DNA of 64,000 nucleotides from Prosthecobacter gellanilyticus (GTDB taxonomy: Bacteria; Verrucomicrobiota; Verrucomicrobiia; Verrucomicrobiales; Verrucomicrobiaceae). A program made the position numbers and the translations under genes. The notes under the pieces were generated by a model that ran no database searches, was not told the DNA's origin, and saw nothing but the letters and a program-made list of their open reading frames with translations. Positions 1 through 64,000 of this stretch are shown here, piece by piece. The DNA is taken from contig NZ_BKAG01000002.1 in assembly GCF_007992435.1 (NCBI RefSeq), positions 1 through 64,000 of the forward strand, read 5' to 3'. Each line of letters opens with the position of its first letter. Within the stretch, counting starts at the first letter, position 1.

Positions 1-43
1 TCGTGCGCACACCTGATCTGCGCCCCATCAAATCGCTCTCTGC

Positions 44-61
44 GGAGACATCAATGTCTCC
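44..61. repeat. Short perfect palindrome (7-bp arms)
   Basis: GGAGACA and TGTCTCC flank a 4-nt loop. It lies in the non-coding 232 bases at the left edge, downstream of the minus-strand nitrilase gene. It could be a weak hairpin or one of the small palindromes scattered through the window. No T-run follows on either strand, so a terminator role is not supported. Confidence 0.4.
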
Positions 62-162
62 ACACACACCGATGCACGCATCATCCCCATGTAGCGGATG
101 GCGTCAGCCTTCCGCTTCTTTGAAGCCTCGTATCCCAGAGTTCACCTGACGAAGCGACAAAG

Positions 163-196
163 AATCCTGTAATCCTGAAATCTTGTTAATGCTGTC
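163..196. repeat. Degenerate AATCCTG word repeat
   Basis: Four imperfect copies of AATCCTGT/AATCCTGA run head to tail (AATCCTGT, AATCCTGA, ATCTTGTT, AATGCTGTC) and end in a run of A. The array lies just 3' of the nitrilase gene. It resembles in style the AATGACGAA and GAACCGA repeats elsewhere in the window. Apart from this array and the palindrome at 44-61, nothing gene-like is visible in the first 232 bases. Confidence 0.55.
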
Positions 197-232
197 AAAA
201 AAAAACATCCCGACAGCCACAAGACCCCGAAT

Positions 233-1567
233 TCACTCCCTCAAAGCCGCCGGTCGGTGTGCCGGAATCTGCGCCTTGAAATCCCCCAAACTGTTCCAGT
301 GCGCATGCTCGTTGAGGTCCACCTCAGCGATGGCTACCGTGCCCCACTCATTGGCCTTGGCGAGCACATCGCCGTAATGATCAAAGATGCCGGAGATCAT
401 CCAATGGTACTGCTTGTCGTCCGTGTAGGTGCTGCTGACGACATAGACATGGTTCTCACAGGCACGCGCTGAGGCCAGCATCGGATTGCAACCCCACACC
501 GGCCAGGCAATCACTTCCGCCCCTTTGATCGTCAGCGCACGCGCCACTTCAGGAAAGAAGCCATCGTAGCAGATCATCATGCCCACCTTGCCAAAGCGCG
601 TCTCAAACACCGGATAGTCACGCCCCGGGGTGATGCCATGCTCCACCTCGCTGCGCGGCAGGGTGACTTTGCGATACTTGCCCACCATCTTCCCATCCGG
701 CCCGATGAGCGCGGAAGTGTTGTACAGTGTCTTCCCCTCACGCTCCACCAGCCCGGCCACGATGTAGAGATCATGCTCCTTCGCCAGCTTGCCAAAGTAC
801 TCTGTGCTTGGTCCTGGGATTGCCTCGGCACTCGCTTCCATCGGCTTTCCTGTTCCATAATAGGTTAGGGTCTCGGGCAGCACCACCAGGTCAGCCTTCT
901 GCTTCGCCGCCTCAGCAATGAGCGGCGCAAACTGCGGCGGCTTGTCCTCCGGGTTCTTGCCCTGTTTCGGCTGCAGATGAATCGTCGCCAGTCTGACCTT
1001 GCGCGGGGCAGGGGCGGGGACTTCCGTGAGGTTCACATCGCTCCACTCCACCCGCGCATTCGGAGCCCATTGCAGATACAGCTCCAGCTTGGCCTGACGG
1101 GCCGCCACAGGCGCCCGCAGCGTGGTCGCAAAGCGTCCCCACTCACCAGCCTTGCCTCCAAGGTCAGCCGGATACTCAGGCTCGGCGCGCGGCACCGTCC
1201 CCTTGGCATAACCCGCCACCGCAGGCTCCTCCCACTTCACGTTCGCGCCTTTCTCATCCAGCCAGATGACCCGTGTCACCACGCTGCGCCTCGGCTCGGA
1301 CACATCCCGAAACTTCCTCCAGGCCTCGAACTGGTAGTGCTTCCCACCCTGCACCGGCACGGTCTTTACCCAGCAGCCGATCCACTGCTCACCGGCTCCA
1401 GTTTCGATCACCAGCCCGCCCTCGCCATCACGGCCGGCCTTGGGATTTACGACATGCTCCGGCTCGGCCTCCGCACGAGGAGACCAAAAAGTCCAGTCTT
1501 CCAGTCCAGTAGCTTGGCAGGAAAAAGCACAGGCCAAAAGGCAGGCGGTGGTGAGGAAGCGTTTCAT
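233..1567 (-). CDS. Secreted carbon-nitrogen hydrolase (nitrilase superfamily)
   Basis: The 444-residue protein starts with a signal peptide (basic MKR, then a hydrophobic stretch ending near residue 19). Residues about 20-180 look like a beta-rich carbohydrate-binding or jelly-roll domain (substrate unknown). From about residue 190 it is a CN-hydrolase domain. The catalytic Glu-Lys-Cys triad is visible: E232 in [10 protein letters not shown]300 in YRKVTLP and C333 in [11 protein letters not shown]. Such enzymes hydrolyse amides or nitriles; the substrate cannot be read here. Export implies action in the periplasm or outside the cell. The PIG-L deacetylase gene ends 6 bases upstream, so the two probably form an operon and may act on the same N-acylated substrate (inference). 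Confidence 0.9.
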
Positions 1568-1573
1568 GGCAGG

Positions 1574-2476
1574 TTACTGATAGAACGGAAACAACTGGCG
1601 AATCTCTTCAGGTGAAGGCTTGCGACCGTATTCGCAGATCTCAAAGGTCTCCGCATACTTCACCGCCTTGCCCTTCTCCTCGCCATAGAATTGGATCAGC
1701 AGGTCCCGGTATTTGTCCGCCTCGCTGCCCTGTCGTGCTCCCCAGCGGCGTTTCAGCCAGACACGGCGTGCCGCATCATCCGAGGCAGGCGGCACCTCTT
1801 TTTCCACATGTTCCGCCGAGCCACTCGCCCCGCCCTCATAGGCCTGGGAGGTCAGCTCATGCAGCCCGTCCAGTTTCTGATCCAAAGCATCATCCAGCGC
1901 CACGGCGATGTCAGGCTTGAATGGATAAGGCTTCTGAAAGCCATCGCTCGAATACAGGAAGACCGGGTTCTTCTTCATCGCCGGCACATCCGGGCAGAAG
2001 AACGGCACCGTCACCATGAAGGCTGCATCCTGCACCAGCACCCCCACATAGCGATGATCCGGATGATAGTCCCAGGGCCGATGCGCGATCACAATATCCG
2101 CCTCCCATTCACGAATCACCTTCGTGATCAGCCGGCGGTTCTCCAGCGTGGGCATCAGCTCACCATCATGAATGTCCAGCACCTGGGAAGTCGCCCCCAG
2201 CTTCTTCGCACAAGCCGCCGCCTCCGCGCGCCGACGATTCGCCAGCGGCCCTCCCGCCTCCCTCCAATGGCCGATGTCCCCATTCGTCACCGACACCAGC
2301 TTCACATGATGCCCCAGTCGAGCCCATTTCACCGCCGTGCCACCCGCCTTGTAGTCCGCATCATCCGGATGCGCCCCAAACACCAGGATGCGCAGCTTCC
2401 CGTCCGCATCAGCCGCCTGAACCGCTGACAGGCCTGCCATCAGACAAAGCGCCAAGGTAAGGAGAATCGATTTCAT
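1574..2476 (-). CDS. Secreted PIG-L/LmbE-family deacetylase
   Basis: About 300 residues from the ATG at 2476, which starts a clean signal peptide (MKSILLTLALCLMAGLSAVQA). A start 18 codons upstream would put a polar stretch before the signal peptide and is less likely. GGTGGG lies just before this ATG, one of the few purine-rich leaders in the window. The family motif AHPDD appears right after the signal peptide, and HPDH in a WDYHPDHRYVG context is the second zinc-site motif. PIG-L enzymes are zinc-dependent and remove acetyl groups from N-acetylglucosamine-type sugars. It lies upstream of the nitrilase-like gene with a 6-base gap. Confidence 0.9.
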   Translation of the reverse strand: MKSILLTLALCLMAGLSAVQAADADGKLRILVFGAHPDDADYKAGGTAVKWARLGHHVKLVSVTNGDIGHWREAGGPLANRRRAEAAACAKKLGATSQVLDIHDGELMPTLENRRLITKVIREWEADIVIAHRPWDYHPDHRYVGVLVQDAAFMVTVPFFCPDVPAMKKNPVFLYSSDGFQKPYPFKPDIAVALDDALDQKLDGLHELTSQAYEGGASGSAEHVEKEVPPASDDAARRVWLKRRWGARQGSEADKYRDLLIQFYGEEKGKAVKYAETFEICEYGRKPSPEEIRQLFPFYQ

Positions 2477-2601
2477 AATCCCACCAGTCTGAGCCCCCGC
2501 TGCATGAAGGCAATCCCCATTCATGACCACGATGCATGCTCGAGTGACCCGCCTTGGTTAGCCTTTGATGCATCTACGACGACGAAGGCCAAACCGCCCA
2601 A

Positions 2602-2760
2602 GGAGCGCGGACTTCAGTCCGCTGCAGGTCGAAATCTCCCCATGGGTGCCCTCATCCTCATCACTCCTTCAACCCGAAGACATAGGCGCGCAAAACAGCC
2701 AAAGGCATACTCTCCACCTCTCATCTGCGATCAAGATGCTGCGGACTAAAGTCCGCTCCC
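2602..2760. repeat. Palindrome-ended repeat element (MITE/BIME-like)
   Basis: This fills most of the 306-base gap between the PIG-L and moeB-like genes. Each end is a palindrome: GCGGACT-TC-AGTCCGC at 2607-2622 and GCGGACT-AA-AGTCCGC at 2741-2756. The two ends are also inverted copies of each other over about 25 bases (GGAGC next to the left core, GCTCC next to the right one). The roughly 110 bases between them show no ORF I trust. The form resembles a non-autonomous palindromic element. Relatives of the core (GGGCTWNAGCCC) occur inside the giant gene at 15535-21090. Confidence 0.6.
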
Positions 2761-2782
2761 CATCAGCCCTCGAAATGCTCCC

Positions 2783-3916
2783 TCAATACCTCGCCACACC
2801 CGCATCCACCTCATCCGACCAGGCCGTGATCCCACCCGTGACATTCACCGCATTCGTGAAGCCCAGCGCCTCCAGCGCCGCCACAGCCTTCGCACTACGC
2901 CCGCCCATCTTGCAGTGCACATAGAGGGGCTTGTCGCGCGGCAACTCACCTGCACGAACTGTCACCTCACCCAGCGGAATCAAAACTGATCCCTCGATAT
3001 GCGCCTTCGCATATTCATCCGGCTCACGCACATCCAGAAGGAAATGGTTGTCTCCCTTTTCACGTAGGGCATGCAGTTCACGGACAGAGATGGTTTTCAC
3101 TTTCAGTTCAGGTTGGATGCCACAGAAGCCCTCATAGTCGATGGGTTCCGTGATGGTGGGGTTCTCGCCGCAGACCGGGCATTCGGAATCTCGACGCAAA
3201 GTAAAAGTGCGGAAGCGCAGCCCGAGCGTGTCCACATGCAGCAGCTTGCCTAACAAAGGTTGCCCGATGCCCGTGATGAGCTTGATCGCTTCCAGCGCCT
3301 GCATCGTTCCGATCAATCCCGGCAGCACCCCCAGCACACCACCTTCAGCGCAGCTCGGCACAAGGCCGGGTGCAGGAGGCTGCGGAGACATGCAGCGGTA
3401 GCACGGCGCGCCCAGATGCGGGGCAAAGACCCCCACTTGGCCTTCAAAGCGCAGGATGCTGCCATAAACATTCGGCTTCTTCAGCCACACAGACACATCG
3501 TTGGATAGGTAGCGCGTGGGAAAGTTGTCCGTGCCATCGATGATCACATCATAGTCAGCCGCGATGCGCATCGCGTTCGCCGCCGTGAACCGCTCCGCAT
3601 ACGTCTGCAGCTCCAGATGCGGATTGATCCCCAGCAGACGGTCTCGCGCCGCCTCCAGCTTGGGCCGCCCCAGATCATCCTGCCCGAACAAAACCTGACG
3701 CTGCAGGTTCGAGATCTCCACCACATCCGCATCCACCAGCCCGATCTTGCCCACACCCGCCGCCGCCAGATACATCGTGATCGGCGACCCCAGCCCGCCT
3801 GCGCCGATGCACAGCACACGCGCAGCCTTCAGCTTGCGCTGCGCCTCGATGCCAAACTCTGGAATGGCCAGATGACGGGCATAGCGCTGAAGCTCGGCGT
3901 TGGAGAGATCGGACAT
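2783..3916 (-). CDS. MoeB/ThiF-type adenylyltransferase with C-terminal rhodanese domain
   Basis: 377 residues. Residues 1-250 form an E1-like adenylyltransferase: GAGGLGSP nucleotide loop at about 38-45, then DADVVEISNLQRQ. A zinc site is formed by C172/C175 (CYRC) and C246/C249 (CPVC), with a Cys at 189 near the expected catalytic position. Residues about 275-377 are a rhodanese domain with active-site C335 in VHCKMGGRS. Such fusions activate the C-terminal Gly-Gly of MoaD/ThiS-type carriers and pass on sulfur for molybdopterin, thiamine or other sulfur transfer. Which carrier is used cannot be told; no moa or thi gene is in the window. Confidence 0.92.
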   Translation of the reverse strand: MSDLSNAELQRYARHLAIPEFGIEAQRKLKAARVLCIGAGGLGSPITMYLAAAGVGKIGLVDADVVEISNLQRQVLFGQDDLGRPKLEAARDRLLGINPHLELQTYAERFTAANAMRIAADYDVIIDGTDNFPTRYLSNDVSVWLKKPNVYGSILRFEGQVGVFAPHLGAPCYRCMSPQPPAPGLVPSCAEGGVLGVLPGLIGTMQALEAIKLITGIGQPLLGKLLHVDTLGLRFRTFTLRRDSECPVCGENPTITEPIDYEGFCGIQPELKVKTISVRELHALREKGDNHFLLDVREPDEYAKAHIEGSVLIPLGEVTVRAGELPRDKPLYVHCKMGGRSAKAVAALEALGFTNAVNVTGGITAWSDEVDAGVARY

Positions 3917-3922
3917 GATGGG

Positions 3923-4036
3923 TGAATGACGAATAACGAATTTCCTAATGACGAAGGAATGACGAATGCCGAAGCCCGAAGGTTGCAGTCGCCTGGGCTA
4001 TCGTTTCGTCATTCGGATTTACTCATTCGTCATTCC
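3923..4036. repeat. AATGACGAA word repeat with 13-bp inverted arms
   Basis: Repeated AATGACGAA/AATAACGAA words on the left face CGTCATTCG words on the right. A perfect 13-bp inverted repeat (GGAATGACGAATG at 3956-3968, CATTCGTCATTCC at 4024-4036) encloses 55 bases. It fills the gap between the moeB-like start and the end of the sugar isomerase gene. Transcripts through it would fold into a long hairpin. No T-run follows, so it is called a repeat rather than a terminator. Confidence 0.6.
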
Positions 4037-4045
4037 GCTCCGCGG

Positions 4046-4864
4046 TCAGGCTCCCATCACTTCCTTGAGATAGCGGATGCTCTCGCGGGCGATGTGCTGG
4101 GCTCCGGGGCGATAGTCAAAAACCTCCACGGAAAGGAAGCCGTCATACTTCACCTCGTTCAGCGCCGCGATGATCGGCTCAAACTTCACCTCGCCCATGC
4201 CTGGGCCGAGCAGGTTTGGATCATTCGCATGGAAGTGCACGAACCAGTCCTTGCTGTCGCGGATGATGTCCGGGATGGATTTGGCTTCATCGCTCATCGC
4301 CTTCACATCCAGGTGCAGCTTGCAGCTCGGATGATCCACCATCTGGCAGAGGCGGATGGTCTCCTCAGCCGTGTTCAGGAAATTCGTCTCCTTCTTGCCC
4401 AGCGGTTCCATGGCGATCACCACGCCATATTTGCCGCACTCTTCAGCGACCTCGCGCACGCTGTCCGCAGCACGTTTGAAGGCATCTTCATACTCCCATT
4501 CGGGGAGCGTGTTGCGCGCCTTCGGGCTGCCCCAGACCATGATGCGTCCGCCGGTCATCGCGCAGATGCGGGCCAGATGGCGGCCAAACTTCGCGGTCTC
4601 CTTGCGCTGAATGGCATCCGGTGAGGTGATGTGAAAAAAGGTGGGCTTCGTCAGCAGCCAGTGCAGCCCCAAAATCTCCAGACCGAAGGAGGAAGCGATG
4701 TGGCTCAGCCGCAGCGCATCAGCCTCGGTCAGATCACGGGGATCTTCCTTCAGGGTGAAGGGGGCCAGCTCCAGCGCATGGTAGCCAGCGGCAGCCACGT
4801 CCTCGCACACTTTTTCAAAGGGCCAGTCGGAAGGGTAGGTCTCGTTGCAGATCGCGAATCGCAT
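4046..4864 (-). CDS. Sugar phosphate isomerase/epimerase (xylose isomerase-like TIM barrel)
   Basis: 272 residues of the AP-endonuclease-2/xylose-isomerase-like barrel. It begins MRFAICNETYPSDWPFEKVCEDVAAAGY, with the usual first strand followed by 'GY..LEL'. Further barrel features are VVIAMEPLG, CKLHLDVKAM, WFVHFHANDPN and FLSVEVFDY, which carry the Glu, Asp and His residues that bind the divalent metal. Members interconvert keto sugars or sugar acids or act on inositols; the substrate is not readable. No signal peptide, so cytoplasmic. The start has a C-rich leader without a Shine-Dalgarno sequence. A second member lies at 6124-7041. Confidence 0.85.
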   Translation of the reverse strand: MRFAICNETYPSDWPFEKVCEDVAAAGYHALELAPFTLKEDPRDLTEADALRLSHIASSFGLEILGLHWLLTKPTFFHITSPDAIQRKETAKFGRHLARICAMTGGRIMVWGSPKARNTLPEWEYEDAFKRAADSVREVAEECGKYGVVIAMEPLGKKETNFLNTAEETIRLCQMVDHPSCKLHLDVKAMSDEAKSIPDIIRDSKDWFVHFHANDPNLLGPGMGEVKFEPIIAALNEVKYDGFLSVEVFDYRPGAQHIARESIRYLKEVMGA

Positions 4865-4877
4865 AGGTGGGGACGGA

Positions 4878-4893
4878 GAGGCTGGCGAGCCTC
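4878..4893. repeat. GAGGCT-GGCG-AGCCTC palindrome
   Basis: A perfect 6-bp inverted repeat with a 4-nt loop lies between the isomerase start and the end of the zinc-ribbon gene. Outer bases GGACGG/CCGTC can extend pairing loosely. It could help terminate the minus-strand zinc-ribbon transcript, but no T-run follows. It may instead be another small dispersed palindrome. Confidence 0.4.
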
Positions 4894-4925
4894 CCGCTGT
4901 CCGTCAACTGCGCGATTCCAAGGAC

Positions 4926-5996
4926 CTAGTTGTTAAACTGGATCAGGACGAACAGGATCACCAGCCCGATAAAGATGGCGATCGCGATCTTCACCCAGCT
5001 CAGCGGGTATTCGCCCGTGATCTTGCCCGTGGAGCCGTTCACCGCCACTTGGTAGGTCTTGCTGCCATAATTATAGGTCAGCAGCCAGATCGGCAGAAGC
5101 GTGTGCTTAAAAGTCTGAGCGCTGTACTGCGGCGAGATGCGCAGATTCCGATAAGTATCCCCGGGCACCTGCCGGCCAGCCTCACTCTCGAGCTGCTGGT
5201 TCATGCGGTTGCGGGAACCCTGCGCCGCCTGGACGAGGTCGATCTGATACTGCTCGACCACCCAGCCGCTGAGGTAGCCCGGATCATACGGCACCAGATC
5301 CGTCGTGGTGGGGAAGGGGAGCAAATCCTCCAGCAGCGCCCCATGCACCCCTTTCGAGGCCGGGATGAGCACATCATCAAAATCCATGCTCACATGCCCG
5401 AACGCAGGCTCCCAGCGTGTGTGCTGCTGGCGGCGTCCCTGATTGTCCGTGGTATAATAATGGTGCCCCGCCTCAGCCTCCCACGGGCACTCCGCGTGAG
5501 CGTCAAAGGTCCAGTAAGGAAGATAGAGACCGTGCAGGGTATCGGTGAGCGCCTTGTCTCCCACATCACTGCGTGCCCAGAAGTGGCTGCCATACCAGCG
5601 TCGGATGTCCTCGCGCACCTTGCTCTCTGCCACCTTGAAGGGAAGCACGCTCCCAGGCCGGATCGGCGCCTGGATGTCATCCACATTGATGAGCGATGAC
5701 GAACCGCAGAAGTCACAGCGCTGCGCCACTCGCGTCTCATTGAAGACGGAGATGGCCTGGCAGCTCTGGCACCGCACCGTCTTGCGCTCCGCCGCCCATC
5801 CACGCTGATCTTCCGGCAGTGACCGCAGTCCCGCGACGAGATCATTCTCCTCCACCAGTGTCCCGTCCGCCTTCAGTTCCGCCGGCGATACCGTCCCGCA
5901 GTAAGGACAAACCAGCGCCTTTTTGGAAGGCGTCCACACAGCCTCTCCACCACATCCAGGACAGGCAAATTTAGTGAGGGCAGTGACTTCAGACAT
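4926..5996 (-). CDS. Double zinc-ribbon protein with C-terminal membrane anchor
   Basis: 356 residues. Two zinc ribbons are plain: C12/C15 with C30/C33, and C76/C79 with C94/C97. A soluble middle region with many aromatic residues follows (GSHFWARS, LPYWTFDAH). The last 25 residues (about 332-354) form one transmembrane helix, so the protein is likely tail-anchored with the ribbons in the cytoplasm. Proteins like this are often labelled TFIIB-type zinc ribbon or primosomal-N'-like, but I see no helicase motif here and make no functional claim. The gene stands alone between the two isomerase genes. Confidence 0.75.
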   Translation of the reverse strand: MSEVTALTKFACPGCGGEAVWTPSKKALVCPYCGTVSPAELKADGTLVEENDLVAGLRSLPEDQRGWAAERKTVRCQSCQAISVFNETRVAQRCDFCGSSSLINVDDIQAPIRPGSVLPFKVAESKVREDIRRWYGSHFWARSDVGDKALTDTLHGLYLPYWTFDAHAECPWEAEAGHHYYTTDNQGRRQQHTRWEPAFGHVSMDFDDVLIPASKGVHGALLEDLLPFPTTTDLVPYDPGYLSGWVVEQYQIDLVQAAQGSRNRMNQQLESEAGRQVPGDTYRNLRISPQYSAQTFKHTLLPIWLLTYNYGSKTYQVAVNGSTGKITGEYPLSWVKIAIAIFIGLVILFVLIQFNN

Positions 5997-6063
5997 GGGA
6001 GTTACTCGTCAATGATTGGTCAGGAGAGTCAAGGACGTCAAGGTGCTCGCCATCTTGCTCAAG

Positions 6064-6098
6064 AAAAAAGGCCAAGGTCGTGACTCATCACAACCTTG
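6064..6098 (-). terminator. Rho-independent terminator of the downstream isomerase gene
   Basis: Read on the minus strand, an 11-bp stem with one mismatch (CAAGGTTGTGA / TCACGACCTTG) closes a 4-nt loop. GCC and six T residues follow. It begins 25 bases after the stop codon of the isomerase gene at 6124-7041. Confidence 0.75.
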
Positions 6099-6123
6099 AC
6101 CCAGAATCTTTGACTCAGTCCGC

Positions 6124-7041
6124 TCAGCCCAGCTTCGCGCCCAGGCGCTTCAGCATGGCTTCCAGCATGCGGCCGTATTTGATGTAGCTGTCATACTGCT
6201 CCTTCGCCTTCTGCTCAGGAGAGAGGTCGTCAGCCGCACCCGCCCCGTGGAAGACCACGGCCACATGCGGCTCGATGCTGATGTAGCCTTCGTAACCCGT
6301 GTCCACCAGGTCCTTCATGATGCGCTCGGTCTGGCCTTCGCCTTCGCCAGGGAAGGTGTACACCGCGTCGTTCTTCGTCTTGTCCCAGATGCCATCTTTG
6401 ACGTGCACATGAGCCATGAAGGGCTTCACCGCCTGATACATCTCCCAGGAGTTCTGCTTGGAGCCGGGCTTGTCACGGTCATCGATGAAGACCGGGTTGC
6501 CGGTGTCAAAGACCCACTTCATGCCCGGCACAGCTTCCGCCATGCGCTGTACATAAGAGGGGCTCATGCCGCCCCAGTTCATGCAGTTCTCATGCACCAC
6601 CGTCAGGCCGGCATCGGCGAAGCGCTTGTTGATCTCTGTCATGCGGCGGATGCGCTCCGGGGCAAACTGCTCCTCCACGTCCTTGCCAGCTTCATCTTTG
6701 CACACGGCATAGCTCATCACGCGGATCAGCTTCGCACCCAGGCGCTGCATGCGCGGGATGGCGCGGGAGATTTCCGCTTCCGTGATGCTGAAATCATCCG
6801 TGATCTTCTTCGCCCAGTTGCCGATGAGCGATCCGAAGCCGCTGATCTTCATGTTCTTCTCGTCCAGGCGTGCCACGACCTTGTCGAAAATCGCCTCCGG
6901 GATCTCATGCAGGTTGCCCTTCACGCCATCGATCTCCACCGCGCGGGATTCGATGCTGTCCCAGCCGAGTTCCTGGTGGGCTTTGATTTGCACGTCGAGG
7001 GACGCGCCTGCTTCATCTGCGATGCCGGTGAGTTTGATCAT
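6124..7041 (-). CDS. Sugar phosphate isomerase/epimerase (TIM barrel)
   Basis: 305 residues, second xylose-isomerase-like barrel in this region and clearly different from the one at 4046-4864. Barrel motifs include GWDSIESRAVEIDG near the start, LTVVHENCMNWGG, WVFDTGNPVF, FMAHVHVKDG and GYISIEPHVAVVFHG, giving the metal-binding Glu/Asp/His set. No signal peptide, so cytoplasmic. Proteins of this size in Verrucomicrobia and Planctomycetes are common and mostly uncharacterised. The gene is single, with its own terminator at 6064-6098. Confidence 0.85.
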   Translation of the reverse strand: MIKLTGIADEAGASLDVQIKAHQELGWDSIESRAVEIDGVKGNLHEIPEAIFDKVVARLDEKNMKISGFGSLIGNWAKKITDDFSITEAEISRAIPRMQRLGAKLIRVMSYAVCKDEAGKDVEEQFAPERIRRMTEINKRFADAGLTVVHENCMNWGGMSPSYVQRMAEAVPGMKWVFDTGNPVFIDDRDKPGSKQNSWEMYQAVKPFMAHVHVKDGIWDKTKNDAVYTFPGEGEGQTERIMKDLVDTGYEGYISIEPHVAVVFHGAGAADDLSPEQKAKEQYDSYIKYGRMLEAMLKRLGAKLG

Positions 7042-7232
7042 GGTGGTAAAGGAAAGGTGGAGCGCTTGATAACGGCTAAGGCGCGGGGGTCAAGAGCGCA
7101 CCGGGTGAAGGATCTTTTACGTATCGAACCTCGTTCTAAAAAAAATAAAATTCAACCCTGGCCCGCTCTTTGCTTTCCACCCTTTCATGAGGTAGTGAGA
7201 CAGCCAGCTCACCACGGCTCCAACCCCCAATC

Positions 7233-8651
7233 ATGGCCGACCAAGGACTTTACCAAACCCAGACTCAGAAGCTCGCCATCGGTCCGCAGATGCAGCAGAG
7301 TCTTCAGATTCTGCAGGCGCCCACCTTGGAGCTTCGCCAGATCATCCAGACAGAGATTGAAATCAATCCTGTGCTGGAACTCGAAAGCCCGGAGGTCTCC
7401 CTTGAGGACGCCGTGCCCGATGATCCGGACAATCGCGAGGACCGTGACGAGCTCGCCATCATCTCCCAGATGGACGAGGAGTGGCGCGAATACTGGGCCC
7501 AGAGCCGCATGCAGTCCGGCAGCCGCACTTCCGAGGACCAGGAGCGCTGGCAGTTCCTCATGGACAGCATCGTGGCACCCACCACGCTGCAGGAGCATCT
7601 CGTCTCCCAGCTTCGCACCGCAGAGGACATTAGTCCTGCGGTGGTGAAGGACACCGAGTTCCTCATCGGCAGCCTGGATGACCGTGGCTTCCTCAACACG
7701 CCCGTGGAGGACATGAGCCTCCAGCATGCCATCCCGCTGGATGACCTGCGCAAAGCCAAAGAACTGCTCACCACCTTTGACCCCGTCGGCGTCGGTGCCG
7801 ATGACCTTCGCGAGTGCCTGCTCATTCAGTTGGAGCGCCTCGGCAAGCGCCAGAGCCTGGCCTTCCGTCTCGTGGACATGCATCTGGATGATCTGGCGAA
7901 CAAGCGCTACCCCATCCTGGCTCGCAAACTCGGCGTGCCCGTGGAGCAGATCTCCCGGGCCGCAGACTTCATCAGCACGTTGGATCCTCGTCCAGCATCG
8001 CGCTTCGCCGTCAGTTCAAACAACTACGTCACGCCTGACATCATCATCGAACGGCAGGGTGGGGAGTGGGTTCCCGTCATGAATAATGACGACCTGCCTC
8101 ATCTCCGGCTCAGCAATGCCTATAAAGACATGCTCAGCCAGTCCGGCAGCAGCACGGAGGTGCGTAATTACATTCGCGACAAGCTCCGCAGCGGCAAGTT
8201 CCTCATCCGCAGCATCCACCAGCGCCAGCAGACCATTTATAAGATCGCGGTGCAGATCCTCTCTCATCAGCAGGAGTTCCTGGAAGTCGGCACCAGCATG
8301 CTCCGCCCTCTCAACATGGCCCAGGTGGCTGATGAAGTTGGCGTGCATGAGACCACTGTCAGCCGCGCCATCTCTGGCAAATACATGGCCACCCCCCATG
8401 GTGTGTTTGAGCTGAAGTTCTTCTTCAGCCACGGCGTGAAGACCGAGTCTGGTGAGGATCTCAGTAATACGAGTGTCAAAAACGCCATCGCCGATCTCAT
8501 CAAAACTGAGCCGAAGGCAAAACCGCTGAGTGACGACAAGCTCGCCAAGATCCTCGACAAGCAGGGCATCAAAGTCGCCCGCAGAACCGTGGCGAAGTAT
8601 CGCGAAGCTCTGGGCATCCTGCCCAGCCATCTCCGAAAGTCGTTCTCATGA
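7233..8651 (+). CDS. rpoN: RNA polymerase sigma-54 factor
   Basis: 472 residues, the usual length. Region I is glutamine- and leucine-rich (residues 1-50: QKLAIGPQMQQSLQILQAPTL). An acidic region II follows, then the core-binding domain, and the HTH near MAQVADEVGVHETTVSRAI. The RpoN box that reads the -24 element is intact at about 449-458 (ARRTVAKYRE). Sigma-54 needs AAA+ activators for open complex formation; none is encoded in this window. It begins after a C-rich leader without a Shine-Dalgarno sequence and ends near the inverted repeat at 8663-8704. Confidence 0.97.
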   Translation: MADQGLYQTQTQKLAIGPQMQQSLQILQAPTLELRQIIQTEIEINPVLELESPEVSLEDAVPDDPDNREDRDELAIISQMDEEWREYWAQSRMQSGSRTSEDQERWQFLMDSIVAPTTLQEHLVSQLRTAEDISPAVVKDTEFLIGSLDDRGFLNTPVEDMSLQHAIPLDDLRKAKELLTTFDPVGVGADDLRECLLIQLERLGKRQSLAFRLVDMHLDDLANKRYPILARKLGVPVEQISRAADFISTLDPRPASRFAVSSNNYVTPDIIIERQGGEWVPVMNNDDLPHLRLSNAYKDMLSQSGSSTEVRNYIRDKLRSGKFLIRSIHQRQQTIYKIAVQILSHQQEFLEVGTSMLRPLNMAQVADEVGVHETTVSRAISGKYMATPHGVFELKFFFSHGVKTESGEDLSNTSVKNAIADLIKTEPKAKPLSDDKLAKILDKQGIKVARRTVAKYREALGILPSHLRKSFS

Positions 8652-8662
8652 ATATGAGGCAT

Positions 8663-8704
8663 GATGAAAGCCCACACTCTCATGGAGAACGTGGCGCTTT
8701 CATC
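8663..8704 (+). terminator. Hairpin after rpoN, possible terminator
   Basis: GATGAAAGC (8663-8671) and GCTTTCATC (8696-8704) form a perfect 9-bp stem, extended inside by CCAC/GTGG with one unpaired C. It starts 11 bases after the rpoN stop. No T-run follows, so termination is inferred from place and stem strength only. Confidence 0.5.
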
Positions 8705-9220
8705 TGAGGCATGTGTTCCGGGGCCAAGATCCCTCCTGTTTATTCAGCAGTGAAGGGCACTGCCTCTGGTGATGTCCTGGGTCATCTCAGGATAGTCATA
8801 TCAGGTTGATCCCCTAGAATGACCTCAGACGGTTGGAAACGGGATACCCGTTCGACCTGGATCTTTGCTAAACCCTGAAAATGAAGGGATTCGAAGCGTG
8901 CGTCTAGAACTGAGACGGTTCTCGTTATTATTTGAGAGCTTTGGCGGTATCCGCTGTCTGAAATTGTGAATAACTTCTTCTGACAGTGCATTTTATGCCG
9001 CTTTTCGTGCCGAGCTCCAGCCAGTTCCATTAGAGTAAATCTCCTCTTATTTGTGATAGGTTTCGCAAGTTTGTTTTTTCTCCTCGGTCCAAAAGCAATA
9101 AACTGCCAAAAAAAGCCTTGCCGTTTTGGTAATTATATAGAAAAGTCTGAGTAATTCTGAATTTTGCGGCTCGCGTCGCTACTCTCCAGGTTTTTCATAC
9201 CTCCCCACCTCTCCCTTCTT
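8705..9220. other. Long AT-richer non-coding stretch
   Basis: About 500 bases with no ORF I accept. The second half (about 9030-9165) is clearly richer in A and T than the genes, with runs such as TTTGTTTTTTC and a TAATTATATAGA segment at about 9130. That segment could hold the -10 of a promoter for the HTH-receiver gene, but no well-spaced -35 is evident. The region may be a long regulatory leader. Confidence 0.4.
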
Positions 9221-9787
9221 ATGTCTGATACTTCCACACCCGAACTGATGACCGTAAAGGAAACCTCGGAGTATCTCCGCATTCCTCTTCCCACGGTCTA
9301 TTATCTCGTTCAGCGTGGGCAGTTGCCTGCCGTTCAGATCGGTGGTCGCTGGCGCATCAAGCGCAGCCTCCTTGATCGTGACGTGCTGCGTAAAGAGGAA
9401 GAGGCTGGTCAGCCCACCGTCATGGTGGTTGATGATGACCCGGCTCTTCAGGCTCTCTTCAAGCAATTCCTCAAGAAGGCTGGCTTCGGCCGCCTTGTCG
9501 TGGGCACCGGTGCTGAGGCCATCAGCCTCGCGAAGAAGCAGAAGTTCGACTTCGTCTTCCTCGACCTCAAGCTTCCAGACGTTCCGGGTGACGAAGTCTA
9601 TTCCCAGCTCAAGGAGCTTCATCCTGACCTGCCCATCGTGATCATCACCGGCTATCCGGACAGCGAGGTGCTCAGCCGCATCCTCAGCCATGGCCCGGTC
9701 ACCGTGATCAAGAAGCCCCTCGAGTATGATCAGCTTAACAAAGCGGTGAAACAGCTCGGTCACAAGGGTTCCGAAACTCCCGCCTGA
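9221..9787 (+). CDS. Excisionase-type HTH fused to response-regulator receiver domain
   Basis: 188 residues from the ATG at 9221; an earlier in-frame start adds only a hydrophobic stretch without family match. Residues about 9-53 are an excisionase/MerR-like winged HTH (LMTVKETSEYLRIP...VYYLVQRGQLPAVQIGGRWRI). Residues about 66-182 are a complete receiver domain: acidic pair D71/D72, phosphoacceptor D115 in FVFLDLKLPD, T143 in IITG, K165 in IKKP. The order is DNA-binding first and receiver second, the reverse of most response regulators. No histidine kinase lies nearby, so it is an orphan. It probably binds DNA in a phosphorylation-dependent way (inference). Confidence 0.88.
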   Translation: MSDTSTPELMTVKETSEYLRIPLPTVYYLVQRGQLPAVQIGGRWRIKRSLLDRDVLRKEEEAGQPTVMVVDDDPALQALFKQFLKKAGFGRLVVGTGAEAISLAKKQKFDFVFLDLKLPDVPGDEVYSQLKELHPDLPIVIITGYPDSEVLSRILSHGPVTVIKKPLEYDQLNKAVKQLGHKGSETPA

Positions 9788-9843
9788 TCTGTCCTCGCAT
9801 GGAGACAGGCTTGCTCCTCGCTCCCATGAGAGTAATCTAGCGG

Positions 9844-10887
9844 ATGCTTCCCTGGTTCAACAACGACACGTTCCCTCTCTATCTGGCCCCCATGGCTGGA
9901 GTGACGGACGTGGTCTTCCGCAGCATCTGCAAAGAACTCGGAGCAGACGTGATGGTCACGGAGTTCGTCTCTGCGGAGGGCATCCTCCAGCGGGACGACC
10001 GCACCCGCCACTACGTGGATTTTGACGAGCCTCAGCGCCCTCTCGGCGTGCAGCTGTTTGGTTCCGATGGCGTGCGCATGGGCGAGGCTGCCCGCAAGAT
10101 CATCGACTGGAAACAGCCAGACTTTATCGATATCAATTTCGGCTGCCCCGTGAACAAGGTGGTCTCGAAAAATGGAGGCTCCTCGCTTTTGCGAGATTGC
10201 CCGTTGCTCGCCAGTGTCGCGCGTGAGGTCGCCAAAGCGGTGTCTATTCCCGTGACGGCGAAGATGCGCATCGGCTGGGATTCTCAAAGCGTCAACGCCG
10301 TCGATGTGGCGCGCATCCTCGAAGACTCCGGCATGCAGGCCATCGCCGTGCACGGTCGTACGAAGGCGCAGGGTTACAGCGGTCATGCTGACTGGGACGT
10401 CATTGCTCAAGTCGCAGACGCCGTGAAGATTCCCGTCATTGGCAATGGAGACATCAGCAGCGGCCTGGACGTTGAGGTCCGCCGTGCTCAGACGAATGTC
10501 AGTGGCATCATGATTGGTCGTGCCGCCATGACCAATCCCTGGGTTTTCCGCGAGGCAAAGCACTACCTCACCACAGGAGAGCATCTGCCCTCCGCTACCG
10601 TGGAGCAGCGCTTTGACCTCATGCGCCGCCACTGTCTCATGGCCATCCCGCGCAGCACCCGCGGCGAGTTTGAAGTCATGCGCTCCATGCGCACGCGGCT
10701 CATGAACTACACCAAGAACCTGCAGGGCGGAAAATTCCTGCGCGGTCGTTTCAGTCACATCACCAGCGTCATGGAGCTGGAGGACATCATGGCCGACTTC
10801 CTCGCCCGCAAAGACTCACTTCACGACCTCGGGACGGCAGGCGCTGACCCGGTGGAGGAAACCGAATCTGTTAGCCAGCCGGAATAA
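9844..10887 (+). CDS. dusB: tRNA-dihydrouridine synthase (DusB-like)
   Basis: 347 residues. FMN-dependent TIM barrel with the family hallmarks: YLAPMAGVTDVVFR near the start, DFIDINFGCPVNKVV with catalytic C101, TAKMRIGWD, VHGRTKAQGYSG and VIGNGDI. It reduces uridine to dihydrouridine in tRNA, in the cytoplasm. Within the Dus family the sequence reads like DusB, but which U positions are modified cannot be told. The last 72 bases overlap the 3' end of the convergent PAP2 gene. The C-terminal tail in that overlap (EETESVSQPE) looks unconstrained. Confidence 0.92.
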   Translation: MLPWFNNDTFPLYLAPMAGVTDVVFRSICKELGADVMVTEFVSAEGILQRDDRTRHYVDFDEPQRPLGVQLFGSDGVRMGEAARKIIDWKQPDFIDINFGCPVNKVVSKNGGSSLLRDCPLLASVAREVAKAVSIPVTAKMRIGWDSQSVNAVDVARILEDSGMQAIAVHGRTKAQGYSGHADWDVIAQVADAVKIPVIGNGDISSGLDVEVRRAQTNVSGIMIGRAAMTNPWVFREAKHYLTTGEHLPSATVEQRFDLMRRHCLMAIPRSTRGEFEVMRSMRTRLMNYTKNLQGGKFLRGRFSHITSVMELEDIMADFLARKDSLHDLGTAGADPVEETESVSQPE

Positions 10888-11460
10888 GAGCCGCGGGACC
10901 ACCATGCCGATCAGGATGCCCATCCCGATGGAGGGAATCACATCCGTGGGCCAGTGCACGGCGCAGTAAAGCCGGGAATAGGCCACCAGAGTCGCCAGCA
11001 CATACAGCGCCGCGCTCCAGCGCCGGTTGAAAAGCGCAACCACCGTGGCCAGCGCAAACATGTTCATCGTGTGACTGCTGGGGAAGGATCCCCCTTTCGT
11101 CTTCCCCTGGCTCTGGCTCGGCATCGTCACCGGGGCCTTGAAAAGCCGCATGAATTCAGGCCGCGCCGTCGCTAGATCACGGACCACCAGCCCGTCCACC
11201 GCACTCCTTGGCCGCACGCGGTTGGCCAGGAATTTCAGATTGCGGGAAATCAGCCCGTCACTCACCGTCAGTGTGACTGCCACACAGAAGATCAGCCAGG
11301 CCCCGCGCCAGCGGCAGCGCCACAGCACCAGCACTACCGCCAGGATCATTAGCGGCAGCCAGGCCTCCAGAGCCGACACCGCAGGCATCAGCCAGTCCAG
11401 GACGGGATGGGTCCACTTCAGGTTGATGAGGCGCAGAAGGGTCAGGTCCCAGGAAATCAT
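10816..11460 (-). CDS. PAP2-superfamily membrane phosphatase
   Basis: 214 residues with about five to six hydrophobic helices. The three phosphatase motifs are complete: KFLANRVRP (76-84), SFPSSHT (125-131) and SRLYCAVHWPTD (162-173). Such enzymes dephosphorylate lipid phosphates, undecaprenyl pyrophosphate or, in lipid A systems, 1-phosphate groups. The start codon overlaps the end of the GT39 gene by 4 bases, so the two are co-translated. That pairing fits recycling of a polyprenyl-phosphate sugar donor or envelope lipid modification (inference). The 3' end overlaps dusB by 72 bases tail to tail. Confidence 0.9.
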   Translation of the reverse strand: MISWDLTLLRLINLKWTHPVLDWLMPAVSALEAWLPLMILAVVLVLWRCRWRGAWLIFCVAVTLTVSDGLISRNLKFLANRVRPRSAVDGLVVRDLATARPEFMRLFKAPVTMPSQSQGKTKGGSFPSSHTMNMFALATVVALFNRRWSAALYVLATLVAYSRLYCAVHWPTDVIPSIGMGILIGMVVPRLLFRLANRFGFLHRVSACRPEVVK

Positions 11461-13022
11461 GATTTGGGGAGCGGCGGCTGGGTGCTGGGAATGGCTGACC
11501 AGTGCTTCAGGTTCCTGCCAAGATACACATCGAACAATCGTGACTTCTCTCCGAGCTGGACTTCTACCTTTCCCACTTTTTCTACGCTCTCAAAACATTC
11601 CGCCACGGTGGGGGGCAGAGCTTTCGGGGAAAAAATCAGCCCGTCATCACCGATCCGTTCTTCCGGCCCGGGCCAGATCTCATACTGGGACATCGGGTGG
11701 CCGGAGGATTCCCAGCGGTACAGCCTCGGATGCTGCGGCATGGAAAAGGCCAGCTGCGCGGCATTGTAGCGGTGTCCCAAGGCCATGACGAAGGTGTGAT
11801 CAGGGCGGGGGACCTTGTCCAGGTACTCACCTGCGGCCACTCCCGTCTCGCGCCACTTCTTCAGTTCCTCATCCAGCTTCTTGTGCACCTTGAGCTCGGC
11901 ACCAAAGACGATCGCCACACCGAGGTGCGCCACCAGGACCATGCCTCCAGAGATCCGCAGGCTCCAGGTGCGCCAGGCTTGCGCCCTCGGCAGCCCGGGC
12001 AGGGTGAGGTGTCCGGCAAACCATGCCGCCGCCAGCAGCAGCGGCGGCACCCAGAAGACCGCCGGCCAGTTCGGGTTGATCCGCTGGCGCAGCGCCAGCA
12101 GCGTGAAAATGACCAGGGCGGGAGCCGTGCACAGCAGCAGATAGCGCTCGCGGCGTCCTGCGGCTTTCCAGTGCTTCATGCCACACCACACCACCACCAC
12201 CATCACCGCCCACGTCACCGGGGAATACAGCAGCGCCTGCACAAAGGGCCACTCCAGCGTGCGGGTGAGCCACTTGACCACTCCCAGGCTCTCCGTGTCA
12301 AAGTGATGGGCCGTGTGCTCCAGTGTGATCCAGTGGTGCTTCTGCTGCCAGAGGATCACAGGAATGAGAAAGGTGGCTCCCAGGATGATCGACACCCACA
12401 TGCGGACGTTCTTCAAAAGCGGCCTGTCTTCAGGCGAAAGCGCCGCAAAGGCCACCATCAGTACGGGGAAGACCAGCATCATCTGCTTGCTCAAGGTGCC
12501 GATCCCGATCACTACCGCCAGCGTCAGCCAGCGCCACCAGCATTGGGGCTTCGTGGTCGCGAACCAGAACAGCAGCAGCGCCAGTGACCAGCACAGCAGC
12601 AGTGGCGCATCAATGGTGAGGAAGAGATTCAGTCCCGTGTTGGCCGGCGTCAGCAGCACCAGCACGGCGGCGATGAACCCCGTCCGCGCATCATACAGCA
12701 TTCGCGTGAGAGCAAAGAGGGCGGCGAGTGTCAGCGTGCCCAGAGTCAGCGCCGTGAGGCGCACCGCGATGTCGCAGGCTCCGGCAAAGTGGCCGATGAC
12801 TCCCATGATCCAGCCGATCATCGGCGGCTTGCTGTAGTAACCCCAGTCTGGTCGCCGGCCCCAGTCCCAGTAGTAGGCCTCATCTCCTGAAAGGTCCGCA
12901 TGAGCGCAGAAGAACAGCGTGAACAACACGCGGAACACCAGGACAGCCGCCAGCAGCACCCAGAAACGGCGGGTCCAGTTGGCAGAGGGAGAATCGAGGG
13001 AGATCAAAACGCCTGCAGGCAT
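11457..13022 (-). CDS. GT39/ArnT-like membrane glycosyltransferase
   Basis: About 521 residues from the ATG at 13022; a TTG eight codons upstream is possible but weaker. The family pattern is clear: a first helix, then the acidic GDEAYYWDWGRRPDWGYYSKPPMIGW loop, then about ten further helices, and a C-terminal soluble part. PMT/ArnT-type enzymes take a sugar from a polyprenyl-phosphate donor and attach it to protein, lipid A or glycans on the periplasmic side. The PAP2 phosphatase gene follows with a 4-base overlap. Confidence 0.88.
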   Translation of the reverse strand: MPAGVLISLDSPSANWTRRFWVLLAAVLVFRVLFTLFFCAHADLSGDEAYYWDWGRRPDWGYYSKPPMIGWIMGVIGHFAGACDIAVRLTALTLGTLTLAALFALTRMLYDARTGFIAAVLVLLTPANTGLNLFLTIDAPLLLCWSLALLLFWFATTKPQCWWRWLTLAVVIGIGTLSKQMMLVFPVLMVAFAALSPEDRPLLKNVRMWVSIILGATFLIPVILWQQKHHWITLEHTAHHFDTESLGVVKWLTRTLEWPFVQALLYSPVTWAVMVVVVWCGMKHWKAAGRRERYLLLCTAPALVIFTLLALRQRINPNWPAVFWVPPLLLAAAWFAGHLTLPGLPRAQAWRTWSLRISGGMVLVAHLGVAIVFGAELKVHKKLDEELKKWRETGVAAGEYLDKVPRPDHTFVMALGHRYNAAQLAFSMPQHPRLYRWESSGHPMSQYEIWPGPEERIGDDGLIFSPKALPPTVAECFESVEKVGKVEVQLGEKSRLFDVYLGRNLKHWSAIPSTQPPLPKS

Positions 13023-13109
13023 GGCACGGGGCAGGGCAGGGGGCAAATGAGGAATGCAGAACCAGCACGACGCGGGAGGTCAGTCACGACCGACCTCCAG
13101 ACATTCACC

Positions 13110-13589
13110 TCACTTCAGTTTGGCATCGTTGAGGGTGATGGAGAGTAAGGTGTAGGTATCGCTAGGGCTAGCCATGTAGATAGACGTCTTGCCGCTGACC
13201 TTGACCCTGTCCCCTTTCTTGATTTTGGCGGCTTTCGCGTTTTCCGCTGGATCCAAATAAATGTAGTAGCTGACGTTGAAGTTGGTGCCAGAGGCCCTCA
13301 CCTGCTCACTCTGTACATTGATAACATAGCGACCGTTCGACATGTTTGTGCTCGACACCCTCACGGAGACATCTCCCGGATCGCCTCTGAATTTCTGCCG
13401 CAGCTGTGTGGATGCTGCGTCGATCGCCGGTTTGCGTTTGTCAGGACTTCCCGAAATGTCCTTCAACAGATCTTTCGGGATCTCTTCGAGGATCTTCTTG
13501 GGATCCAGTTCTTCAGCCGCAGCACGGATGGTGGAGAGGTTCAGTGACAAACCCACGGTGAGGAGAAACAGGGCTGATGCAGTATTCAT
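13110..13589 (-). CDS. Small secreted protein of unknown function, paralogue 1
   Basis: 159 residues from the ATG at 13589, chosen because it aligns with the start of the neighbour paralogue and gives a clean signal peptide (MNTASALFLLTVGLSL...). An ATG six codons upstream is possible. After cleavage the protein reads as alternating helix (DPKKILEEIPKDLLKDISG) and beta strands with a GDRVKVSGKTSIY segment that could be part of an OB-like fold. It ends NDAKLK, as does its paralogue at 13712-14197; the two share roughly half their residues. I recognise no family. The promoter lies at 13620-13649. Confidence 0.7.
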   Translation of the reverse strand: MNTASALFLLTVGLSLNLSTIRAAAEELDPKKILEEIPKDLLKDISGSPDKRKPAIDAASTQLRQKFRGDPGDVSVRVSSTNMSNGRYVINVQSEQVRASGTNFNVSYYIYLDPAENAKAAKIKKGDRVKVSGKTSIYMASPSDTYTLLSITLNDAKLK

Positions 13590-13619
13590 AATAAGTTCGA
13601 ATATCATTTAACCTAGGTG

Positions 13620-13649
13620 GTCCTAAGCGGACATCCAAGATCCTGTCAA
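13620..13649 (-). promoter_or_regulatory. Promoter of paralogue 1 (TTGACA-N18-TAGGAC)
   Basis: On the minus strand a perfect -35 TTGACA (13644-13649) is followed after 18 nt by TAGGAC (13620-13625). The same arrangement stands before paralogue 2. A shared CCTAGGTTA word follows the -10 in both, in the likely 5' leader. Confidence 0.65.
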
Positions 13650-13711
13650 GCCACACACCATGACAACATGACAAACTTGGAAGGTGGTCAGAGCAGGCTA
13701 AATCCCAGGAC

Positions 13712-14197
13712 TCACTTCAGTTTGGCATCGTTCACGCTGACTGAGAGGCTGGTGTAGTCGCTGCTGCTGCTGCCATAGAGGGAGACAAAAGCCCTGCCGC
13801 TCGCCGTGATTTTGTCACCTGTTTTGATCTTGGCTCCCTTCTCGTTCTCTGACTCGTCGAGGTAGATGGTATAGCTCACTGTAAAGTTGGTGCCGGAGAC
13901 ACGCACACGGTCCGTTTCCCCATAGGCATAGTAGCGACCGTTGGACTTGTTGGTGTTGCGTACTCGAAATGAGAGGGTGCCGGTCTGGTCTCTGTATTTA
14001 TCCTGCAGTTTCTGCTCGGCGGCATCGATCGCCTCCTTGCGCTTCGCGGCATTGCCGGAAATGTCCTTGAGTAGATCCTTCGGAATAGATTCCAGAATCA
14101 CTTTTGGATCCAGGGCGGGAGTATCTGCAGCCTGGACCGCAGAGAGACTCAGTGACAATCCCAGGACAAGTAGAATTAAGGCGGGAGCAGCATTCAT
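13712..14197 (-). CDS. Small secreted protein of unknown function, paralogue 2
   Basis: 161 residues with a signal peptide (MNAAPALILLVLGLSLSLSAVQA). The mature part aligns along its whole length with the gene at 13110-13589: DPKVILESIPKDLLKDISG, NTNKSNGRYY, VSGTNFTVSYTIYLDESENEKGAKIKTGDK, final NDAKLK. The signal peptide and the helical segment are the best conserved parts. The pair arose by tandem duplication that included the promoter, because the upstream DNA is also alike. Function unknown. The conserved acidic/basic pattern and export suggest a periplasmic or outer-surface role. Confidence 0.7.
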   Translation of the reverse strand: MNAAPALILLVLGLSLSLSAVQAADTPALDPKVILESIPKDLLKDISGNAAKRKEAIDAAEQKLQDKYRDQTGTLSFRVRNTNKSNGRYYAYGETDRVRVSGTNFTVSYTIYLDESENEKGAKIKTGDKITASGRAFVSLYGSSSSDYTSLSVSVNDAKLK

Positions 14198-14228
14198 AAG
14201 GGAGATGGAATATCCTCTAACCTAGGCA

Positions 14229-14258
14229 GTTCTACATAGTTACCCCGGCTTCTGTCAA
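14229..14258 (-). promoter_or_regulatory. Promoter of paralogue 2 (TTGACA-N18-TAGAAC)
   Basis: On the minus strand TTGACA (14253-14258), 18 nt, TAGAAC (14229-14234), then CCTAGGTTA. It matches the element before paralogue 1 in sequence and spacing. Confidence 0.65.
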
Positions 14259-14312
14259 GCCGCGCCCAATCAAACCACCACGCCCCAGAAACTTCCAAAC
14301 CTGGAAGGTAGT

Positions 14313-14351
14313 GAACCGAGAACCGAGAACCGAGAACCGAGAACCGAGAAC
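14313..14351. repeat. GAACCGA heptanucleotide tandem repeat
   Basis: Five copies of GAACCGA run without interruption and end GAAC. The array lies in the gap between paralogue 2 and the nucleoid-protein gene. The same 7-nt period with the same word occurs inside clpB at 24175-24206. Confidence 0.85.
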
Positions 14352-14413
14352 AATCATCACTCCAAGGTTGACGCCAACCACCGCTCCATTACCGCAGCAC
14401 CCCCAATTTCATC

Positions 14414-15529
14414 ATGTCCGTCAAACTCCGTCTCGACACTGCCTCCGTCACCCGTCTCGTGCTTGCCAAGGTCGGCCACGCTCAGCGTGGCGAGCCTCTC
14501 CAGGTCTCCCGCTCTCTGCACGAGGTGCCGGAGGAGGACCAGGAGAAGCTCACCGGCATCTTCCTGAAGCCCTTCAAGAACCTCATCGCGCATCGCTTCA
14601 CCCATCATGCCTCCCTGGATCAGCATGAGATGAACTCCTGCGCGAAATCCGTCTTCGCCAACCCTGAGCGCTTTCTTCAGCGTGGCATTGAGATCGCCCA
14701 GCGTCTCCATGCCAAGTCCAACCACCCGAACATCAAATCCGGGGACCTCTGCATCGCCCACATGAAGGAGATCCACATTGAGGGCGAGCTCGTGCAGGGC
14801 ATCCTCATCCTGAAGTCGGAGAGCGTCACCCCCTTCCTCACCATCACGGCGAAGGGTGAGGACCTCGAGATCACCACCATCGAGGGCATCCACCCGGAGA
14901 AGATCGACAAAGGCTGCCTCATCGTCGACTACTGGCCGAACAAAGGTTACTACGTCCTCACCTTTGACCGTGCCGGCGCGGATGCGCGCTTCTGGTCACG
15001 AGATTTCCTCGGCGTTGAGGCCGTCCCTGATGCTGCTTTTCTGACCAATGCCTATGCCAAAATGGCCGTCTCCTTCCTGGAGGAGAACAAGCCTGCTGAC
15101 GAAGAATCTCCGCCATGGGAAACTGCCCAGGCCGCCCGTGATGCACTGGACTTCTTTGAAGATCGCGAGCGCTTTGACCTTCAGGACTTCGAGCAGGCCG
15201 TGCTGAAGAATCCAGACCGTATCGAGGCCTTCCAGGAGCACCGCGCCCGCATGGAGCAGGAGCAGGGACAGCCCCTGGAGACCAGCTTTGAGATCTCCAA
15301 GAAGGATTTAGTGAAGGCCAAGAAGCGTATAAGCGCAGTCTTGAAGCTCGACACCGGCGTCGAGATCCACGTCAAGCCCGGCACTGCCGAGGACAACGCG
15401 GACCCTATGCTCGAGCGCGGCTACGATGACAAGAAAGGCATGAAGTACATCAAGGTGTACTATCACCGTGATCTCTCCGCCAGCGACGGCCCGCCTCCGG
15501 CTCCAGCCACCGCTGCCGCCGCATCTTGA
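14414..15529 (+). CDS. Nucleoid-associated protein, NdpA/YejK-like
   Basis: 371 residues, near the family's usual 335-350. Family-like segments are HRFTHHASLDQHEMNSCAKSVF, GDLCIAHMKEIHIEGELVQGILILKSE, KGCLIVDYWPN and LDFFEDRERFDLQDFEQAVL. The C-terminal tail is rich in Pro and Ala. YejK proteins bind the nucleoid; their exact role is not well known. Cytoplasmic, single gene. The stop lies only 5 bases from the stop of the convergent giant gene. Confidence 0.8.
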   Translation: MSVKLRLDTASVTRLVLAKVGHAQRGEPLQVSRSLHEVPEEDQEKLTGIFLKPFKNLIAHRFTHHASLDQHEMNSCAKSVFANPERFLQRGIEIAQRLHAKSNHPNIKSGDLCIAHMKEIHIEGELVQGILILKSESVTPFLTITAKGEDLEITTIEGIHPEKIDKGCLIVDYWPNKGYYVLTFDRAGADARFWSRDFLGVEAVPDAAFLTNAYAKMAVSFLEENKPADEESPPWETAQAARDALDFFEDRERFDLQDFEQAVLKNPDRIEAFQEHRARMEQEQGQPLETSFEISKKDLVKAKKRISAVLKLDTGVEIHVKPGTAEDNADPMLERGYDDKKGMKYIKVYYHRDLSASDGPPPAPATAAAAS

Positions 15530-15534
15530 TCACT

Positions 15535-18500
15535 TCACCGCGCCATTTTTAGATAGGCGATCAAATCTGCCAGGGCCTGGGGCGTCAGCGCCGCCTCCAG
15601 GCCTTCTGGCATGAGGGATGTGTTCGTGCTCTTCAGGCTCGTCACATCACTGCGCAGCACGGACCGTGTGATATTCCCTGCCATCTTCAAAGTTAGGCTG
15701 GCGCTTGTCTCCGTGGCCACCACACCATAGAGCTGCTCGCCGCTTTTCAGCGTGCAGTGATACGCCATGAACCCCGGCTCGATGATCGCGCTCGGATCCA
15801 GGATCGAGTTCATGAGCTTCTCCGCATCATGCTGCACCACGCTGCGCAGATCCGGCCCCAGCTCCATGCCCACGCCATCCAGCTTGTGGCAGCTCGCGCA
15901 TACCATCGCGAAGGTCGCCTTGCCCTTCTCCGCATCTCCCGTGAGCTTCAGCGCTGGCCTGAACCTCTCCACCGCCGCCGCGCGTGTCGCACTCGCGGAA
16001 TCCGCAAAGGTCGCCCCAGCCAGCTTCGCGATCTCCTTCTTCGGGTGCTTCACCAAACGAGCCCGCGTCGCCGCATCGCAGCTCTTCGCCTCAGCTCGCC
16101 CCAGCAGCACGGTGGTCCATTCATCATTCGAAAGCAGCGCCTCAATGATCTGGCCACGCATCGCCGGCGTCCGCTCATCAAAGCGCTCTAGCAAAAACTC
16201 CGGCGCACCCTTCGGCTGTAGCTTGGAGATGAGTTTCAGCACCTCAGCACTTCCCGTCTTCGCCCACAGTCCGCCCAGCATGCCTTTCACCATGCCACGA
16301 TGCTCCCGATCTGAAGCCAGCAGCATCAGATCATCCATCGTTGGCGAATCTGCTGAGGCCTGAACTGCTTGGACCGCCTTCGCTAAGATCGCTCCCATCT
16401 TCTTCAATCCCTGCTGTGCGTCGGGTGAGCGCATCTCCTTGGTGAACTGGGCCAGCGAAAGTTCATGCTCGTCAAGAACAGCCAAAAGCTCCTTCATGTC
16501 TCGCTGGTCCTGGGTTCGTGCGATCAACGCCGCCATGGCCTTCTCATTCTTTACCGTCAGTGCACAGCGGAATAGCATTGGTGCCGATCTCTTGTCAGCA
16601 CGTGTGCATGCTCGCTCCAAATGAGGCAGCACTGAACTCAAGGCTGCACCCACGATTTCACTACCCTGAGGATATTCTTCGAGAATCTCAGCCAGGACAT
16701 CACCAAGCCATTCGTCCTTCCAATGGCCCGCTGAAAGCGCCAGCTGCATGGAAACTCGGGGATCAGCAAGCTGCCGCCAGTCATGATGATAGAGCCCCAT
16801 GAGCGACTGCGGAGCATGATCAAACTTCTCATGCATCTGCAGCGCCTGCACACGCACCTCCGGGGCTGGATCTGACAACAGCTTGTCAAAGGGAACGAAG
16901 TCAGTTTTACCTCCGAGGAGAAAGGTCCATGCTGTTTGAGCTCTCACCTGTGGCAGAGGGTTTTGAAGCAGTTGAACCAGCTGCTTCGCTTCAAAACCGT
17001 CCCACAGCGCCATCATTTGCGCCCTGTCCCTGCACCACCCGTTCGCGCTTGCGAAAGTAGTGATGGGCTTCAGCCCGTCACCGTGCCGTAACGCCGGAGA
17101 CGTCGACTGCCCTGCCACCTTCTTCACCACCCGCCAGATCCTCCCCTTGTCATCCCCCTCGCGGTAGTGCGGCAATAGCTCATCCTTCCCATTCTGCGGC
17201 AGCCACTGCGGATGCTCGATCATGTAGCGATACATGTCCGCCACCCACAACGCCCCATCCGGCCCCGTCCGCACCATCACCGGCCGGCACCACCGATCCT
17301 CACTCGCCAGGAAATCCGTAGTCCGCGAGTCCCCTCGCGGCTCAGTGCTGGAGCCGAGGTTGACATCCACCCTCGCCTTAAAAGTCACCCCATCATCCTC
17401 CAGCACATGATGCTGCACCACATTGTGAAACGGCTCACACGTAAAAGCATGCGTCTTGCCATCATCAAACAACACGCGGTCGCGATACACCTCAATCCCG
17501 CACGCACTCGTGAACCTCCCCGCCTGGTCAAAGCTGTGAAACCGCTTCTCCAGGCCGCTCGCAGGATACACCGGCGGATTCCTCGGATAGAGCTGATGAA
17601 TCGGGTCCGGCGGAATCACATGCGGGTTCCGCCGCAGGTAGTGATCCTGCAGCACATAGTGCCACAGCGGAAAACTGTTCTGTACACCGAACCAGTGCCC
17701 CCAGTCATCACGCGCGCGACCAAACTGTGAAGGTCCGCTCTGCGGATCAAACTCACCCGTATCCGGCTTGAACCGGAAATCACGACTGCCGAGATCAATC
17801 TTCTCTCCAGTGAGCCTCGACTCGATCTGCGTGCCCTTGTTATACCCTCCGTTGTGCGCCCCCGCCGCGCAATACACCCACCCATCCATGCCCCAGCGCA
17901 GCCCGTTGACTCGCAACTGTTGGTTACCCGTGCTGAAGCCTGTTAGGAGCACCTTCTTCGTGCCATCTGGCGAGATGAAAAAGATGTCCGGCGCCGCCGT
18001 GACAATCACCCCGTCTCGCCACGTCAGAATCCCCGTCGGAAAACTCAGCTCCTGGGCGATCACCGTGCGCCTGTCATAGCGTCCATCCGTATCGCTGTCC
18101 TCCAGCATCACCACACGTCCGCCCGCCTTGCCATTCCCATCCATGCCTAGCGGATAGTCTGCCATCTCCACCACCCACAGCCGCCCCTTCTCATCCCAGT
18201 CAAACGCCACCGGATCCAGCACCACCGGCTCCGCCGCCACGAGCTCAATCTCATACCCCTCCCGCACATGCCACCTCTTCGCCGACTCCTCGGGCGACAG
18301 CGGCGCTGAGTGTGGTGCAGGCGTCCCGCCTGCGTTCTTTGAGTCAACGCCCCTCACTTCGCGGCTCTCCAACCCACTCACCTTCACATTCTCAAACATC
18401 CCGTCCAATGGCGCAAAGTCATCACAGCGCCGACCCAAGAAAACTTCCTTCGAGCCCAGCGCCGTGACCGGCAGTTCAGCATCAATCTCCACCTTGCCAT

Positions 18501-21090
18501 TCAGCGTCACTTTCACGCGCGAGCCAGCGCGCTCCATCTTCACCTCATTCCACGTCCCCGGTTGGATCGTGGTTAGGCCGAACAAGGTTTGATTCGCCGC
18601 GTTGCCGTTGTACACAAACAGTTTGCCTGGCCTGGAGTCCTTGTAGTTGCCACCAATGCCCAGGTGGTCCCCCGGCGCCTGAGAATCGCCCTTCGGCCCG
18701 CGTGAAACCAGATAAGCCGTGACCGCACGCGCATCATTGGCCTTCGTATTGCGGAAGCGCATCGCGACCGACCAGTTCTCATGCTGCTTCAGCAAGGAGT
18801 TCGTCTGCATCTCCACTCGCTTGGCCTTCTCCTTCCTCGCGACATCGCGACGGGCATTGTCCTCCGCCACTTTCGAAGTGTCCCACAGCTTCGCGATCAG
18901 CGAGGTCTCAACCGCACGATTCCAAACCGTGATCTCATCCAGCCGCCCCTCCAGTCCTTGGCCAAATAAGACCTCGTTTGTCGCCTTTCCTGCCTTGCTC
19001 ATGAGCACAGGCTTCTCACCACCATCGAGATGCACCCGCACATTCTCTCCATCGCGGATAAGCACCACGAAATGCCAGTCGTCCGCCAAAGTACTCATGG
19101 GCTTTAGCCCGTGATCACCAGTTTTGCTCGCTACATCTTCGTTATCGGAGCTGGCGGCACCAGCCGGGCTAAAGCCCTGGACTACTTTGCCTTCGGCCCC
19201 TGCAAGCTCCAGCTTCACCGTATGATCAGTAAACTGATGCGCCTTGAGAGCCACTCCGAGCCCATGGATCAGCTCTCCATCCCGCTCACTCGCCCCGCTC
19301 TCATGACCCAGCCAGAACCAGAGGGCGATGGAGGCGGCACTGGGCGCCTCTTTGGTGGGTGTCGCAGGTTGCTCGCCCCACTCTGCTTTGAGGTGGCCGC
19401 CTGCGGCTTGGATGCTCCTGTTGAAGCTCAGGCCTTTGGAAAATGGCGACAGTCTGAGTGCCGATTCCTCACCATAGCCGAGACCACTGCCGACTCCGGG
19501 CAGATACAGCGCATGGCCACCCACCCATTGCATCCCCACATTCCAGGTGTCAGACCTCAATGATTGGATGGGTGTTGTCGGTGAGCGCAGGAGTTCTCCA
19601 TCACTCTCACTGCAATCGTAGTGGGCCGAAGGCTTGGAGTCTGCGATTTCACGCCCATACACTCCCAGGTCGCTGCCCGCCTTGTTCCGGACAAATGTCT
19701 TGCCCAAAACCATGAGCTCATAGCCAAGTTGATGGTACATTTGAGTTTCCGCATTGACGTCAAGACCTGCCGTTCGTGCGGGCCAGGTGGTGTATCCGCC
19801 CAACTGATGCTGCTCGGGTGGCGGGATGTATCCTTCAGCCCCATTGGCCAGCTCAATGTTAAAGTGCATGGGGAAAGGAGATGCTTCCCGCAGCTTCAAC
19901 CCCGTGATGGCATACACCTCGTTAGGCAGCGTCGCGATGCTCAGGTCACCGATCCGGATGGCCTGCAGTTTCAGGCTCGTCTTCTGCCGCTCATGCAGAA
20001 TCAGCGCCTCTCGCGCATAGACTTCCTCCTTGTTCTTCGGCAAATCATTCTCGATCTTCGCAGCGATGGGTCGTGCCCATTGGAGACGCTTCTTATCTGG
20101 CACACGGTATTTCAGCTCCACCATCTTCTCCACCATGCCCAGCGGGGCGTGATCATGATGCTTCACCGTCGCCAGGGCCTTCATCGCACTGTCAGCCACC
20201 TCGGTGGCATAGGTGTCGAGCGCAGGGGACTTCTTCTCCGCACCATAGTCCATCCACATTAAATCTCCGCTGGTGCCCTGGCTCATGGCACAAACGAAAG
20301 GTCCGTTGCCATCACCCGCCTGTCCCATCTTGGCAGCGAGATGCCGGCAAAAGTGCCCATAGTAATCCGCCGAGACCGCGCCGCTGCCAAAGTAGTGCTG
20401 TGAGTAGTTCGCCAGCACCCCCAGCGGCTTCCCATCGATCGTCTGCAGCGAGATCACCGAGAACTGCGGATCCACCGGACCACTGGGCCCGATCACATCC
20501 TTGCTCAGGTATCCAGGATGCATGTTCGCACGCCCCGTGGGCTGGCCAAACGGATCCACCACCTCCCGCCCTTCGCGCCGGATCCACCGGCGGTTGTGTA
20601 TGTGCTCCCAGTCATCAAACGATCCCCACCCGATGCGTGCCGGTTGCAGCGCCTTGTCTGCCGCCACGATGGCCTCGGCAATTTTCGGCGTGAGAAACTT
20701 CGCATACTCCGTGTCCTTCCTCGTTCCCAGGCAGCTCATCGCGGCGGGTGCCGAGTGCGTATGCGTGGCACTGACCATCATGCGATCCACCGGAATACCG
20801 CACTGCTGTGAAGCCATCTCCTTCGCCTCATCAATCAGCGCCTGCTCCATCATGCAGGTGTCCACGATCGCAAAGGCGATCTTCATCTTGCCATCATCCA
20901 GCACAAAGCTGCGCACATGCAGCGCATCGACATTCCTTTCACCACGCCCTTCCAGAAAGCCGCCTGCAATGATGCGTGGAAAGGTCTTGGGCGAGACGTC
21001 GACCGCCGAGACACCCGCGCGGAACACAGGTTCAGCATGAGCAGGGATCACCAGGCATGCGAGGCCACACAGCAGGAGTCGGGAAAACAT
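15535..21090 (-). CDS. Giant secreted fusion: ceramidase-like, LamG, dehydrogenase, HEAT and cytochrome c domains
   Basis: 1851 residues from the ATG at 21090, which starts a signal peptide (MFSRLLLCGLACLVIPAHA). Residues about 20-500 resemble neutral/alkaline ceramidases, with the zinc-site motif ATHTHS at 108-113. Two LamG/concanavalin-like domains follow (about 530-720 and 740-900). Residues about 940-1360 match PVC-type membrane-bound dehydrogenase propellers. A HEAT-like stretch leads to a C-terminal haem domain with CASCH at 1731-1735. The usual PVC protein has only the last three parts. Repeat palindromes lie in frame at residues about 635-667, 919-925 and 1337-1343. It probably acts in the periplasm on a lipid or sugar conjugate and passes electrons to the haem (inference). 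Confidence 0.85.
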   Translation of the reverse strand: MFSRLLLCGLACLVIPAHAEPVFRAGVSAVDVSPKTFPRIIAGGFLEGRGERNVDALHVRSFVLDDGKMKIAFAIVDTCMMEQALIDEAKEMASQQCGIPVDRMMVSATHTHSAPAAMSCLGTRKDTEYAKFLTPKIAEAIVAADKALQPARIGWGSFDDWEHIHNRRWIRREGREVVDPFGQPTGRANMHPGYLSKDVIGPSGPVDPQFSVISLQTIDGKPLGVLANYSQHYFGSGAVSADYYGHFCRHLAAKMGQAGDGNGPFVCAMSQGTSGDLMWMDYGAEKKSPALDTYATEVADSAMKALATVKHHDHAPLGMVEKMVELKYRVPDKKRLQWARPIAAKIENDLPKNKEEVYAREALILHERQKTSLKLQAIRIGDLSIATLPNEVYAITGLKLREASPFPMHFNIELANGAEGYIPPPEQHQLGGYTTWPARTAGLDVNAETQMYHQLGYELMVLGKTFVRNKAGSDLGVYGREIADSKPSAHYDCSESDGELLRSPTTPIQSLRSDTWNVGMQWVGGHALYLPGVGSGLGYGEESALRLSPFSKGLSFNRSIQAAGGHLKAEWGEQPATPTKEAPSAASIALWFWLGHESGASERDGELIHGLGVALKAHQFTDHTVKLELAGAEGKVVQGFSPAGAASSDNEDVASKTGDHGLKPMSTLADDWHFVVLIRDGENVRVHLDGGEKPVLMSKAGKATNEVLFGQGLEGRLDEITVWNRAVETSLIAKLWDTSKVAEDNARRDVARKEKAKRVEMQTNSLLKQHENWSVAMRFRNTKANDARAVTAYLVSRGPKGDSQAPGDHLGIGGNYKDSRPGKLFVYNGNAANQTLFGLTTIQPGTWNEVKMERAGSRVKVTLNGKVEIDAELPVTALGSKEVFLGRRCDDFAPLDGMFENVKVSGLESREVRGVDSKNAGGTPAPHSAPLSPEESAKRWHVREGYEIELVAAEPVVLDPVAFDWDEKGRLWVVEMADYPLGMDGNGKAGGRVVMLEDSDTDGRYDRRTVIAQELSFPTGILTWRDGVIVTAAPDIFFISPDGTKKVLLTGFSTGNQQLRVNGLRWGMDGWVYCAAGAHNGGYNKGTQIESRLTGEKIDLGSRDFRFKPDTGEFDPQSGPSQFGRARDDWGHWFGVQNSFPLWHYVLQDHYLRRNPHVIPPDPIHQLYPRNPPVYPASGLEKRFHSFDQAGRFTSACGIEVYRDRVLFDDGKTHAFTCEPFHNVVQHHVLEDDGVTFKARVDVNLGSSTEPRGDSRTTDFLASEDRWCRPVMVRTGPDGALWVADMYRYMIEHPQWLPQNGKDELLPHYREGDDKGRIWRVVKKVAGQSTSPALRHGDGLKPITTFASANGWCRDRAQMMALWDGFEAKQLVQLLQNPLPQVRAQTAWTFLLGGKTDFVPFDKLLSDPAPEVRVQALQMHEKFDHAPQSLMGLYHHDWRQLADPRVSMQLALSAGHWKDEWLGDVLAEILEEYPQGSEIVGAALSSVLPHLERACTRADKRSAPMLFRCALTVKNEKAMAALIARTQDQRDMKELLAVLDEHELSLAQFTKEMRSPDAQQGLKKMGAILAKAVQAVQASADSPTMDDLMLLASDREHRGMVKGMLGGLWAKTGSAEVLKLISKLQPKGAPEFLLERFDERTPAMRGQIIEALLSNDEWTTVLLGRAEAKSCDAATRARLVKHPKKEIAKLAGATFADSASATRAAAVERFRPALKLTGDAEKGKATFAMVCASCHKLDGVGMELGPDLRSVVQHDAEKLMNSILDPSAIIEPGFMAYHCTLKSGEQLYGVVATETSASLTLKMAGNITRSVLRSDVTSLKSTNTSLMPEGLEAALTPQALADLIAYLKMAR
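17061..17080. repeat. In-frame GGGCTTCAGCCC palindrome inside the giant gene
   Basis: TGATGGGCT-TC-AGCCCGTCA is an inverted repeat with one G:T-type mismatch. It encodes part of GDGLKPIT between the dehydrogenase and HEAT regions. The core matches the palindrome at 19097-19112. Confidence 0.65.
18317..18333. repeat. In-frame GCAGGCG-TCC-CGCCTGC palindrome
   Basis: A perfect 7-bp inverted repeat with a 3-nt loop. It encodes NAGGTPA in the linker between the second LamG domain and the dehydrogenase propeller, a place where extra residues would be tolerated. Confidence 0.65.
19091..19190. repeat. Compound palindromic element inside the giant gene
   Basis: Two palindromes face each other about 50 bases apart: ATGGGCT-TT-AGCCCGT at 19097-19112 and GGGCT-AA-AGCCC at 19165-19177. 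Between them is GTGATCAC and unremarkable sequence. The whole encodes roughly 33 residues (about 635-667) in the first LamG domain, just before DDWHF. The arrangement copies the element at 2602-2760. Confidence 0.65.
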
Positions 21091-21125
21091 GATCAGACTG
21101 CGACGGCCCACAGCCGGCCAGTCTT

Positions 21126-22373
21126 TCAGCCCATGCTTCCCAGCACCGCCTCAGCCGCTTTGCGTCCGCTGATCAGCGCGCCGTTGATGGACACATCCTC
21201 CACATAGTCTCCGCAGCGGTACAAGCCCGGCTCCAGCACGGTGGAAAGAGCGCTGTCACCCAGCACCAGTTGCCGGCTCTCCGGCTGCGCATTGCGGATC
21301 TGGTAGGTGCGGAGGTGCTTCCACTGCCGTGCACCAGGGCCAAACCAGCGCGTCATCTGCTCTCTCACCACATCTTCCAGCTCGTTGCTGGAGGGCGCAC
21401 CCACGATGCTCGTGCTGATCAGGTGCTGTCCCTTCGGCGCCAGCTTCGGTGAGGCATTGGTCAGCACGCAGGCATTGTTCACCGGCCCGCGATTGTCTCC
21501 ATCCAGATACAGAATGGACTCGCTCGGCAGTGCCTGATCCGTGCTGAAGTAGAGGCAGGTCGTGCTGCGGCCGGGCTTCGGCTTTTCCACTCCCGTGTCA
21601 GGCAGCAGCCGATGCGCCACATCCTCGCTCACCGCGAGCACGATGTGATCCGCGCGGATGATCTCGCCCGTCTCCAGGGTGATCTCATTCTTCCTCACTG
21701 AAGTGACCGGCGTGTTCAGTTTCAGCGAACCTGGAGGCAGCGCCACCGCCAGTTGATCCGGGATCGCCTGAATGCCATGCGCCGGAATGGTTGCACCACC
21801 GTTGCGAAACATCGCATAGAGGAAGAAAAACATCCGCGCCGAGGTGCGCAGGTCCTTTTCCAGAAACACTCCGCCAAAGAACGGACGGAAGAAACGGTCG
21901 AGCATCGCCTCGGTAAAACCAAAATCACGCAGATAGTCCTCGGTCTCCATTTCGGGCAGACGGCGCTCGATGCCCATCGTGCCTGCGGCTTCCTTCCACA
22001 GCATCAGCGTGTGCCACTTGTCCCGCCAGGGGATGAAGGTATCCCGCAGATTCATCAGCGCATCCAGCGGATGATGAAAGGGATCCGCCAGACGATGCAG
22101 GCTGTTCTTGAAATACACGTTCGCACCCCGGTAGAGTGGCTTCAGATGCAGGCCTTCATAGTCGAGCACACGTCGTGCTTCTGGGTAGGCCGGCAGCAGC
22201 ACCTGGAAGCCCCGGTCCAGGGTAAATCCATCCACTTTATCAGACCTCACCCGGCCTCCCACCCCGTCCGCCGCCTCGTAAATTGTGAAGGGCCGCCCTG
22301 CCTTTGCTAGCGCACGCGCACAGGCCAGCCCGGAAAGTCCGGCTCCGACGATGGCGATGGTGGGGGAGGGCAT
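21126..22373 (-). CDS. FAD-dependent amine oxidase/phytoene desaturase-like oxidoreductase
   Basis: 415 residues from the ATG at 22373, which starts directly with the dinucleotide-binding strand (MPSPTIAIVGAGLSGLACARAL...E). GRVRSDKVDGFTLDRGFQVL is the second FAD motif, and YRCGDYVEDVSINGALISGRKAAEAVLG is the C-terminal FAD motif of flavin amine oxidases. A longer reading frame upstream lacks any family match. Substrate unknown; members oxidise amines, carotenoid precursors or protoporphyrinogen-like compounds. Divergent from clpB. Confidence 0.88.
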   Translation of the reverse strand: MPSPTIAIVGAGLSGLACARALAKAGRPFTIYEAADGVGGRVRSDKVDGFTLDRGFQVLLPAYPEARRVLDYEGLHLKPLYRGANVYFKNSLHRLADPFHHPLDALMNLRDTFIPWRDKWHTLMLWKEAAGTMGIERRLPEMETEDYLRDFGFTEAMLDRFFRPFFGGVFLEKDLRTSARMFFFLYAMFRNGGATIPAHGIQAIPDQLAVALPPGSLKLNTPVTSVRKNEITLETGEIIRADHIVLAVSEDVAHRLLPDTGVEKPKPGRSTTCLYFSTDQALPSESILYLDGDNRGPVNNACVLTNASPKLAPKGQHLISTSIVGAPSSNELEDVVREQMTRWFGPGARQWKHLRTYQIRNAQPESRQLVLGDSALSTVLEPGLYRCGDYVEDVSINGALISGRKAAEAVLGSMG

Positions 22374-22537
22374 AAGGTGGGGTTCGTGGTCTAACCCCGT
22401 CCATGTAGGCGAAGCCTGCACTATGCCAAGGAGTGTTTTTTGAGCCTCTTCGTCACATTTGGCCGTCACATGAGCGCCAAAGTAGGGGTTTTGCACGTAT
22501 CCCAGCCAGACACGCAATGCTCGTGGAACCCTTGCCA

Positions 22538-22568
22538 ATCAAGGCGTGGCGCTCTGACACGCCTTGAT
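22538..22568. promoter_or_regulatory. Perfect 11-bp inverted repeat upstream of clpB (candidate heat-shock operator)
   Basis: ATCAAGGCGTG and CACGCCTTGAT are separated by exactly 9 nt and end 47 bases before the clpB ATG. Both flanking genes are transcribed away from it, so it is not a terminator. The 9-nt spacer equals that of CIRCE (HrcA operator), but the arm sequence differs from both CIRCE and the HspR HAIR site. A repressor-binding role is inferred. Confidence 0.65.
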
Positions 22569-22615
22569 GGCATGCTGATAGCGTAGCATTGGGAAACCAC
22601 TTTTCTCACCCAACC

Positions 22616-25201
22616 ATGAGTCCCGAAAAATTCACCGTTAAGCTCCAGGAAGCCTTCAATGCCTCCCAGTCCGTGGCCACCCGCCATGGTCACCAGGAGC
22701 TCAGGCCCGCCCATCTGCTCCTCGCCTTGCTCGAGCAGGATGGCGGCATCACGACCCCGCTTTTTGAAAAAGCCGCCGTCAATCCGGCCGCTGCCAAAGG
22801 CCTGAAAAGCGCCGTCGAGTCCCTCCTCGCCAAGCAACCCAAGGTCAGCGGCGGCTCCGGCGGCCTCTACCTCTCCAATGAGTTCCGCGAGCTCATGACC
22901 AAGGCCGAGGACGAGCAGAAAAACCTCAAGGACGACTACCTCAGCGTCGAGCACATCCTCCTGGCCCTCTTCAAGACGAAGACCGAGCTTTCTGAGTCCC
23001 TCAAGCAAGCCGGGCTGAACTACGACACCGTCTCCAAAGCACTCTCCAACGTCCGTGGCTCGCAGCGCGTGGTCGATCAAGACCCCGAAGGCAAATACCA
23101 GACCCTGGAGAAGTACGGCACCGATCTCACCGCACGCGCCAAAGCGGGCAAGATCGACCCCGTCATCGGCCGCGATGAAGAGATCCGCCGCGTGATGCAG
23201 GTGCTCAGCCGCCGAACCAAAAACAATCCTGTGCTCATCGGTGAGCCCGGCGTCGGCAAGACCGCCATCGCGGAAGGTCTGGCTCGGCGAATCGTCGCCG
23301 GAGACGTTCCGGATTCCTTGAAGAACAAGCGCCTCATCAGCATGGACCTCGGCGGCATGATGGCCGGTGCCAAGTTCCGTGGCGAGTTCGAGGAGCGCCT
23401 GAAAGCCTTCCTCAAAGAAGTCACGTCCAGCGATGGCGAAATCATCCTCTTCATTGATGAACTGCACACCATCGTCGGTGCCGGCAAGGCCGAAGGCGCC
23501 ATGGATGCGGGGAATCTGCTCAAGCCTCAGCTCGCCCGTGGTGAGCTGCGCTGCATCGGCGCCACCACGCTGGATGAGTATCGCAAGCATATCGAAAAAG
23601 ACCCCGCGTTGGAGCGTCGCTTCCAGCCCGTGAAGGTCGGCGAGCCCAGTGTGGAGGACACCATCGCCATCCTGCGCGGCCTGAAGGAGCGCTATGAGGT
23701 TCACCACGGCGTGCGCATTCAGGATGGCGCCATCATCGCCGCCGCCACGCTTTCCAATCGCTACATCACGGATCGCTTCCTGCCGGACAAGGCCATCGAC
23801 CTCGTCGATGAAGCCGCCAGCCGTATCAAGATCGAGCTCGACTCCATGCCCACGGAGATCGACGTCATCGAGCGGGAGATCATGCAGGACGAGATGGAGC
23901 GCCAGGTCCTGAAAAAGGAAAAGGACGCCGCCAGCAAGGCCCGCCTCGAAAAGCTCGAGAAAGACATCGCTGATCTCAAAGAGAAATCCTCCGCGCTGAA
24001 AGCCCAGTGGATGAAGGAGAAGGAGTCTGTGGATGCCGGTCGCAAAGTCAAAGAAGAGATCGACCGCCTCCGCACCGAGCTGGAGCAGGCCCAGCGCCGT
24101 GGTGACTTCGGTCGCGCCGGAGAGATCCAGTACGGTCTCATCCCCGATCTCGAGAAGCAACTCAGCACTGCTTCAACCGAGAACCATGAACCGAGAACCG
24201 CGAACACCCTCTTGCGAGAAGAAGTGACCGAGGAAGACATCGCCAAAGTCGTCGCCAACTGGACCGGCATCCCCGTTTCACGCTTGCAGGAAGGCGAGCG
24301 TTCGAAGCTGGTGAAAATGGAGGAGCGCCTCAGCGCCCGCGTCATCGGCCAGAAGGATGCCATCATCGCCGTCAGCAATGCCGTGCGCCGTGCCCGTGCA
24401 GGCATCCAGGATGAGAACCGCCCCATCGGCAGCTTCCTCTTCCTCGGCCCCACCGGCGTTGGCAAGACCGAGCTCTGCAAAGCCCTCGCCGAGTTCCTCT
24501 TTGATGACGAGAACGCCATGACCCGCATCGACATGAGCGAGTACATGGAGAAGCACAGCGTCAGCCGCCTCATCGGCGCGCCTCCCGGCTATGTCGGCTA
24601 TGACGAAGGTGGCCAGCTCACCGAAGCCGTGCGCCGCCGCCCCTACAGCGTCGTGCTCTTTGACGAGGTCGAGAAAGCCCACCCCGACGTCTTCAACACC
24701 CTGCTGCAGGTCCTCGACGATGGCCGCATCACCGATGGCCAGGGCCGCACTGTCGACTTCAAAAACACGGTCATCATCATGACCAGCAACATCGGCAGCC
24801 AGCACATCCAGGACGTGGCGAATGCCGAGCAGCGCGAGGCCCTCGTCCGCGAAAGCCTGAAGCAGTTCTTCCGCCCCGAGTTCCTAAATCGAATTGATGA
24901 GATCGTCACCTTCGATCGCCTCGATGCCTCGCAGCTCGATAAGATCGTGAAGATCCAGCTCCAACGCGTCGTCACCCGCCTCGCCAAGCAAAACATCCAC
25001 CTCACTGTCACCGACGACACCACCCGCTACCTCGCCGATGCCGGTTATGATCCCGTCTTCGGCGCCCGCCCCCTCAAACGTGCCATCCAAAAGCACCTCC
25101 TTGATCCGCTCTCCTTAGCCGTCCTCGAAGGCGGCTTCAAAGACGGAGACCACATCACCGCCGTGATGAAGTCCGGGAAGCCCGTGTTTGAGAAGACGTG
25201 A
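22616..25201 (+). CDS. clpB: ATP-dependent chaperone ClpB
   Basis: 861 residues from the ATG at 22616 ([14 protein letters not shown], the standard N-terminus); the frame opens nine codons earlier. Domains: Clp N-domain (1-145), first AAA+ with GEPGVGKT at 209-216, coiled-coil M-domain (about 400-515), second AAA+ with GPTGVGKT and the GYVGYDEGG pore loop, and the D2-small domain. It rescues aggregated proteins with DnaK. A 7-nt tandem repeat encodes [11 protein letters not shown] (about 520-531) in the linker between the M-domain and the [15 protein letters not shown] segment of the second AAA+ module. Probably controlled through the inverted repeat at 22538-22568. Confidence 0.97.
24175..24206. 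repeat. In-frame 7-nt repeat inside clpB
   Basis: AACCGAG, AACCATG, AACCGAG, AACCGCG and AAC run head to tail with an exact 7-nt period. The word is the same as in the non-coding array at 14313-14351. It lies in frame in a variable linker of ClpB and does not break the protein. Confidence 0.8.
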
Positions 25202-25250
25202 AGCTCATCACAAACCTTGTGCTCCGCCTAGCCTCAGTTTACTGTTCCGC

Positions 25251-25430
25251 ATGACCGACGACCTCCAGGAGCCTCTCCGCCGGAAGGTGGGTGGCAGTCT
25301 TCCCCGGCTGCCGCCGTTGAAGCGTCTGGAAATGCTGCGCCAGAGCGCGCATCGGTTGCGCGCTGGCTCGAACCAACCTCCCGAACCCGATGGACACCCC
25401 GTTCGAAAAACTGTTGGTGCGTCTCGCTGA
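25251..25430 (+). CDS. Small hypothetical protein preceding a truncated nucleotidyltransferase
   Basis: 59 residues (MTDDLQEPLRRKVGG...), basic, with a PPLKRLEMLRQSAHRLR helix. Its end overlaps the start of the truncated nucleotidyltransferase by 41 bases in another frame, an arrangement typical of a coupled two-gene unit. I recognise no family. The gene may be real but is part of a decaying locus. Confidence 0.35.
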   Translation: MTDDLQEPLRRKVGGSLPRLPPLKRLEMLRQSAHRLRAGSNQPPEPDGHPVRKTVGASR

Positions 25431-25497
25431 CCACGGCGTGCAGTTCATCGTCGTTGGAAGTGAGGCTGTCGCGTTGCAGGGATGCTTGATCCTCTAA
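25390..25497 (+). pseudogene. N-terminal fragment of a nucleotidyltransferase-like protein
   Basis: 35 residues from the ATG at 25390 read FEKLLVRLADHGVQFIVVGSEAVALQG and then stop. This matches the opening of minimal nucleotidyltransferase/AbiEii-like proteins (helix, then VQFIVVGG.A...LHG). The Gly-Ser and the DxD catalytic region that should follow are missing. Downstream sequence to 25550 shows no continuation in any frame. It looks like the stump left by a deletion or replacement, possibly from a toxin-antitoxin or defence-like unit (inference). Confidence 0.5.
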
Positions 25498-25550
25498 ACA
25501 AATAGGGAGTATAGCCGCGACTTCTTCATTCGTTGAAGGATTTTAGACGC

Positions 25551-26186
25551 TTACGAATCGCCTTTTTTGGTGGCTGGGATTACAGACTCCCATGGATATT
25601 TGAACGGGGGAATAGTGGCCAGCAGCTCAAGTGACGATTGGTCCCCCACCGCTCGGAGGAGGCAAACCGCCATCGCTCTTTTGGCATCATCGTCAAAGAT
25701 TGTAACTGAAGCACTGGCAAAGATGCGGAGTCGCTTCTGCGTGGAATCGACTATTTGGACATCAGGCTTGAAGCAAAGGATATGGTTCAAACGACTCGCG
25801 ATCTCGTTCGCGAGCTGTGGATCTCCTGCGGGTGAGTCAATGCAGTCAGAGAAGAAATCGAGCATTGCTTCGACTGCTTCGCTCGTATGGAGTTCCTCCA
25901 GAAGTGAGAGAACAAAGCGCTCGTGTCCGGGCAACCCTAGGACGGACCTGAGACCCGTCATGCCGTTGCGGCAATATTCGGATGCCACTCTGGCCCATCG
26001 TGCTAACGGGACCACATGCGTGCCGTCTGGCAAGTGGTTAGCGTCACTCCAATATTCGGAACGAGCAAGTTCATCGAGCAGTTCAGGCAAACCTTCAATA
26101 CGTAGCGCAGCCGCGCCAAGAATGTGTTCGACCTCTAGAGTATTGTTCGCGGCACGCCGTCGGATCGATGAAAGCGATTGTGACAT
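25551..26186 (-). CDS. Orphan protein of unknown function
   Basis: 211 residues, mostly helical, acidic in the middle. Visible segments: VEHILGAAALRIEGLPELLDELARSEYW, VPLARWARVASEYCRNGM, ERFVLSLLEELHTSEAVEAMLDFFSDCID and FKYPWESVIPATKKGDS. The helix pairs in the centre recall HEAT/armadillo-like repeats and immunity proteins, but I cannot place it. No signal peptide or membrane segment. It stands 26 bases downstream of another orphan on the same strand and is probably co-transcribed. Both lie in an accessory patch between clpB and manA. Confidence 0.6.
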   Translation of the reverse strand: MSQSLSSIRRRAANNTLEVEHILGAAALRIEGLPELLDELARSEYWSDANHLPDGTHVVPLARWARVASEYCRNGMTGLRSVLGLPGHERFVLSLLEELHTSEAVEAMLDFFSDCIDSPAGDPQLANEIASRLNHILCFKPDVQIVDSTQKRLRIFASASVTIFDDDAKRAMAVCLLRAVGDQSSLELLATIPPFKYPWESVIPATKKGDS

Positions 26187-26212
26187 AGCTCTTTGAGCAT
26201 TGTATGAGGTCT

Positions 26213-26638
26213 TTATGCGCCCTCGAAGTCCACAAAATAGTACTGCTTATGTCCGCCAATACCGAGCTCAGTGGCCTTCGCCTCAGCCTCCTCTCGCGTG
26301 GCAAAACGGTCGATGAGAAACCGCGCGCCATTGTCGTCTTCGCGATAGAGGGCGAAGGGCAGGCCGGAGGTAGACTCAGCCGATGAGGTGAGATTGCAAC
26401 GCATCTCGTTCGGCACCATCGCCCACCAGCCCATCTCGTCATGTCCCCAGGCAATCCCGAGACAATGAGCCACCGTGCGGAGAAGTTCGATTTCAGAAGC
26501 CTCCGGCCCGCCATCAAGCAGACTGCCTTCAGTGACCTGATCTGATCCGGACGCTCTCCCAGAAATCGGAATAGCCGCCACCCGACATCCAGGCCCACCA
26601 GGAACACCGCTTCGATAGTAAGGACCGTGTTTTTCCAT
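26213..26638 (-). CDS. Orphan protein of unknown function
   Basis: 141 residues from the ATG at 26638 (MEKHGPYYRSG); a TTG two codons earlier is possible. The N-terminal 50 residues are Gly/Pro-rich. Segments IELLRTVAHCLGIAWGHDEMGWWAMVPNEMRCNL and DNGARFLIDRFATREEAEAKATELGIGGHKQYYFVDFEGA follow; the end recalls SPOR-like or short beta-alpha-beta folds without a clear match. No signal peptide. Likely first gene of a two-gene unit with the orphan at 25551-26186. Confidence 0.55.
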   Translation of the reverse strand: MEKHGPYYRSGVPGGPGCRVAAIPISGRASGSDQVTEGSLLDGGPEASEIELLRTVAHCLGIAWGHDEMGWWAMVPNEMRCNLTSSAESTSGLPFALYREDDNGARFLIDRFATREEAEAKATELGIGGHKQYYFVDFEGA

Positions 26639-26773
26639 GATCAAATAGTGAGTGAGGCTGAGAATTTTGTCATCTAGTCACTTCACGTGATGAACAAAGC
26701 CCGGCAGGTGGTAAACGCCCTTTACAAGCATCCCTTCCTTGCTGATGCGGGTCTGTGGTGTTGAGTGGTGGTG

Positions 26774-27739
26774 ATGTTCGACTCCCTCCTGACCTTCGCA
26801 CCGCTCTACCAAACTCGGGTGTGGGGAGGGCGGCGGCTGGAGACCTTGTTAGGTCGGACGCTGCCGGAGACGGACACGCCGTATGGAGAGTCCTGGGAGG
26901 TCAGTGATCGCGAGCACGAGCAGAGTGCCTTCACCCTGCCTGACGGTGGTTCGATGACGTTAAACGAGCTTTGGCTTCAGCATCGCGAGACCGTGTTTGG
27001 TGCAACGTTGGCTGGGCATCCTGCGCAGCGATATCCGCTGCTCATGAAGATCCTGGATGCCTGTGATGATCTCTCCATCCAGGTGCACCCACCGGCAGCA
27101 GTGGCTCCTGAGCTTCGCGGCGAGCCGAAGACCGAGATGTGGTATGTCCTGCATGCAGAACCCGGGGCGAAGATCTACGCGGGTTTGCGTGAGGGCATGA
27201 CGCGGGAGGCTTTTGAAGAAAGTATTCGCAGCGGCACCGTGGCAGATGCTGTGCAGATGCTGGAGCCGAGGGCAGGGGACTGTCTTTTCATCCCAAGCGG
27301 ACTCATCCACGCCATCGGCGCAGGTTTGGTGATCTACGAGGTGCAGCAGAACAGTGACACCACTTACCGCGTCTTTGACTGGAACCGCGTGGGCCTGGAC
27401 GGCAAACCGCGCCAGATGCACGTGCAGGAGTCTTTGCTCAGCATTGATTTCGCAGAGTCACCGCCTGCTTTTCAAAAAGCGGACGCGCAGGGCAGGCTCG
27501 TGACCTGTGAGTTCTTTGAGATTCGTGAAGCCAGTATCCATGACACCACAGCGCTTGGCATAGAAGGAGAGCACCTTGTGGTGGCGATGATCGAAGGCAC
27601 GATCACAGTGGCTGGCAAGACGCTGGTCGCCGGTGACTTCGCCTTAGTGCCAGCCTGTTTGAATGGAGTGAAACGTGGAATCAAGAATGCTGGGGAGGGA
27701 AATGCGCGTTGGTTGGAGATTCGCATTCCCGCTCCCTGA
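26774..27739 (+). CDS. manA: Mannose-6-phosphate isomerase, class I (ManA-like)
   Basis: 321 residues from the ATG at 26774. Cupin zinc ligands of the family are visible: QVHPP, KTEMWYVL, and HAIGAGLVIYEVQQNSDTTYRVFDW. The start FAPLYQTRVWGGRRLETLLGR is the usual class I N-terminus of short bacterial PMIs. It converts fructose-6-phosphate and mannose-6-phosphate in the cytoplasm, feeding GDP-mannose or mannose use. The APC permease starts 3 bases after the stop, so they share a transcript. The 135 bases upstream hold only a 24-codon reading frame (26690-26764) without a recognisable match. Confidence 0.93.
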   Translation: MFDSLLTFAPLYQTRVWGGRRLETLLGRTLPETDTPYGESWEVSDREHEQSAFTLPDGGSMTLNELWLQHRETVFGATLAGHPAQRYPLLMKILDACDDLSIQVHPPAAVAPELRGEPKTEMWYVLHAEPGAKIYAGLREGMTREAFEESIRSGTVADAVQMLEPRAGDCLFIPSGLIHAIGAGLVIYEVQQNSDTTYRVFDWNRVGLDGKPRQMHVQESLLSIDFAESPPAFQKADAQGRLVTCEFFEIREASIHDTTALGIEGEHLVVAMIEGTITVAGKTLVAGDFALVPACLNGVKRGIKNAGEGNARWLEIRIPAP

Positions 27740-27742
27740 TTC

Positions 27743-29143
27743 ATGTCACAACCCATTCTCCCGGAAGGTCACCTCGAACGTCGCCTCGGTCCTTGGTCGG
27801 CCACGGCGCTGAACATGTCGAACATGATCGGCGTGGGTCCCTTCATCACGTTGCCTGCGCTCATGGCCACGCTGGGCGGACCGCAGTCCATGCTCGGCTG
27901 GCTGGCAGCGCTGCTCATCACCCTGCCTGACGCGCTGGTGTGGAGCGAGCTCGGCGCGGCCATGCCGGCGAGCGGCGGCACCTATCGTTGGTTACGCACG
28001 GGATTCGGCGCGGAGAAGTGGGGGCGCTTGATGTCCTTCCTCTTCATCTGGCAGCTCATCATCAGCGGCCCCATGGAGATCGGCTCGGGCATCATCGGCT
28101 TCGCGCAGTACCTGGACTACCTTATTCCCGGCATCGCCGAGAACAATCTGCGAACCTGGAAAGGCGCTGCGGTGGTGCTTGCCGTGGTAGGCATCGTCAC
28201 GCTGCTGCTCTATCGCCGGATTGGCCATATCGCCAAGCTCACGGTGGCCGTCTGGATCGGCGTGATCGCTACAGTGGGCGCCGTGATCGTCACCGGCGCT
28301 CTGAAGTTCGATGCCTCGCGTGCCTTTGATTTCCCGCCCAATGCTTTCGACTGGAGCTGGGGCTTCATGATGGGCCTCTTCACCGGAGCACGGATAGGTA
28401 TCTACGACTACCTCGGCTACTATGACATCTGCTACGTGGGCGATGAAGTGCGCGATCCCGGCCGCACGATCCCGCGCAGTGTCATCACCAGCCTGCTCGT
28501 CGTGGCGGTACTGTATGTGGGGATCAATCTCTCCATCATCGGCATCGTCCCCTGGCGCGAGTTCACTCCCATGCCTGGCCAGCCTGAGCCTGAGTTCGCC
28601 AAATACGTGGCCTCCATCTGCCTGGAGCGCGCCTGGGGCAGACCCGTGGCCATCGGCTTCACCATCATGCTGCTGTGGACTGCCGTGGCCTGCTTGTTTG
28701 CCTTGTTGTTAGGCTATTCTCGCATCCCGTATGCGGCCGCGCGTGACGGCACCTTCTTCGGCTGGTTTGGCAAGCTGCATCCGAAGGGCCAGTTCCCGCA
28801 CCGTTCGCTGCTCCTCCTGGCCGGGCTTTCCGCGGCCTGCAGCTTTCTGAGCCTCGGCCTGGTCATCGAGACCCTGGTCGTGCTGCGCATCCTCATCCAG
28901 TTCATCGGCCAGATCGCCGCGCTGGTCTTGCTGCGCCGGCATCAGCCAGACATGCCGCGCCCATATCGCGTCTGGCTGTATCCGCTGCCCATCATTATCG
29001 CCACCGCAGGCTGGCTGGCCGTCTTCTGGACCTCGGAGGAAAAGCGCTGGTATGCGCTGGCCAGCCTCGGTGTCGGAGTATTGAGCTATCTCGCCTGGGC
29101 CAGAGGCACTCGCCGCTGGCCGTGGGCAGATGGCACCGAGTGA
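27743..29143 (+). CDS. APC-superfamily permease
   Basis: 466 residues with about 12 transmembrane helices. The opening LGPWSATALNMSNMIGVGPFITLPALMA matches the first helix of amino acid/polyamine/organocation transporters with its unwound GVG/GPF segment. ELGAAMPASGGTYRWLRTGFG is the conserved loop after helix 2. It imports amino acids or amines by cation coupling; the substrate is unknown. It is translationally coupled to manA, though a functional link between them is not obvious. Confidence 0.88.
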   Translation: MSQPILPEGHLERRLGPWSATALNMSNMIGVGPFITLPALMATLGGPQSMLGWLAALLITLPDALVWSELGAAMPASGGTYRWLRTGFGAEKWGRLMSFLFIWQLIISGPMEIGSGIIGFAQYLDYLIPGIAENNLRTWKGAAVVLAVVGIVTLLLYRRIGHIAKLTVAVWIGVIATVGAVIVTGALKFDASRAFDFPPNAFDWSWGFMMGLFTGARIGIYDYLGYYDICYVGDEVRDPGRTIPRSVITSLLVVAVLYVGINLSIIGIVPWREFTPMPGQPEPEFAKYVASICLERAWGRPVAIGFTIMLLWTAVACLFALLLGYSRIPYAAARDGTFFGWFGKLHPKGQFPHRSLLLLAGLSAACSFLSLGLVIETLVVLRILIQFIGQIAALVLLRRHQPDMPRPYRVWLYPLPIIIATAGWLAVFWTSEEKRWYALASLGVGVLSYLAWARGTRRWPWADGTE

Positions 29144-29156
29144 CCCTCAACCTCGA

Positions 29157-29852
29157 TCAGTCCTTCACCACGTGGGTGCCTGCCAGCAGATCATGGATGC
29201 AGCGACGGTCTTCACGAAAGACAAAAAAGACATCCACGAGTCCGTAGAAAGGCACGAAAGCTCCAATGAGACCATTCACGATAGCCCGCAGGATGACTGC
29301 CTTCACAAAGCCTGCATTGCTATTGTCTTCGAAGCTGGCGATGCGGATGCCCATCCATTTTTTGCCGAGGCTCTGTCCGTGGGTGCTCAGACGTATCAAG
29401 TTGTAGATGAGCAAGGCAAGGCTGTAAGCAAGGGCAATGCCCATCATCAGCATGCCTGTGCTGGTTAACTCCTCAGTCTCCTTGTCCATTTTGGACATGG
29501 CCAAGGCGAAAAGGAGTCCGGCGGGAAACACGGTCAAAACGTTGAGAAAGTAAGCTCCAAGACGTTGTCCGAGGGATGCCAGTTCGGTTGCAGTGGTCGT
29601 GGCAGTGTTTCTGCGATGATAGATAGCCGCTTGTGGCGCAGCATACGGATTGACCTCGATCGGCGGTGGCGGTGGCGCAAACGAACTGCCAGCCGCCAGT
29701 CCGCTGATGCTGTTGATCGGCTGCCAGCTTGCCATGCCCTGGGCCCAGGCCAGATCCTCCGGGCTGAGCTCGCCCGAGGAGAGTTTCAAACTGATGTCGG
29801 TGGCACTGAGCACACCGAGCTGCTGTCCGTTACGAGCGACGTGGTAGTTCAT
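29157..29852 (-). CDS. RDD-family membrane protein with N-terminal GYF_2 domain
   Basis: 231 residues from the ATG at 29852, chosen because the GYF_2 domain starts at once (MNYHVARNGQQLGVLSATDI, then LAWAQGMASWQPI). A proline-rich linker follows, then an RDD domain with three to four helices: LGQRLGAYFLNVL, GQSLGKKWMGIRI and RRCIHDLLAGTHVV. RDD proteins are inner-membrane proteins; some act in ion or osmotic stress. The GYF_2-RDD fusion is common in Verrucomicrobia and Planctomycetes. Function unproven. Confidence 0.85.
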   Translation of the reverse strand: MNYHVARNGQQLGVLSATDISLKLSSGELSPEDLAWAQGMASWQPINSISGLAAGSSFAPPPPPIEVNPYAAPQAAIYHRRNTATTTATELASLGQRLGAYFLNVLTVFPAGLLFALAMSKMDKETEELTSTGMLMMGIALAYSLALLIYNLIRLSTHGQSLGKKWMGIRIASFEDNSNAGFVKAVILRAIVNGLIGAFVPFYGLVDVFFVFREDRRCIHDLLAGTHVVKD

Positions 29853-29911
29853 GGGCGGGGAGGGAGAGAGAAAAAATAGGCCGAACCAAAAGGACGCAGA
29901 CAATCAGATGT

Positions 29912-31516
29912 CTAGGATCCGCCAGCCTTGGGAGTGGCGGGCGGAGCTTCTGGAGCAGGCGCGGAGGGAGTCGTCGTCGTTGCAGGTGGGGTCGTGGCAC
30001 CCGGTGCTGTCGCAGGAGCTGGTGTTGTCGTGCCTCCGGGAGGCGTCCCTGCCGCAGGCGTGCCAGCGGGAGCTGTTGTCGTTCCAGCCGCTGGCACAGG
30101 CTCAGGCTTCTTGAAGGGATCTTCCCAGCGATGCAGTTCCCGACCCGGCCCCGGTCCGCCGATCTCCTTCAGATACTCGCTGCACTTCTCATGCCAGTGG
30201 GCGAGGTCTGGTGCGGTATTGGGCTTCTCCGCCGTACCGGGGAAGATGAGATAGGTCACCTTCAAATCACTCTCCGGCCGGCGATACGGCGTGGCCTGCG
30301 CATTCACGGCCTTGGCGATGAAGAGGGAGGCCTCACCCATCTTCAGAGTCGGACCATAGTCACCGCAGATGGCGGGATACATTTTGTCGCCATGAATGAC
30401 CACGGCATAGTCACCGATCTGCGGCGTGTACTTGTTCGCATTGGAGTAACCACGGAAGAGCAGGGAAAGCACGATGAACGGGTCTTTTTCCGCGATGAGA
30501 CTGCTGCGTGCCTTCATCTCGCTGATCTCCACCTTCAGAGTATCAGTCAGAGCCTTCAGCTCGCGGTTCTTGTCCGCAGGCAGCCCCTTCACATTGTACT
30601 GTTCCTGGGCTTTTTTGAGCCGGTCTTCCCATTTGGAGAGTAGCGGGTTGGGGTTGGTCGTTTTCTTGGCCCAGGCATAGCTGGTGAAGGGCTGGTAGTA
30701 GTCGGAGAGGTAGATATACTCATCCAGCGTGGGCATGCGGTCGCCATCAGAGCCATCTGCCACCACATCCATCTCGGACTGGATCAGCAGCGCCTTGCGC
30801 TTCGAGGTCGGGTGCGAGAGCTCCAGAATGGTCTCGCAGTCGAAGAAGTTATGACGGTCCAGGATCTTGTTCAGGCGCGTGATGTCGCGCTGGATCGAGT
30901 TCGTCTTGTTCTCATACAGCTTGTGGTAAAAGCCGGAGACCTTGGCCGTCTCCAGCATCGCTCCTAGATCCGGCAGGAAGCCGGGCAGGGCAGGGTTGAT
31001 GCGGGAAAGCTCAGGCAGGGTTTGATTCGCCTTCGGCACGCGCACGCTGAGTTCGAACTCAGCCTTGTAGGCATCTGGGGAAAGCCTCTCCAGGCTGGCA
31101 TAGGTACCCTGCTCGGTGATCAGCTTCGATTTGATCGTGATGCCATTGAAGAAGGTGGCCACGTCCGCGTCCTTGCGCGGGATGAAGTTGTCCGGCAGCG
31201 GTGGTTGCACCAGGACTTCCTTGATCACCTCTTTGATCACTTCCTTGGGCACCTCGATGCGCTTCTCCACCGGCACTTCCTTGGTGATCTCCTTCGTGAC
31301 CACCCGGGTGGTGGCTTCCCCCGCCGCGACGATCTCCTTCAGGCCACGTTTGATCTTCCCGGCAAAGGGTGTGAACGGGATCACCAGCAGCAGCGCGATG
31401 ATCACCAGCATGAGCACGCGGATGAGCGAGCTGAACATCCCGCGCTGCCGTGGCTCCCAGGGGGAAGGTCCCTGGCGTTCATTCGTACTGGATCTCTCAG
31501 TGGGGGGATTTGGCAT
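29912..31516 (-). CDS. Membrane-anchored GH75 chitosanase-like protein with low-complexity tail
   Basis: 534 residues. A proline-rich cytoplasmic start leads to one transmembrane helix (about 31-53). Then comes a charged stalk of VPKEVIKEVIKEV repeats (about 70-105). Residues about 110-430 resemble glycoside hydrolase family 75: FFNGITIKSKL, LLIQSEMDVVADGSDGDRMP, GDYAVVIHGDKMYPAICGDYGPTLKMGEASL. The Asp of the DGSDGDR segment and the Glu of GEAS are the candidate catalytic pair. The last 85 residues are Pro/Thr/Ala repeats that could span the cell envelope. GH75 cleaves chitosan; here the substrate is only inferred. The SDR gene lies 3 bases upstream. Confidence 0.65.
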   Translation of the reverse strand: MPNPPTERSSTNERQGPSPWEPRQRGMFSSLIRVLMLVIIALLLVIPFTPFAGKIKRGLKEIVAAGEATTRVVTKEITKEVPVEKRIEVPKEVIKEVIKEVLVQPPLPDNFIPRKDADVATFFNGITIKSKLITEQGTYASLERLSPDAYKAEFELSVRVPKANQTLPELSRINPALPGFLPDLGAMLETAKVSGFYHKLYENKTNSIQRDITRLNKILDRHNFFDCETILELSHPTSKRKALLIQSEMDVVADGSDGDRMPTLDEYIYLSDYYQPFTSYAWAKKTTNPNPLLSKWEDRLKKAQEQYNVKGLPADKNRELKALTDTLKVEISEMKARSSLIAEKDPFIVLSLLFRGYSNANKYTPQIGDYAVVIHGDKMYPAICGDYGPTLKMGEASLFIAKAVNAQATPYRRPESDLKVTYLIFPGTAEKPNTAPDLAHWHEKCSEYLKEIGGPGPGRELHRWEDPFKKPEPVPAAGTTTAPAGTPAAGTPPGGTTTPAPATAPGATTPPATTTTPSAPAPEAPPATPKAGGS

Positions 31517-31519
31517 GGC

Positions 31520-32329
31520 TCAGACAGTGCCTTTGTTGAATCGACGGCGCAAGACCCGGCGCAGGATCCAGCGGGGCATCAGGCGGAAAAGGCTGCCCGC
31601 GATAGTAACGCCCGTGCCCGGGAACACAGATGCCCTTCCTGTGCTCACTCCATCCAGTGCCAGAGACACCACCTGGGAGGGGGGGATGCGCAGCAGTCCC
31701 TGGCCTTCCCGGTCCGTGTCCGTGCCATCCGCACGTTTCGCCGTCTTGCTAAAGTTCGTCGGAGTCGGGCCGGGACAGACACAGGTCACCGTGATGCCTT
31801 CGCCCGCCAGCTCAACAGCCAGAGCTTCCGAGAAGCTCGTCACATACGATTTCGTCGCCGCATACACCGCGAGCGCTGGCATCGGGATCGTGCTCGCCAG
31901 CGAGCTGATGTTGATGATGCCCCCGGGACGTTGCAGCCGCGGGATCAGCGCATGGGTGAGCATGGTCAGAGCCGTCATGTTCAGCTCCAGCTGCATGCGC
32001 GTCTTGTCCGCAGCCGAACTGGCAAAGGTGCCGTAGTCACCGAGACCTGCATTGTTCACCAGGAGATTGGGCTTCAGGCCATGGGCATCCAGAAAGGCAG
32101 TCACCGCCTCACGTCCCGCATCCGTGGCCAGATCCGCCACGCAGCAGTGCACCTGCGTCTTTGGTCCGGCGAGGGACTTCTTCACCTCTTCCAGGGCATC
32201 CGCACGTCTGGCCACCAGGACCAGCCACTCGGCATGCGGGGCCAGTTGCCGAGCAAACTCAGCCCCGAGACCCGACGAGGCTCCGGTGATGATCGCACGG
32301 CATTTTTCGAGAGGGAATCCATTCGCCAT
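31520..32329 (-). CDS. Short-chain dehydrogenase/reductase
   Basis: 269 residues. Classical SDR pattern: TGASSGLG cofactor loop near residue 16, NNAG at about 92, catalytic Ser in INISS, and Tyr-Lys in YAATK. LVARRADALEEV after the second strand, with an Arg following the Ala, favours NADP(H). The substrate is unknown. It ends 3 bases before the GH75-like gene and precedes it, so both are probably one operon. Confidence 0.9.
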   Translation of the reverse strand: MANGFPLEKCRAIITGASSGLGAEFARQLAPHAEWLVLVARRADALEEVKKSLAGPKTQVHCCVADLATDAGREAVTAFLDAHGLKPNLLVNNAGLGDYGTFASSAADKTRMQLELNMTALTMLTHALIPRLQRPGGIINISSLASTIPMPALAVYAATKSYVTSFSEALAVELAGEGITVTCVCPGPTPTNFSKTAKRADGTDTDREGQGLLRIPPSQVVSLALDGVSTGRASVFPGTGVTIAGSLFRLMPRWILRRVLRRRFNKGTV

Positions 32330-32409
32330 AAGAGTAGGCCGTAGCAGTACACAGGCTGGTTGAGGGCGGCAACCAGCTTTCCAGGCAAACTCCTGCTTAG
32401 GACCCTCCG

Positions 32410-33840
32410 TCAGGCCATGAAGCCCACGGGCCCTGAAGCGCTGCCAGGTGTGTAGAAGTGACTGATGTTCGGAAACACGAGCGGCAGGTCTGTGGGCGAG
32501 ACTCCGAGCCAGAGTGCCAGCTCGGCGAAGTACTCGTCACAGCTTGTCGTGGGGATGAGACGGCCACTGCCAAGGTCCAGAGGATTCACTTCCGAGCCGA
32601 TGTCTGGATTCAGCGCCAGGCTGGGATACTGGCCGTAGATCTTTTTGCCGAGCACACTGCCGCCGACCACAAGCTGGTTGCCACCCCAGGCATGGTCGCT
32701 GCCCTGGCCGTTGCTGGTCAGCGTGCGGCCAAAGTCAGACGCGGTGAAGAGCGTGACATTGTTCTCCATGCCCATGGCCACGAGCTGATTGTAAAAGGCG
32801 CCGATGGCCTGGCTCACCTGCGGCAGCATGGAGTTCTGATAACTCAGCACACCGCTGTGGTGATCCCAGCCACCGAAGTTCACAAAGAAGGTCTGGCGTT
32901 TGGCTCCGAGTGCGAGATGACCGTGGCCCTGGATGGCCTTGGCAATCATCTCCAGTCGGTTGCCCACATAAGTGTCAGGGAATGAAATGGCCCCAGGCAG
33001 TGAGGCGGCGGTGGCTGTGGTAAAGGCATTGTAGGCGTCCAGAGCGGCACGTTTGCGGCCGTTGAAGGTCTGCATCAGCACGTTGGAGTATTGCTGGGCC
33101 AGCTGGCTGTCCACACCCTGGCTGAAAGCCTGCGCGGCCACGTCACTCGACTGCCAGGCAAACTCATAGTTTTCCAGCGCCACCGCACCATCCGTGGTGA
33201 TGGCATACTCCGCCACGTCATGGCCTGTCTGCCAGACATTGCCGCCATCCAGGGAGATGTTCATCGGCACCTTCTGGTTGCTGTTGAGCTCCTGCAGGAT
33301 GTCCGCCGCGCGTCCCGCCCAGCCGATGCCGGAGCGCTGGTGCGGAAGGCTGGTCTGCCACTGCTCCACCTGGTCAGAGTGGGAGTAGAGGCCGAGAGGA
33401 AGCTGCTTCTGCAGCGTGTTCACCTGCGTGCGGTTCTGCACACGCTCGATGAGCGTGCCCACGTTCGCCACAAAGGCAGCCTTGCTGTTCTGAAAGAGCG
33501 TGGCCACCTGCGGCATGGCATTGTGTACCGCAAAGTTGGGCAGGCCGGTGGGCTGGATGTCGATCAGCGATCCTGGCGCCAGAGCCAGATTGGAGCGGCT
33601 GGTCTGATACTGCGAATAGGCAGTGGCCTCACGCGGCACGAGCATGTTGTAGCTGTCATTGCCGCCGGAGAGGAAGAGGCAGACCAGCGCACGATACTCA
33701 CCATTGGCGGGAGCCGTGACGGCGGAGATCTTCTCGGCCAGGGAGAGGTTCAGCACCGTGTTCAGCACGGGAATGGAGCTCACCGCGGCACAGCTGGCCC
33801 TGCCCAGGAAATGGCGGCGGCTTTGAGAAAACGTGATCAT
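32410..33840 (-). CDS. DUF1501 family protein with twin-arginine-type signal
   Basis: 476 residues from the ATG at 33840, where a TAT-like signal begins (SRRHFLGRASC). The family features are LVCLFLSGGNDSYNMLVP after the signal, FVNFGGWDHHS, VTLFTASDFGRT and GSDHAWGG, the metal-site pattern of the alkaline-phosphatase/sulfatase fold. DUF1501 proteins are abundant in PVC bacteria and lie next to DUF1800 genes. They are exported and probably handle surface polymers, but no activity is proven. The DUF1800 gene ends 47 bases upstream on the same strand. Confidence 0.9.
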   Translation of the reverse strand: MITFSQSRRHFLGRASCAAVSSIPVLNTVLNLSLAEKISAVTAPANGEYRALVCLFLSGGNDSYNMLVPREATAYSQYQTSRSNLALAPGSLIDIQPTGLPNFAVHNAMPQVATLFQNSKAAFVANVGTLIERVQNRTQVNTLQKQLPLGLYSHSDQVEQWQTSLPHQRSGIGWAGRAADILQELNSNQKVPMNISLDGGNVWQTGHDVAEYAITTDGAVALENYEFAWQSSDVAAQAFSQGVDSQLAQQYSNVLMQTFNGRKRAALDAYNAFTTATAASLPGAISFPDTYVGNRLEMIAKAIQGHGHLALGAKRQTFFVNFGGWDHHSGVLSYQNSMLPQVSQAIGAFYNQLVAMGMENNVTLFTASDFGRTLTSNGQGSDHAWGGNQLVVGGSVLGKKIYGQYPSLALNPDIGSEVNPLDLGSGRLIPTTSCDEYFAELALWLGVSPTDLPLVFPNISHFYTPGSASGPVGFMA

Positions 33841-33887
33841 GGCAAAAAGGAAAAGTGGGTGGGGAAAATGAAAGGACCGCAGCGGGC

Positions 33888-36482
<2,595 letters not shown>

Positions 36483-36568
36483 GAACAGGTGCGGGTGGTC
36501 GGGATGACCGGAACCCTGCTCTGAAACACGGGGAGTGAAATAGCACTCTCGGATTATGCGTGAACGAG

Positions 36569-37474
36569 TTACGTCGTGGTTCGATGATAATCAATCTCTC
36601 CTGCGCGTTTCAGTTCCTCGATAAAAACGGCGATGACCTTGTCCCGGCTCTGGCGCTCCAGGGTGCCTGCCGAGATGCAGATGGGCGCAGGCTGCGGCTT
36701 CAGCGGCTTTAGCACAATTCGTTCGGGGATCAGGCAGGCGATTCGCTCCACGACGAGGGCCACTCCGAGTCCTGCTTCCACGGCACTAATCAGGCTGGTC
36801 ACCCCATCACATTCACTTGCTACTCGCGCATTGATGCCCTGGCTTTTGAACCATCCCGTGATCATCGCCCAGTAGTCGGGATACTCGCGCTGGTTGTAGA
36901 TCACCAGCCGTTGCTCATGCAGATCCTTCGGCCCCAGGCTGGCTTTGGCGGTGAGCGCATGCTGTCTCGGCACCGCCACACGCCAGGCCTGCTGCTGCAG
37001 CGTCACCCAGGAGATCTCCGGCACCTCTTTGACGGGCGGCACAGTGACCACCAGATCCAGCGCACCCTTTTGCAAACCTTCCACCATCTCCAGGCTGCTG
37101 AGATCAGAGAGCTCCACGCGCGCTTTCGGATGCAGCTGGCTAAAGGCCTCCATCGCGGGTGCCAGGATGCCTGCCGTGAGGGAGGGGGAATATCCCACGC
37201 GGATGGTCTGGGCCTTCGCGGAAGCACGGATGCGGTGCTCCAGCATGTCCGCACGCTCCAGCAAGCCCTTGCCTTCACGCAGCAAAAGGTCTCCGGAAGC
37301 CGTTAGCGAGAAGGAATGCGCGCCACGTTCCAGCAGCGGCACGCCGAGCTCGTCCTCCAGAGTTTTGATCTGGCGGCTCAGGGCCGGCTGCGTCATTCCA
37401 AGCCGCACCGCAGCCTTGCTGATGTTGCCATCTTCGGCAGCGGCGATGAAGGAGCGGAGCAGTCGGAGTTCCAT
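36569..37474 (-). CDS. LysR-family transcriptional regulator
   Basis: 301 residues from the ATG at 37474 (MELRLLRSFIAAAEDGNISKAAVRLGMTQPALSRQI), the usual LysR start. An ATG ten codons earlier is possible. The N-terminal winged HTH and a type-2 periplasmic-like effector domain are complete. It is divergent from the pirin gene with 90 bases between the starts; LysR regulators usually control such divergent neighbours. I found no convincing T-N11-A box by eye. Confidence 0.9.
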   Translation of the reverse strand: MELRLLRSFIAAAEDGNISKAAVRLGMTQPALSRQIKTLEDELGVPLLERGAHSFSLTASGDLLLREGKGLLERADMLEHRIRASAKAQTIRVGYSPSLTAGILAPAMEAFSQLHPKARVELSDLSSLEMVEGLQKGALDLVVTVPPVKEVPEISWVTLQQQAWRVAVPRQHALTAKASLGPKDLHEQRLVIYNQREYPDYWAMITGWFKSQGINARVASECDGVTSLISAVEAGLGVALVVERIACLIPERIVLKPLKPQPAPICISAGTLERQSRDKVIAVFIEELKRAGEIDYHRTTT

Positions 37475-37564
37475 GAGATGCTGCTGAGCATACGCGGGCT
37501 GCATCCTGAGGCAAACAAGACCGTATTGGCGGCAGCGGACGTTTCAGAGCAGTATCGTCTCGTT

Positions 37565-38266
37565 ATGAAACTCAACCTTCGCCGATCCCAAGAACGCGGC
37601 CACGCCAACCACGGCTGGCTCGACTCCTACCACACCTTCTCCTTCGCGGACTACTACGATCCCGAGCACATGGGCTTCCGCAGCCTGCGCGTGATCAATC
37701 AGGACGTCATCGCCGGAGGTGCAGGTTTCCCTACCCACCCTCACCGTGACATGGAGATCTTCAGCTATGTCCTCTACGGCGCCCTGGCCCATAAGGACAG
37801 CATGGGCAATGGCCGCGTGCTTGAGCCCGGCCAGATCCAGCTCATGAGCGCGGGCCGCGGTGTCACTCACAGTGAGTTCAACCCCTCCAAGACTGATCCC
37901 GCCAGCCTGCTGCAAATCTGGATCCGCCCACGTGAGCCAGGCCTGAAGCCCAGCTACACCGAGTGGCATCCGAAGCAGGAGCATGACACCACCGCCAAAG
38001 TGCTGGTCATTTCTCCGGACGGCCGCGAGGACAGCGCCACCATCCATCAGGATGCTGATGTCTACCGCGTGCGTCTTGGCTCGGGTGAATCTGTCACTCA
38101 TGACCTGAGTGCCGGACGTGGAGCCTGGTTCCAGCTCATCACCGGCACGGCCACGGTGAACGGAACCCAGCTTCAACCCGGTGACGCTGTAAGCACGGAA
38201 GATGCCGGCACGCTGACCTTCACGGCCAGCGCCGATGTGGAAGCCCTGCTCTTCGACCTCGGATAA
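37565..38266 (+). CDS. Pirin family protein
   Basis: 233 residues from the ATG at 37565. Bicupin with the metal-binding motif FPTHPHRDMEIFSYVLYGALAHKDSMGN and later RGVTHSE. Short bacterial pirins (YhhW-like) act as quercetin dioxygenase or redox sensors. The LysR gene upstream probably controls it. The stop lies 6 bases from the stop of the convergent giant surface-protein gene. Confidence 0.92.
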   Translation: MKLNLRRSQERGHANHGWLDSYHTFSFADYYDPEHMGFRSLRVINQDVIAGGAGFPTHPHRDMEIFSYVLYGALAHKDSMGNGRVLEPGQIQLMSAGRGVTHSEFNPSKTDPASLLQIWIRPREPGLKPSYTEWHPKQEHDTTAKVLVISPDGREDSATIHQDADVYRVRLGSGESVTHDLSAGRGAWFQLITGTATVNGTQLQPGDAVSTEDAGTLTFTASADVEALLFDLG

Positions 38267-38272
38267 GGTAAA

Positions 38273-41200
38273 TCAAGGTTCCCCTTCGATGCTGAACACC
38301 AGTCCCTCTGGCCAGCCGAAGGGGGACAATCCTTGATTCGTCACCGGCTTGAACCACAAGCCGCCAGTGACCGTAAAGCCCGGTGTGGCCTCGCTCCAGT
38401 TCAAAACTGTGGCGAGGCTTCCTGCTTTGCCATCCAGCAGCTCGTAAAAAGGCATTTGGTTAGACTCCAGGAGATCACAGGTAGCCGTGACCTTGGAGCC
38501 ATCCGTCAAAATGCCAGCCAGCGTTAGCACACCCGACTTGGCAAGCGTGCCTTTAAGCATGCTTGCCGCATTGCCGGGATATCCCAATGTTCCTGCCACA
38601 GGATTCACCTGGGTCAAAGTGACCTGATACTTTCCACCATTGCCTAACAAAGGAGAGTTCGAAGCAAGCAGAGCACGCTTCCTTGCACCATTGAACGCAC
38701 ATAGAGGTGCCACGCCGGTGCGTGTCTGCTCACCCACATGGCCCGTCAAAGTGTGCATCGCCAGATTGATTTGAAGACTGAGCACAAGGCTGGCCCGACC
38801 TACCCGTGGGATGATCAGCGAGATCGAGCGCTCCTTGCCAAATCGCGCGCTGCCATCGGGATGCAGTTCTCCCGCAAAGGGATACTTCACCTCACCGAGT
38901 TGCAGACTTCCTGAGAGCAATGCCGCCGGCGTCAGGTTGAGGCTGATGATGCCATGACTCTCCTGCAGACGCGGAACACCGGCATCGGAAACAACCAGCC
39001 CTTGATAGGCGCCTGCGTTGGCCGTGCCCACGGCTGAGCCGGCAAAGTTGGCGCTGATCACCAGTCCTTCGCTCATCGTGAAGGTCAGAGACTGTGACGG
39101 TGTATTGATGCTGGGCCCTGACCAATGATCGAACAGGAAGCTCGTCTTGGGCTTGGCCGTGAGTGTGTAACTCTTGCCCACCTCAAGCTGTGAAAGCTTG
39201 CCTCCGGGAGTGATGCTGACATCGCCACTACCCGCAGGCAGAATGTTCACGGTCAGTGGTCGCAAAGGTACAAAGGTGAACTGACTGATCACTTCATTCG
39301 AAATCAACCCACGCGCATCCACCGCCCGTATACGAACCGTGTTGTTTCCAGCCAGGGCAGGGACTTCAGCGGTAAAGGTTCCGCTGGTCCCTTTGGCATC
39401 GAGGGTGGTCACCACATCGGTGAACGAACCGTTGTTCAAGGCCACCTGCACCTTGCCCAGGCCTTTGTCATCACGGGCCGTGCCCTTGAGAAGCACGTTT
39501 GCCAGCACGATGCGCGCCGCCTCGCTGGGAGTGGTCAGTGATACCGTCGGAGCATTCGTATCCTCTTCCAGGATGGTGACGCGTGCCTGGCCCACCCCTT
39601 CAATGCTTGTTCCACCCGTCGGGTTGTCGAGCTTCACCGTGAAGTACTTATGGATCTCCTTCCGGTCATCTGGCGTGAGTCCGATCTGCACCTCCCGGGC
39701 ATCTTCCCCATCAGCGAACTCCACGATGACCTCCTGGGCTTGATAGTCGCCGGGAGAAATGGCGCTGCCGTTGCTCGTGCTCAGCCTCACGCTGGCAGCG
39801 CCAGTCCGTGTCCCAGTGCGCACTACAGTGACGGTCACGCTGCCATCGGCTTCAGGAGCGGCAAAAACATTGTTCGCGAAAGTAAAATGGCTGGTTCCTT
39901 GGGAATTGACCCTGACCACGAGGCTCGCGCTGTTGTTGCTGCGGATCATCTCACCACCTCCTGCCACCGTTGCAGAAAACGGCATGTAGTTCGGAGCCGT
40001 GGACCATGTGTCTACGATCAGGATCAAACTGCTTGTCTCGCCAGGCTGCAACGGCGTGCTTCGCCTGGCCGTGGTGGAACCATCAGGATTGAGGTGCGAT
40101 GTCCAGCCTGCGGCCATTCCCAGCAACACCGATTGCGCTCCGACTGGCAGAGGGCTTGTCACCTCGATGAGGCCGCTGGTCGGCGCGCTGCCGATGTTTT
40201 TGACTGGCACGACCAGTTGGAAGCTTCCTCCCGCGAATGGGAAGGACGGTGGGTTGAGCGATACGGTCAGATCAGGCGCCGGGCTCACGTCAAAGACCGC
40301 TTCCACCAGAGCGCTCCATTCATCATTCTGCCGGGCTCTGACCTTCAGCGTGCGGCTGCCCGTGCCGGTGAGGAAAAGTGGTGTCGGGGTGTCCGTGCGC
40401 GTCACACTCAGAGACGCCTGGAAGCTCACGTCACTGCTGTCCGGCGCGGCCTGATGCACCTCGGCCGCGAGCACATTGGTGCCCGTGACCAGCAGCGCCG
40501 GATCGATGTTGAAGGTGAAGAAGGCACTCTCATTCGGCGCGCTGACATTGGTGTAGTAGTTGTGAGCAGCTGTGGCTGGCATGTTCGGCGAGCGGGCCAC
40601 TTGCGTGCCGTTGAGATAGAGGATCACACCATCGTCATACTTCACCTGCAGCGCTGCGGCCGTCAGCCCTGTGGCATCGGCGATCTCGAAAGACGTGCGG
40701 AAGTAGGTGGTGGCATTTTTCTGCATGCCGGCGGCCGAGGCATTCGCATCCACAAACGACACTATCGTGGCTTCATCCCCATCTCCATAGCCCAGTTCGC
40801 CTGGGCCGCTGCTCCAGGTGCTGTCATCAAAAACAGATGCTCTCCATGCACTGTCTTGATCGCTGCCATCTGCGAGATACTTCCATGTCTGAGTGAGCGG
40901 CACCGCCTGGATCGTCGAGGTGCTGCTGGTGTAAACCTGCGCCGCGGGGTTCAGAGTGCCGCCGATCTGGCGCGGGTCGCTGCCATCCAGCGTGTAGTAC
41001 ATGATGCCGCCATGCCCGGTGATCATGAGTTCAGATCCGCTCGGGAACGGACCGCCGTTCTGTGCAAGTTCAGGCGCATCGAAGCTGGGGTACAGGTCAT
41101 CGGCGCGAAGCTGCGCGATCACACGGCTCCCGCGTTCCGGGACATAGTTCTCGATCACATAATCCACCGCGCCAATCCAGTTCAGGCGGTTCAGCGGTGT

Positions 41201-44200
41201 GTCGTTCCCGCGCTTCGAGTCACCCCAGCGGGCCGACTCCGCGATGATCACCTTGTCCAGCAGCGTCTTGCGTGCCCGCATCCTGGTCTGGACATTCTCC
41301 GCAACGAGCGCGCCACCGCCAAACAGGTGCTTTTGCACCCGGTCCGCCCACATCATGCGATACTCAAGGTTCGGCCTGAGATCATGATGAATGAACATCG
41401 GATTGTAGGTGGAGACATCCGCCGGGTTGCCATTGGCAAAGGGGCCGGTGCGGTCCTCATCCACATTGAAAAAAGTATGCTCGAAGTCGTGCGCGAAGAA
41501 CCGGAAGCCTCCAAAATTGCCCGTGCGGTTGCGGGACGCGAACCAATTGTTGGCTCTCGAGTCTCCGAGGAAGGCGGACGTGGCGCCATCCAGGTTGCCG
41601 CTCCAGAAGGTGAGCAGCATGTAGTCGATGAGGTTGTCCACCTCCAGCAGCACAGGATCGCTGGTCGCTGTCACACCATCCGCCGCCTTGCCGGAGATGG
41701 CGAAGAAGTTCGCATTGCTCGGATCGGCTGAATGCGCTCGCGCTTTCACTCGCAGTTGTTCCCACGCGTCCAGATTGCCATCGGTCACACCGGTGACGTA
41801 GCCCTGGTCCTGCTCGCCCTTCACGGTGTCATAGTCATCCGCATCTCCGCCGATGTAGCTTTCTGCAAAGTTCGCCTCAGGTCGTTCATCGCTGTCGTAG
41901 ATGCCCCAGTACTGGCCATTCAGATAGAGATGATAGTAGCGGCTCTTGCTGTAAGGCTGGCCCATGGCTCCCTGCAGTTCACGCGTGCTCTCCTCGCGGA
42001 TAAAAGTATTGTTGCCATCCCCGCCGAAGGACCAGGAGTAGTTCTGCGCCGTGCGGAGGTCGATCTTGTCAAAGCTGGACACACCTTCATTGCCAAAGAG
42101 CGGGTAGTTCAGTTTGGACGCACCATACTCACTGCGGAAGAAGAGCCTCAGCGCATGCTTCGGATTGTCACCGCTGCGGCTGAAGCCACCACGTAGTCGC
42201 AGACCGCAATTGATGTCGAAACCGCCGTTCGGTCCGCTGTCACCAATCAGCTCCACCGAAGCCGGGCGCTCCCACGCCTCGCCACGTCCATACGGATTCA
42301 CCCAGATGCCCGTGTCTTGTGAAAATAGGTTAGGCAGATCCGTGACGATTGAAACCGTGGGGATGGATTTGAGCGCAGACTTGACCTTGTCCACACCGCC
42401 GATCTCCGGATTCGTGCCGTTTACGATGTCCGGGTCCATGCCATAATCGGACACCTGTCCGTTCACCGTTCCCGCAGGCCAGCTCGTCGACGGCCGCGCA
42501 CCGTTCGCAGACTGCCGGATCACGTCATTGAGGAAGAAATAGCTCTGCGTCAGCAGTGCCGAAGGTTCGTAACCACTCCTATAACCGATCGCGCGTACGA
42601 TGCTCGTCTTGCTGATGGCCACAGGTCCGTTGTAAAGCGTGCCATGTGTGGCCGTGGGCGTGGAGCCATCCAGCGTGTAGCGGATGCTCGCACCTCCAGT
42701 GGCCGTGGTGATGGCGAGCGAGATCGGCTTGTCGTAGAAGCCGTGCTTCTGGCTGAACACAAGAGGCGCCACGATGCCATCAAAGGCAGGCACACCATTC
42801 ATGGTTCCCGGAGTGGCTGTGATCGCTGTGTCACCAGGGCGGAAGAACACCGCATTCGCCGCGAGTCCTGCCGTGGTGCTGAGTTCCGGCAGGATCAGGA
42901 AGGAGGAATCTGAAACCGAGTCATTCATGCCATGAATGGCCAGCACATTCGTGCCACCGGAGAGCAGAGAAATCTGCGCGGACAGATCAATCACTTCCTC
43001 GGTCAATGTTTCTGCTGCCGAGCGTGTGGCGGTCGCCGTGGAATCAAAGACTGGTGTCAGCGGAGCATTCCGGCGTGCGATCTCAGTGCCGTTCAGCCAG
43101 GCTACAAAGCCATCATTGTAGCGCATTCGCAGCGTCATCCCGGTCAGTGATCCCACGCTCGTGACGGTGAAGGGAAGCCTCGCATAGCAGCCAGCACGCT
43201 TGCCCTGCATCGCCGACTGCAAATTCGTGCTGATGACGTTGCTCGCCGTGCTGATGGAGCTCGGCGGATTCGTGACGACAGGCAGCCCTCCCGGCCCGCC
43301 CACAAGTTTGAAGTCTGCATTCCAAGCTGTGTCCGTGCCTGCTTTGGCAAAGAACTCCACGCAGTCTCCACCGCCACCTTCCCACATGATGATCTCCACC
43401 GTGTGCGATCCGGCGGTGAGGTTCACAGGCGCGCTCAGATTGTCCAGCGGACCATGATTGCTGTCATCCGTCATCACTGCGACTCCATCGATCTTGATGC
43501 GGCCGCCATCGTCCGAGTTCAGACCGAAGACATAGTTTCCAGCCACGGGAATGGTGATGATGCCCATGGCCTTGAATGCATAGGGCTCAGCGGTGCCATT
43601 CGGCAGGGAAAGGTTGTCGCCATAGCGCCCTTCAGCGCCATCGCCGAGGTAGTTGATATAGGGTGCGATCACCGTCGCCTCGCTCAAAATGTTCCCATGA
43701 CCCTTGGGTAGAGCCAGCAGAGCCTCACAAGCCGCGATGCTGAGCACGGCCCCAAAGGCAGGTTTGGAGGCGACCTGGCGCACCGTGAAGCCGGGCACGC
43801 CGACTCCGAAGCCAAGGCCTGTCTTTCCCTTGCTCCAGGAGGCGTCATTGAACTCTTTTGCCGTCCACGTGGTGCCGAGCGAGTTGTTCGCAGGCAAATG
43901 ATACTTCACTGCAGCGCCCTGGACCAAAGCGGGACGACCGCTGAAGTGAATGCCGTAGCTCTCATCGTTCGCGAGGGCTGGGAACATGGGGGAGAACTCA
44001 TGCTCGATCGTCACGCCATCCGGTCTCACCAGCGCGAGATACTCACCCCCAGCCAAAAGGTTGAAGTTCGTGTGCAATGGCTGTCCAGGCACGCGCCGGT
44101 TCTTACTGCTGGCCCAGACTAACAGCAATTGCTTCGGTCCAAGCGTGACCGCTGGGAATCGCCACTTGGCGAGATTGCTGGCGCTGTCCGTGAGGCACCA

Positions 44201-47200
44201 GTCCGTGAGGTCGACCTCAGTGAGTCCGGGATTGTAGATCTCCAGCCAGTCGGAGTAAGCACCATCTTCATCGGTGATGGTGTGCTCGTTGTTCGACATC
44301 ACCTCGGAGATCACCAACGTGAGTCGTGGATTAAACTTGGTTCGCAGCTCCACCACGCCACTCAAGCCTGTGCCACTGATGACCTTGGGCTTGGCCGTGA
44401 GAAAGTGCCCGAAGCCACGCCGATGCTCGCCCTTCTGCAAAATGACACCCGTGAAGCTGGCAAACGCTCCGGTGCCTAAATCAAACTTGCCGGTGTATTG
44501 TCCGGTCTTGGCGGTGAGTTTCAGTTCATAACTCGGATCAGAGGCTGGAATTTTGGTCACGACGTTGGTCGGCGTGATGGCGAGCTCTTTCCCGAGAAGG
44601 CCGACGAGACCACCTTGGGCAAAGCTAAGCAGTGCATTCGCCCCCGAAACCTCAGCAAGATCCGGTAGCACACTCTCTCCCACCGGAACCGTGAAACGGG
44701 CCCCGATCAACGAAAGCGTGACACCTTCAGGCCAGCCAAATGGATAGTAATGTGCGTCAGCAATCACAGGCTTGAACCAATGCATCGCCGTGCCGCTGAC
44801 ATCCGTGTCCGGGCGGGTGTGATCCACGTGCAGCCAGCCGTTGATCGAACCCGCGCCTTTCTCCAAGGGAACGAACAGCGGCAGATCCTGTCCTGCGCTC
44901 AAAGCCGCACTCGCGGTGAAGCTCGTCCCATCCGCCAGCACGCCTGCGATGGCGGCCGCACCGCTCTTGCTGACATGGATGGAGCCGATGGAGTCACCCT
45001 GTGGAAACTGGGAGGCAGTGAGGCCGTTCGTCTGTGCCTGCGCGGGCATGGCCCAGGTATAAAAGGTGTCCGTGACCGAAGTCGCAGGCGTCTTGCCATC
45101 ATAGGCGTGACGGTTCACCTCTAAGGTCGAAAGCGGCACCGAACCTTCGCGTGTCTGACGCCGCAGAGTGCCTGTGATCTTCTTGCTGCCAGAGAGGCTT
45201 AGGTCGGCGGCAAATGCGAGCACATAGCCTGCCCTGGGAGAACGTGAGAGCAAGGTCGAGATAGCGAGCTCATTGCCAAAGCGTGCCGTGCCCGCTGTGT
45301 CCAGAACACCGTTAAAGGGAAGGTTGGTGCCAGCGATCTGCAGAGTGCCGCTGAAGCTTCCGCCAGGGGTCACCTTGATCTTGATGGCACCTTCATTGTC
45401 GTGAGATGGAGTGGTGCCGCCATCCGCACGCACAAGACCGCTGAAATCTCCAATGACGGAGACATGGAAAGGATTGTCAGCAAAGTTCGCCGTGATGCTC
45501 AGACCTTCGGTCATGGTGAAATTCAGTGTCGTGTTCAGCCGCTGGGCATCGCTGAGTGTCAGTTGGGGAGAGGACCATCCATTCCACACTTTGCCGGACA
45601 CTGGTTTGGCGGTCAGTGAATAGCTTTTGCCAAGTTCCAGGGCCGTCAGCGCTTCGTTTGGTTTGATAGACACCGTGCTGCTGCCAGCTGAGACAAGGCT
45701 CAGGGTGAGCGGACGCTTCACAACATACGTAAAACTGCGCAGCAGCTCATCCGTCTCATTGCCACGGAAGTCGGAGGCTTTGACGACGAGGTTGTTCAAC
45801 CCAGGCGTGGGTGCCAGTGGTAGCGTGAAGTTCGTTTTGCCGCCATTACCAGGGGTGAGTTGGGCATCGGCAAAGCTGCCGTTGTTGAGCTTCACCTGCA
45901 CACGCCGCACCTGTTTGTTGTCAGAGACCTCGCCAGATGCACTCACGGCACCCTCATCGATCCGCTGGTTGGGCTTGGGATCTTTGAGGGTGAGTTTCGG
46001 ATCTGCGCTGTCGGGCTCCAGAAGAAACACGCTGGCCGTGGTGATCGCCCCCAGAGCTGCATCGCCCGTGGGTGCGCTGATCGTGATGTTAAATGTTTCG
46101 TTAGGCTCGTTCGCGTTGTCTCCGAGCAGCGGCACGAGCACGGTGCGGCTGATCTGGTCATCTGCAAAAGGCACAATGGCATTCACGCTGGTATAGTCGC
46201 TTCCTGCGGAGGCCGTGTCGTTGCTCGTCGCAAAAGTGACCATCACCTCGCCAGTGCGACCACCCGTGCGCGTGAGATTGATGCTCACGGCCACATCTTC
46301 TTCATGGGCGATGTAACTTGCGGAACTGAGGGAGATGACTCCCGGCCCTGCGCCAAGCACGGAGGTTGTGGCGCTGGCCGAGTTGTTCGCGGCAATCGAA
46401 TCACCACCACCGCTGACATGGGCCGTGCTGATGACCGAAGTCGGAGCATTGGTGGCGATGGTAACGTTCAGTGTCAGCGGCGGGTAGCTCTGGCCTGGAA
46501 GCAAGGCATCACTCCGCGTCGCGCTCACCGTAGCACCTGTGCCCTGGGTGATGGTCCAACCAGTGCCTGTGAGAGATGTTGCAGTCAGGCCCGCTGGCAG
46601 CGTTTCAGTGATTGCGACCAATCCTTGGGTGTTGCCAGTGCCGGTGTTGGAAACGTTGATCGTGTAGCTCGCGCTGTCACCTGCTTGGAAAGTGCCATTC
46701 GCCACATTGGTGATCGCCAGATCACTGGTCAGCAGCTCCGTGGTGGCTGCTGTTGTCGAGGTGTTGTTAGTGAGATCACTTTCGATCAAAAGGGTGAGAG
46801 GTATCTGGCCGATCACCGCAGCTCCAACAGGCGCGGTATAGGTGCCATCCGCACTGGCAGTCACCCGCACGGTAAGCGTGGCGCTGCTATCCGCAATAAG
46901 TGAACCATCCAGATGGACCACACCAGAGTCCTCGCTGGCATTGAACCCCGCACCGCTGGCACTCACGAAGCTCAATCCTGCGGGAATCGTGAAGCTGACG
47001 CGAACCGACGGCGCATCCGAGAGTCCTTCATTGCCCGCGATGATCGTGTAATCAAAGCCTGCGCTGCCGGTGAGCGCATTGGCCGGTGCACTGAGGCTGA
47101 CCTTGAGGTCCGCAGCGTGATTGACGTCGAAGCTGGGAGTCGTGGTGGAGCTGTTGTTGGCCTCATCCGACTCATCCACCAAGCTCAGCGGATCCATGAC

Positions 47201-48646
47201 CAAAGCTCCGGCGGGGATGCTGTAGGTGGCGGCGACTTCTGTGACGACCTGTACCGTGAAGGTGGCCTGCGTATGGGCCGCAAGCGTGCCGCCGCTGAAG
47301 GTCAGCACCTGACCTGCGATGCTGCTTTGAAATCCAGCCGAGACAGCACTGTCACTGACGTAGTTTAAACCAACGGGTAGAGTGAGTTGCCCGCCCACTT
47401 GATAGGCCGCGCCGCCTCCGCTGTTGTGAACACGCACATGCAGCAGAAAACGTTCACGCGTGTAGGGCAGGGAAGGTGGCGGAATCTGCGGGCCGAAGCC
47501 CGATGGGCCGGCCACCTCGGCCAGAAGGTCAGGGCGCTGCGGCGCAAAGGCGATGCCGCGAAAGGCTTTGTTCGTATCGGCTGTTGCGATCAAGGTCGGC
47601 ATGCCGCTCAATGTGCCTGTGCTGCCACTCGTGTCTGAGAGGCTCACGATCTCGCCACCACCAGTGGCCGTCCCGCCACCTTTGCGCACGGCATAAAGGT
47701 TGACTCCAGGACTTGGGAGTTGAAAAACGCTTGCTGTTAGGCCTCGATACGCATCTGCCGCAGCGCCAGCACTGCCGCGTGCCGTCCATGTGGTGCCATC
47801 AAAGCTGTATTTGAGGATGCCACCATTGGTGGCCTCATCATCAGCGATGTAGAGTGTGTCGACACCAACCACGGTCTCACTCAAATCAAGCAGCACAAAG
47901 GCGTTCGGGCTGAGATTCACGGGATAGCCCGGCAGATTGGTGATGATTTGGCTCGCCGTGTTAGGCAGTCCCGAACCCACCGGACCGAGACGAGCCGTCG
48001 AACCATTGCCTGATGAAACATAGAGCTGCCCATTAAAGATCCCAGGCTGGCGGAGGTTGTTGTTCGTGGTGCTGAGTTGCAGTGATGTCGTGGCTCCAAG
48101 CGCGGCCACATGCCGCACACCACCGGTGGTACTGTTGCCATTGCCTGCGACCCAGAACTGCGCGCCATCCGCGGAGCACACACCACGGAAGTTGTTCGCG
48201 CTATACGCATCCGTGAGGCCTGTGCTGGTGTCGATACCCCCCAGCGCATCCACGCGACCGATCACACGATTCACAGCACTCGATGCAGTGCCGGTCAGCG
48301 ATGAGGAATGCGGCGGCGTGGCATCATAACCCGGCAGCACAATGTATCTGCCATCCGCCGAGAGAGTCATCTGGCCTTCCGAGCCCGCCGTGCCGCTGGC
48401 GATGAGCCTCTTCTGCATGCCGTTCACCGTCGTCGGCAGGGCGATGGACTGCACCAGCGTGCCCGTGGGTGTGTATTCATCCAGGAAGACCGGATTGCCC
48501 GTGTTGACCAGCGAGCCCGTGCCGGTGCCGATGCGATAGATGACGAGATTTCCTGCGGCGAAAGGCGCGGCCAGCAGACGTGCAGAGACAAAGTGAATCG
48601 AGGCCAGCATCAACGCTGCCAGCCACATAGGGGGAAGGTTTTTCAT
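38273..48646 (-). CDS. Giant secreted surface protein: beta-propeller, DUF11, Calx-beta, lamin-tail, CotH and repeat modules
   Basis: 3457 residues with a signal peptide. Order by residue: propeller-like region (about 30-370); CARDB/DUF11-like repeats (to about 760); Calx-beta (about 770-870); Ig-like and InlB-like parts (to about 1060); a beta domain ending in FGWPEG near 1304; lamin-tail domain (1440-1560, LVISEVMSNNEHTI then DWLEIYNPG); PA14-like region (1690-1780); chitobiase-C-like module (about 1985); CotH kinase-like domain (about 2100-2390, LYLNGQYWGIYDSDERPEANF and FFAHDFEHTFFN); second chitobiase-C-like module (about 2545). The DUF11-Calx-beta-Ig-InlB-FGWPEG block is repeated at 2790-3457. 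CotH proteins phosphorylate proteins in spores; here the role is unknown. Likely surface attachment or polymer handling. Confidence 0.8.
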   Translation of the reverse strand: MKNLPPMWLAALMLASIHFVSARLLAAPFAAGNLVIYRIGTGTGSLVNTGNPVFLDEYTPTGTLVQSIALPTTVNGMQKRLIASGTAGSEGQMTLSADGRYIVLPGYDATPPHSSSLTGTASSAVNRVIGRVDALGGIDTSTGLTDAYSANNFRGVCSADGAQFWVAGNGNSTTGGVRHVAALGATTSLQLSTTNNNLRQPGIFNGQLYVSSGNGSTARLGPVGSGLPNTASQIITNLPGYPVNLSPNAFVLLDLSETVVGVDTLYIADDEATNGGILKYSFDGTTWTARGSAGAAADAYRGLTASVFQLPSPGVNLYAVRKGGGTATGGGEIVSLSDTSGSTGTLSGMPTLIATADTNKAFRGIAFAPQRPDLLAEVAGPSGFGPQIPPPSLPYTRERFLLHVRVHNSGGGAAYQVGGQLTLPVGLNYVSDSAVSAGFQSSIAGQVLTFSGGTLAAHTQATFTVQVVTEVAATYSIPAGALVMDPLSLVDESDEANNSSTTTPSFDVNHAADLKVSLSAPANALTGSAGFDYTIIAGNEGLSDAPSVRVSFTIPAGLSFVSASGAGFNASEDSGVVHLDGSLIADSSATLTVRVTASADGTYTAPVGAAVIGQIPLTLLIESDLTNNTSTTAATTELLTSDLAITNVANGTFQAGDSASYTINVSNTGTGNTQGLVAITETLPAGLTATSLTGTGWTITQGTGATVSATRSDALLPGQSYPPLTLNVTIATNAPTSVISTAHVSGGGDSIAANNSASATTSVLGAGPGVISLSSASYIAHEEDVAVSINLTRTGGRTGEVMVTFATSNDTASAGSDYTSVNAIVPFADDQISRTVLVPLLGDNANEPNETFNITISAPTGDAALGAITTASVFLLEPDSADPKLTLKDPKPNQRIDEGAVSASGEVSDNKQVRRVQVKLNNGSFADAQLTPGNGGKTNFTLPLAPTPGLNNLVVKASDFRGNETDELLRSFTYVVKRPLTLSLVSAGSSTVSIKPNEALTALELGKSYSLTAKPVSGKVWNGWSSPQLTLSDAQRLNTTLNFTMTEGLSITANFADNPFHVSVIGDFSGLVRADGGTTPSHDNEGAIKIKVTPGGSFSGTLQIAGTNLPFNGVLDTAGTARFGNELAISTLLSRSPRAGYVLAFAADLSLSGSKKITGTLRRQTREGSVPLSTLEVNRHAYDGKTPATSVTDTFYTWAMPAQAQTNGLTASQFPQGDSIGSIHVSKSGAAAIAGVLADGTSFTASAALSAGQDLPLFVPLEKGAGSINGWLHVDHTRPDTDVSGTAMHWFKPVIADAHYYPFGWPEGVTLSLIGARFTVPVGESVLPDLAEVSGANALLSFAQGGLVGLLGKELAITPTNVVTKIPASDPSYELKLTAKTGQYTGKFDLGTGAFASFTGVILQKGEHRRGFGHFLTAKPKVISGTGLSGVVELRTKFNPRLTLVISEVMSNNEHTITDEDGAYSDWLEIYNPGLTEVDLTDWCLTDSASNLAKWRFPAVTLGPKQLLLVWASSKNRRVPGQPLHTNFNLLAGGEYLALVRPDGVTIEHEFSPMFPALANDESYGIHFSGRPALVQGAAVKYHLPANNSLGTTWTAKEFNDASWSKGKTGLGFGVGVPGFTVRQVASKPAFGAVLSIAACEALLALPKGHGNILSEATVIAPYINYLGDGAEGRYGDNLSLPNGTAEPYAFKAMGIITIPVAGNYVFGLNSDDGGRIKIDGVAVMTDDSNHGPLDNLSAPVNLTAGSHTVEIIMWEGGGGDCVEFFAKAGTDTAWNADFKLVGGPGGLPVVTNPPSSISTASNVISTNLQSAMQGKRAGCYARLPFTVTSVGSLTGMTLRMRYNDGFVAWLNGTEIARRNAPLTPVFDSTATATRSAAETLTEEVIDLSAQISLLSGGTNVLAIHGMNDSVSDSSFLILPELSTTAGLAANAVFFRPGDTAITATPGTMNGVPAFDGIVAPLVFSQKHGFYDKPISLAITTATGGASIRYTLDGSTPTATHGTLYNGPVAISKTSIVRAIGYRSGYEPSALLTQSYFFLNDVIRQSANGARPSTSWPAGTVNGQVSDYGMDPDIVNGTNPEIGGVDKVKSALKSIPTVSIVTDLPNLFSQDTGIWVNPYGRGEAWERPASVELIGDSGPNGGFDINCGLRLRGGFSRSGDNPKHALRLFFRSEYGASKLNYPLFGNEGVSSFDKIDLRTAQNYSWSFGGDGNNTFIREESTRELQGAMGQPYSKSRYYHLYLNGQYWGIYDSDERPEANFAESYIGGDADDYDTVKGEQDQGYVTGVTDGNLDAWEQLRVKARAHSADPSNANFFAISGKAADGVTATSDPVLLEVDNLIDYMLLTFWSGNLDGATSAFLGDSRANNWFASRNRTGNFGGFRFFAHDFEHTFFNVDEDRTGPFANGNPADVSTYNPMFIHHDLRPNLEYRMMWADRVQKHLFGGGALVAENVQTRMRARKTLLDKVIIAESARWGDSKRGNDTPLNRLNWIGAVDYVIENYVPERGSRVIAQLRADDLYPSFDAPELAQNGGPFPSGSELMITGHGGIMYYTLDGSDPRQIGGTLNPAAQVYTSSTSTIQAVPLTQTWKYLADGSDQDSAWRASVFDDSTWSSGPGELGYGDGDEATIVSFVDANASAAGMQKNATTYFRTSFEIADATGLTAAALQVKYDDGVILYLNGTQVARSPNMPATAAHNYYTNVSAPNESAFFTFNIDPALLVTGTNVLAAEVHQAAPDSSDVSFQASLSVTRTDTPTPLFLTGTGSRTLKVRARQNDEWSALVEAVFDVSPAPDLTVSLNPPSFPFAGGSFQLVVPVKNIGSAPTSGLIEVTSPLPVGAQSVLLGMAAGWTSHLNPDGSTTARRSTPLQPGETSSLILIVDTWSTAPNYMPFSATVAGGGEMIRSNNSASLVVRVNSQGTSHFTFANNVFAAPEADGSVTVTVVRTGTRTGAASVRLSTSNGSAISPGDYQAQEVIVEFADGEDAREVQIGLTPDDRKEIHKYFTVKLDNPTGGTSIEGVGQARVTILEEDTNAPTVSLTTPSEAARIVLANVLLKGTARDDKGLGKVQVALNNGSFTDVVTTLDAKGTSGTFTAEVPALAGNNTVRIRAVDARGLISNEVISQFTFVPLRPLTVNILPAGSGDVSITPGGKLSQLEVGKSYTLTAKPKTSFLFDHWSGPSINTPSQSLTFTMSEGLVISANFAGSAVGTANAGAYQGLVVSDAGVPRLQESHGIISLNLTPAALLSGSLQLGEVKYPFAGELHPDGSARFGKERSISLIIPRVGRASLVLSLQINLAMHTLTGHVGEQTRTGVAPLCAFNGARKRALLASNSPLLGNGGKYQVTLTQVNPVAGTLGYPGNAASMLKGTLAKSGVLTLAGILTDGSKVTATCDLLESNQMPFYELLDGKAGSLATVLNWSEATPGFTVTGGLWFKPVTNQGLSPFGWPEGLVFSIEGEP

Positions 48647-48842
48647 GAATACCGTGACAGATTTATCACGAAAGACGGTGCGGTGCGAGTCCCGCGAGAA
48701 GGGACTTCACTCTCCCCTGGCGAGGCTAGCCGGCCATACGCAACAGACATGCTCAGGCCAAGGAACCTGCATTTTGCAACACGGCACTTCTCGGGAAGCT
48801 TCGGTCCGTCAGAGAAACCTAAACACGCAAAACCTCAACACT

Positions 48843-49235
48843 ATGAAACTCACCTCAAACATCGCCGCCGCCCTTCTTGGTCTCGCCTTCGTGACCTTCG
48901 GGCTGAACTTCTTCCTGAACTTCATCCCCATGCCGCCGGACAATTCTCCGGCCGACGCTCCTCACAAACTCTTCATGGCTGCCCTCTACCCCACGGGCTA
49001 CCTGACTTTTGTGAAGGTGCTGGAGATCCTCGGCGGCGTGCTCGTGGCCCTGCCGAAGACTCGCAACTTCGGTCTCCTGGTCCTTGGCCCCATCGTGATT
49101 AATATTCTGGCCTTCCAGATCTTCCTCACCAAGGGCGCAGGCCTGACCCAGCCTCCGGTGATCGCCGTGGCCGTCCTTTCCGCCTTCGTTCTCTTCACAG
49201 AGCGCAAGGCTTTCGCCAACCTGCTCAAGGCCTGA
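48843..49235 (+). CDS. DoxX-like small membrane protein
   Basis: 130 residues from the ATG at 48843, with four hydrophobic helices (NIAAALLGLAFVTFGLNFFLNF; YLTFVKVLEILGGVLVALP; FGLLVLGPIVINILAFQIFL; PPVIAVAVLSAFVLF). The LEILGGVLV segment is typical of DoxX-like proteins. They sit in the inner membrane; some act in oxidative stress with thiol or quinone redox. The leader is CA-rich with no Shine-Dalgarno sequence. The 196 bases upstream hold no other gene. Confidence 0.75.
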   Translation: MKLTSNIAAALLGLAFVTFGLNFFLNFIPMPPDNSPADAPHKLFMAALYPTGYLTFVKVLEILGGVLVALPKTRNFGLLVLGPIVINILAFQIFLTKGAGLTQPPVIAVAVLSAFVLFTERKAFANLLKA

Positions 49236-49319
49236 GTCGCTACAAGCCGCGGGGCCGTATGTCTTCACGGCATCGGCCTCATCCCTCCCGGTCTCTAAAC
49301 TTCACCCTTTTTTGCTGTG

Positions 49320-49808
49320 ATGAATACCGCCATCCATCCTGGAGTCCGCATTGGCCACGTGCATTTGAAAGTGGCTGACCTGGAGCGCGCGCTGGCCTTT
49401 TACTGCGGTGTGCTCGGGTTTCAAATCACCCAGCGCTACGGCACCCAGGCCGCCTTTGTGTCCGCTGGGGGCTACCATCACCACATCGGCCTGAACACCT
49501 GGGAGAGCAAAGGCGGCAAGGCACCGCCTCCGGGCACCACGGGACTCTACCACGCCGCGATCCTGTATCCTGATCGAGCCTCTCTCGCTGATGCGCTGAA
49601 GCGCCTGATCCAGCATCAAGTCCCCCTGGATGGTGCCTCCGATCATGGCGTGAGCGAGGCCCTCTATCTCCGCGATCCTGATGGCAACGGTCTCGAGCTC
49701 TACGTGGACCGCGAGCCCGCCGAGTGGCCTCGCGATTCTCGCGGCGAAATCGCCATGACCACCGGGCCGCTGGATCTCGAGTCGTTGCTCAAAGCCGCTC
49801 CTCTGTGA
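49320..49808 (+). CDS. VOC-family (glyoxalase/extradiol dioxygenase-like) protein
   Basis: 162 residues from the ATG at 49320; a GTG one codon earlier is possible. The vicinal-oxygen-chelate fold is clear: RIGHVHLKVADLERALAFYCGVLGFQ, HHHIGLNTW, LYHAAILYPD and YLRDPDGNGLELYVDR, giving the His/Glu metal ligands. It resembles catechol-2,3-dioxygenase-like CatE proteins. Substrate unknown. Confidence 0.88.
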   Translation: MNTAIHPGVRIGHVHLKVADLERALAFYCGVLGFQITQRYGTQAAFVSAGGYHHHIGLNTWESKGGKAPPPGTTGLYHAAILYPDRASLADALKRLIQHQVPLDGASDHGVSEALYLRDPDGNGLELYVDREPAEWPRDSRGEIAMTTGPLDLESLLKAAPL

Positions 49809-49893
49809 GAGCCGCCCCGCTCCATCCCACCTTCGCTTCCTCTCATTTCCCCCAAACCGCACCCTAACTCAAACCCGCAACGCACCCACTCCT

Positions 49894-50571
49894 ATGAGCC
49901 ACTACCACCAACTCTTCACCGCTGAAGATGCCGCTGTCGTCTTCATCGATCATCAGCCCCAGATGACCTTTGGCGTGTCCAACATTGATCGCGCCACCTT
50001 GATCAACAACGTCACCCTTCTCGCCAAGGTCGCGAAGGAGTTCAATGTCCCCACCGTGCTGACCGCCGTGGAGACAGAGAGCTTCTCCGGCTACCTCTGG
50101 CCCCAGCTCCTGGATGTGTTTCCCGGCCAGCCGGTGATCGAACGCACCAGCATGAACTCCTGGGATGATGCTGGTTTCCGCAAGGCCATCGAAGCCACAG
50201 GCCGCAAGAACATCATCATGACCGGGCTCTGGACCGAAGTCTGCGTCACGTGGCCGACGATCGAGATGATCGGCGCCGGATATAACATCTACGTCGTGGA
50301 TGATTGCTGCGGAGCCACCTCTCCCGCGGCTCATGAGGCTGCGCTCAGCCGCATGGTGCAGGCCGGTGCCACACGTCTCACCACCATCCCGGCCCTGCTG
50401 GAATTCCAGCGCGACTGGAAGAACCGCGAACATTACAACAACCTTATGGGCATCCTCAAACAGCACGCCGGAGCCTATGGCGTGGGTGTGGAGTATGCCT
50501 ACACCATGGTGCACAAGGCACCTCAGTCCGCTCAGTCGCCTCATGTCGTGACCGGCGGAGCCAAGCATTGA
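49894..50571 (+). CDS. Isochorismatase-family cysteine hydrolase (YcaC-like)
   Basis: 225 residues. DHQPQ near the start gives the catalytic Asp, and TEVCVTWP the nucleophile Cys. ERTSMNSWDDAGF in the middle and FQRDWKNREHY near the end resemble YcaC. YcaC is a cytoplasmic hydrolase of unknown substrate. It lies in a plus-strand cluster with VOC, ABM, porin and amidohydrolase genes. Confidence 0.88.
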   Translation: MSHYHQLFTAEDAAVVFIDHQPQMTFGVSNIDRATLINNVTLLAKVAKEFNVPTVLTAVETESFSGYLWPQLLDVFPGQPVIERTSMNSWDDAGFRKAIEATGRKNIIMTGLWTEVCVTWPTIEMIGAGYNIYVVDDCCGATSPAAHEAALSRMVQAGATRLTTIPALLEFQRDWKNREHYNNLMGILKQHAGAYGVGVEYAYTMVHKAPQSAQSPHVVTGGAKH

Positions 50572-50659
50572 TAAAACTCACCGTGAACAGCGCGGGCGGA
50601 TCCTGGCCAGCCGCACAGCCCGCCCGCGTCTTGTTCTCTGATTTTCACCCCTTCTTCTC

Positions 50660-51193
50660 ATGTCTGTTCATGTTGCCATCACTCGTAGCGTGCGCCCCGG
50701 CTGCGAGGCTGAGTTTCAGCAGGCGCTCACGGAATTTTTTCAAAGTTCGTTCAGCCACGGTGGTGTGATCGGTGCCAGCCTGCTGCTGCCTCCGCCGGGT
50801 TCGGACTCGCGTGAGCACGGCATCTTGCGCACCTTTGCCAGCGAGGCGGAGCGGGACGCCTTCTACGCATCTCCGGAATTTCAGCAGTGGGAAAAGCGCG
50901 CGCAAACACTCACCGAGGGCGAGGCTCAGTATCGTGAATTGCATGGCCTTGAGGCCTGGTTCCGCGAGCCGGGTTCGCCCAAGCCTCCCCGCTGGAAGAT
51001 GGCCGTGGCCACTCTGGCAGGCGTGTATCCCACCAGCTTGTTGTTAGGTGCTTTGGTCATTCCGAATCTGCATAGTCTGCCGCATCCGGTCGCCTCATTG
51101 ATTGTCGGCGCGTGCATGGTCACCATGCTCACCTGGGTCGTGATGCCGCTGGTCACGAAGCTGCTGCATCGCTGGCTGCATTCCAACGTTTGA
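50660..51193 (+). CDS. Antibiotic biosynthesis monooxygenase (ABM) domain with membrane tail
   Basis: 177 residues. Residues 1-100 form a ferredoxin-like ABM fold (HVAITRSVRPGCEAEFQQALTEFF...HGILRTFASEAERDAFYASPEFQQW). The C-terminal part has two membrane helices (about 112-134 and 140-165), so the domain is membrane-bound in the cytoplasm. ABM domains act on quinone-like compounds in several cases. The gene lies 16 bases before the porin gene. Confidence 0.82.
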   Translation: MSVHVAITRSVRPGCEAEFQQALTEFFQSSFSHGGVIGASLLLPPPGSDSREHGILRTFASEAERDAFYASPEFQQWEKRAQTLTEGEAQYRELHGLEAWFREPGSPKPPRWKMAVATLAGVYPTSLLLGALVIPNLHSLPHPVASLIVGACMVTMLTWVVMPLVTKLLHRWLHSNV

Positions 51194-51208
51194 TTCACGT
51201 CCGCATTT

Positions 51209-52546
51209 ATGAGCAACCCCTTGCGACATCTTCTGGCTCTGATGGTGTCGTTCTCAGGGGCGGCCAATGCGGCTGACGATCCCTGGGATCGGGTGCCGCC
51301 GCCTGCCGAGTCGCTTTTCAAAGCGCACGTTGATCTGGATGAAGCTGGGCAGAGCAGGCTCAGCTTCGGTGGCCATGCGCGCTCGATGTTTGAGTATTAT
51401 CGGAACCGGGACTTCGGGTTCGCGCCGATCCGTGATGACGCCTGGGTGCACCATCGTGTGCAGGTCTTCGGTGTCTGGCAGGAGGGCGATGACTTCAAGC
51501 TGATGACCGAACTGACCTGGGGCGAGATGCAAGGCATGCGCAATGAGCAGTCTCCACCTGACGAAGATCAGCTGGATCTGCTGCAGCTCTATGCGCAGGC
51601 TCGCCTGGAGCTCGGTGCGCGCTCATCTCTCGTGCTTCGGGCAGGTCGGCAGACTCTCTACTATGGTTCGGGCAGGCTTCTCGCGCACCGCGAAGGTGCG
51701 AACCAACGGCTGGTGCATGATGCCTTGCGTCTCTCCTGGCGGATGCCGGATTGGAACGTGGACGCCATCCTGGCTTCGCCGGTCCGCATTGGTCCGGGGG
51801 AGTTCGACAATGCCTCGTATTTTCAGCGAACGCTACTTTGGGGCCTCTATGCCACGGGACCCTCGGTCTTCGGCGAGGGGCATGGCATGGATATCTACTA
51901 TCTGGGCCGTCGCCTCGATAGCTCGCCGCTGAGTGATGGGCAGCAGGAGATCCGTCACACCTTCGGCACACGCCTTTTTGGCAAGGAAGGGCCGTGGAGT
52001 TATAACCACGAGTTCATTCTGCAGACGGGTGACGTGGCGGACCGGGACATCCTGGCCGGAGCGGTGAGCCTGGGGCTGGGGCACACCTGGAAAGACCAGC
52101 TTTTCCAACCAACACTCGGTTTCCGCGGTGACCTGATCTCCGGCGGGCAGGGAAGTGGTGAGATCAATACCTTCGACCCCTTGTTTCAGGCTAACAATTA
52201 TTTCAACGAGGGCGGCTTCGTCTCGCCCTCGAATCTCTACAATCTCAATCCTCGCCTCAGTCTTCAGCTCACGAAAAGCCTGAGCCTGGATCTCGGAGTG
52301 AACTTCCTGTGGCGGTTTGATACCGGGGATGCTGTCTACACACCGCCCTTCAATGCCGTGGCTGGTGCTGCGCCGAATGGCGAGCGCTATCTGGGCACAG
52401 CCTACAATGCGGCGCTGGCCTGGGACCCGCATTCATCGTTTGATCTTTCCATCGGATTCACCCACCACGAAGCAGGCCCCTCGCTCACGAGCGTCGGTGG
52501 CCGGAGCGTGGACTATTTGCAAATCGCTGCTCGCATCGAATTTTAA
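51209..52546 (+). CDS. Alginate-export-type outer-membrane porin
   Basis: 445 residues with a signal peptide (MSNPLRHLLALMVSFSGAANA). The body is amphipathic beta strands. LRAGRQTLYYGSGRLLAHREGANQRLVHDALRLSW is typical of the alginate-export domain (AlgE/OprD-like barrels), and the chain ends in an aromatic residue (ARIEF), the outer-membrane signal. It would pass a small anionic or sugar-like molecule across the outer membrane; the substrate is unknown. It starts 16 bases after the ABM gene and ends 19 bases before the amidohydrolase, so these form one transcript. Confidence 0.85.
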   Translation: MSNPLRHLLALMVSFSGAANAADDPWDRVPPPAESLFKAHVDLDEAGQSRLSFGGHARSMFEYYRNRDFGFAPIRDDAWVHHRVQVFGVWQEGDDFKLMTELTWGEMQGMRNEQSPPDEDQLDLLQLYAQARLELGARSSLVLRAGRQTLYYGSGRLLAHREGANQRLVHDALRLSWRMPDWNVDAILASPVRIGPGEFDNASYFQRTLLWGLYATGPSVFGEGHGMDIYYLGRRLDSSPLSDGQQEIRHTFGTRLFGKEGPWSYNHEFILQTGDVADRDILAGAVSLGLGHTWKDQLFQPTLGFRGDLISGGQGSGEINTFDPLFQANNYFNEGGFVSPSNLYNLNPRLSLQLTKSLSLDLGVNFLWRFDTGDAVYTPPFNAVAGAAPNGERYLGTAYNAALAWDPHSSFDLSIGFTHHEAGPSLTSVGGRSVDYLQIAARIEF

Positions 52547-52565
52547 CCTCAACTCACCTTATCCC

Positions 52566-54413
52566 ATGTCACTCGAAACCACTCAGAAGGCAGACTTGAT
52601 CCTCTACAATGGCCGCATCAGTACGCTGGACCCTGATTACCCGGAGGCTGGAAACATCGCCATCGCAGGTGGTCGCATCATCGCGGTCGATGAGGGTGAG
52701 GAGTATGCGGACATCACCACGCCGCAGACGAAGCGCATCGATCTGAAAGGCCGTCGCGTGGTGCCGGGTCTCTATGATTCGCACCTGCATGTCATTCGCG
52801 GCGGTCTGAACTACAATCTGGAGCTGCGCTGGGATGGCGTGACTTCTCTGAGTGATGCCCTGGCACTGCTGAAGATCCAGGCGGATCGCACACCCGCACC
52901 ACAGTGGGTTCGTGTGGTCGGTGGCTGGAACGAATTTCAGTTCAAAGAAAGGCGCCTGCCGACACTGGATGAACTCAACGCAGCAGCTCCTGACACGCCG
53001 GTCTTCATCCTGCATCTCTACTGCCAGGCCATGCTGAACCGCGCCGCGCTTAAGGCCGTGGGTTATGACAAGAACACGCCAAACCCGCCTGGAGGCGAGA
53101 TCCAGCGTGACAAGAATGGCGAGCCCACCGGACTTCTCATTGCCAAACCGAACGCGCTCATTCTTTACGCAACGCTCGCCAAAGGTCCCAAGCTGCCCAT
53201 CGAGTATCAGTACAACTCCACCCGCCAGTTCATGCGCGAGCTGAACCGGCTTGGCCTAACCAGCGTTTGTGATGCGGGTGGCGGCTTTCAGAACTACCCG
53301 GATGACTACGAGGTCATCACCGAGCTGCACAAGCGCGGCGAGCTGACTCTGCGCATCGCCTACAATCTCTTCACGCAAAACAAAGGTGGGGAGAAAGGTG
53401 ACTTTGAGCGCTGGATCGGCATGACCAAGCCGGACACGGGGGATGACTATTATCGGGTGAATGGAGCAGGCGAGATGCTGGTCTTCAGCGCGGCGGATTT
53501 TGAGGACTTCCTGGAACCTCGTCCTGATCTGCCTGCCACGTTGGAGACGGAGTTGAAAGACGTCGTCACCCTGCTCGCGGAGAACCGTTGGCCTTTCCGT
53601 TTGCACGCCACCTATGACGAGAGCATCACACGCTTCCTAAATGTCTTTGAGGAGGTCAACCGTCATGCGCCGCTCGAAGGCCTGCATTGGTTCCTTGATC
53701 ACTGCGAGACCATCAGTGACCGCAATATTGAGCGCTTGAAGGCTCTCGGCGGCGGCATCGCCATTCAGCATCGCATGGCCTTCCAGGGCGAGTATTTTGT
53801 CGATCGCTATGGCAAGGCAGCAGCGGAGCGCACCCCACCCGTGCGCCGCATGCTGGAGATGGGCGTGCCCGTCGGTGCGGGAACAGATGCCACACGCGTG
53901 GCGAACTACAATCCATGGAACTCGCTCTACTGGCTGGTCAGCGGCAAGACGGTCGGGGGTTTGAGCCTGTACACGGAGAAGAATCGTCTAAGCCGTAAAG
54001 AAGCTCTCGAACTCTACACCCATGGCAGCGCCTGGTTCAGCCGTGACGAAGAGAAAAAAGGCGTGCTCAAACCCGGCCAGCTAGCGGACCTCATCGTGCT
54101 CAGTGATGACTACTTCCAGGTGCCGGAGGAGGAGATCAAAGGGCTGCACAGCGTGCTGACCATCCTCGGCGGGAAGCCGGTGTATGCCGAGGCAGAGTTC
54201 AAAGAGCACTCGCCGCCTGACCTGCCCGTGACTCCGGACTGGAGTCCGGTGGCGAAGTTTGGGGGCTATGGCGCACCAGGATTTACCAAGGCGGAACGCA
54301 GCATCAGCTTTGCCCCCCACATCGCGCCGGTCATGAATCGCAGTGGTTCAACGATTCAGGCCACGCCGCTCCCGCAATTGTGGGGCAGTGGGTGCGACTG
54401 TTACGCCTTCTAA
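52566..54413 (+). CDS. YtcJ-like metal-dependent amidohydrolase
   Basis: 615 residues from the ATG at 52566. The composite amidohydrolase fold is clear: ILYNGRISTLDPDYPEAGNIAI, LKGRRVVPGLYDSHLHVIRGG (His-X-His type metal site), FRLHATYDES, HWFLDHCETIS and GVPVGAGTDATRVANYNPW with the catalytic Asp. The C-terminal beta part reads LKPGQLADLIVLSDDYFQVP. YtcJ-like enzymes hydrolyse amides or formylated compounds; no substrate can be named. The C-terminal 60 residues include CDCYAF. Confidence 0.9.
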   Translation: MSLETTQKADLILYNGRISTLDPDYPEAGNIAIAGGRIIAVDEGEEYADITTPQTKRIDLKGRRVVPGLYDSHLHVIRGGLNYNLELRWDGVTSLSDALALLKIQADRTPAPQWVRVVGGWNEFQFKERRLPTLDELNAAAPDTPVFILHLYCQAMLNRAALKAVGYDKNTPNPPGGEIQRDKNGEPTGLLIAKPNALILYATLAKGPKLPIEYQYNSTRQFMRELNRLGLTSVCDAGGGFQNYPDDYEVITELHKRGELTLRIAYNLFTQNKGGEKGDFERWIGMTKPDTGDDYYRVNGAGEMLVFSAADFEDFLEPRPDLPATLETELKDVVTLLAENRWPFRLHATYDESITRFLNVFEEVNRHAPLEGLHWFLDHCETISDRNIERLKALGGGIAIQHRMAFQGEYFVDRYGKAAAERTPPVRRMLEMGVPVGAGTDATRVANYNPWNSLYWLVSGKTVGGLSLYTEKNRLSRKEALELYTHGSAWFSRDEEKKGVLKPGQLADLIVLSDDYFQVPEEEIKGLHSVLTILGGKPVYAEAEFKEHSPPDLPVTPDWSPVAKFGGYGAPGFTKAERSISFAPHIAPVMNRSGSTIQATPLPQLWGSGCDCYAF

Positions 54414-54560
54414 TGGACCGGAGCACGTTCGTGCAGCTTTTTCGGGTGACAGACGGAAAGAGATCAAATTAGAATCGTCGGAATGGATAGTCTCCCGGTG
54501 ATACCCTCGTGCGTATTGCTGGGGTCTTAATTCGGTCGTCTTCTTCAGCTCCCACCCTAG

Positions 54561-56813
<2,253 letters not shown>

Positions 56814-56844
56814 CCTTCAAGGTCAGACCTGAAAGCTCAAAATC

Positions 56845-56882
56845 ACGCCCCGGACCTCATGCAGGTCCGGGGCGTTTTTATT
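56845..56882 (+). terminator. Rho-independent terminator of katG
   Basis: A perfect 13-bp stem (ACGCCCCGGACCT / AGGTCCGGGGCGT) with a 5-nt loop is followed by a T tract. It lies 32 bases after the katG stop, and separates katG from the next gene. Confidence 0.92.
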
Positions 56883-56919
56883 GAGGAGAGTGCTCTCCGA
56901 AAAAATAATTTCCGAAAGT

Positions 56920-56947
56920 TGTCCTCCGGCCGCGATCCCGTTCGTCG
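56920..56947 (+). promoter_or_regulatory. ECF-type promoter before the SRPBCC gene (TGTCCT-N17-CGTCG)
   Basis: TTGTCCT (TGTCCT at 56920-56925) and CGTCG (56943-56947) are 17 nt apart. The same two boxes with the same spacing, and a shared AT-rich upstream TTCYGAAA pattern, occur on the minus strand at 63295-63322 before the ECF42 operon. The start codon lies 28 bases after the -10 box. Confidence 0.75.
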
Positions 56948-56974
56948 TGATGTTGAACCCCCAACACCAAACCT

Positions 56975-57433
56975 ATGAAAACCGATACCCATACCATCTG
57001 CCTCCATCGCGTCCTGCGTGCCAAGCCTGAGCGTGTTTACCGCGCCTTTCTGGATGCCGATGCCAAGTGCAAGTGGCTGCCTCCCTTTGGATTCACCGCC
57101 AAGGTGCATCACATCGATGCCCGCGTGGGCGGCACCTACCGCATGTCCTTCACGAACTTCACCACGGGTTCCAGCCACTACTTCGGCGGCACTTATACCG
57201 AGCTCACACCGAATGAGCGAATCCGCTACACAGACAAGTTCGAGGACGCGAACCTGCCCGGCGAGATGCATGTCACGGTGGAGTTGAAGGAAGTCTTCTG
57301 CGGCACTGAGATCAAGGTCACGCAGGAAGGCGTGCCTTCCATCATCCCAGAGCACGGCTGCTATATGGGCTGGCAGGAATCACTCATCCAGCTCGCGCAG
57401 CTCGTTGATCCTGAGATTCCGGACGGCATGTGA
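56975..57433 (+). CDS. SRPBCC/AHSA1-family protein
   Basis: 152 residues. START-like fold: HRVLRAKPERVYRAFLDADAKCKWLPPFGF, VGGTYRMSFTNFTTG, IRYTDKFEDANLPGEMHVTVEL and a C-terminal helix MGWQESLIQLAQLV. Members bind small hydrophobic ligands. ECF42-type regulons often contain such proteins, and this gene carries a copy of the promoter found in front of the ECF42 operon. Confidence 0.85.
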   Translation: MKTDTHTICLHRVLRAKPERVYRAFLDADAKCKWLPPFGFTAKVHHIDARVGGTYRMSFTNFTTGSSHYFGGTYTELTPNERIRYTDKFEDANLPGEMHVTVELKEVFCGTEIKVTQEGVPSIIPEHGCYMGWQESLIQLAQLVDPEIPDGM

Positions 57434-57536
57434 GTGCTTGGCAGGACTGGGGCGCGCTGCGGCAAACTCTCGTCGTTGTTGTCGAGCTTCGCGTTGGCAT
57501 TACCTGCGCTGAGCGATAGCATGCGCGCCCCTTTTC

Positions 57537-60092
57537 ATGCCTGCCCCTACCGCGCTCCCCATCTGGAAGATCCACGCTGACATCCTGCGCACGCTGCAGG
57601 TGGGCAATCGTCTGGTGCTCGTGGCTCCCACGGGCTCTGGCAAAACCACCCAGGTGCCGCAGATGCTTCTCGATGGAGGAATCGCGGGTGATAAAATGAT
57701 CGTGGTGCTGCAACCTCGCCGCGTCGCCGCTCGCACGGTGGCCACGCGTGTGGCCTGGGAGCGTGAGAGCAAGCTCGGTGCCGAGGTGGGCTATCAGATC
57801 CGGTTTGATGACCACACCAGTGTAGGCACGCGCATCTGCTTTGTGACAGAAGGCATTCTGCTGCGCTGGCTGCAGGATGACTCGACGCTGGCCAACATCG
57901 GCGCGGTGGTCTTCGATGAGTTTCATGAGCGGAACTTGCTCAGCGATGTTGCCCTCGCGTTGGTGAAGAACCTGCAGCAAAGTCAGCGCCCGGATCTCGT
58001 CATGGTGGTCATGTCGGCCACACTCGATGCGGAGCCGGTGGCTGCCTATCTGAACTTGTGCCCGATCCTTGTCTCCGAAGGCCAGAGCTTTCCTGTTGAA
58101 GTCGAATACCTGTCTCATCCTGACTTACGTCCGCTCACGCTGCAGGCGGCGGAGGCGGTGGAGCGCATCATCCATGAACGTAACCCCGGCGATATTCTCG
58201 TCTTCATGCCCGGACGCGGCGAGATCAATGGCACTCTTGATGCACTGCGAGGCCTGAGAACTCAGGAGCGTGTGTCATGCATCCCCTTGCATGGAGAGCT
58301 CGAACCTCAAGAGCAAGACCGCGCCTTTGCGCCTAACTCTCTGCGCAAGGTCATCGTCGCCACCAACGTCGCCGAGACCAGCATCACCATTGATGGCATT
58401 CGTCACGTGGTGGACAGCGGTGTCGCGCGTGTGGCTCGCTATGATGCGGAGCGTGGCATCGGCACTCTCTTGCTTGAGCCCATCAGCCGGGCCAGTGCCG
58501 ATCAGCGCAAAGGGCGTGCAGGCCGTACAGCACCCGGGACTTGTCATCGCTTGTGGACCGTGATCGGTCATAAAGACCGTGAGGCGCGTAACACGCCCGA
58601 GATCCAGCGCAGTGACCTCGCGGAGGTCGTCTTGCTGCTGCACTCGCTCGGCATCCGCGAAGCCGCGACGTTTGACTGGCTTGACAAGCCCGACCCGCAG
58701 GCTGTGGAGCGTGCCGAGCGCTTGCTCACCATGCTCGGAGCTTTGCATGAGGAGCAGGGGAATCTCACACCCATCGGCCGCCAGATGCTGCGCCTCCCGA
58801 TGCATCCACGCTACTCACGCATGCTGATCGAGGCCAGCCAGAGAGGCTGTGTGCCTGACGCTGCTCTGTGCGCGGCCCTGGTCAGTGGACGTGACCTGCT
58901 CGCGCGTCTGGATCGTGATGATGCCCAAACCAAAAGTGCGCGTGAGATGTTTGAGGACAGTGAGGACTCTGACTTCATCACGCTCATGCGTGCCTATGAC
59001 TTCGCCAAAGAGAACGGCTTCAGCTTCGAGCGCTGCCGCAGCTATGGCATCAATGCCCAGGTTGCCCGTCAGGTGGAGCAGACGTTTCAGCAGATCTTGA
59101 ATGCAGCCCAGCAGCAGCGTCTGCATGACCGCGATGCTGCACCCGTGAGCGCAGCCAAGAATGAAGAAGCCTTGCGACGCTGCATCATGGCTGGCTTTGC
59201 GGATCAGCTCGCCAAACGGCGCGTGCCCGGCAGGCCTGAGTGCGACCTCACCGAGCACCGGCAAGGCCAGCTTGTTCGTGAGAGCGTGGTGCAGGCTGCC
59301 ACCTTTTTGGTGGCCGCGAATCTGCGAGATGCGCCTTCTCGGGGTGCCAGTTCATTGACTCTGCTCAGTCTCGCCACCAGCGTGAAGCCTGAGTGGATCG
59401 CCGAGATGTTTCCGCAGCATCTGAGCACCACCATCGAGCACCTCTTTGATGCGCAGAACAAGCGTGTCGCCGCCGTGAAACTCGTGCGCTATCGAGATCT
59501 CGTCATTGAGCAGAAAGCGCAGCAGCGCGATCTCGATCCCATCGCCAGCGGTCGTTGCCTCGCTGAAGCTCATCGCGCTGGAGCCTTTGATCTTCCGCTC
59601 ATGGATCATCGGCTGAAGCAGTTCATCGCCCGTGTGAATCTCGTCCACAGCACTTTGCCAGAACTGGAGTTTGCCGCTTTGGATGCAGATGCCATCACCG
59701 CCTGTCTCGCCCGTGCTTTCAAAGGACTCTCACTGGTCAAGGAAGCCCAGGCTGCGCCTCTCATGGCTGCGTTTCATCAACATCTGGCCTCCGGGCAGGT
59801 CAGCTGGCTGGATGAGCTGGTGCCACTCTCCATTCCGTGGACCGATGGCAGCACGGTGAAGCTCTCCTACGTGAACGAGTCGCCAGAAGTGCAGGTGAAG
59901 CTCTATGATTGCTTCGCGCTCAAAGAGCACCCCAGCCTCTGTGAAGGCCGCCTTCCGGTGCTTCTTAGCCTCTGCACTCCCGATGGCAAACGTCTGGCGA
60001 CTATCAAGGATTGGCCTGCCTTCCTGACACGCGAGTGGCCGAAGCATCGCCAAGCTATCTCCAAGAAGTTCCCGGGCGTCTTGTGGCGTTAA
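57537..60092 (+). CDS. DExH-box ATP-dependent RNA helicase (HrpA/HrpB-like)
   Basis: 851 residues. Walker A is APTGSGKTT at about 30, motif Ia LQPRRVAAR, motif II DEFHERN (DEFH rather than the usual DEAH), motif III MSATLD and motif VI SADQRKGRAGRTAPG. After the second RecA domain come the helicase-associated domain (FDWLDKPDPQAVERAERLL...LGAL) and a C-terminal domain (LPVLLSLCTPDGKRLATIKDWPAFL) like HrpB. Probably acts on structured RNA or in mRNA processing. The stop codon shares TTAA with the stop of the convergent sigma-factor gene. Confidence 0.88.
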   Translation: MPAPTALPIWKIHADILRTLQVGNRLVLVAPTGSGKTTQVPQMLLDGGIAGDKMIVVLQPRRVAARTVATRVAWERESKLGAEVGYQIRFDDHTSVGTRICFVTEGILLRWLQDDSTLANIGAVVFDEFHERNLLSDVALALVKNLQQSQRPDLVMVVMSATLDAEPVAAYLNLCPILVSEGQSFPVEVEYLSHPDLRPLTLQAAEAVERIIHERNPGDILVFMPGRGEINGTLDALRGLRTQERVSCIPLHGELEPQEQDRAFAPNSLRKVIVATNVAETSITIDGIRHVVDSGVARVARYDAERGIGTLLLEPISRASADQRKGRAGRTAPGTCHRLWTVIGHKDREARNTPEIQRSDLAEVVLLLHSLGIREAATFDWLDKPDPQAVERAERLLTMLGALHEEQGNLTPIGRQMLRLPMHPRYSRMLIEASQRGCVPDAALCAALVSGRDLLARLDRDDAQTKSAREMFEDSEDSDFITLMRAYDFAKENGFSFERCRSYGINAQVARQVEQTFQQILNAAQQQRLHDRDAAPVSAAKNEEALRRCIMAGFADQLAKRRVPGRPECDLTEHRQGQLVRESVVQAATFLVAANLRDAPSRGASSLTLLSLATSVKPEWIAEMFPQHLSTTIEHLFDAQNKRVAAVKLVRYRDLVIEQKAQQRDLDPIASGRCLAEAHRAGAFDLPLMDHRLKQFIARVNLVHSTLPELEFAALDADAITACLARAFKGLSLVKEAQAAPLMAAFHQHLASGQVSWLDELVPLSIPWTDGSTVKLSYVNESPEVQVKLYDCFALKEHPSLCEGRLPVLLSLCTPDGKRLATIKDWPAFLTREWPKHRQAISKKFPGVLWR

Positions 60093-61354
60093 ACCGCGCT
60101 AATCTCACGAATGCGACGCTGGATGAAATCCTGCTCCGAAGGTGTGGTGGCCAGGTTTCCAGCTTGGCGGAAATGCGTGAGTGCCTCCGCTGTGCGGCCA
60201 AGCTCAGCTGCGAAGGCACCGCGGATGGCGTGGTAAAGATGATAGGCTTCCAGCGTGCTGCGATCCGTGATCTTGCTGATCTCCGCGAGGCCTTCTTTGG
60301 GGCCGTGCAGACGTGCCACAGCGACCGCGCGATTCAGCGCCGTGATCGGCGAGGGGCGGATCACCATCAACTGATCATAGAGCGAGAGAATGCGCTGCCA
60401 GTCGGTGCTGGCTTCATCTGGTGAGAGACAGTGGCAGGCGGCGATGCCGGCCTCCAGGTGGTAGTGACTGACATCATCGCCGATGCTGGCATTGGCGAGA
60501 GCCTGCAGTCCTTGGTGAATCAAGCGCTGATCCCACACGGCACGATTTTGCTCATGCAGACGCATGAGACGTCCCTCGCTGTCCGTGCGTGCGGCGAGGC
60601 GAGAAGCATTCAGACACATCAGGGCGAGCAGCGCAAACACGCGAGGCTGCCGGGTTGCCGAATGCGCGAGCAGCAGGTTCACAAGCCGGATGGCTTCGTG
60701 ACATAAATCATGACGCACCAAGGTGGTGCCGCTGGAGGATTTGTAGCCTTCATTGAAAAGCAGGTAGATGGCTCCGAGCACACCTTCGAGCCTTTCCGGA
60801 AGCTCAGCCACTCCAGGCACGGTGAAGGGCAGCGCCAGTTCACGGATGAGCTGGCGCGCACGCACGAGGCGTTTCGAGATCGCAGCCTCGCTGGTGAGAA
60901 AGGAACTGCCGATCTCCGCCGCGCTCATGCCGCAGACGGTTCTCAGAGCGAGTGCTGTCTGCGCCTCCATGGAGAGCTGCGGATGGAAGCACACGAAGAG
61001 CATCCTCAACGTGTCATCCGCGATCTCATCGTCTGTCGGCATGGGAGAGTCTCCTGAAGACAGCCAGCGACCGGATTCAGCAGCGATGCTGGTTTCTTTC
61101 TCATTCCAGCGCTGCTCGCGGCGCAGCAAATCCAGAGCGAGATTCTTCGCAGTCTGCATGAGCCAGGCCCCGGGATTGTCAGGAATGCCACGATAAGGCC
61201 AGGTCTGCAGCGCCTTCACCATGGCCTCCTGCACCACGTCCTCCGCGAGTTGCAGGCGATGCGTCCCTAGCTGCGCCACCAGCGTCGCGATCAAGCGACC
61301 GCTTTCGCGTCTGAACAAGTCGTCGGTTAATCCGGCTGGGGAATCCGCATGCAT
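60089..61354 (-). CDS. ECF42-type sigma factor with C-terminal helical repeat domain
   Basis: 421 residues. Sigma-70 region 2 (about 15-85, AEDVVQEAMVKALQTWPYRGIPDNPGAWLMQTAKNLALDLLRRE) and region 4 (about 110-170, MSAAEIGSSFLTSEAAISKRLVRARQLIR) are followed by a long TPR-like domain (about 185-420: LYLLFNEGY, AIRLVNLLL, ITALNRAVAVARLHG). This arrangement, beside YciI/DGPF proteins, defines the ECF42 group, in which the C-terminal domain is thought to control activity in place of a separate anti-sigma factor. TGAGG lies six bases before the start, one of few Shine-Dalgarno-like leaders here. It is the last gene of the five-gene operon. Confidence 0.9.
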   Translation of the reverse strand: MHADSPAGLTDDLFRRESGRLIATLVAQLGTHRLQLAEDVVQEAMVKALQTWPYRGIPDNPGAWLMQTAKNLALDLLRREQRWNEKETSIAAESGRWLSSGDSPMPTDDEIADDTLRMLFVCFHPQLSMEAQTALALRTVCGMSAAEIGSSFLTSEAAISKRLVRARQLIRELALPFTVPGVAELPERLEGVLGAIYLLFNEGYKSSSGTTLVRHDLCHEAIRLVNLLLAHSATRQPRVFALLALMCLNASRLAARTDSEGRLMRLHEQNRAVWDQRLIHQGLQALANASIGDDVSHYHLEAGIAACHCLSPDEASTDWQRILSLYDQLMVIRPSPITALNRAVAVARLHGPKEGLAEISKITDRSTLEAYHLYHAIRGAFAAELGRTAEALTHFRQAGNLATTPSEQDFIQRRIREISAV

Positions 61355-61446
61355 ACCTCATGATGAAGCATGAGGCGGATTTCCGTCAACTGGAAGAACT
61401 GTTCAAATTAACATGTGACACGTGGGCTGCTGTGCCAATTAATTAG

Positions 61447-61854
61447 TTAGGCTGCGGCTGCCTCTGTGTTAGCCTTGACGTCGGCCATGGGTCCGCAGAC
61501 ATCCGCCACGGGACGGACCTCGATCTGCACGCCATAAGCCAGCACCGGGCACTCCTGGGCTAGGCGCACCGCTTCGGCAGTGCTGTCCGTGGAGAGCAGG
61601 AAGTAGCCGGCGATGGCTTCCTTGGACTCAGCGAAGACTCCGTCCGTCACCACTGTGCCTCGGGCACCCGTGACGAGCTTGCCCTCTTCCATCAGAGGCT
61701 GGGCACCGCGCAGCAGGCCCTTGCTGCGAAGGCCATCGACCCAGGCGTAGAAGGCCGTCATTGCATTCTGCAGTTCAGCGGGGGACAGAGAGCTGCCCCA
61801 ATGAGTGCCACGGATGAAGAGCAAATGTTCGCCGACAGGTTGTTGGTTGTTCAT
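61447..61854 (-). CDS. YciI/DGPF-family protein
   Basis: 135 residues. The family signature DGPFAExKE appears as TDGVFAESKEAIAGYF, with Val for Pro. LLFIRG near the start and the alpha/beta core (AVRLAQECPVLAYGVQIEVRP) fit the ferredoxin-like YciI fold. Usual partners of ECF42 sigma factors; thought to be small-molecule enzymes or sensors. Its start overlaps the stop of the next YciI gene by four bases. Confidence 0.85.
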   Translation of the reverse strand: MNNQQPVGEHLLFIRGTHWGSSLSPAELQNAMTAFYAWVDGLRSKGLLRGAQPLMEEGKLVTGARGTVVTDGVFAESKEAIAGYFLLSTDSTAEAVRLAQECPVLAYGVQIEVRPVADVCGPMADVKANTEAAAA

Positions 61855-62231
61855 GACTGGGGTGTTTCGTTGGTGATGTCGTAGGCGGAGGCTCGCACGC
61901 CTTCCAGAGGCCGGATTTCATAACTGAGGCCGAGGGCAGCACATGGGTTCTGCGCTCCATATTCCGCCGCCTGCTTCAGGCTGGAGGCGATGATGAACCA
62001 ATAGCCGCCGATGATCTCCTTGCCCTCAGCGAAGGCTGAATCGATGACGTAGCCGGTCTTCGAAGCCACGGCGCGCTCGGTGGTGAGGCGGCTGCCGTGT
62101 TTCATGCGGCCATGGGCCACGTGATCATTGATCCAGTCGTAAAACTTGGTGATCGCCGTTTCGATCTCTTCCTTGCTCGCGGTGCTGTCCCACTGTCCGC
62201 GGGACAGCACGAGGTATTCCTGAGTTTCCAT
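61851..62231 (-). CDS. YciI/DGPF-family protein, second copy
   Basis: 126 residues from the ATG at 62231 (METQEYLVLSRGQWD). The motif reads IDSAFAEGKEIIGGYWF, so both Gly and Pro of DGPF are replaced. Clearly related to the downstream copy but well diverged. Four bases overlap the next gene (ATGA), which indicates coupled translation. Confidence 0.82.
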   Translation of the reverse strand: METQEYLVLSRGQWDSTASKEEIETAITKFYDWINDHVAHGRMKHGSRLTTERAVASKTGYVIDSAFAEGKEIIGGYWFIIASSLKQAAEYGAQNPCAALGLSYEIRPLEGVRASAYDITNETPQS

Positions 62232-62253
62232 GTCCTTGGATGTGTGCGGCAGG

Positions 62254-62790
62254 TTACGGAGCAGGCTTGGCAGCGACGAGCTGTGAGAGGCTTGCCAGTC
62301 CCTTTTCAAACTCAGGACCGCACATCTTCTCGCAGTCCATGACGAGGCTCATGAGTTTGCCGACGTAGTTGTTCTCACCAAACATCGCCCAGGTCACGAC
62401 GGTCTTGTCGCCCTCAGGTTTGAGCGTGAACTCGACGGTGCTCACGCCTTCCATGGGCTTCTTCCAGTCCATGCGCTCGCGGACAAGTTCGTTAGGCTTG
62501 CTCTCCGTGATGGTGGCGGAGCCTTCGCCGGTCAGCTCGCCAGCCCAGCTGGAGACAGCGCCCACGCCGGCCTCTGGACCACTGTAGGTCATCTTGGCCT
62601 GTGGATCCATTTTGGCGAAGGGGTTCCACTCGTTGAACTTCTTGTGGTTGTTCACGTAGTCAAAGAGCACGGCAGGTGGTGCTGCAATGGCAAGACTGCG
62701 CTCCACACGGTAGTGCGGAGTCTTAAAAACCGGGATGACCAGCACCACAGCAAGGATGGCCACGAGGCCGAGAAGGATCTTTTTGATCAT
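62254..62790 (-). CDS. Membrane-anchored SRPBCC-family protein
   Basis: 178 residues. One N-terminal helix (MIKKILLGLVAILAVVLVIPVF) anchors it. The rest is an SRPBCC fold of the polyketide-cyclase type: VERSLAIAAPPAVLFDYVNNHKKFNEWNPFAKMDPQAKM, VEFTLKPEGDKTVVTWAMFGENN. It may bind a small hydrophobic ligand at the membrane. It belongs to the ECF42 operon. Confidence 0.85.
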   Translation of the reverse strand: MIKKILLGLVAILAVVLVIPVFKTPHYRVERSLAIAAPPAVLFDYVNNHKKFNEWNPFAKMDPQAKMTYSGPEAGVGAVSSWAGELTGEGSATITESKPNELVRERMDWKKPMEGVSTVEFTLKPEGDKTVVTWAMFGENNYVGKLMSLVMDCEKMCGPEFEKGLASLSQLVAAKPAP

Positions 62791-62836
62791 AATGTTAGGA
62801 GGGTGGAGTGTTGTTCTGGATTCAGGGGAAAGGTAA

Positions 62837-63241
62837 TCAGGCTTCCGGAGGCATGGCGCTCATGTGGATGAGCTCCCATTGATGACCATCAGGGTCCGCA
62901 AAGCAATGCTGATACATGAATCCATAGTCTTTGGGGCCGGCATAGGAGGTGCCGCCATTGGCCATGGCCTTGGAGACAAGACCTTCCACTTCCTCGCGGC
63001 TTTCGCAGGAGAGGCAGTTCAGCACCTGGGTGGCCTTGCGGGTATCGCAGATCTCACGCGGGGTGAACTCGCGGAACTTGGCATGGGTCAGGGCCATCAG
63101 ATGAATGTGCTCGCTGATCACGATGCACGCGGCAGTGTCGTCTGTGAAAGTGGGATTGTGGCTGAAGCCGAGCGCCTTCCAAAAGGCAAGGGTGCGCGGG
63201 AGGTCGGAGGTGGGCAGGTTGACAAAGATTTGAGTGTTCAT
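62837..63241 (-). CDS. VOC-family protein
   Basis: 134 residues. VOC/glyoxalase fold: IFVNLPTSDLPRTLAFWKALGFSHN, HLMALTHAKFREF and FADPDGHQWELIHMS. It belongs to the group of DGPF-associated VOC proteins often named lactoylglutathione lyase-like. First gene of the five-gene ECF42 operon; the promoter lies 53 bases upstream. Confidence 0.88.
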   Translation of the reverse strand: MNTQIFVNLPTSDLPRTLAFWKALGFSHNPTFTDDTAACIVISEHIHLMALTHAKFREFTPREICDTRKATQVLNCLSCESREEVEGLVSKAMANGGTSYAGPKDYGFMYQHCFADPDGHQWELIHMSAMPPEA

Positions 63242-63271
63242 CGGTTTTGAGGGGCTTGTTGTTTAAGTGGT

Positions 63272-63289
63272 TTGAACCACGCGGTTCAA
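63272..63289. promoter_or_regulatory. Palindrome at the transcription start of the ECF42 operon
   Basis: TTGAACC-ACGC-GGTTCAA, a perfect 7-bp inverted repeat. It lies immediately downstream of the -10 box, so it would cover the transcription start. It may be an operator or a 5' leader hairpin. TGTTGAAC also follows the -10 of the copy at 56920-56947. Confidence 0.5.
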
Positions 63290-63294
63290 CAAGG

Positions 63295-63322
63295 CGACGA
63301 ACGAGTTCCGGCCCGGAGGACA
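63295..63322 (-). promoter_or_regulatory. ECF-type promoter of the ECF42 operon (TGTCCT-N17-CGTCG)
   Basis: On the minus strand TGTCCT (63317-63322) is followed after 17 nt by CGTCG (63295-63299). It repeats the element at 56920-56947. Because the operon ends in the sigma gene itself, autoregulation is likely. Confidence 0.75.
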
Positions 63323-63325
63323 ACA

Positions 63326-63346
63326 TTCTGAAAAAAATTTTCAGAA
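63326..63346. promoter_or_regulatory. AT-rich palindrome upstream of the ECF42 promoter
   Basis: TTCTGAAAA-AAA-TTTTCAGAA, a perfect 9-bp inverted repeat just upstream of the -35 box. The other copy of the promoter has a weaker version (TCCGAAA ... TTTCCGAAA). It may be an UP-type element, an activator site, or part of the terminator of the esterase transcript that ends at 63393. Confidence 0.5.
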
Positions 63347-63392
63347 CCCTCCCATTTCCCTGGGCAGACAGGCCCAGAAAAGCCCGCCAAAC

Positions 63393-64000
63393 CTAGCGCA
63401 TACCGATGCTTTGGAGCCACTTCAGGGCATCCTCAGGCCAGACTTTGGCATCGCGCTCGCAGTGCAGACCATAGCCGTGGCCGCCAGTAGGGTAGAGCTT
63501 GAACTCGTGCCCGATCTTCGCGGCATTCAGCGCCTCATGATACACCTTGCTGCCGACGACGTGCGTCTTGTCGTCCTCGCTGTGGATGATGAGCGTGGGC
63601 GGGATGCTGACCTTCAGATTGAGGTCGGGTGAGACGCCGCCTTTCTTGTCATCGAGATAGGCAGGATAAACAAGGATCGCGAAATCAGGGCGGCAGCTCT
63701 GCTGGTCCACCGCATCGGTCGCAGGATAAGCACGGGCCTCAAACTGCGTGCTCGATTTGGCCGCCACATTGCCTCCGGCAGAGAAGCCGATGATGCCGAC
63801 ACGCTTCGGGTCAATTCCCCACTCGCTGGAATGCCCACGGGCAAGGCTGATCGCACGCTGCGCATCCTGGAGAGCACCCTCACGATTGTTCGGTGTGCGA
63901 TACTTCAGCACCAGCGCGCTGATGCCGCTCTTGTTCAGCCACGTGGCGATTTCAGTGCCTTCCTTGTCGATCACGGTGTAGCTGTAACCACCGCCGGGGC
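63393..64000 (-). CDS. Alpha/beta-hydrolase (esterase/lipase-like), 5' end beyond the window
   Basis: The last 201 or so residues are visible; the gene continues past the right edge. PGGGY (oxyanion hole), then GFSAGG with the nucleophile Ser, HSEDDKTHV with the Asp, and GGHGYGL with the His complete the triad. This is the BD-FAE/hormone-sensitive-lipase-like group of secreted or cytoplasmic carbohydrate esterases. Whether a signal peptide exists cannot be seen. Confidence 0.85.
   Translation of the reverse strand, partial: PGGGYSYTVIDKEGTEIATWLNKSGISALVLKYRTPNNREGALQDAQRAISLARGHSSEWGIDPKRVGIIGFSAGGNVAAKSSTQFEARAYPATDAVDQQSCRPDFAILVYPAYLDDKKGGVSPDLNLKVSIPPTLIIHSEDDKTHVVGSKVYHEALNAAKIGHEFKLYPTGGHGYGLHCERDAKVWPEDALKWLQSIGMR

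Follow-up and report, generated by a model that had tools for sequence, protein, structure and literature searches.

The SRPBCC gene considered here follows katG in a 64,000-nt stretch of the Prosthecobacter gellanilyticus genome (hereafter the window, i.e., the whole stretch of DNA that was analysed), which also holds an ECF42 sigma factor gene. The sigma gene lies 2.7 kb from the SRPBCC gene on the opposite strand, at the end of a minus-strand cluster with the order VOC, SRPBCC (Polyketide_cyc2), YciI, YciI and sigma factor. The katG product is a peroxidase (PF00141), and a terminator-like structure at 56845-56875 stands between katG and the SRPBCC promoter. The features are listed below by coordinates and strand.

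56845-56875 (+): intrinsic terminator-like structure after katG, with a 13-bp stem and a T tail (consensus scan)
56900-56911 (+): A/T tract (UP-element-like) upstream of the -35 element (family conservation)
56920-56925 (+): putative -35 element TGTCCT of the SRPBCC promoter
56941-56946 (+): putative -10 region TTCGTC of the SRPBCC promoter (core CGTC, 56943-56946)
56953-56957 (+): TTGAA box at the predicted transcription start of the SRPBCC promoter (spacing from Table 1 of PMC6180224, a source used in part)
56975-57433 (+): SRPBCC protein, AHSA1 family (PF08327), 152 aa, the proposed target
60089-61354 (-): ECF42 sigma factor with sigma-70 regions 2 and 4, DUF6596, and Lys161 in the recognition helix
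61447-61854 (-): YciI-like protein, ECF42 operon
61851-62231 (-): YciI-like protein, start ATG at 62231 (61851-62228 was used in the scan)
62254-62790 (-): second SRPBCC protein (Polyketide_cyc2), in the ECF42 operon
62837-63241 (-): VOC/glyoxalase-like protein, first gene of the ECF42 operon
63285-63289 (-): TTGAA box, ECF42 operon promoter
63296-63301 (-): TTCGTC (-10 region), ECF42 operon promoter
63317-63322 (-): TGTCCT (-35), ECF42 operon promoter
63331-63342 (-): A/T tract, ECF42 operon promoter (family conservation)

Before katG, the stretch at 48840-54413 contains genes for a small membrane-type protein without a Pfam match, VOC, isochorismatase and ABM proteins, together with alginate-export-type porin and amidohydrolase genes; the window search placed no TGTCCTCCGG promoter in this cluster. 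A 3457-aa reading frame at 38273-48646 (-) encodes, by look, a giant surface-type protein.

The sigma factor at 60089-61354 has the make-up of the ECF42 group. It matches PF04542 and PF08281 over the cut-off, i.e., sigma-70 regions 2 and 4 only, and its C-terminal extension of about 200 residues carries DUF6596 (PF20239) at residues 188-289 of 421. The operon likewise agrees with that group, having two YCII genes upstream of the sigma gene, VOC and SRPBCC genes as the others, and no anti-sigma gene. The sections of a review used here (PMC8999054) describe the ECF42 extension as TPR-rich, with a YCII-domain neighbour, and state that ECF42 factors are proposed to need a protein interaction of the extension for their activity; this extension and the YCII-domain neighbour are shared with Streptomyces venezuelae ECF42 and Pseudomonas putida ECF-10 (PMC8999054, same sections). 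TPR matches at E ≤ 0.001 were absent from the window sigma factor, while its paralogue in the genome, SIG_B, has weak ones below the cut-off. The search at 1e-5 returned no solved structure for the whole protein, and regions 2-4 had weak matches to SigL and one other factor only.

The element TGTCCTCCGG...CGTTCGTC is present at 56920-56946 (+), upstream of the SRPBCC gene, and at 63322-63296 (-), upstream of the ECF42 operon. At both sites, 17 nt separate TGTCCT from CGTC, and TTCGTCG is followed by a common TGTTGAAC (56951-56958 at the SRPBCC site), the full spans being 56920-56958 (+) and 63322-63284 (-). Shuffled windows gave 0.01 matches on average to this pattern. The 29-mer core TTGTCCTCCGG-N9-CGTTCGTCG, with 20 fixed positions, occurs just twice at 0-3 mismatches in the whole genome (7.65 Mb, 137 contigs), one occurrence preceding the SRPBCC gene (56975-57433) and the other the ECF42 operon. 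The same-spaced match proposed in the first-pass annotation is thus confirmed in its positions and its 17 nt, and it is unique genome-wide at up to three mismatches. The upstream likeness claimed along with it, an AT-rich TTCYGAAA, stands in part: an A/T tract at -20 to -9 is in register at both sites (AAAAAATAATTT, 56900-56911; GAAAATTTTTTT, 63342-63331), whereas TTCYGAAA itself lies at -10 to -3 from TGTCCT before the SRPBCC gene (56910-56917) and 14 nt further out, in another register, before the operon (63346-63339). An inverted repeat, TTCTGAAAATTTTTTTCAGAA, at 63326-63346 overlaps the A/T tract of the operon promoter; a regulator site and a weak terminator are two possible roles for it.

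The SRPBCC promoter is of the TGTC...-N17-CGTC type, with TGTCCT at -35 rather than TGTCGA or TGTCGG. Using the Sinorhizobium meliloti spacing in Table 1 of PMC6180224 (a source used in part), transcription of the SRPBCC gene would start at ~56955, a placement that assumes the last letter printed in that table to be the start.

A search of the genome for plain TGTCCT-N15-19-CGTCG was uninformative (29 matches versus 35 for the reversed control), and the fuller element was therefore required. With a longer pattern of 19 positions that includes the start box, three sites emerged at 0-1 mismatch: the SRPBCC site (0), the operon site (1) and C92:8946-8983 (1). The remaining matches were three, each with 3 mismatches, equal to the control number. 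The C92 site (L029, in the same genome, G000, and outside the window) represents a third ECF42-type promoter, and behind it lies a gene for a lipoprotein-like protein of 180-190 aa without a Pfam match at 0.01, relatives of which stand behind such sites in 13 other places.

To place these sites in a wider context, TGTCCT-N15-TTCGTC was searched in 68 family genomes with the reversed pattern as control, yielding 122 matches versus 26, counts that are not independent because the family genomes are related. Genomes carrying an A-type sigma factor (identity to the window sigma of about 50% or more; G028 assigned by a fragment) numbered 43 and contributed 111 matches versus 14 in the control. Three genomes with more distant ECF42 factors only gave 3 versus 1, and the 22 genomes in which no sigma match reached E ≤ 1e-40, and which could still have more distant ECF42 factors, gave 8 versus 11. 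Across the family genomes, motif enrichment accompanies the sigma gene.

The gene behind each site was taken as the first ORF within 150 nt, with representatives scanned against Pfam and some labels, chiefly the single ones, assigned by hand after the scans. A labelled gene was found behind 93 of the 122 sites, most commonly YciI (24), followed by a lipoprotein-like family (14), the window-type SRPBCC (12), VOC (11), DUF899 (10), 3-dmu-9_3-mt (7), Glyoxalase (3), DUF1428, GFA and Polyketide_cyc2 (2 each), and MatE, AHSA1, RibD_C, SnoaL, GyrI-like and DUF1579 (one each). The check proposed in the first-pass annotation was whether YciI, VOC, SRPBCC and DoxX genes dominate. YciI (24), VOC-type (21) and SRPBCC (15) genes account for 60 of the 122 sites; DoxX is unconfirmed as a target, as it was not found as a first gene, and the only scanned DoxX candidate (L153:9077-9475, the gene after a VOC gene) matched below the cut-off. 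Labelled genes lie behind 91 of 111 sites in A-type genomes versus 2 of 11 elsewhere, the latter two in genomes without a sigma match at 1e-40 (G058 and G062, assemblies of ~460 and ~220 contigs, respectively). The 20 sites of A-type genomes that lack a fitting gene are probably due to chance.

Conservation at the 93 labelled sites extends beyond the searched motif to an A-tract located 9-17 nt upstream of TGTCCT and to a TTGAA box located 7-11 nt downstream of CGTC, and both window sites have both. Counting the A-tract as present with at least 7 of 9 A/T at -17 to -9, we found it at 68/93 labelled family sites versus 3/29 unlabelled ones; the TGA of the start box occurred at 75/93 versus 2/29. 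These counts provide an independent check, since the labels were made without those features. Sites of other ECF42 types in the family (n = 18) had the A-tract in 17 cases and TGA in 10. Among 25 sites from other lineages, A-tract and start box each occurred at five (5/25), so that neither is a general feature.

Relatives of the SRPBCC gene were recovered from 29 of the 68 family genomes (1e-20). In 15 genomes, the relative is inside an ECF42 gene cluster on the same strand as the sigma gene; in 12, the window included, it is lone, without an adjoining A-type sigma gene. The other 11 lone loci showed no A-type sigma gene in the stretch covered, up to ~6 kb on either side (G062 and G058 being fragments). 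TGTCCT-N15-TTCGTC stands within ~130 nt upstream of 11 of the 12 lone genes, and the motif before the gene is conserved in relatives with the sigma factor, as in a member of an ECF42 regulon. The exception, a single case, is G033: its gene is preceded by TATCCT with nothing recognisable as a -10 part, and its genome gave no sigma match at 1e-40. At 16 in-cluster loci (L108-L123), the exact motif was found at 10, a TGTCTT variant at 2 and neither at 4; among the last, the contigs of L113 and L119 end within the cluster, and L110 and L121, with several kb of upstream sequence covered, lack a TGTC[CT]-type site. At L122 (G028), a TGTCTT-type site runs into the beginning of the SRPBCC match and the sigma gene is split in two, pointing to either a deletion or an assembly fault. 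In a protein tree (148 columns, many forks unresolved), the lone genes and those inside operons fall in different places; the idea that the gene arose once, from an ECF42 operon, was dropped, and we claim no direction.

This conservation bears on whether the SRPBCC gene might instead be transcribed mainly from a housekeeping promoter or by read-through from katG, the ECF42-like element being a relic. A sigma-70-like TTGAGG-17-AATAAT at 56881-56909, just upstream, matches at 9 of 12 positions, a score for which shuffles average 0.3 in the same stretch. Against it stand the terminator-like structure after katG, the retention of the ECF42 element in 11 of 12 lone relatives despite differing surroundings, and the 0 mismatches of the window site to the extended consensus. 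We regard this explanation as quite unlikely. The first-pass annotation had also pointed to the placement beside a peroxide-detoxifying gene. A functional link between katG and the SRPBCC gene is unsupported and was dropped, given that katG was seen within ~6 kb of the SRPBCC gene at 3 of the 12 lone loci, the window included, and that the terminator-like structure intervenes.

TGTCGA is the motif known for ECF42 promoters, including those of S. venezuelae and P. putida ECF-10. The genome studied here encodes a second DUF6596 sigma factor, SIG_B, on the same contig (~C2:80261-81508; L034:16261-17508, minus strand). SIG_B resembles the window sigma in its sigma-70 regions 2 and 4, its DUF6596 and its yciI neighbours, and differs in having Gln at the position of Lys161 and a TGTCGA-N17-CGAC promoter. 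Its locus (L034:15299-17508; C2:79299-81508) begins with the sigma gene, followed by two yciI genes, and the promoter lies between sigma and yciI, as it does at 6 of 8 SIG_B loci (L034, L124, L167, L168, L169 and L171).

Residue 161 of the window sigma is Lys in 52 and Gln in 53 of 105 ECF42 rows (one locus is counted twice in the 105 and the 53), and the Lys set forms one clade (SH-aLRT 99). Loci with Lys factors (n = 52) have TGTCCT only in 36 cases, both kinds of promoter in 1 (L116) and neither in 15; for the Gln rows (n = 53), TGTCGA only was found in 33, both kinds in 1 and neither in 19. The Gln locus with both kinds belongs to G002, where an SRPBCC gene with a TGTCCT promoter sits beside the Gln factor and a Lys-type factor is encoded elsewhere in the genome. 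L345 is an exception: its site reads TGTCCA, and the only DUF6596 factor of its genome is Gln-type. As the Lys/Gln split falls on one supported clade, it may have arisen just once, and the pairing of residue with promoter does not amount to many replicates. Furthermore, 24 of 421 alignment columns separate the two groups nearly or fully, making Lys161 a candidate by position and not by statistics. We propose that Lys161 may read the CT of TGTCCT. In a by-eye alignment with the SigW and sigma-E helices, residue 161 presumably corresponds to Thr171 of SigW and Ser172 of sigma-E. Thr171 of SigW is among the residues making purine-specific contacts with the -35 element, according to the part of PMC6713349 used here. 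A comparable -10 code (CGTC versus CGAC) set by residues of sigma region 2, sought by eye in the sigma alignment, was not clean and was rejected.

The same data weigh on the idea that SIG_B, and not the window sigma, drives the SRPBCC gene. SIG_B is on the same contig ~24 kb from that gene, and in the relative G002 a SIG_B gene is divergent beside the SRPBCC gene. Nevertheless, six of the eight SIG_B loci have TGTCGA-N17-CGAC promoters, Lys-type loci go with TGTCCT and Gln-type loci with TGTCGA, and the G002 SRPBCC promoter is itself TGTCCT in a genome that also has a Lys-type factor, all of which makes control by SIG_B very improbable.

The likeness of the two window sites beyond the core is mildly unusual: their 15-nt spacers are identical at 10/15 positions, a level that, among the 93 labelled sites, 2.4% of between-genome pairs and 1.0% of within-genome pairs attain. 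The first-pass annotation had called the SRPBCC promoter a second copy, but duplication is unsupported. That both sites stem from one duplicated or mobile stretch of DNA, and are not promoters kept independently of each other, is disfavoured and the least credible of the alternatives: spacer (10/15), upstream (19/40) and downstream (15/25) identities are reached by only 2.4%, 3.7% and 3.9% of between-genome labelled-site pairs, yet the up- and downstream likeness is in large part accounted for by positions conserved among the 93 sites, within-genome pairs are in general no more alike than between-genome pairs (4.99 versus 5.16 spacer matches), and the genome has no further copies at up to three mismatches.

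The promoter association is also seen in other phyla. From 460 confirmed SRPBCC relatives in a collection of named genomes, the best 80 (66-82% identity) were considered, and 25 of these have TGTC-N19-CG[AT]C 40-130 nt upstream, compared with 14 of 4800 random windows from the same loci (0.3%). The 25 span Pseudomonadota, Planctomycetota, Verrucomicrobiota, Fibrobacterota and Binatota. DUF6596 occurs in the genomes of 23 of these 25, versus 30 of the 55 of the best 80 that lack the strict motif (Fisher p = 0.0008, without correction for relatedness). TGTCGA prevails at the proteobacterial and planctomycete sites, whereas the four verrucomicrobial ones are TGTCCT (3) and TGTCCC (1). Records titled Klebsiella pneumoniae (L297) and Akkermansia muciniphila (L342) carry the SRPBCC gene as well; both are metagenome bins, and the Klebsiella pneumoniae name may be wrong.

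Comparison with S. meliloti RpoE10, an ECF42 factor, is drawn from part of PMC6180224. There, RpoE10 overexpression raises SMc01149, encoding a hydrophobic-ligand domain protein, SMc01148, SMb20475 (glyoxalase-like) and SMb20474, with TGTCGG promoters before SMc01149 and SMb20475; yciI, which precedes rpoE10 as the first gene of its own operon, is not raised. The two systems share a long C-terminal extension, a yciI gene adjoining the sigma gene, TGTC..-N17-CGTC promoters and distal targets of the hydrophobic-ligand-domain and glyoxalase-like kinds. They differ in phylum and in the -35 element (TGTCGG there, TGTCCT here), and the part of that paper used here makes no mention of the A-tract and TTGAA box for the S. 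meliloti promoters. The kind of system is known, and the TGTCCT promoter code with its link to a sigma clade appears, from sequence comparison, to be a variant for which we found no earlier description. The open-access collection searched yielded no paper on TGTCCT as a promoter of an ECF sigma factor, so that the variant may nonetheless have been published elsewhere, and none on a Prosthecobacter sigma factor and its promoter; by title and abstract, it yielded no related paper on TGTCGA with an ECF sigma factor.

Taken together, the SRPBCC gene at 56975-57433 is very probably a remote target of the ECF42 factor, as suggested in the first-pass annotation. This suggestion gains support from the co-presence of motif and sigma gene, the YciI, VOC and SRPBCC genes behind 60 of 122 sites, the in-cluster relatives, the decayed promoter of G033 without a sigma match (one case), and the S. 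meliloti ECF42 promoters in the part of PMC6180224 used here. With high confidence, we interpret 56900-56957 as a promoter that would be used by RNA polymerase carrying the ECF42 sigma factor at 60089-61354, which would also read the promoters of its own operon (63322-63285) and of C92:8946-8983. In this promoter, the A/T tract may serve as an alpha-CTD site, followed by TGTCCT, 17 nt, CGTC, and TTGAA at the predicted start. In the presence of a signal, the operon (VOC, SRPBCC, two YciI and sigma), presumably as one transcript, would be switched on with the lone SRPBCC gene and the lipoprotein-like gene, whose products may act in small-molecule binding or detoxification. Contact between Lys161 and the CT of TGTCCT would keep this regulon apart from that of SIG_B (Gln; TGTCGA-N17-CGAC). 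A broader reading, which we hold with about as much doubt as conviction, is that a verrucomicrobial ECF42 clade switched its -35 specificity from TGTCGA to TGTCCT together with a Gln-to-Lys change at 161, so that one cell holds two insulated regulons, both with an upstream A-tract and the CT type also with a TTGAA box at the start site, and that the SRPBCC family of the window was recruited repeatedly by ECF42 factors in several phyla, in both lone and in-operon form.

In the literature covered, some of it in part, S. meliloti is the one organism with reported ECF42 targets outside the operon of the factor itself. Here, the comparative signal points to a small regulon, with three promoters in the genome, and to a variant of the promoter code that follows a single residue of the recognition helix. 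As a second ECF42 factor is naturally paired with it in the same genome, promoter insulation between paralogous sigma factors becomes directly testable, and the repeated link between SRPBCC genes and ECF42 promoters across phyla may offer a handle on the role of these widespread, poorly understood sigma factors.
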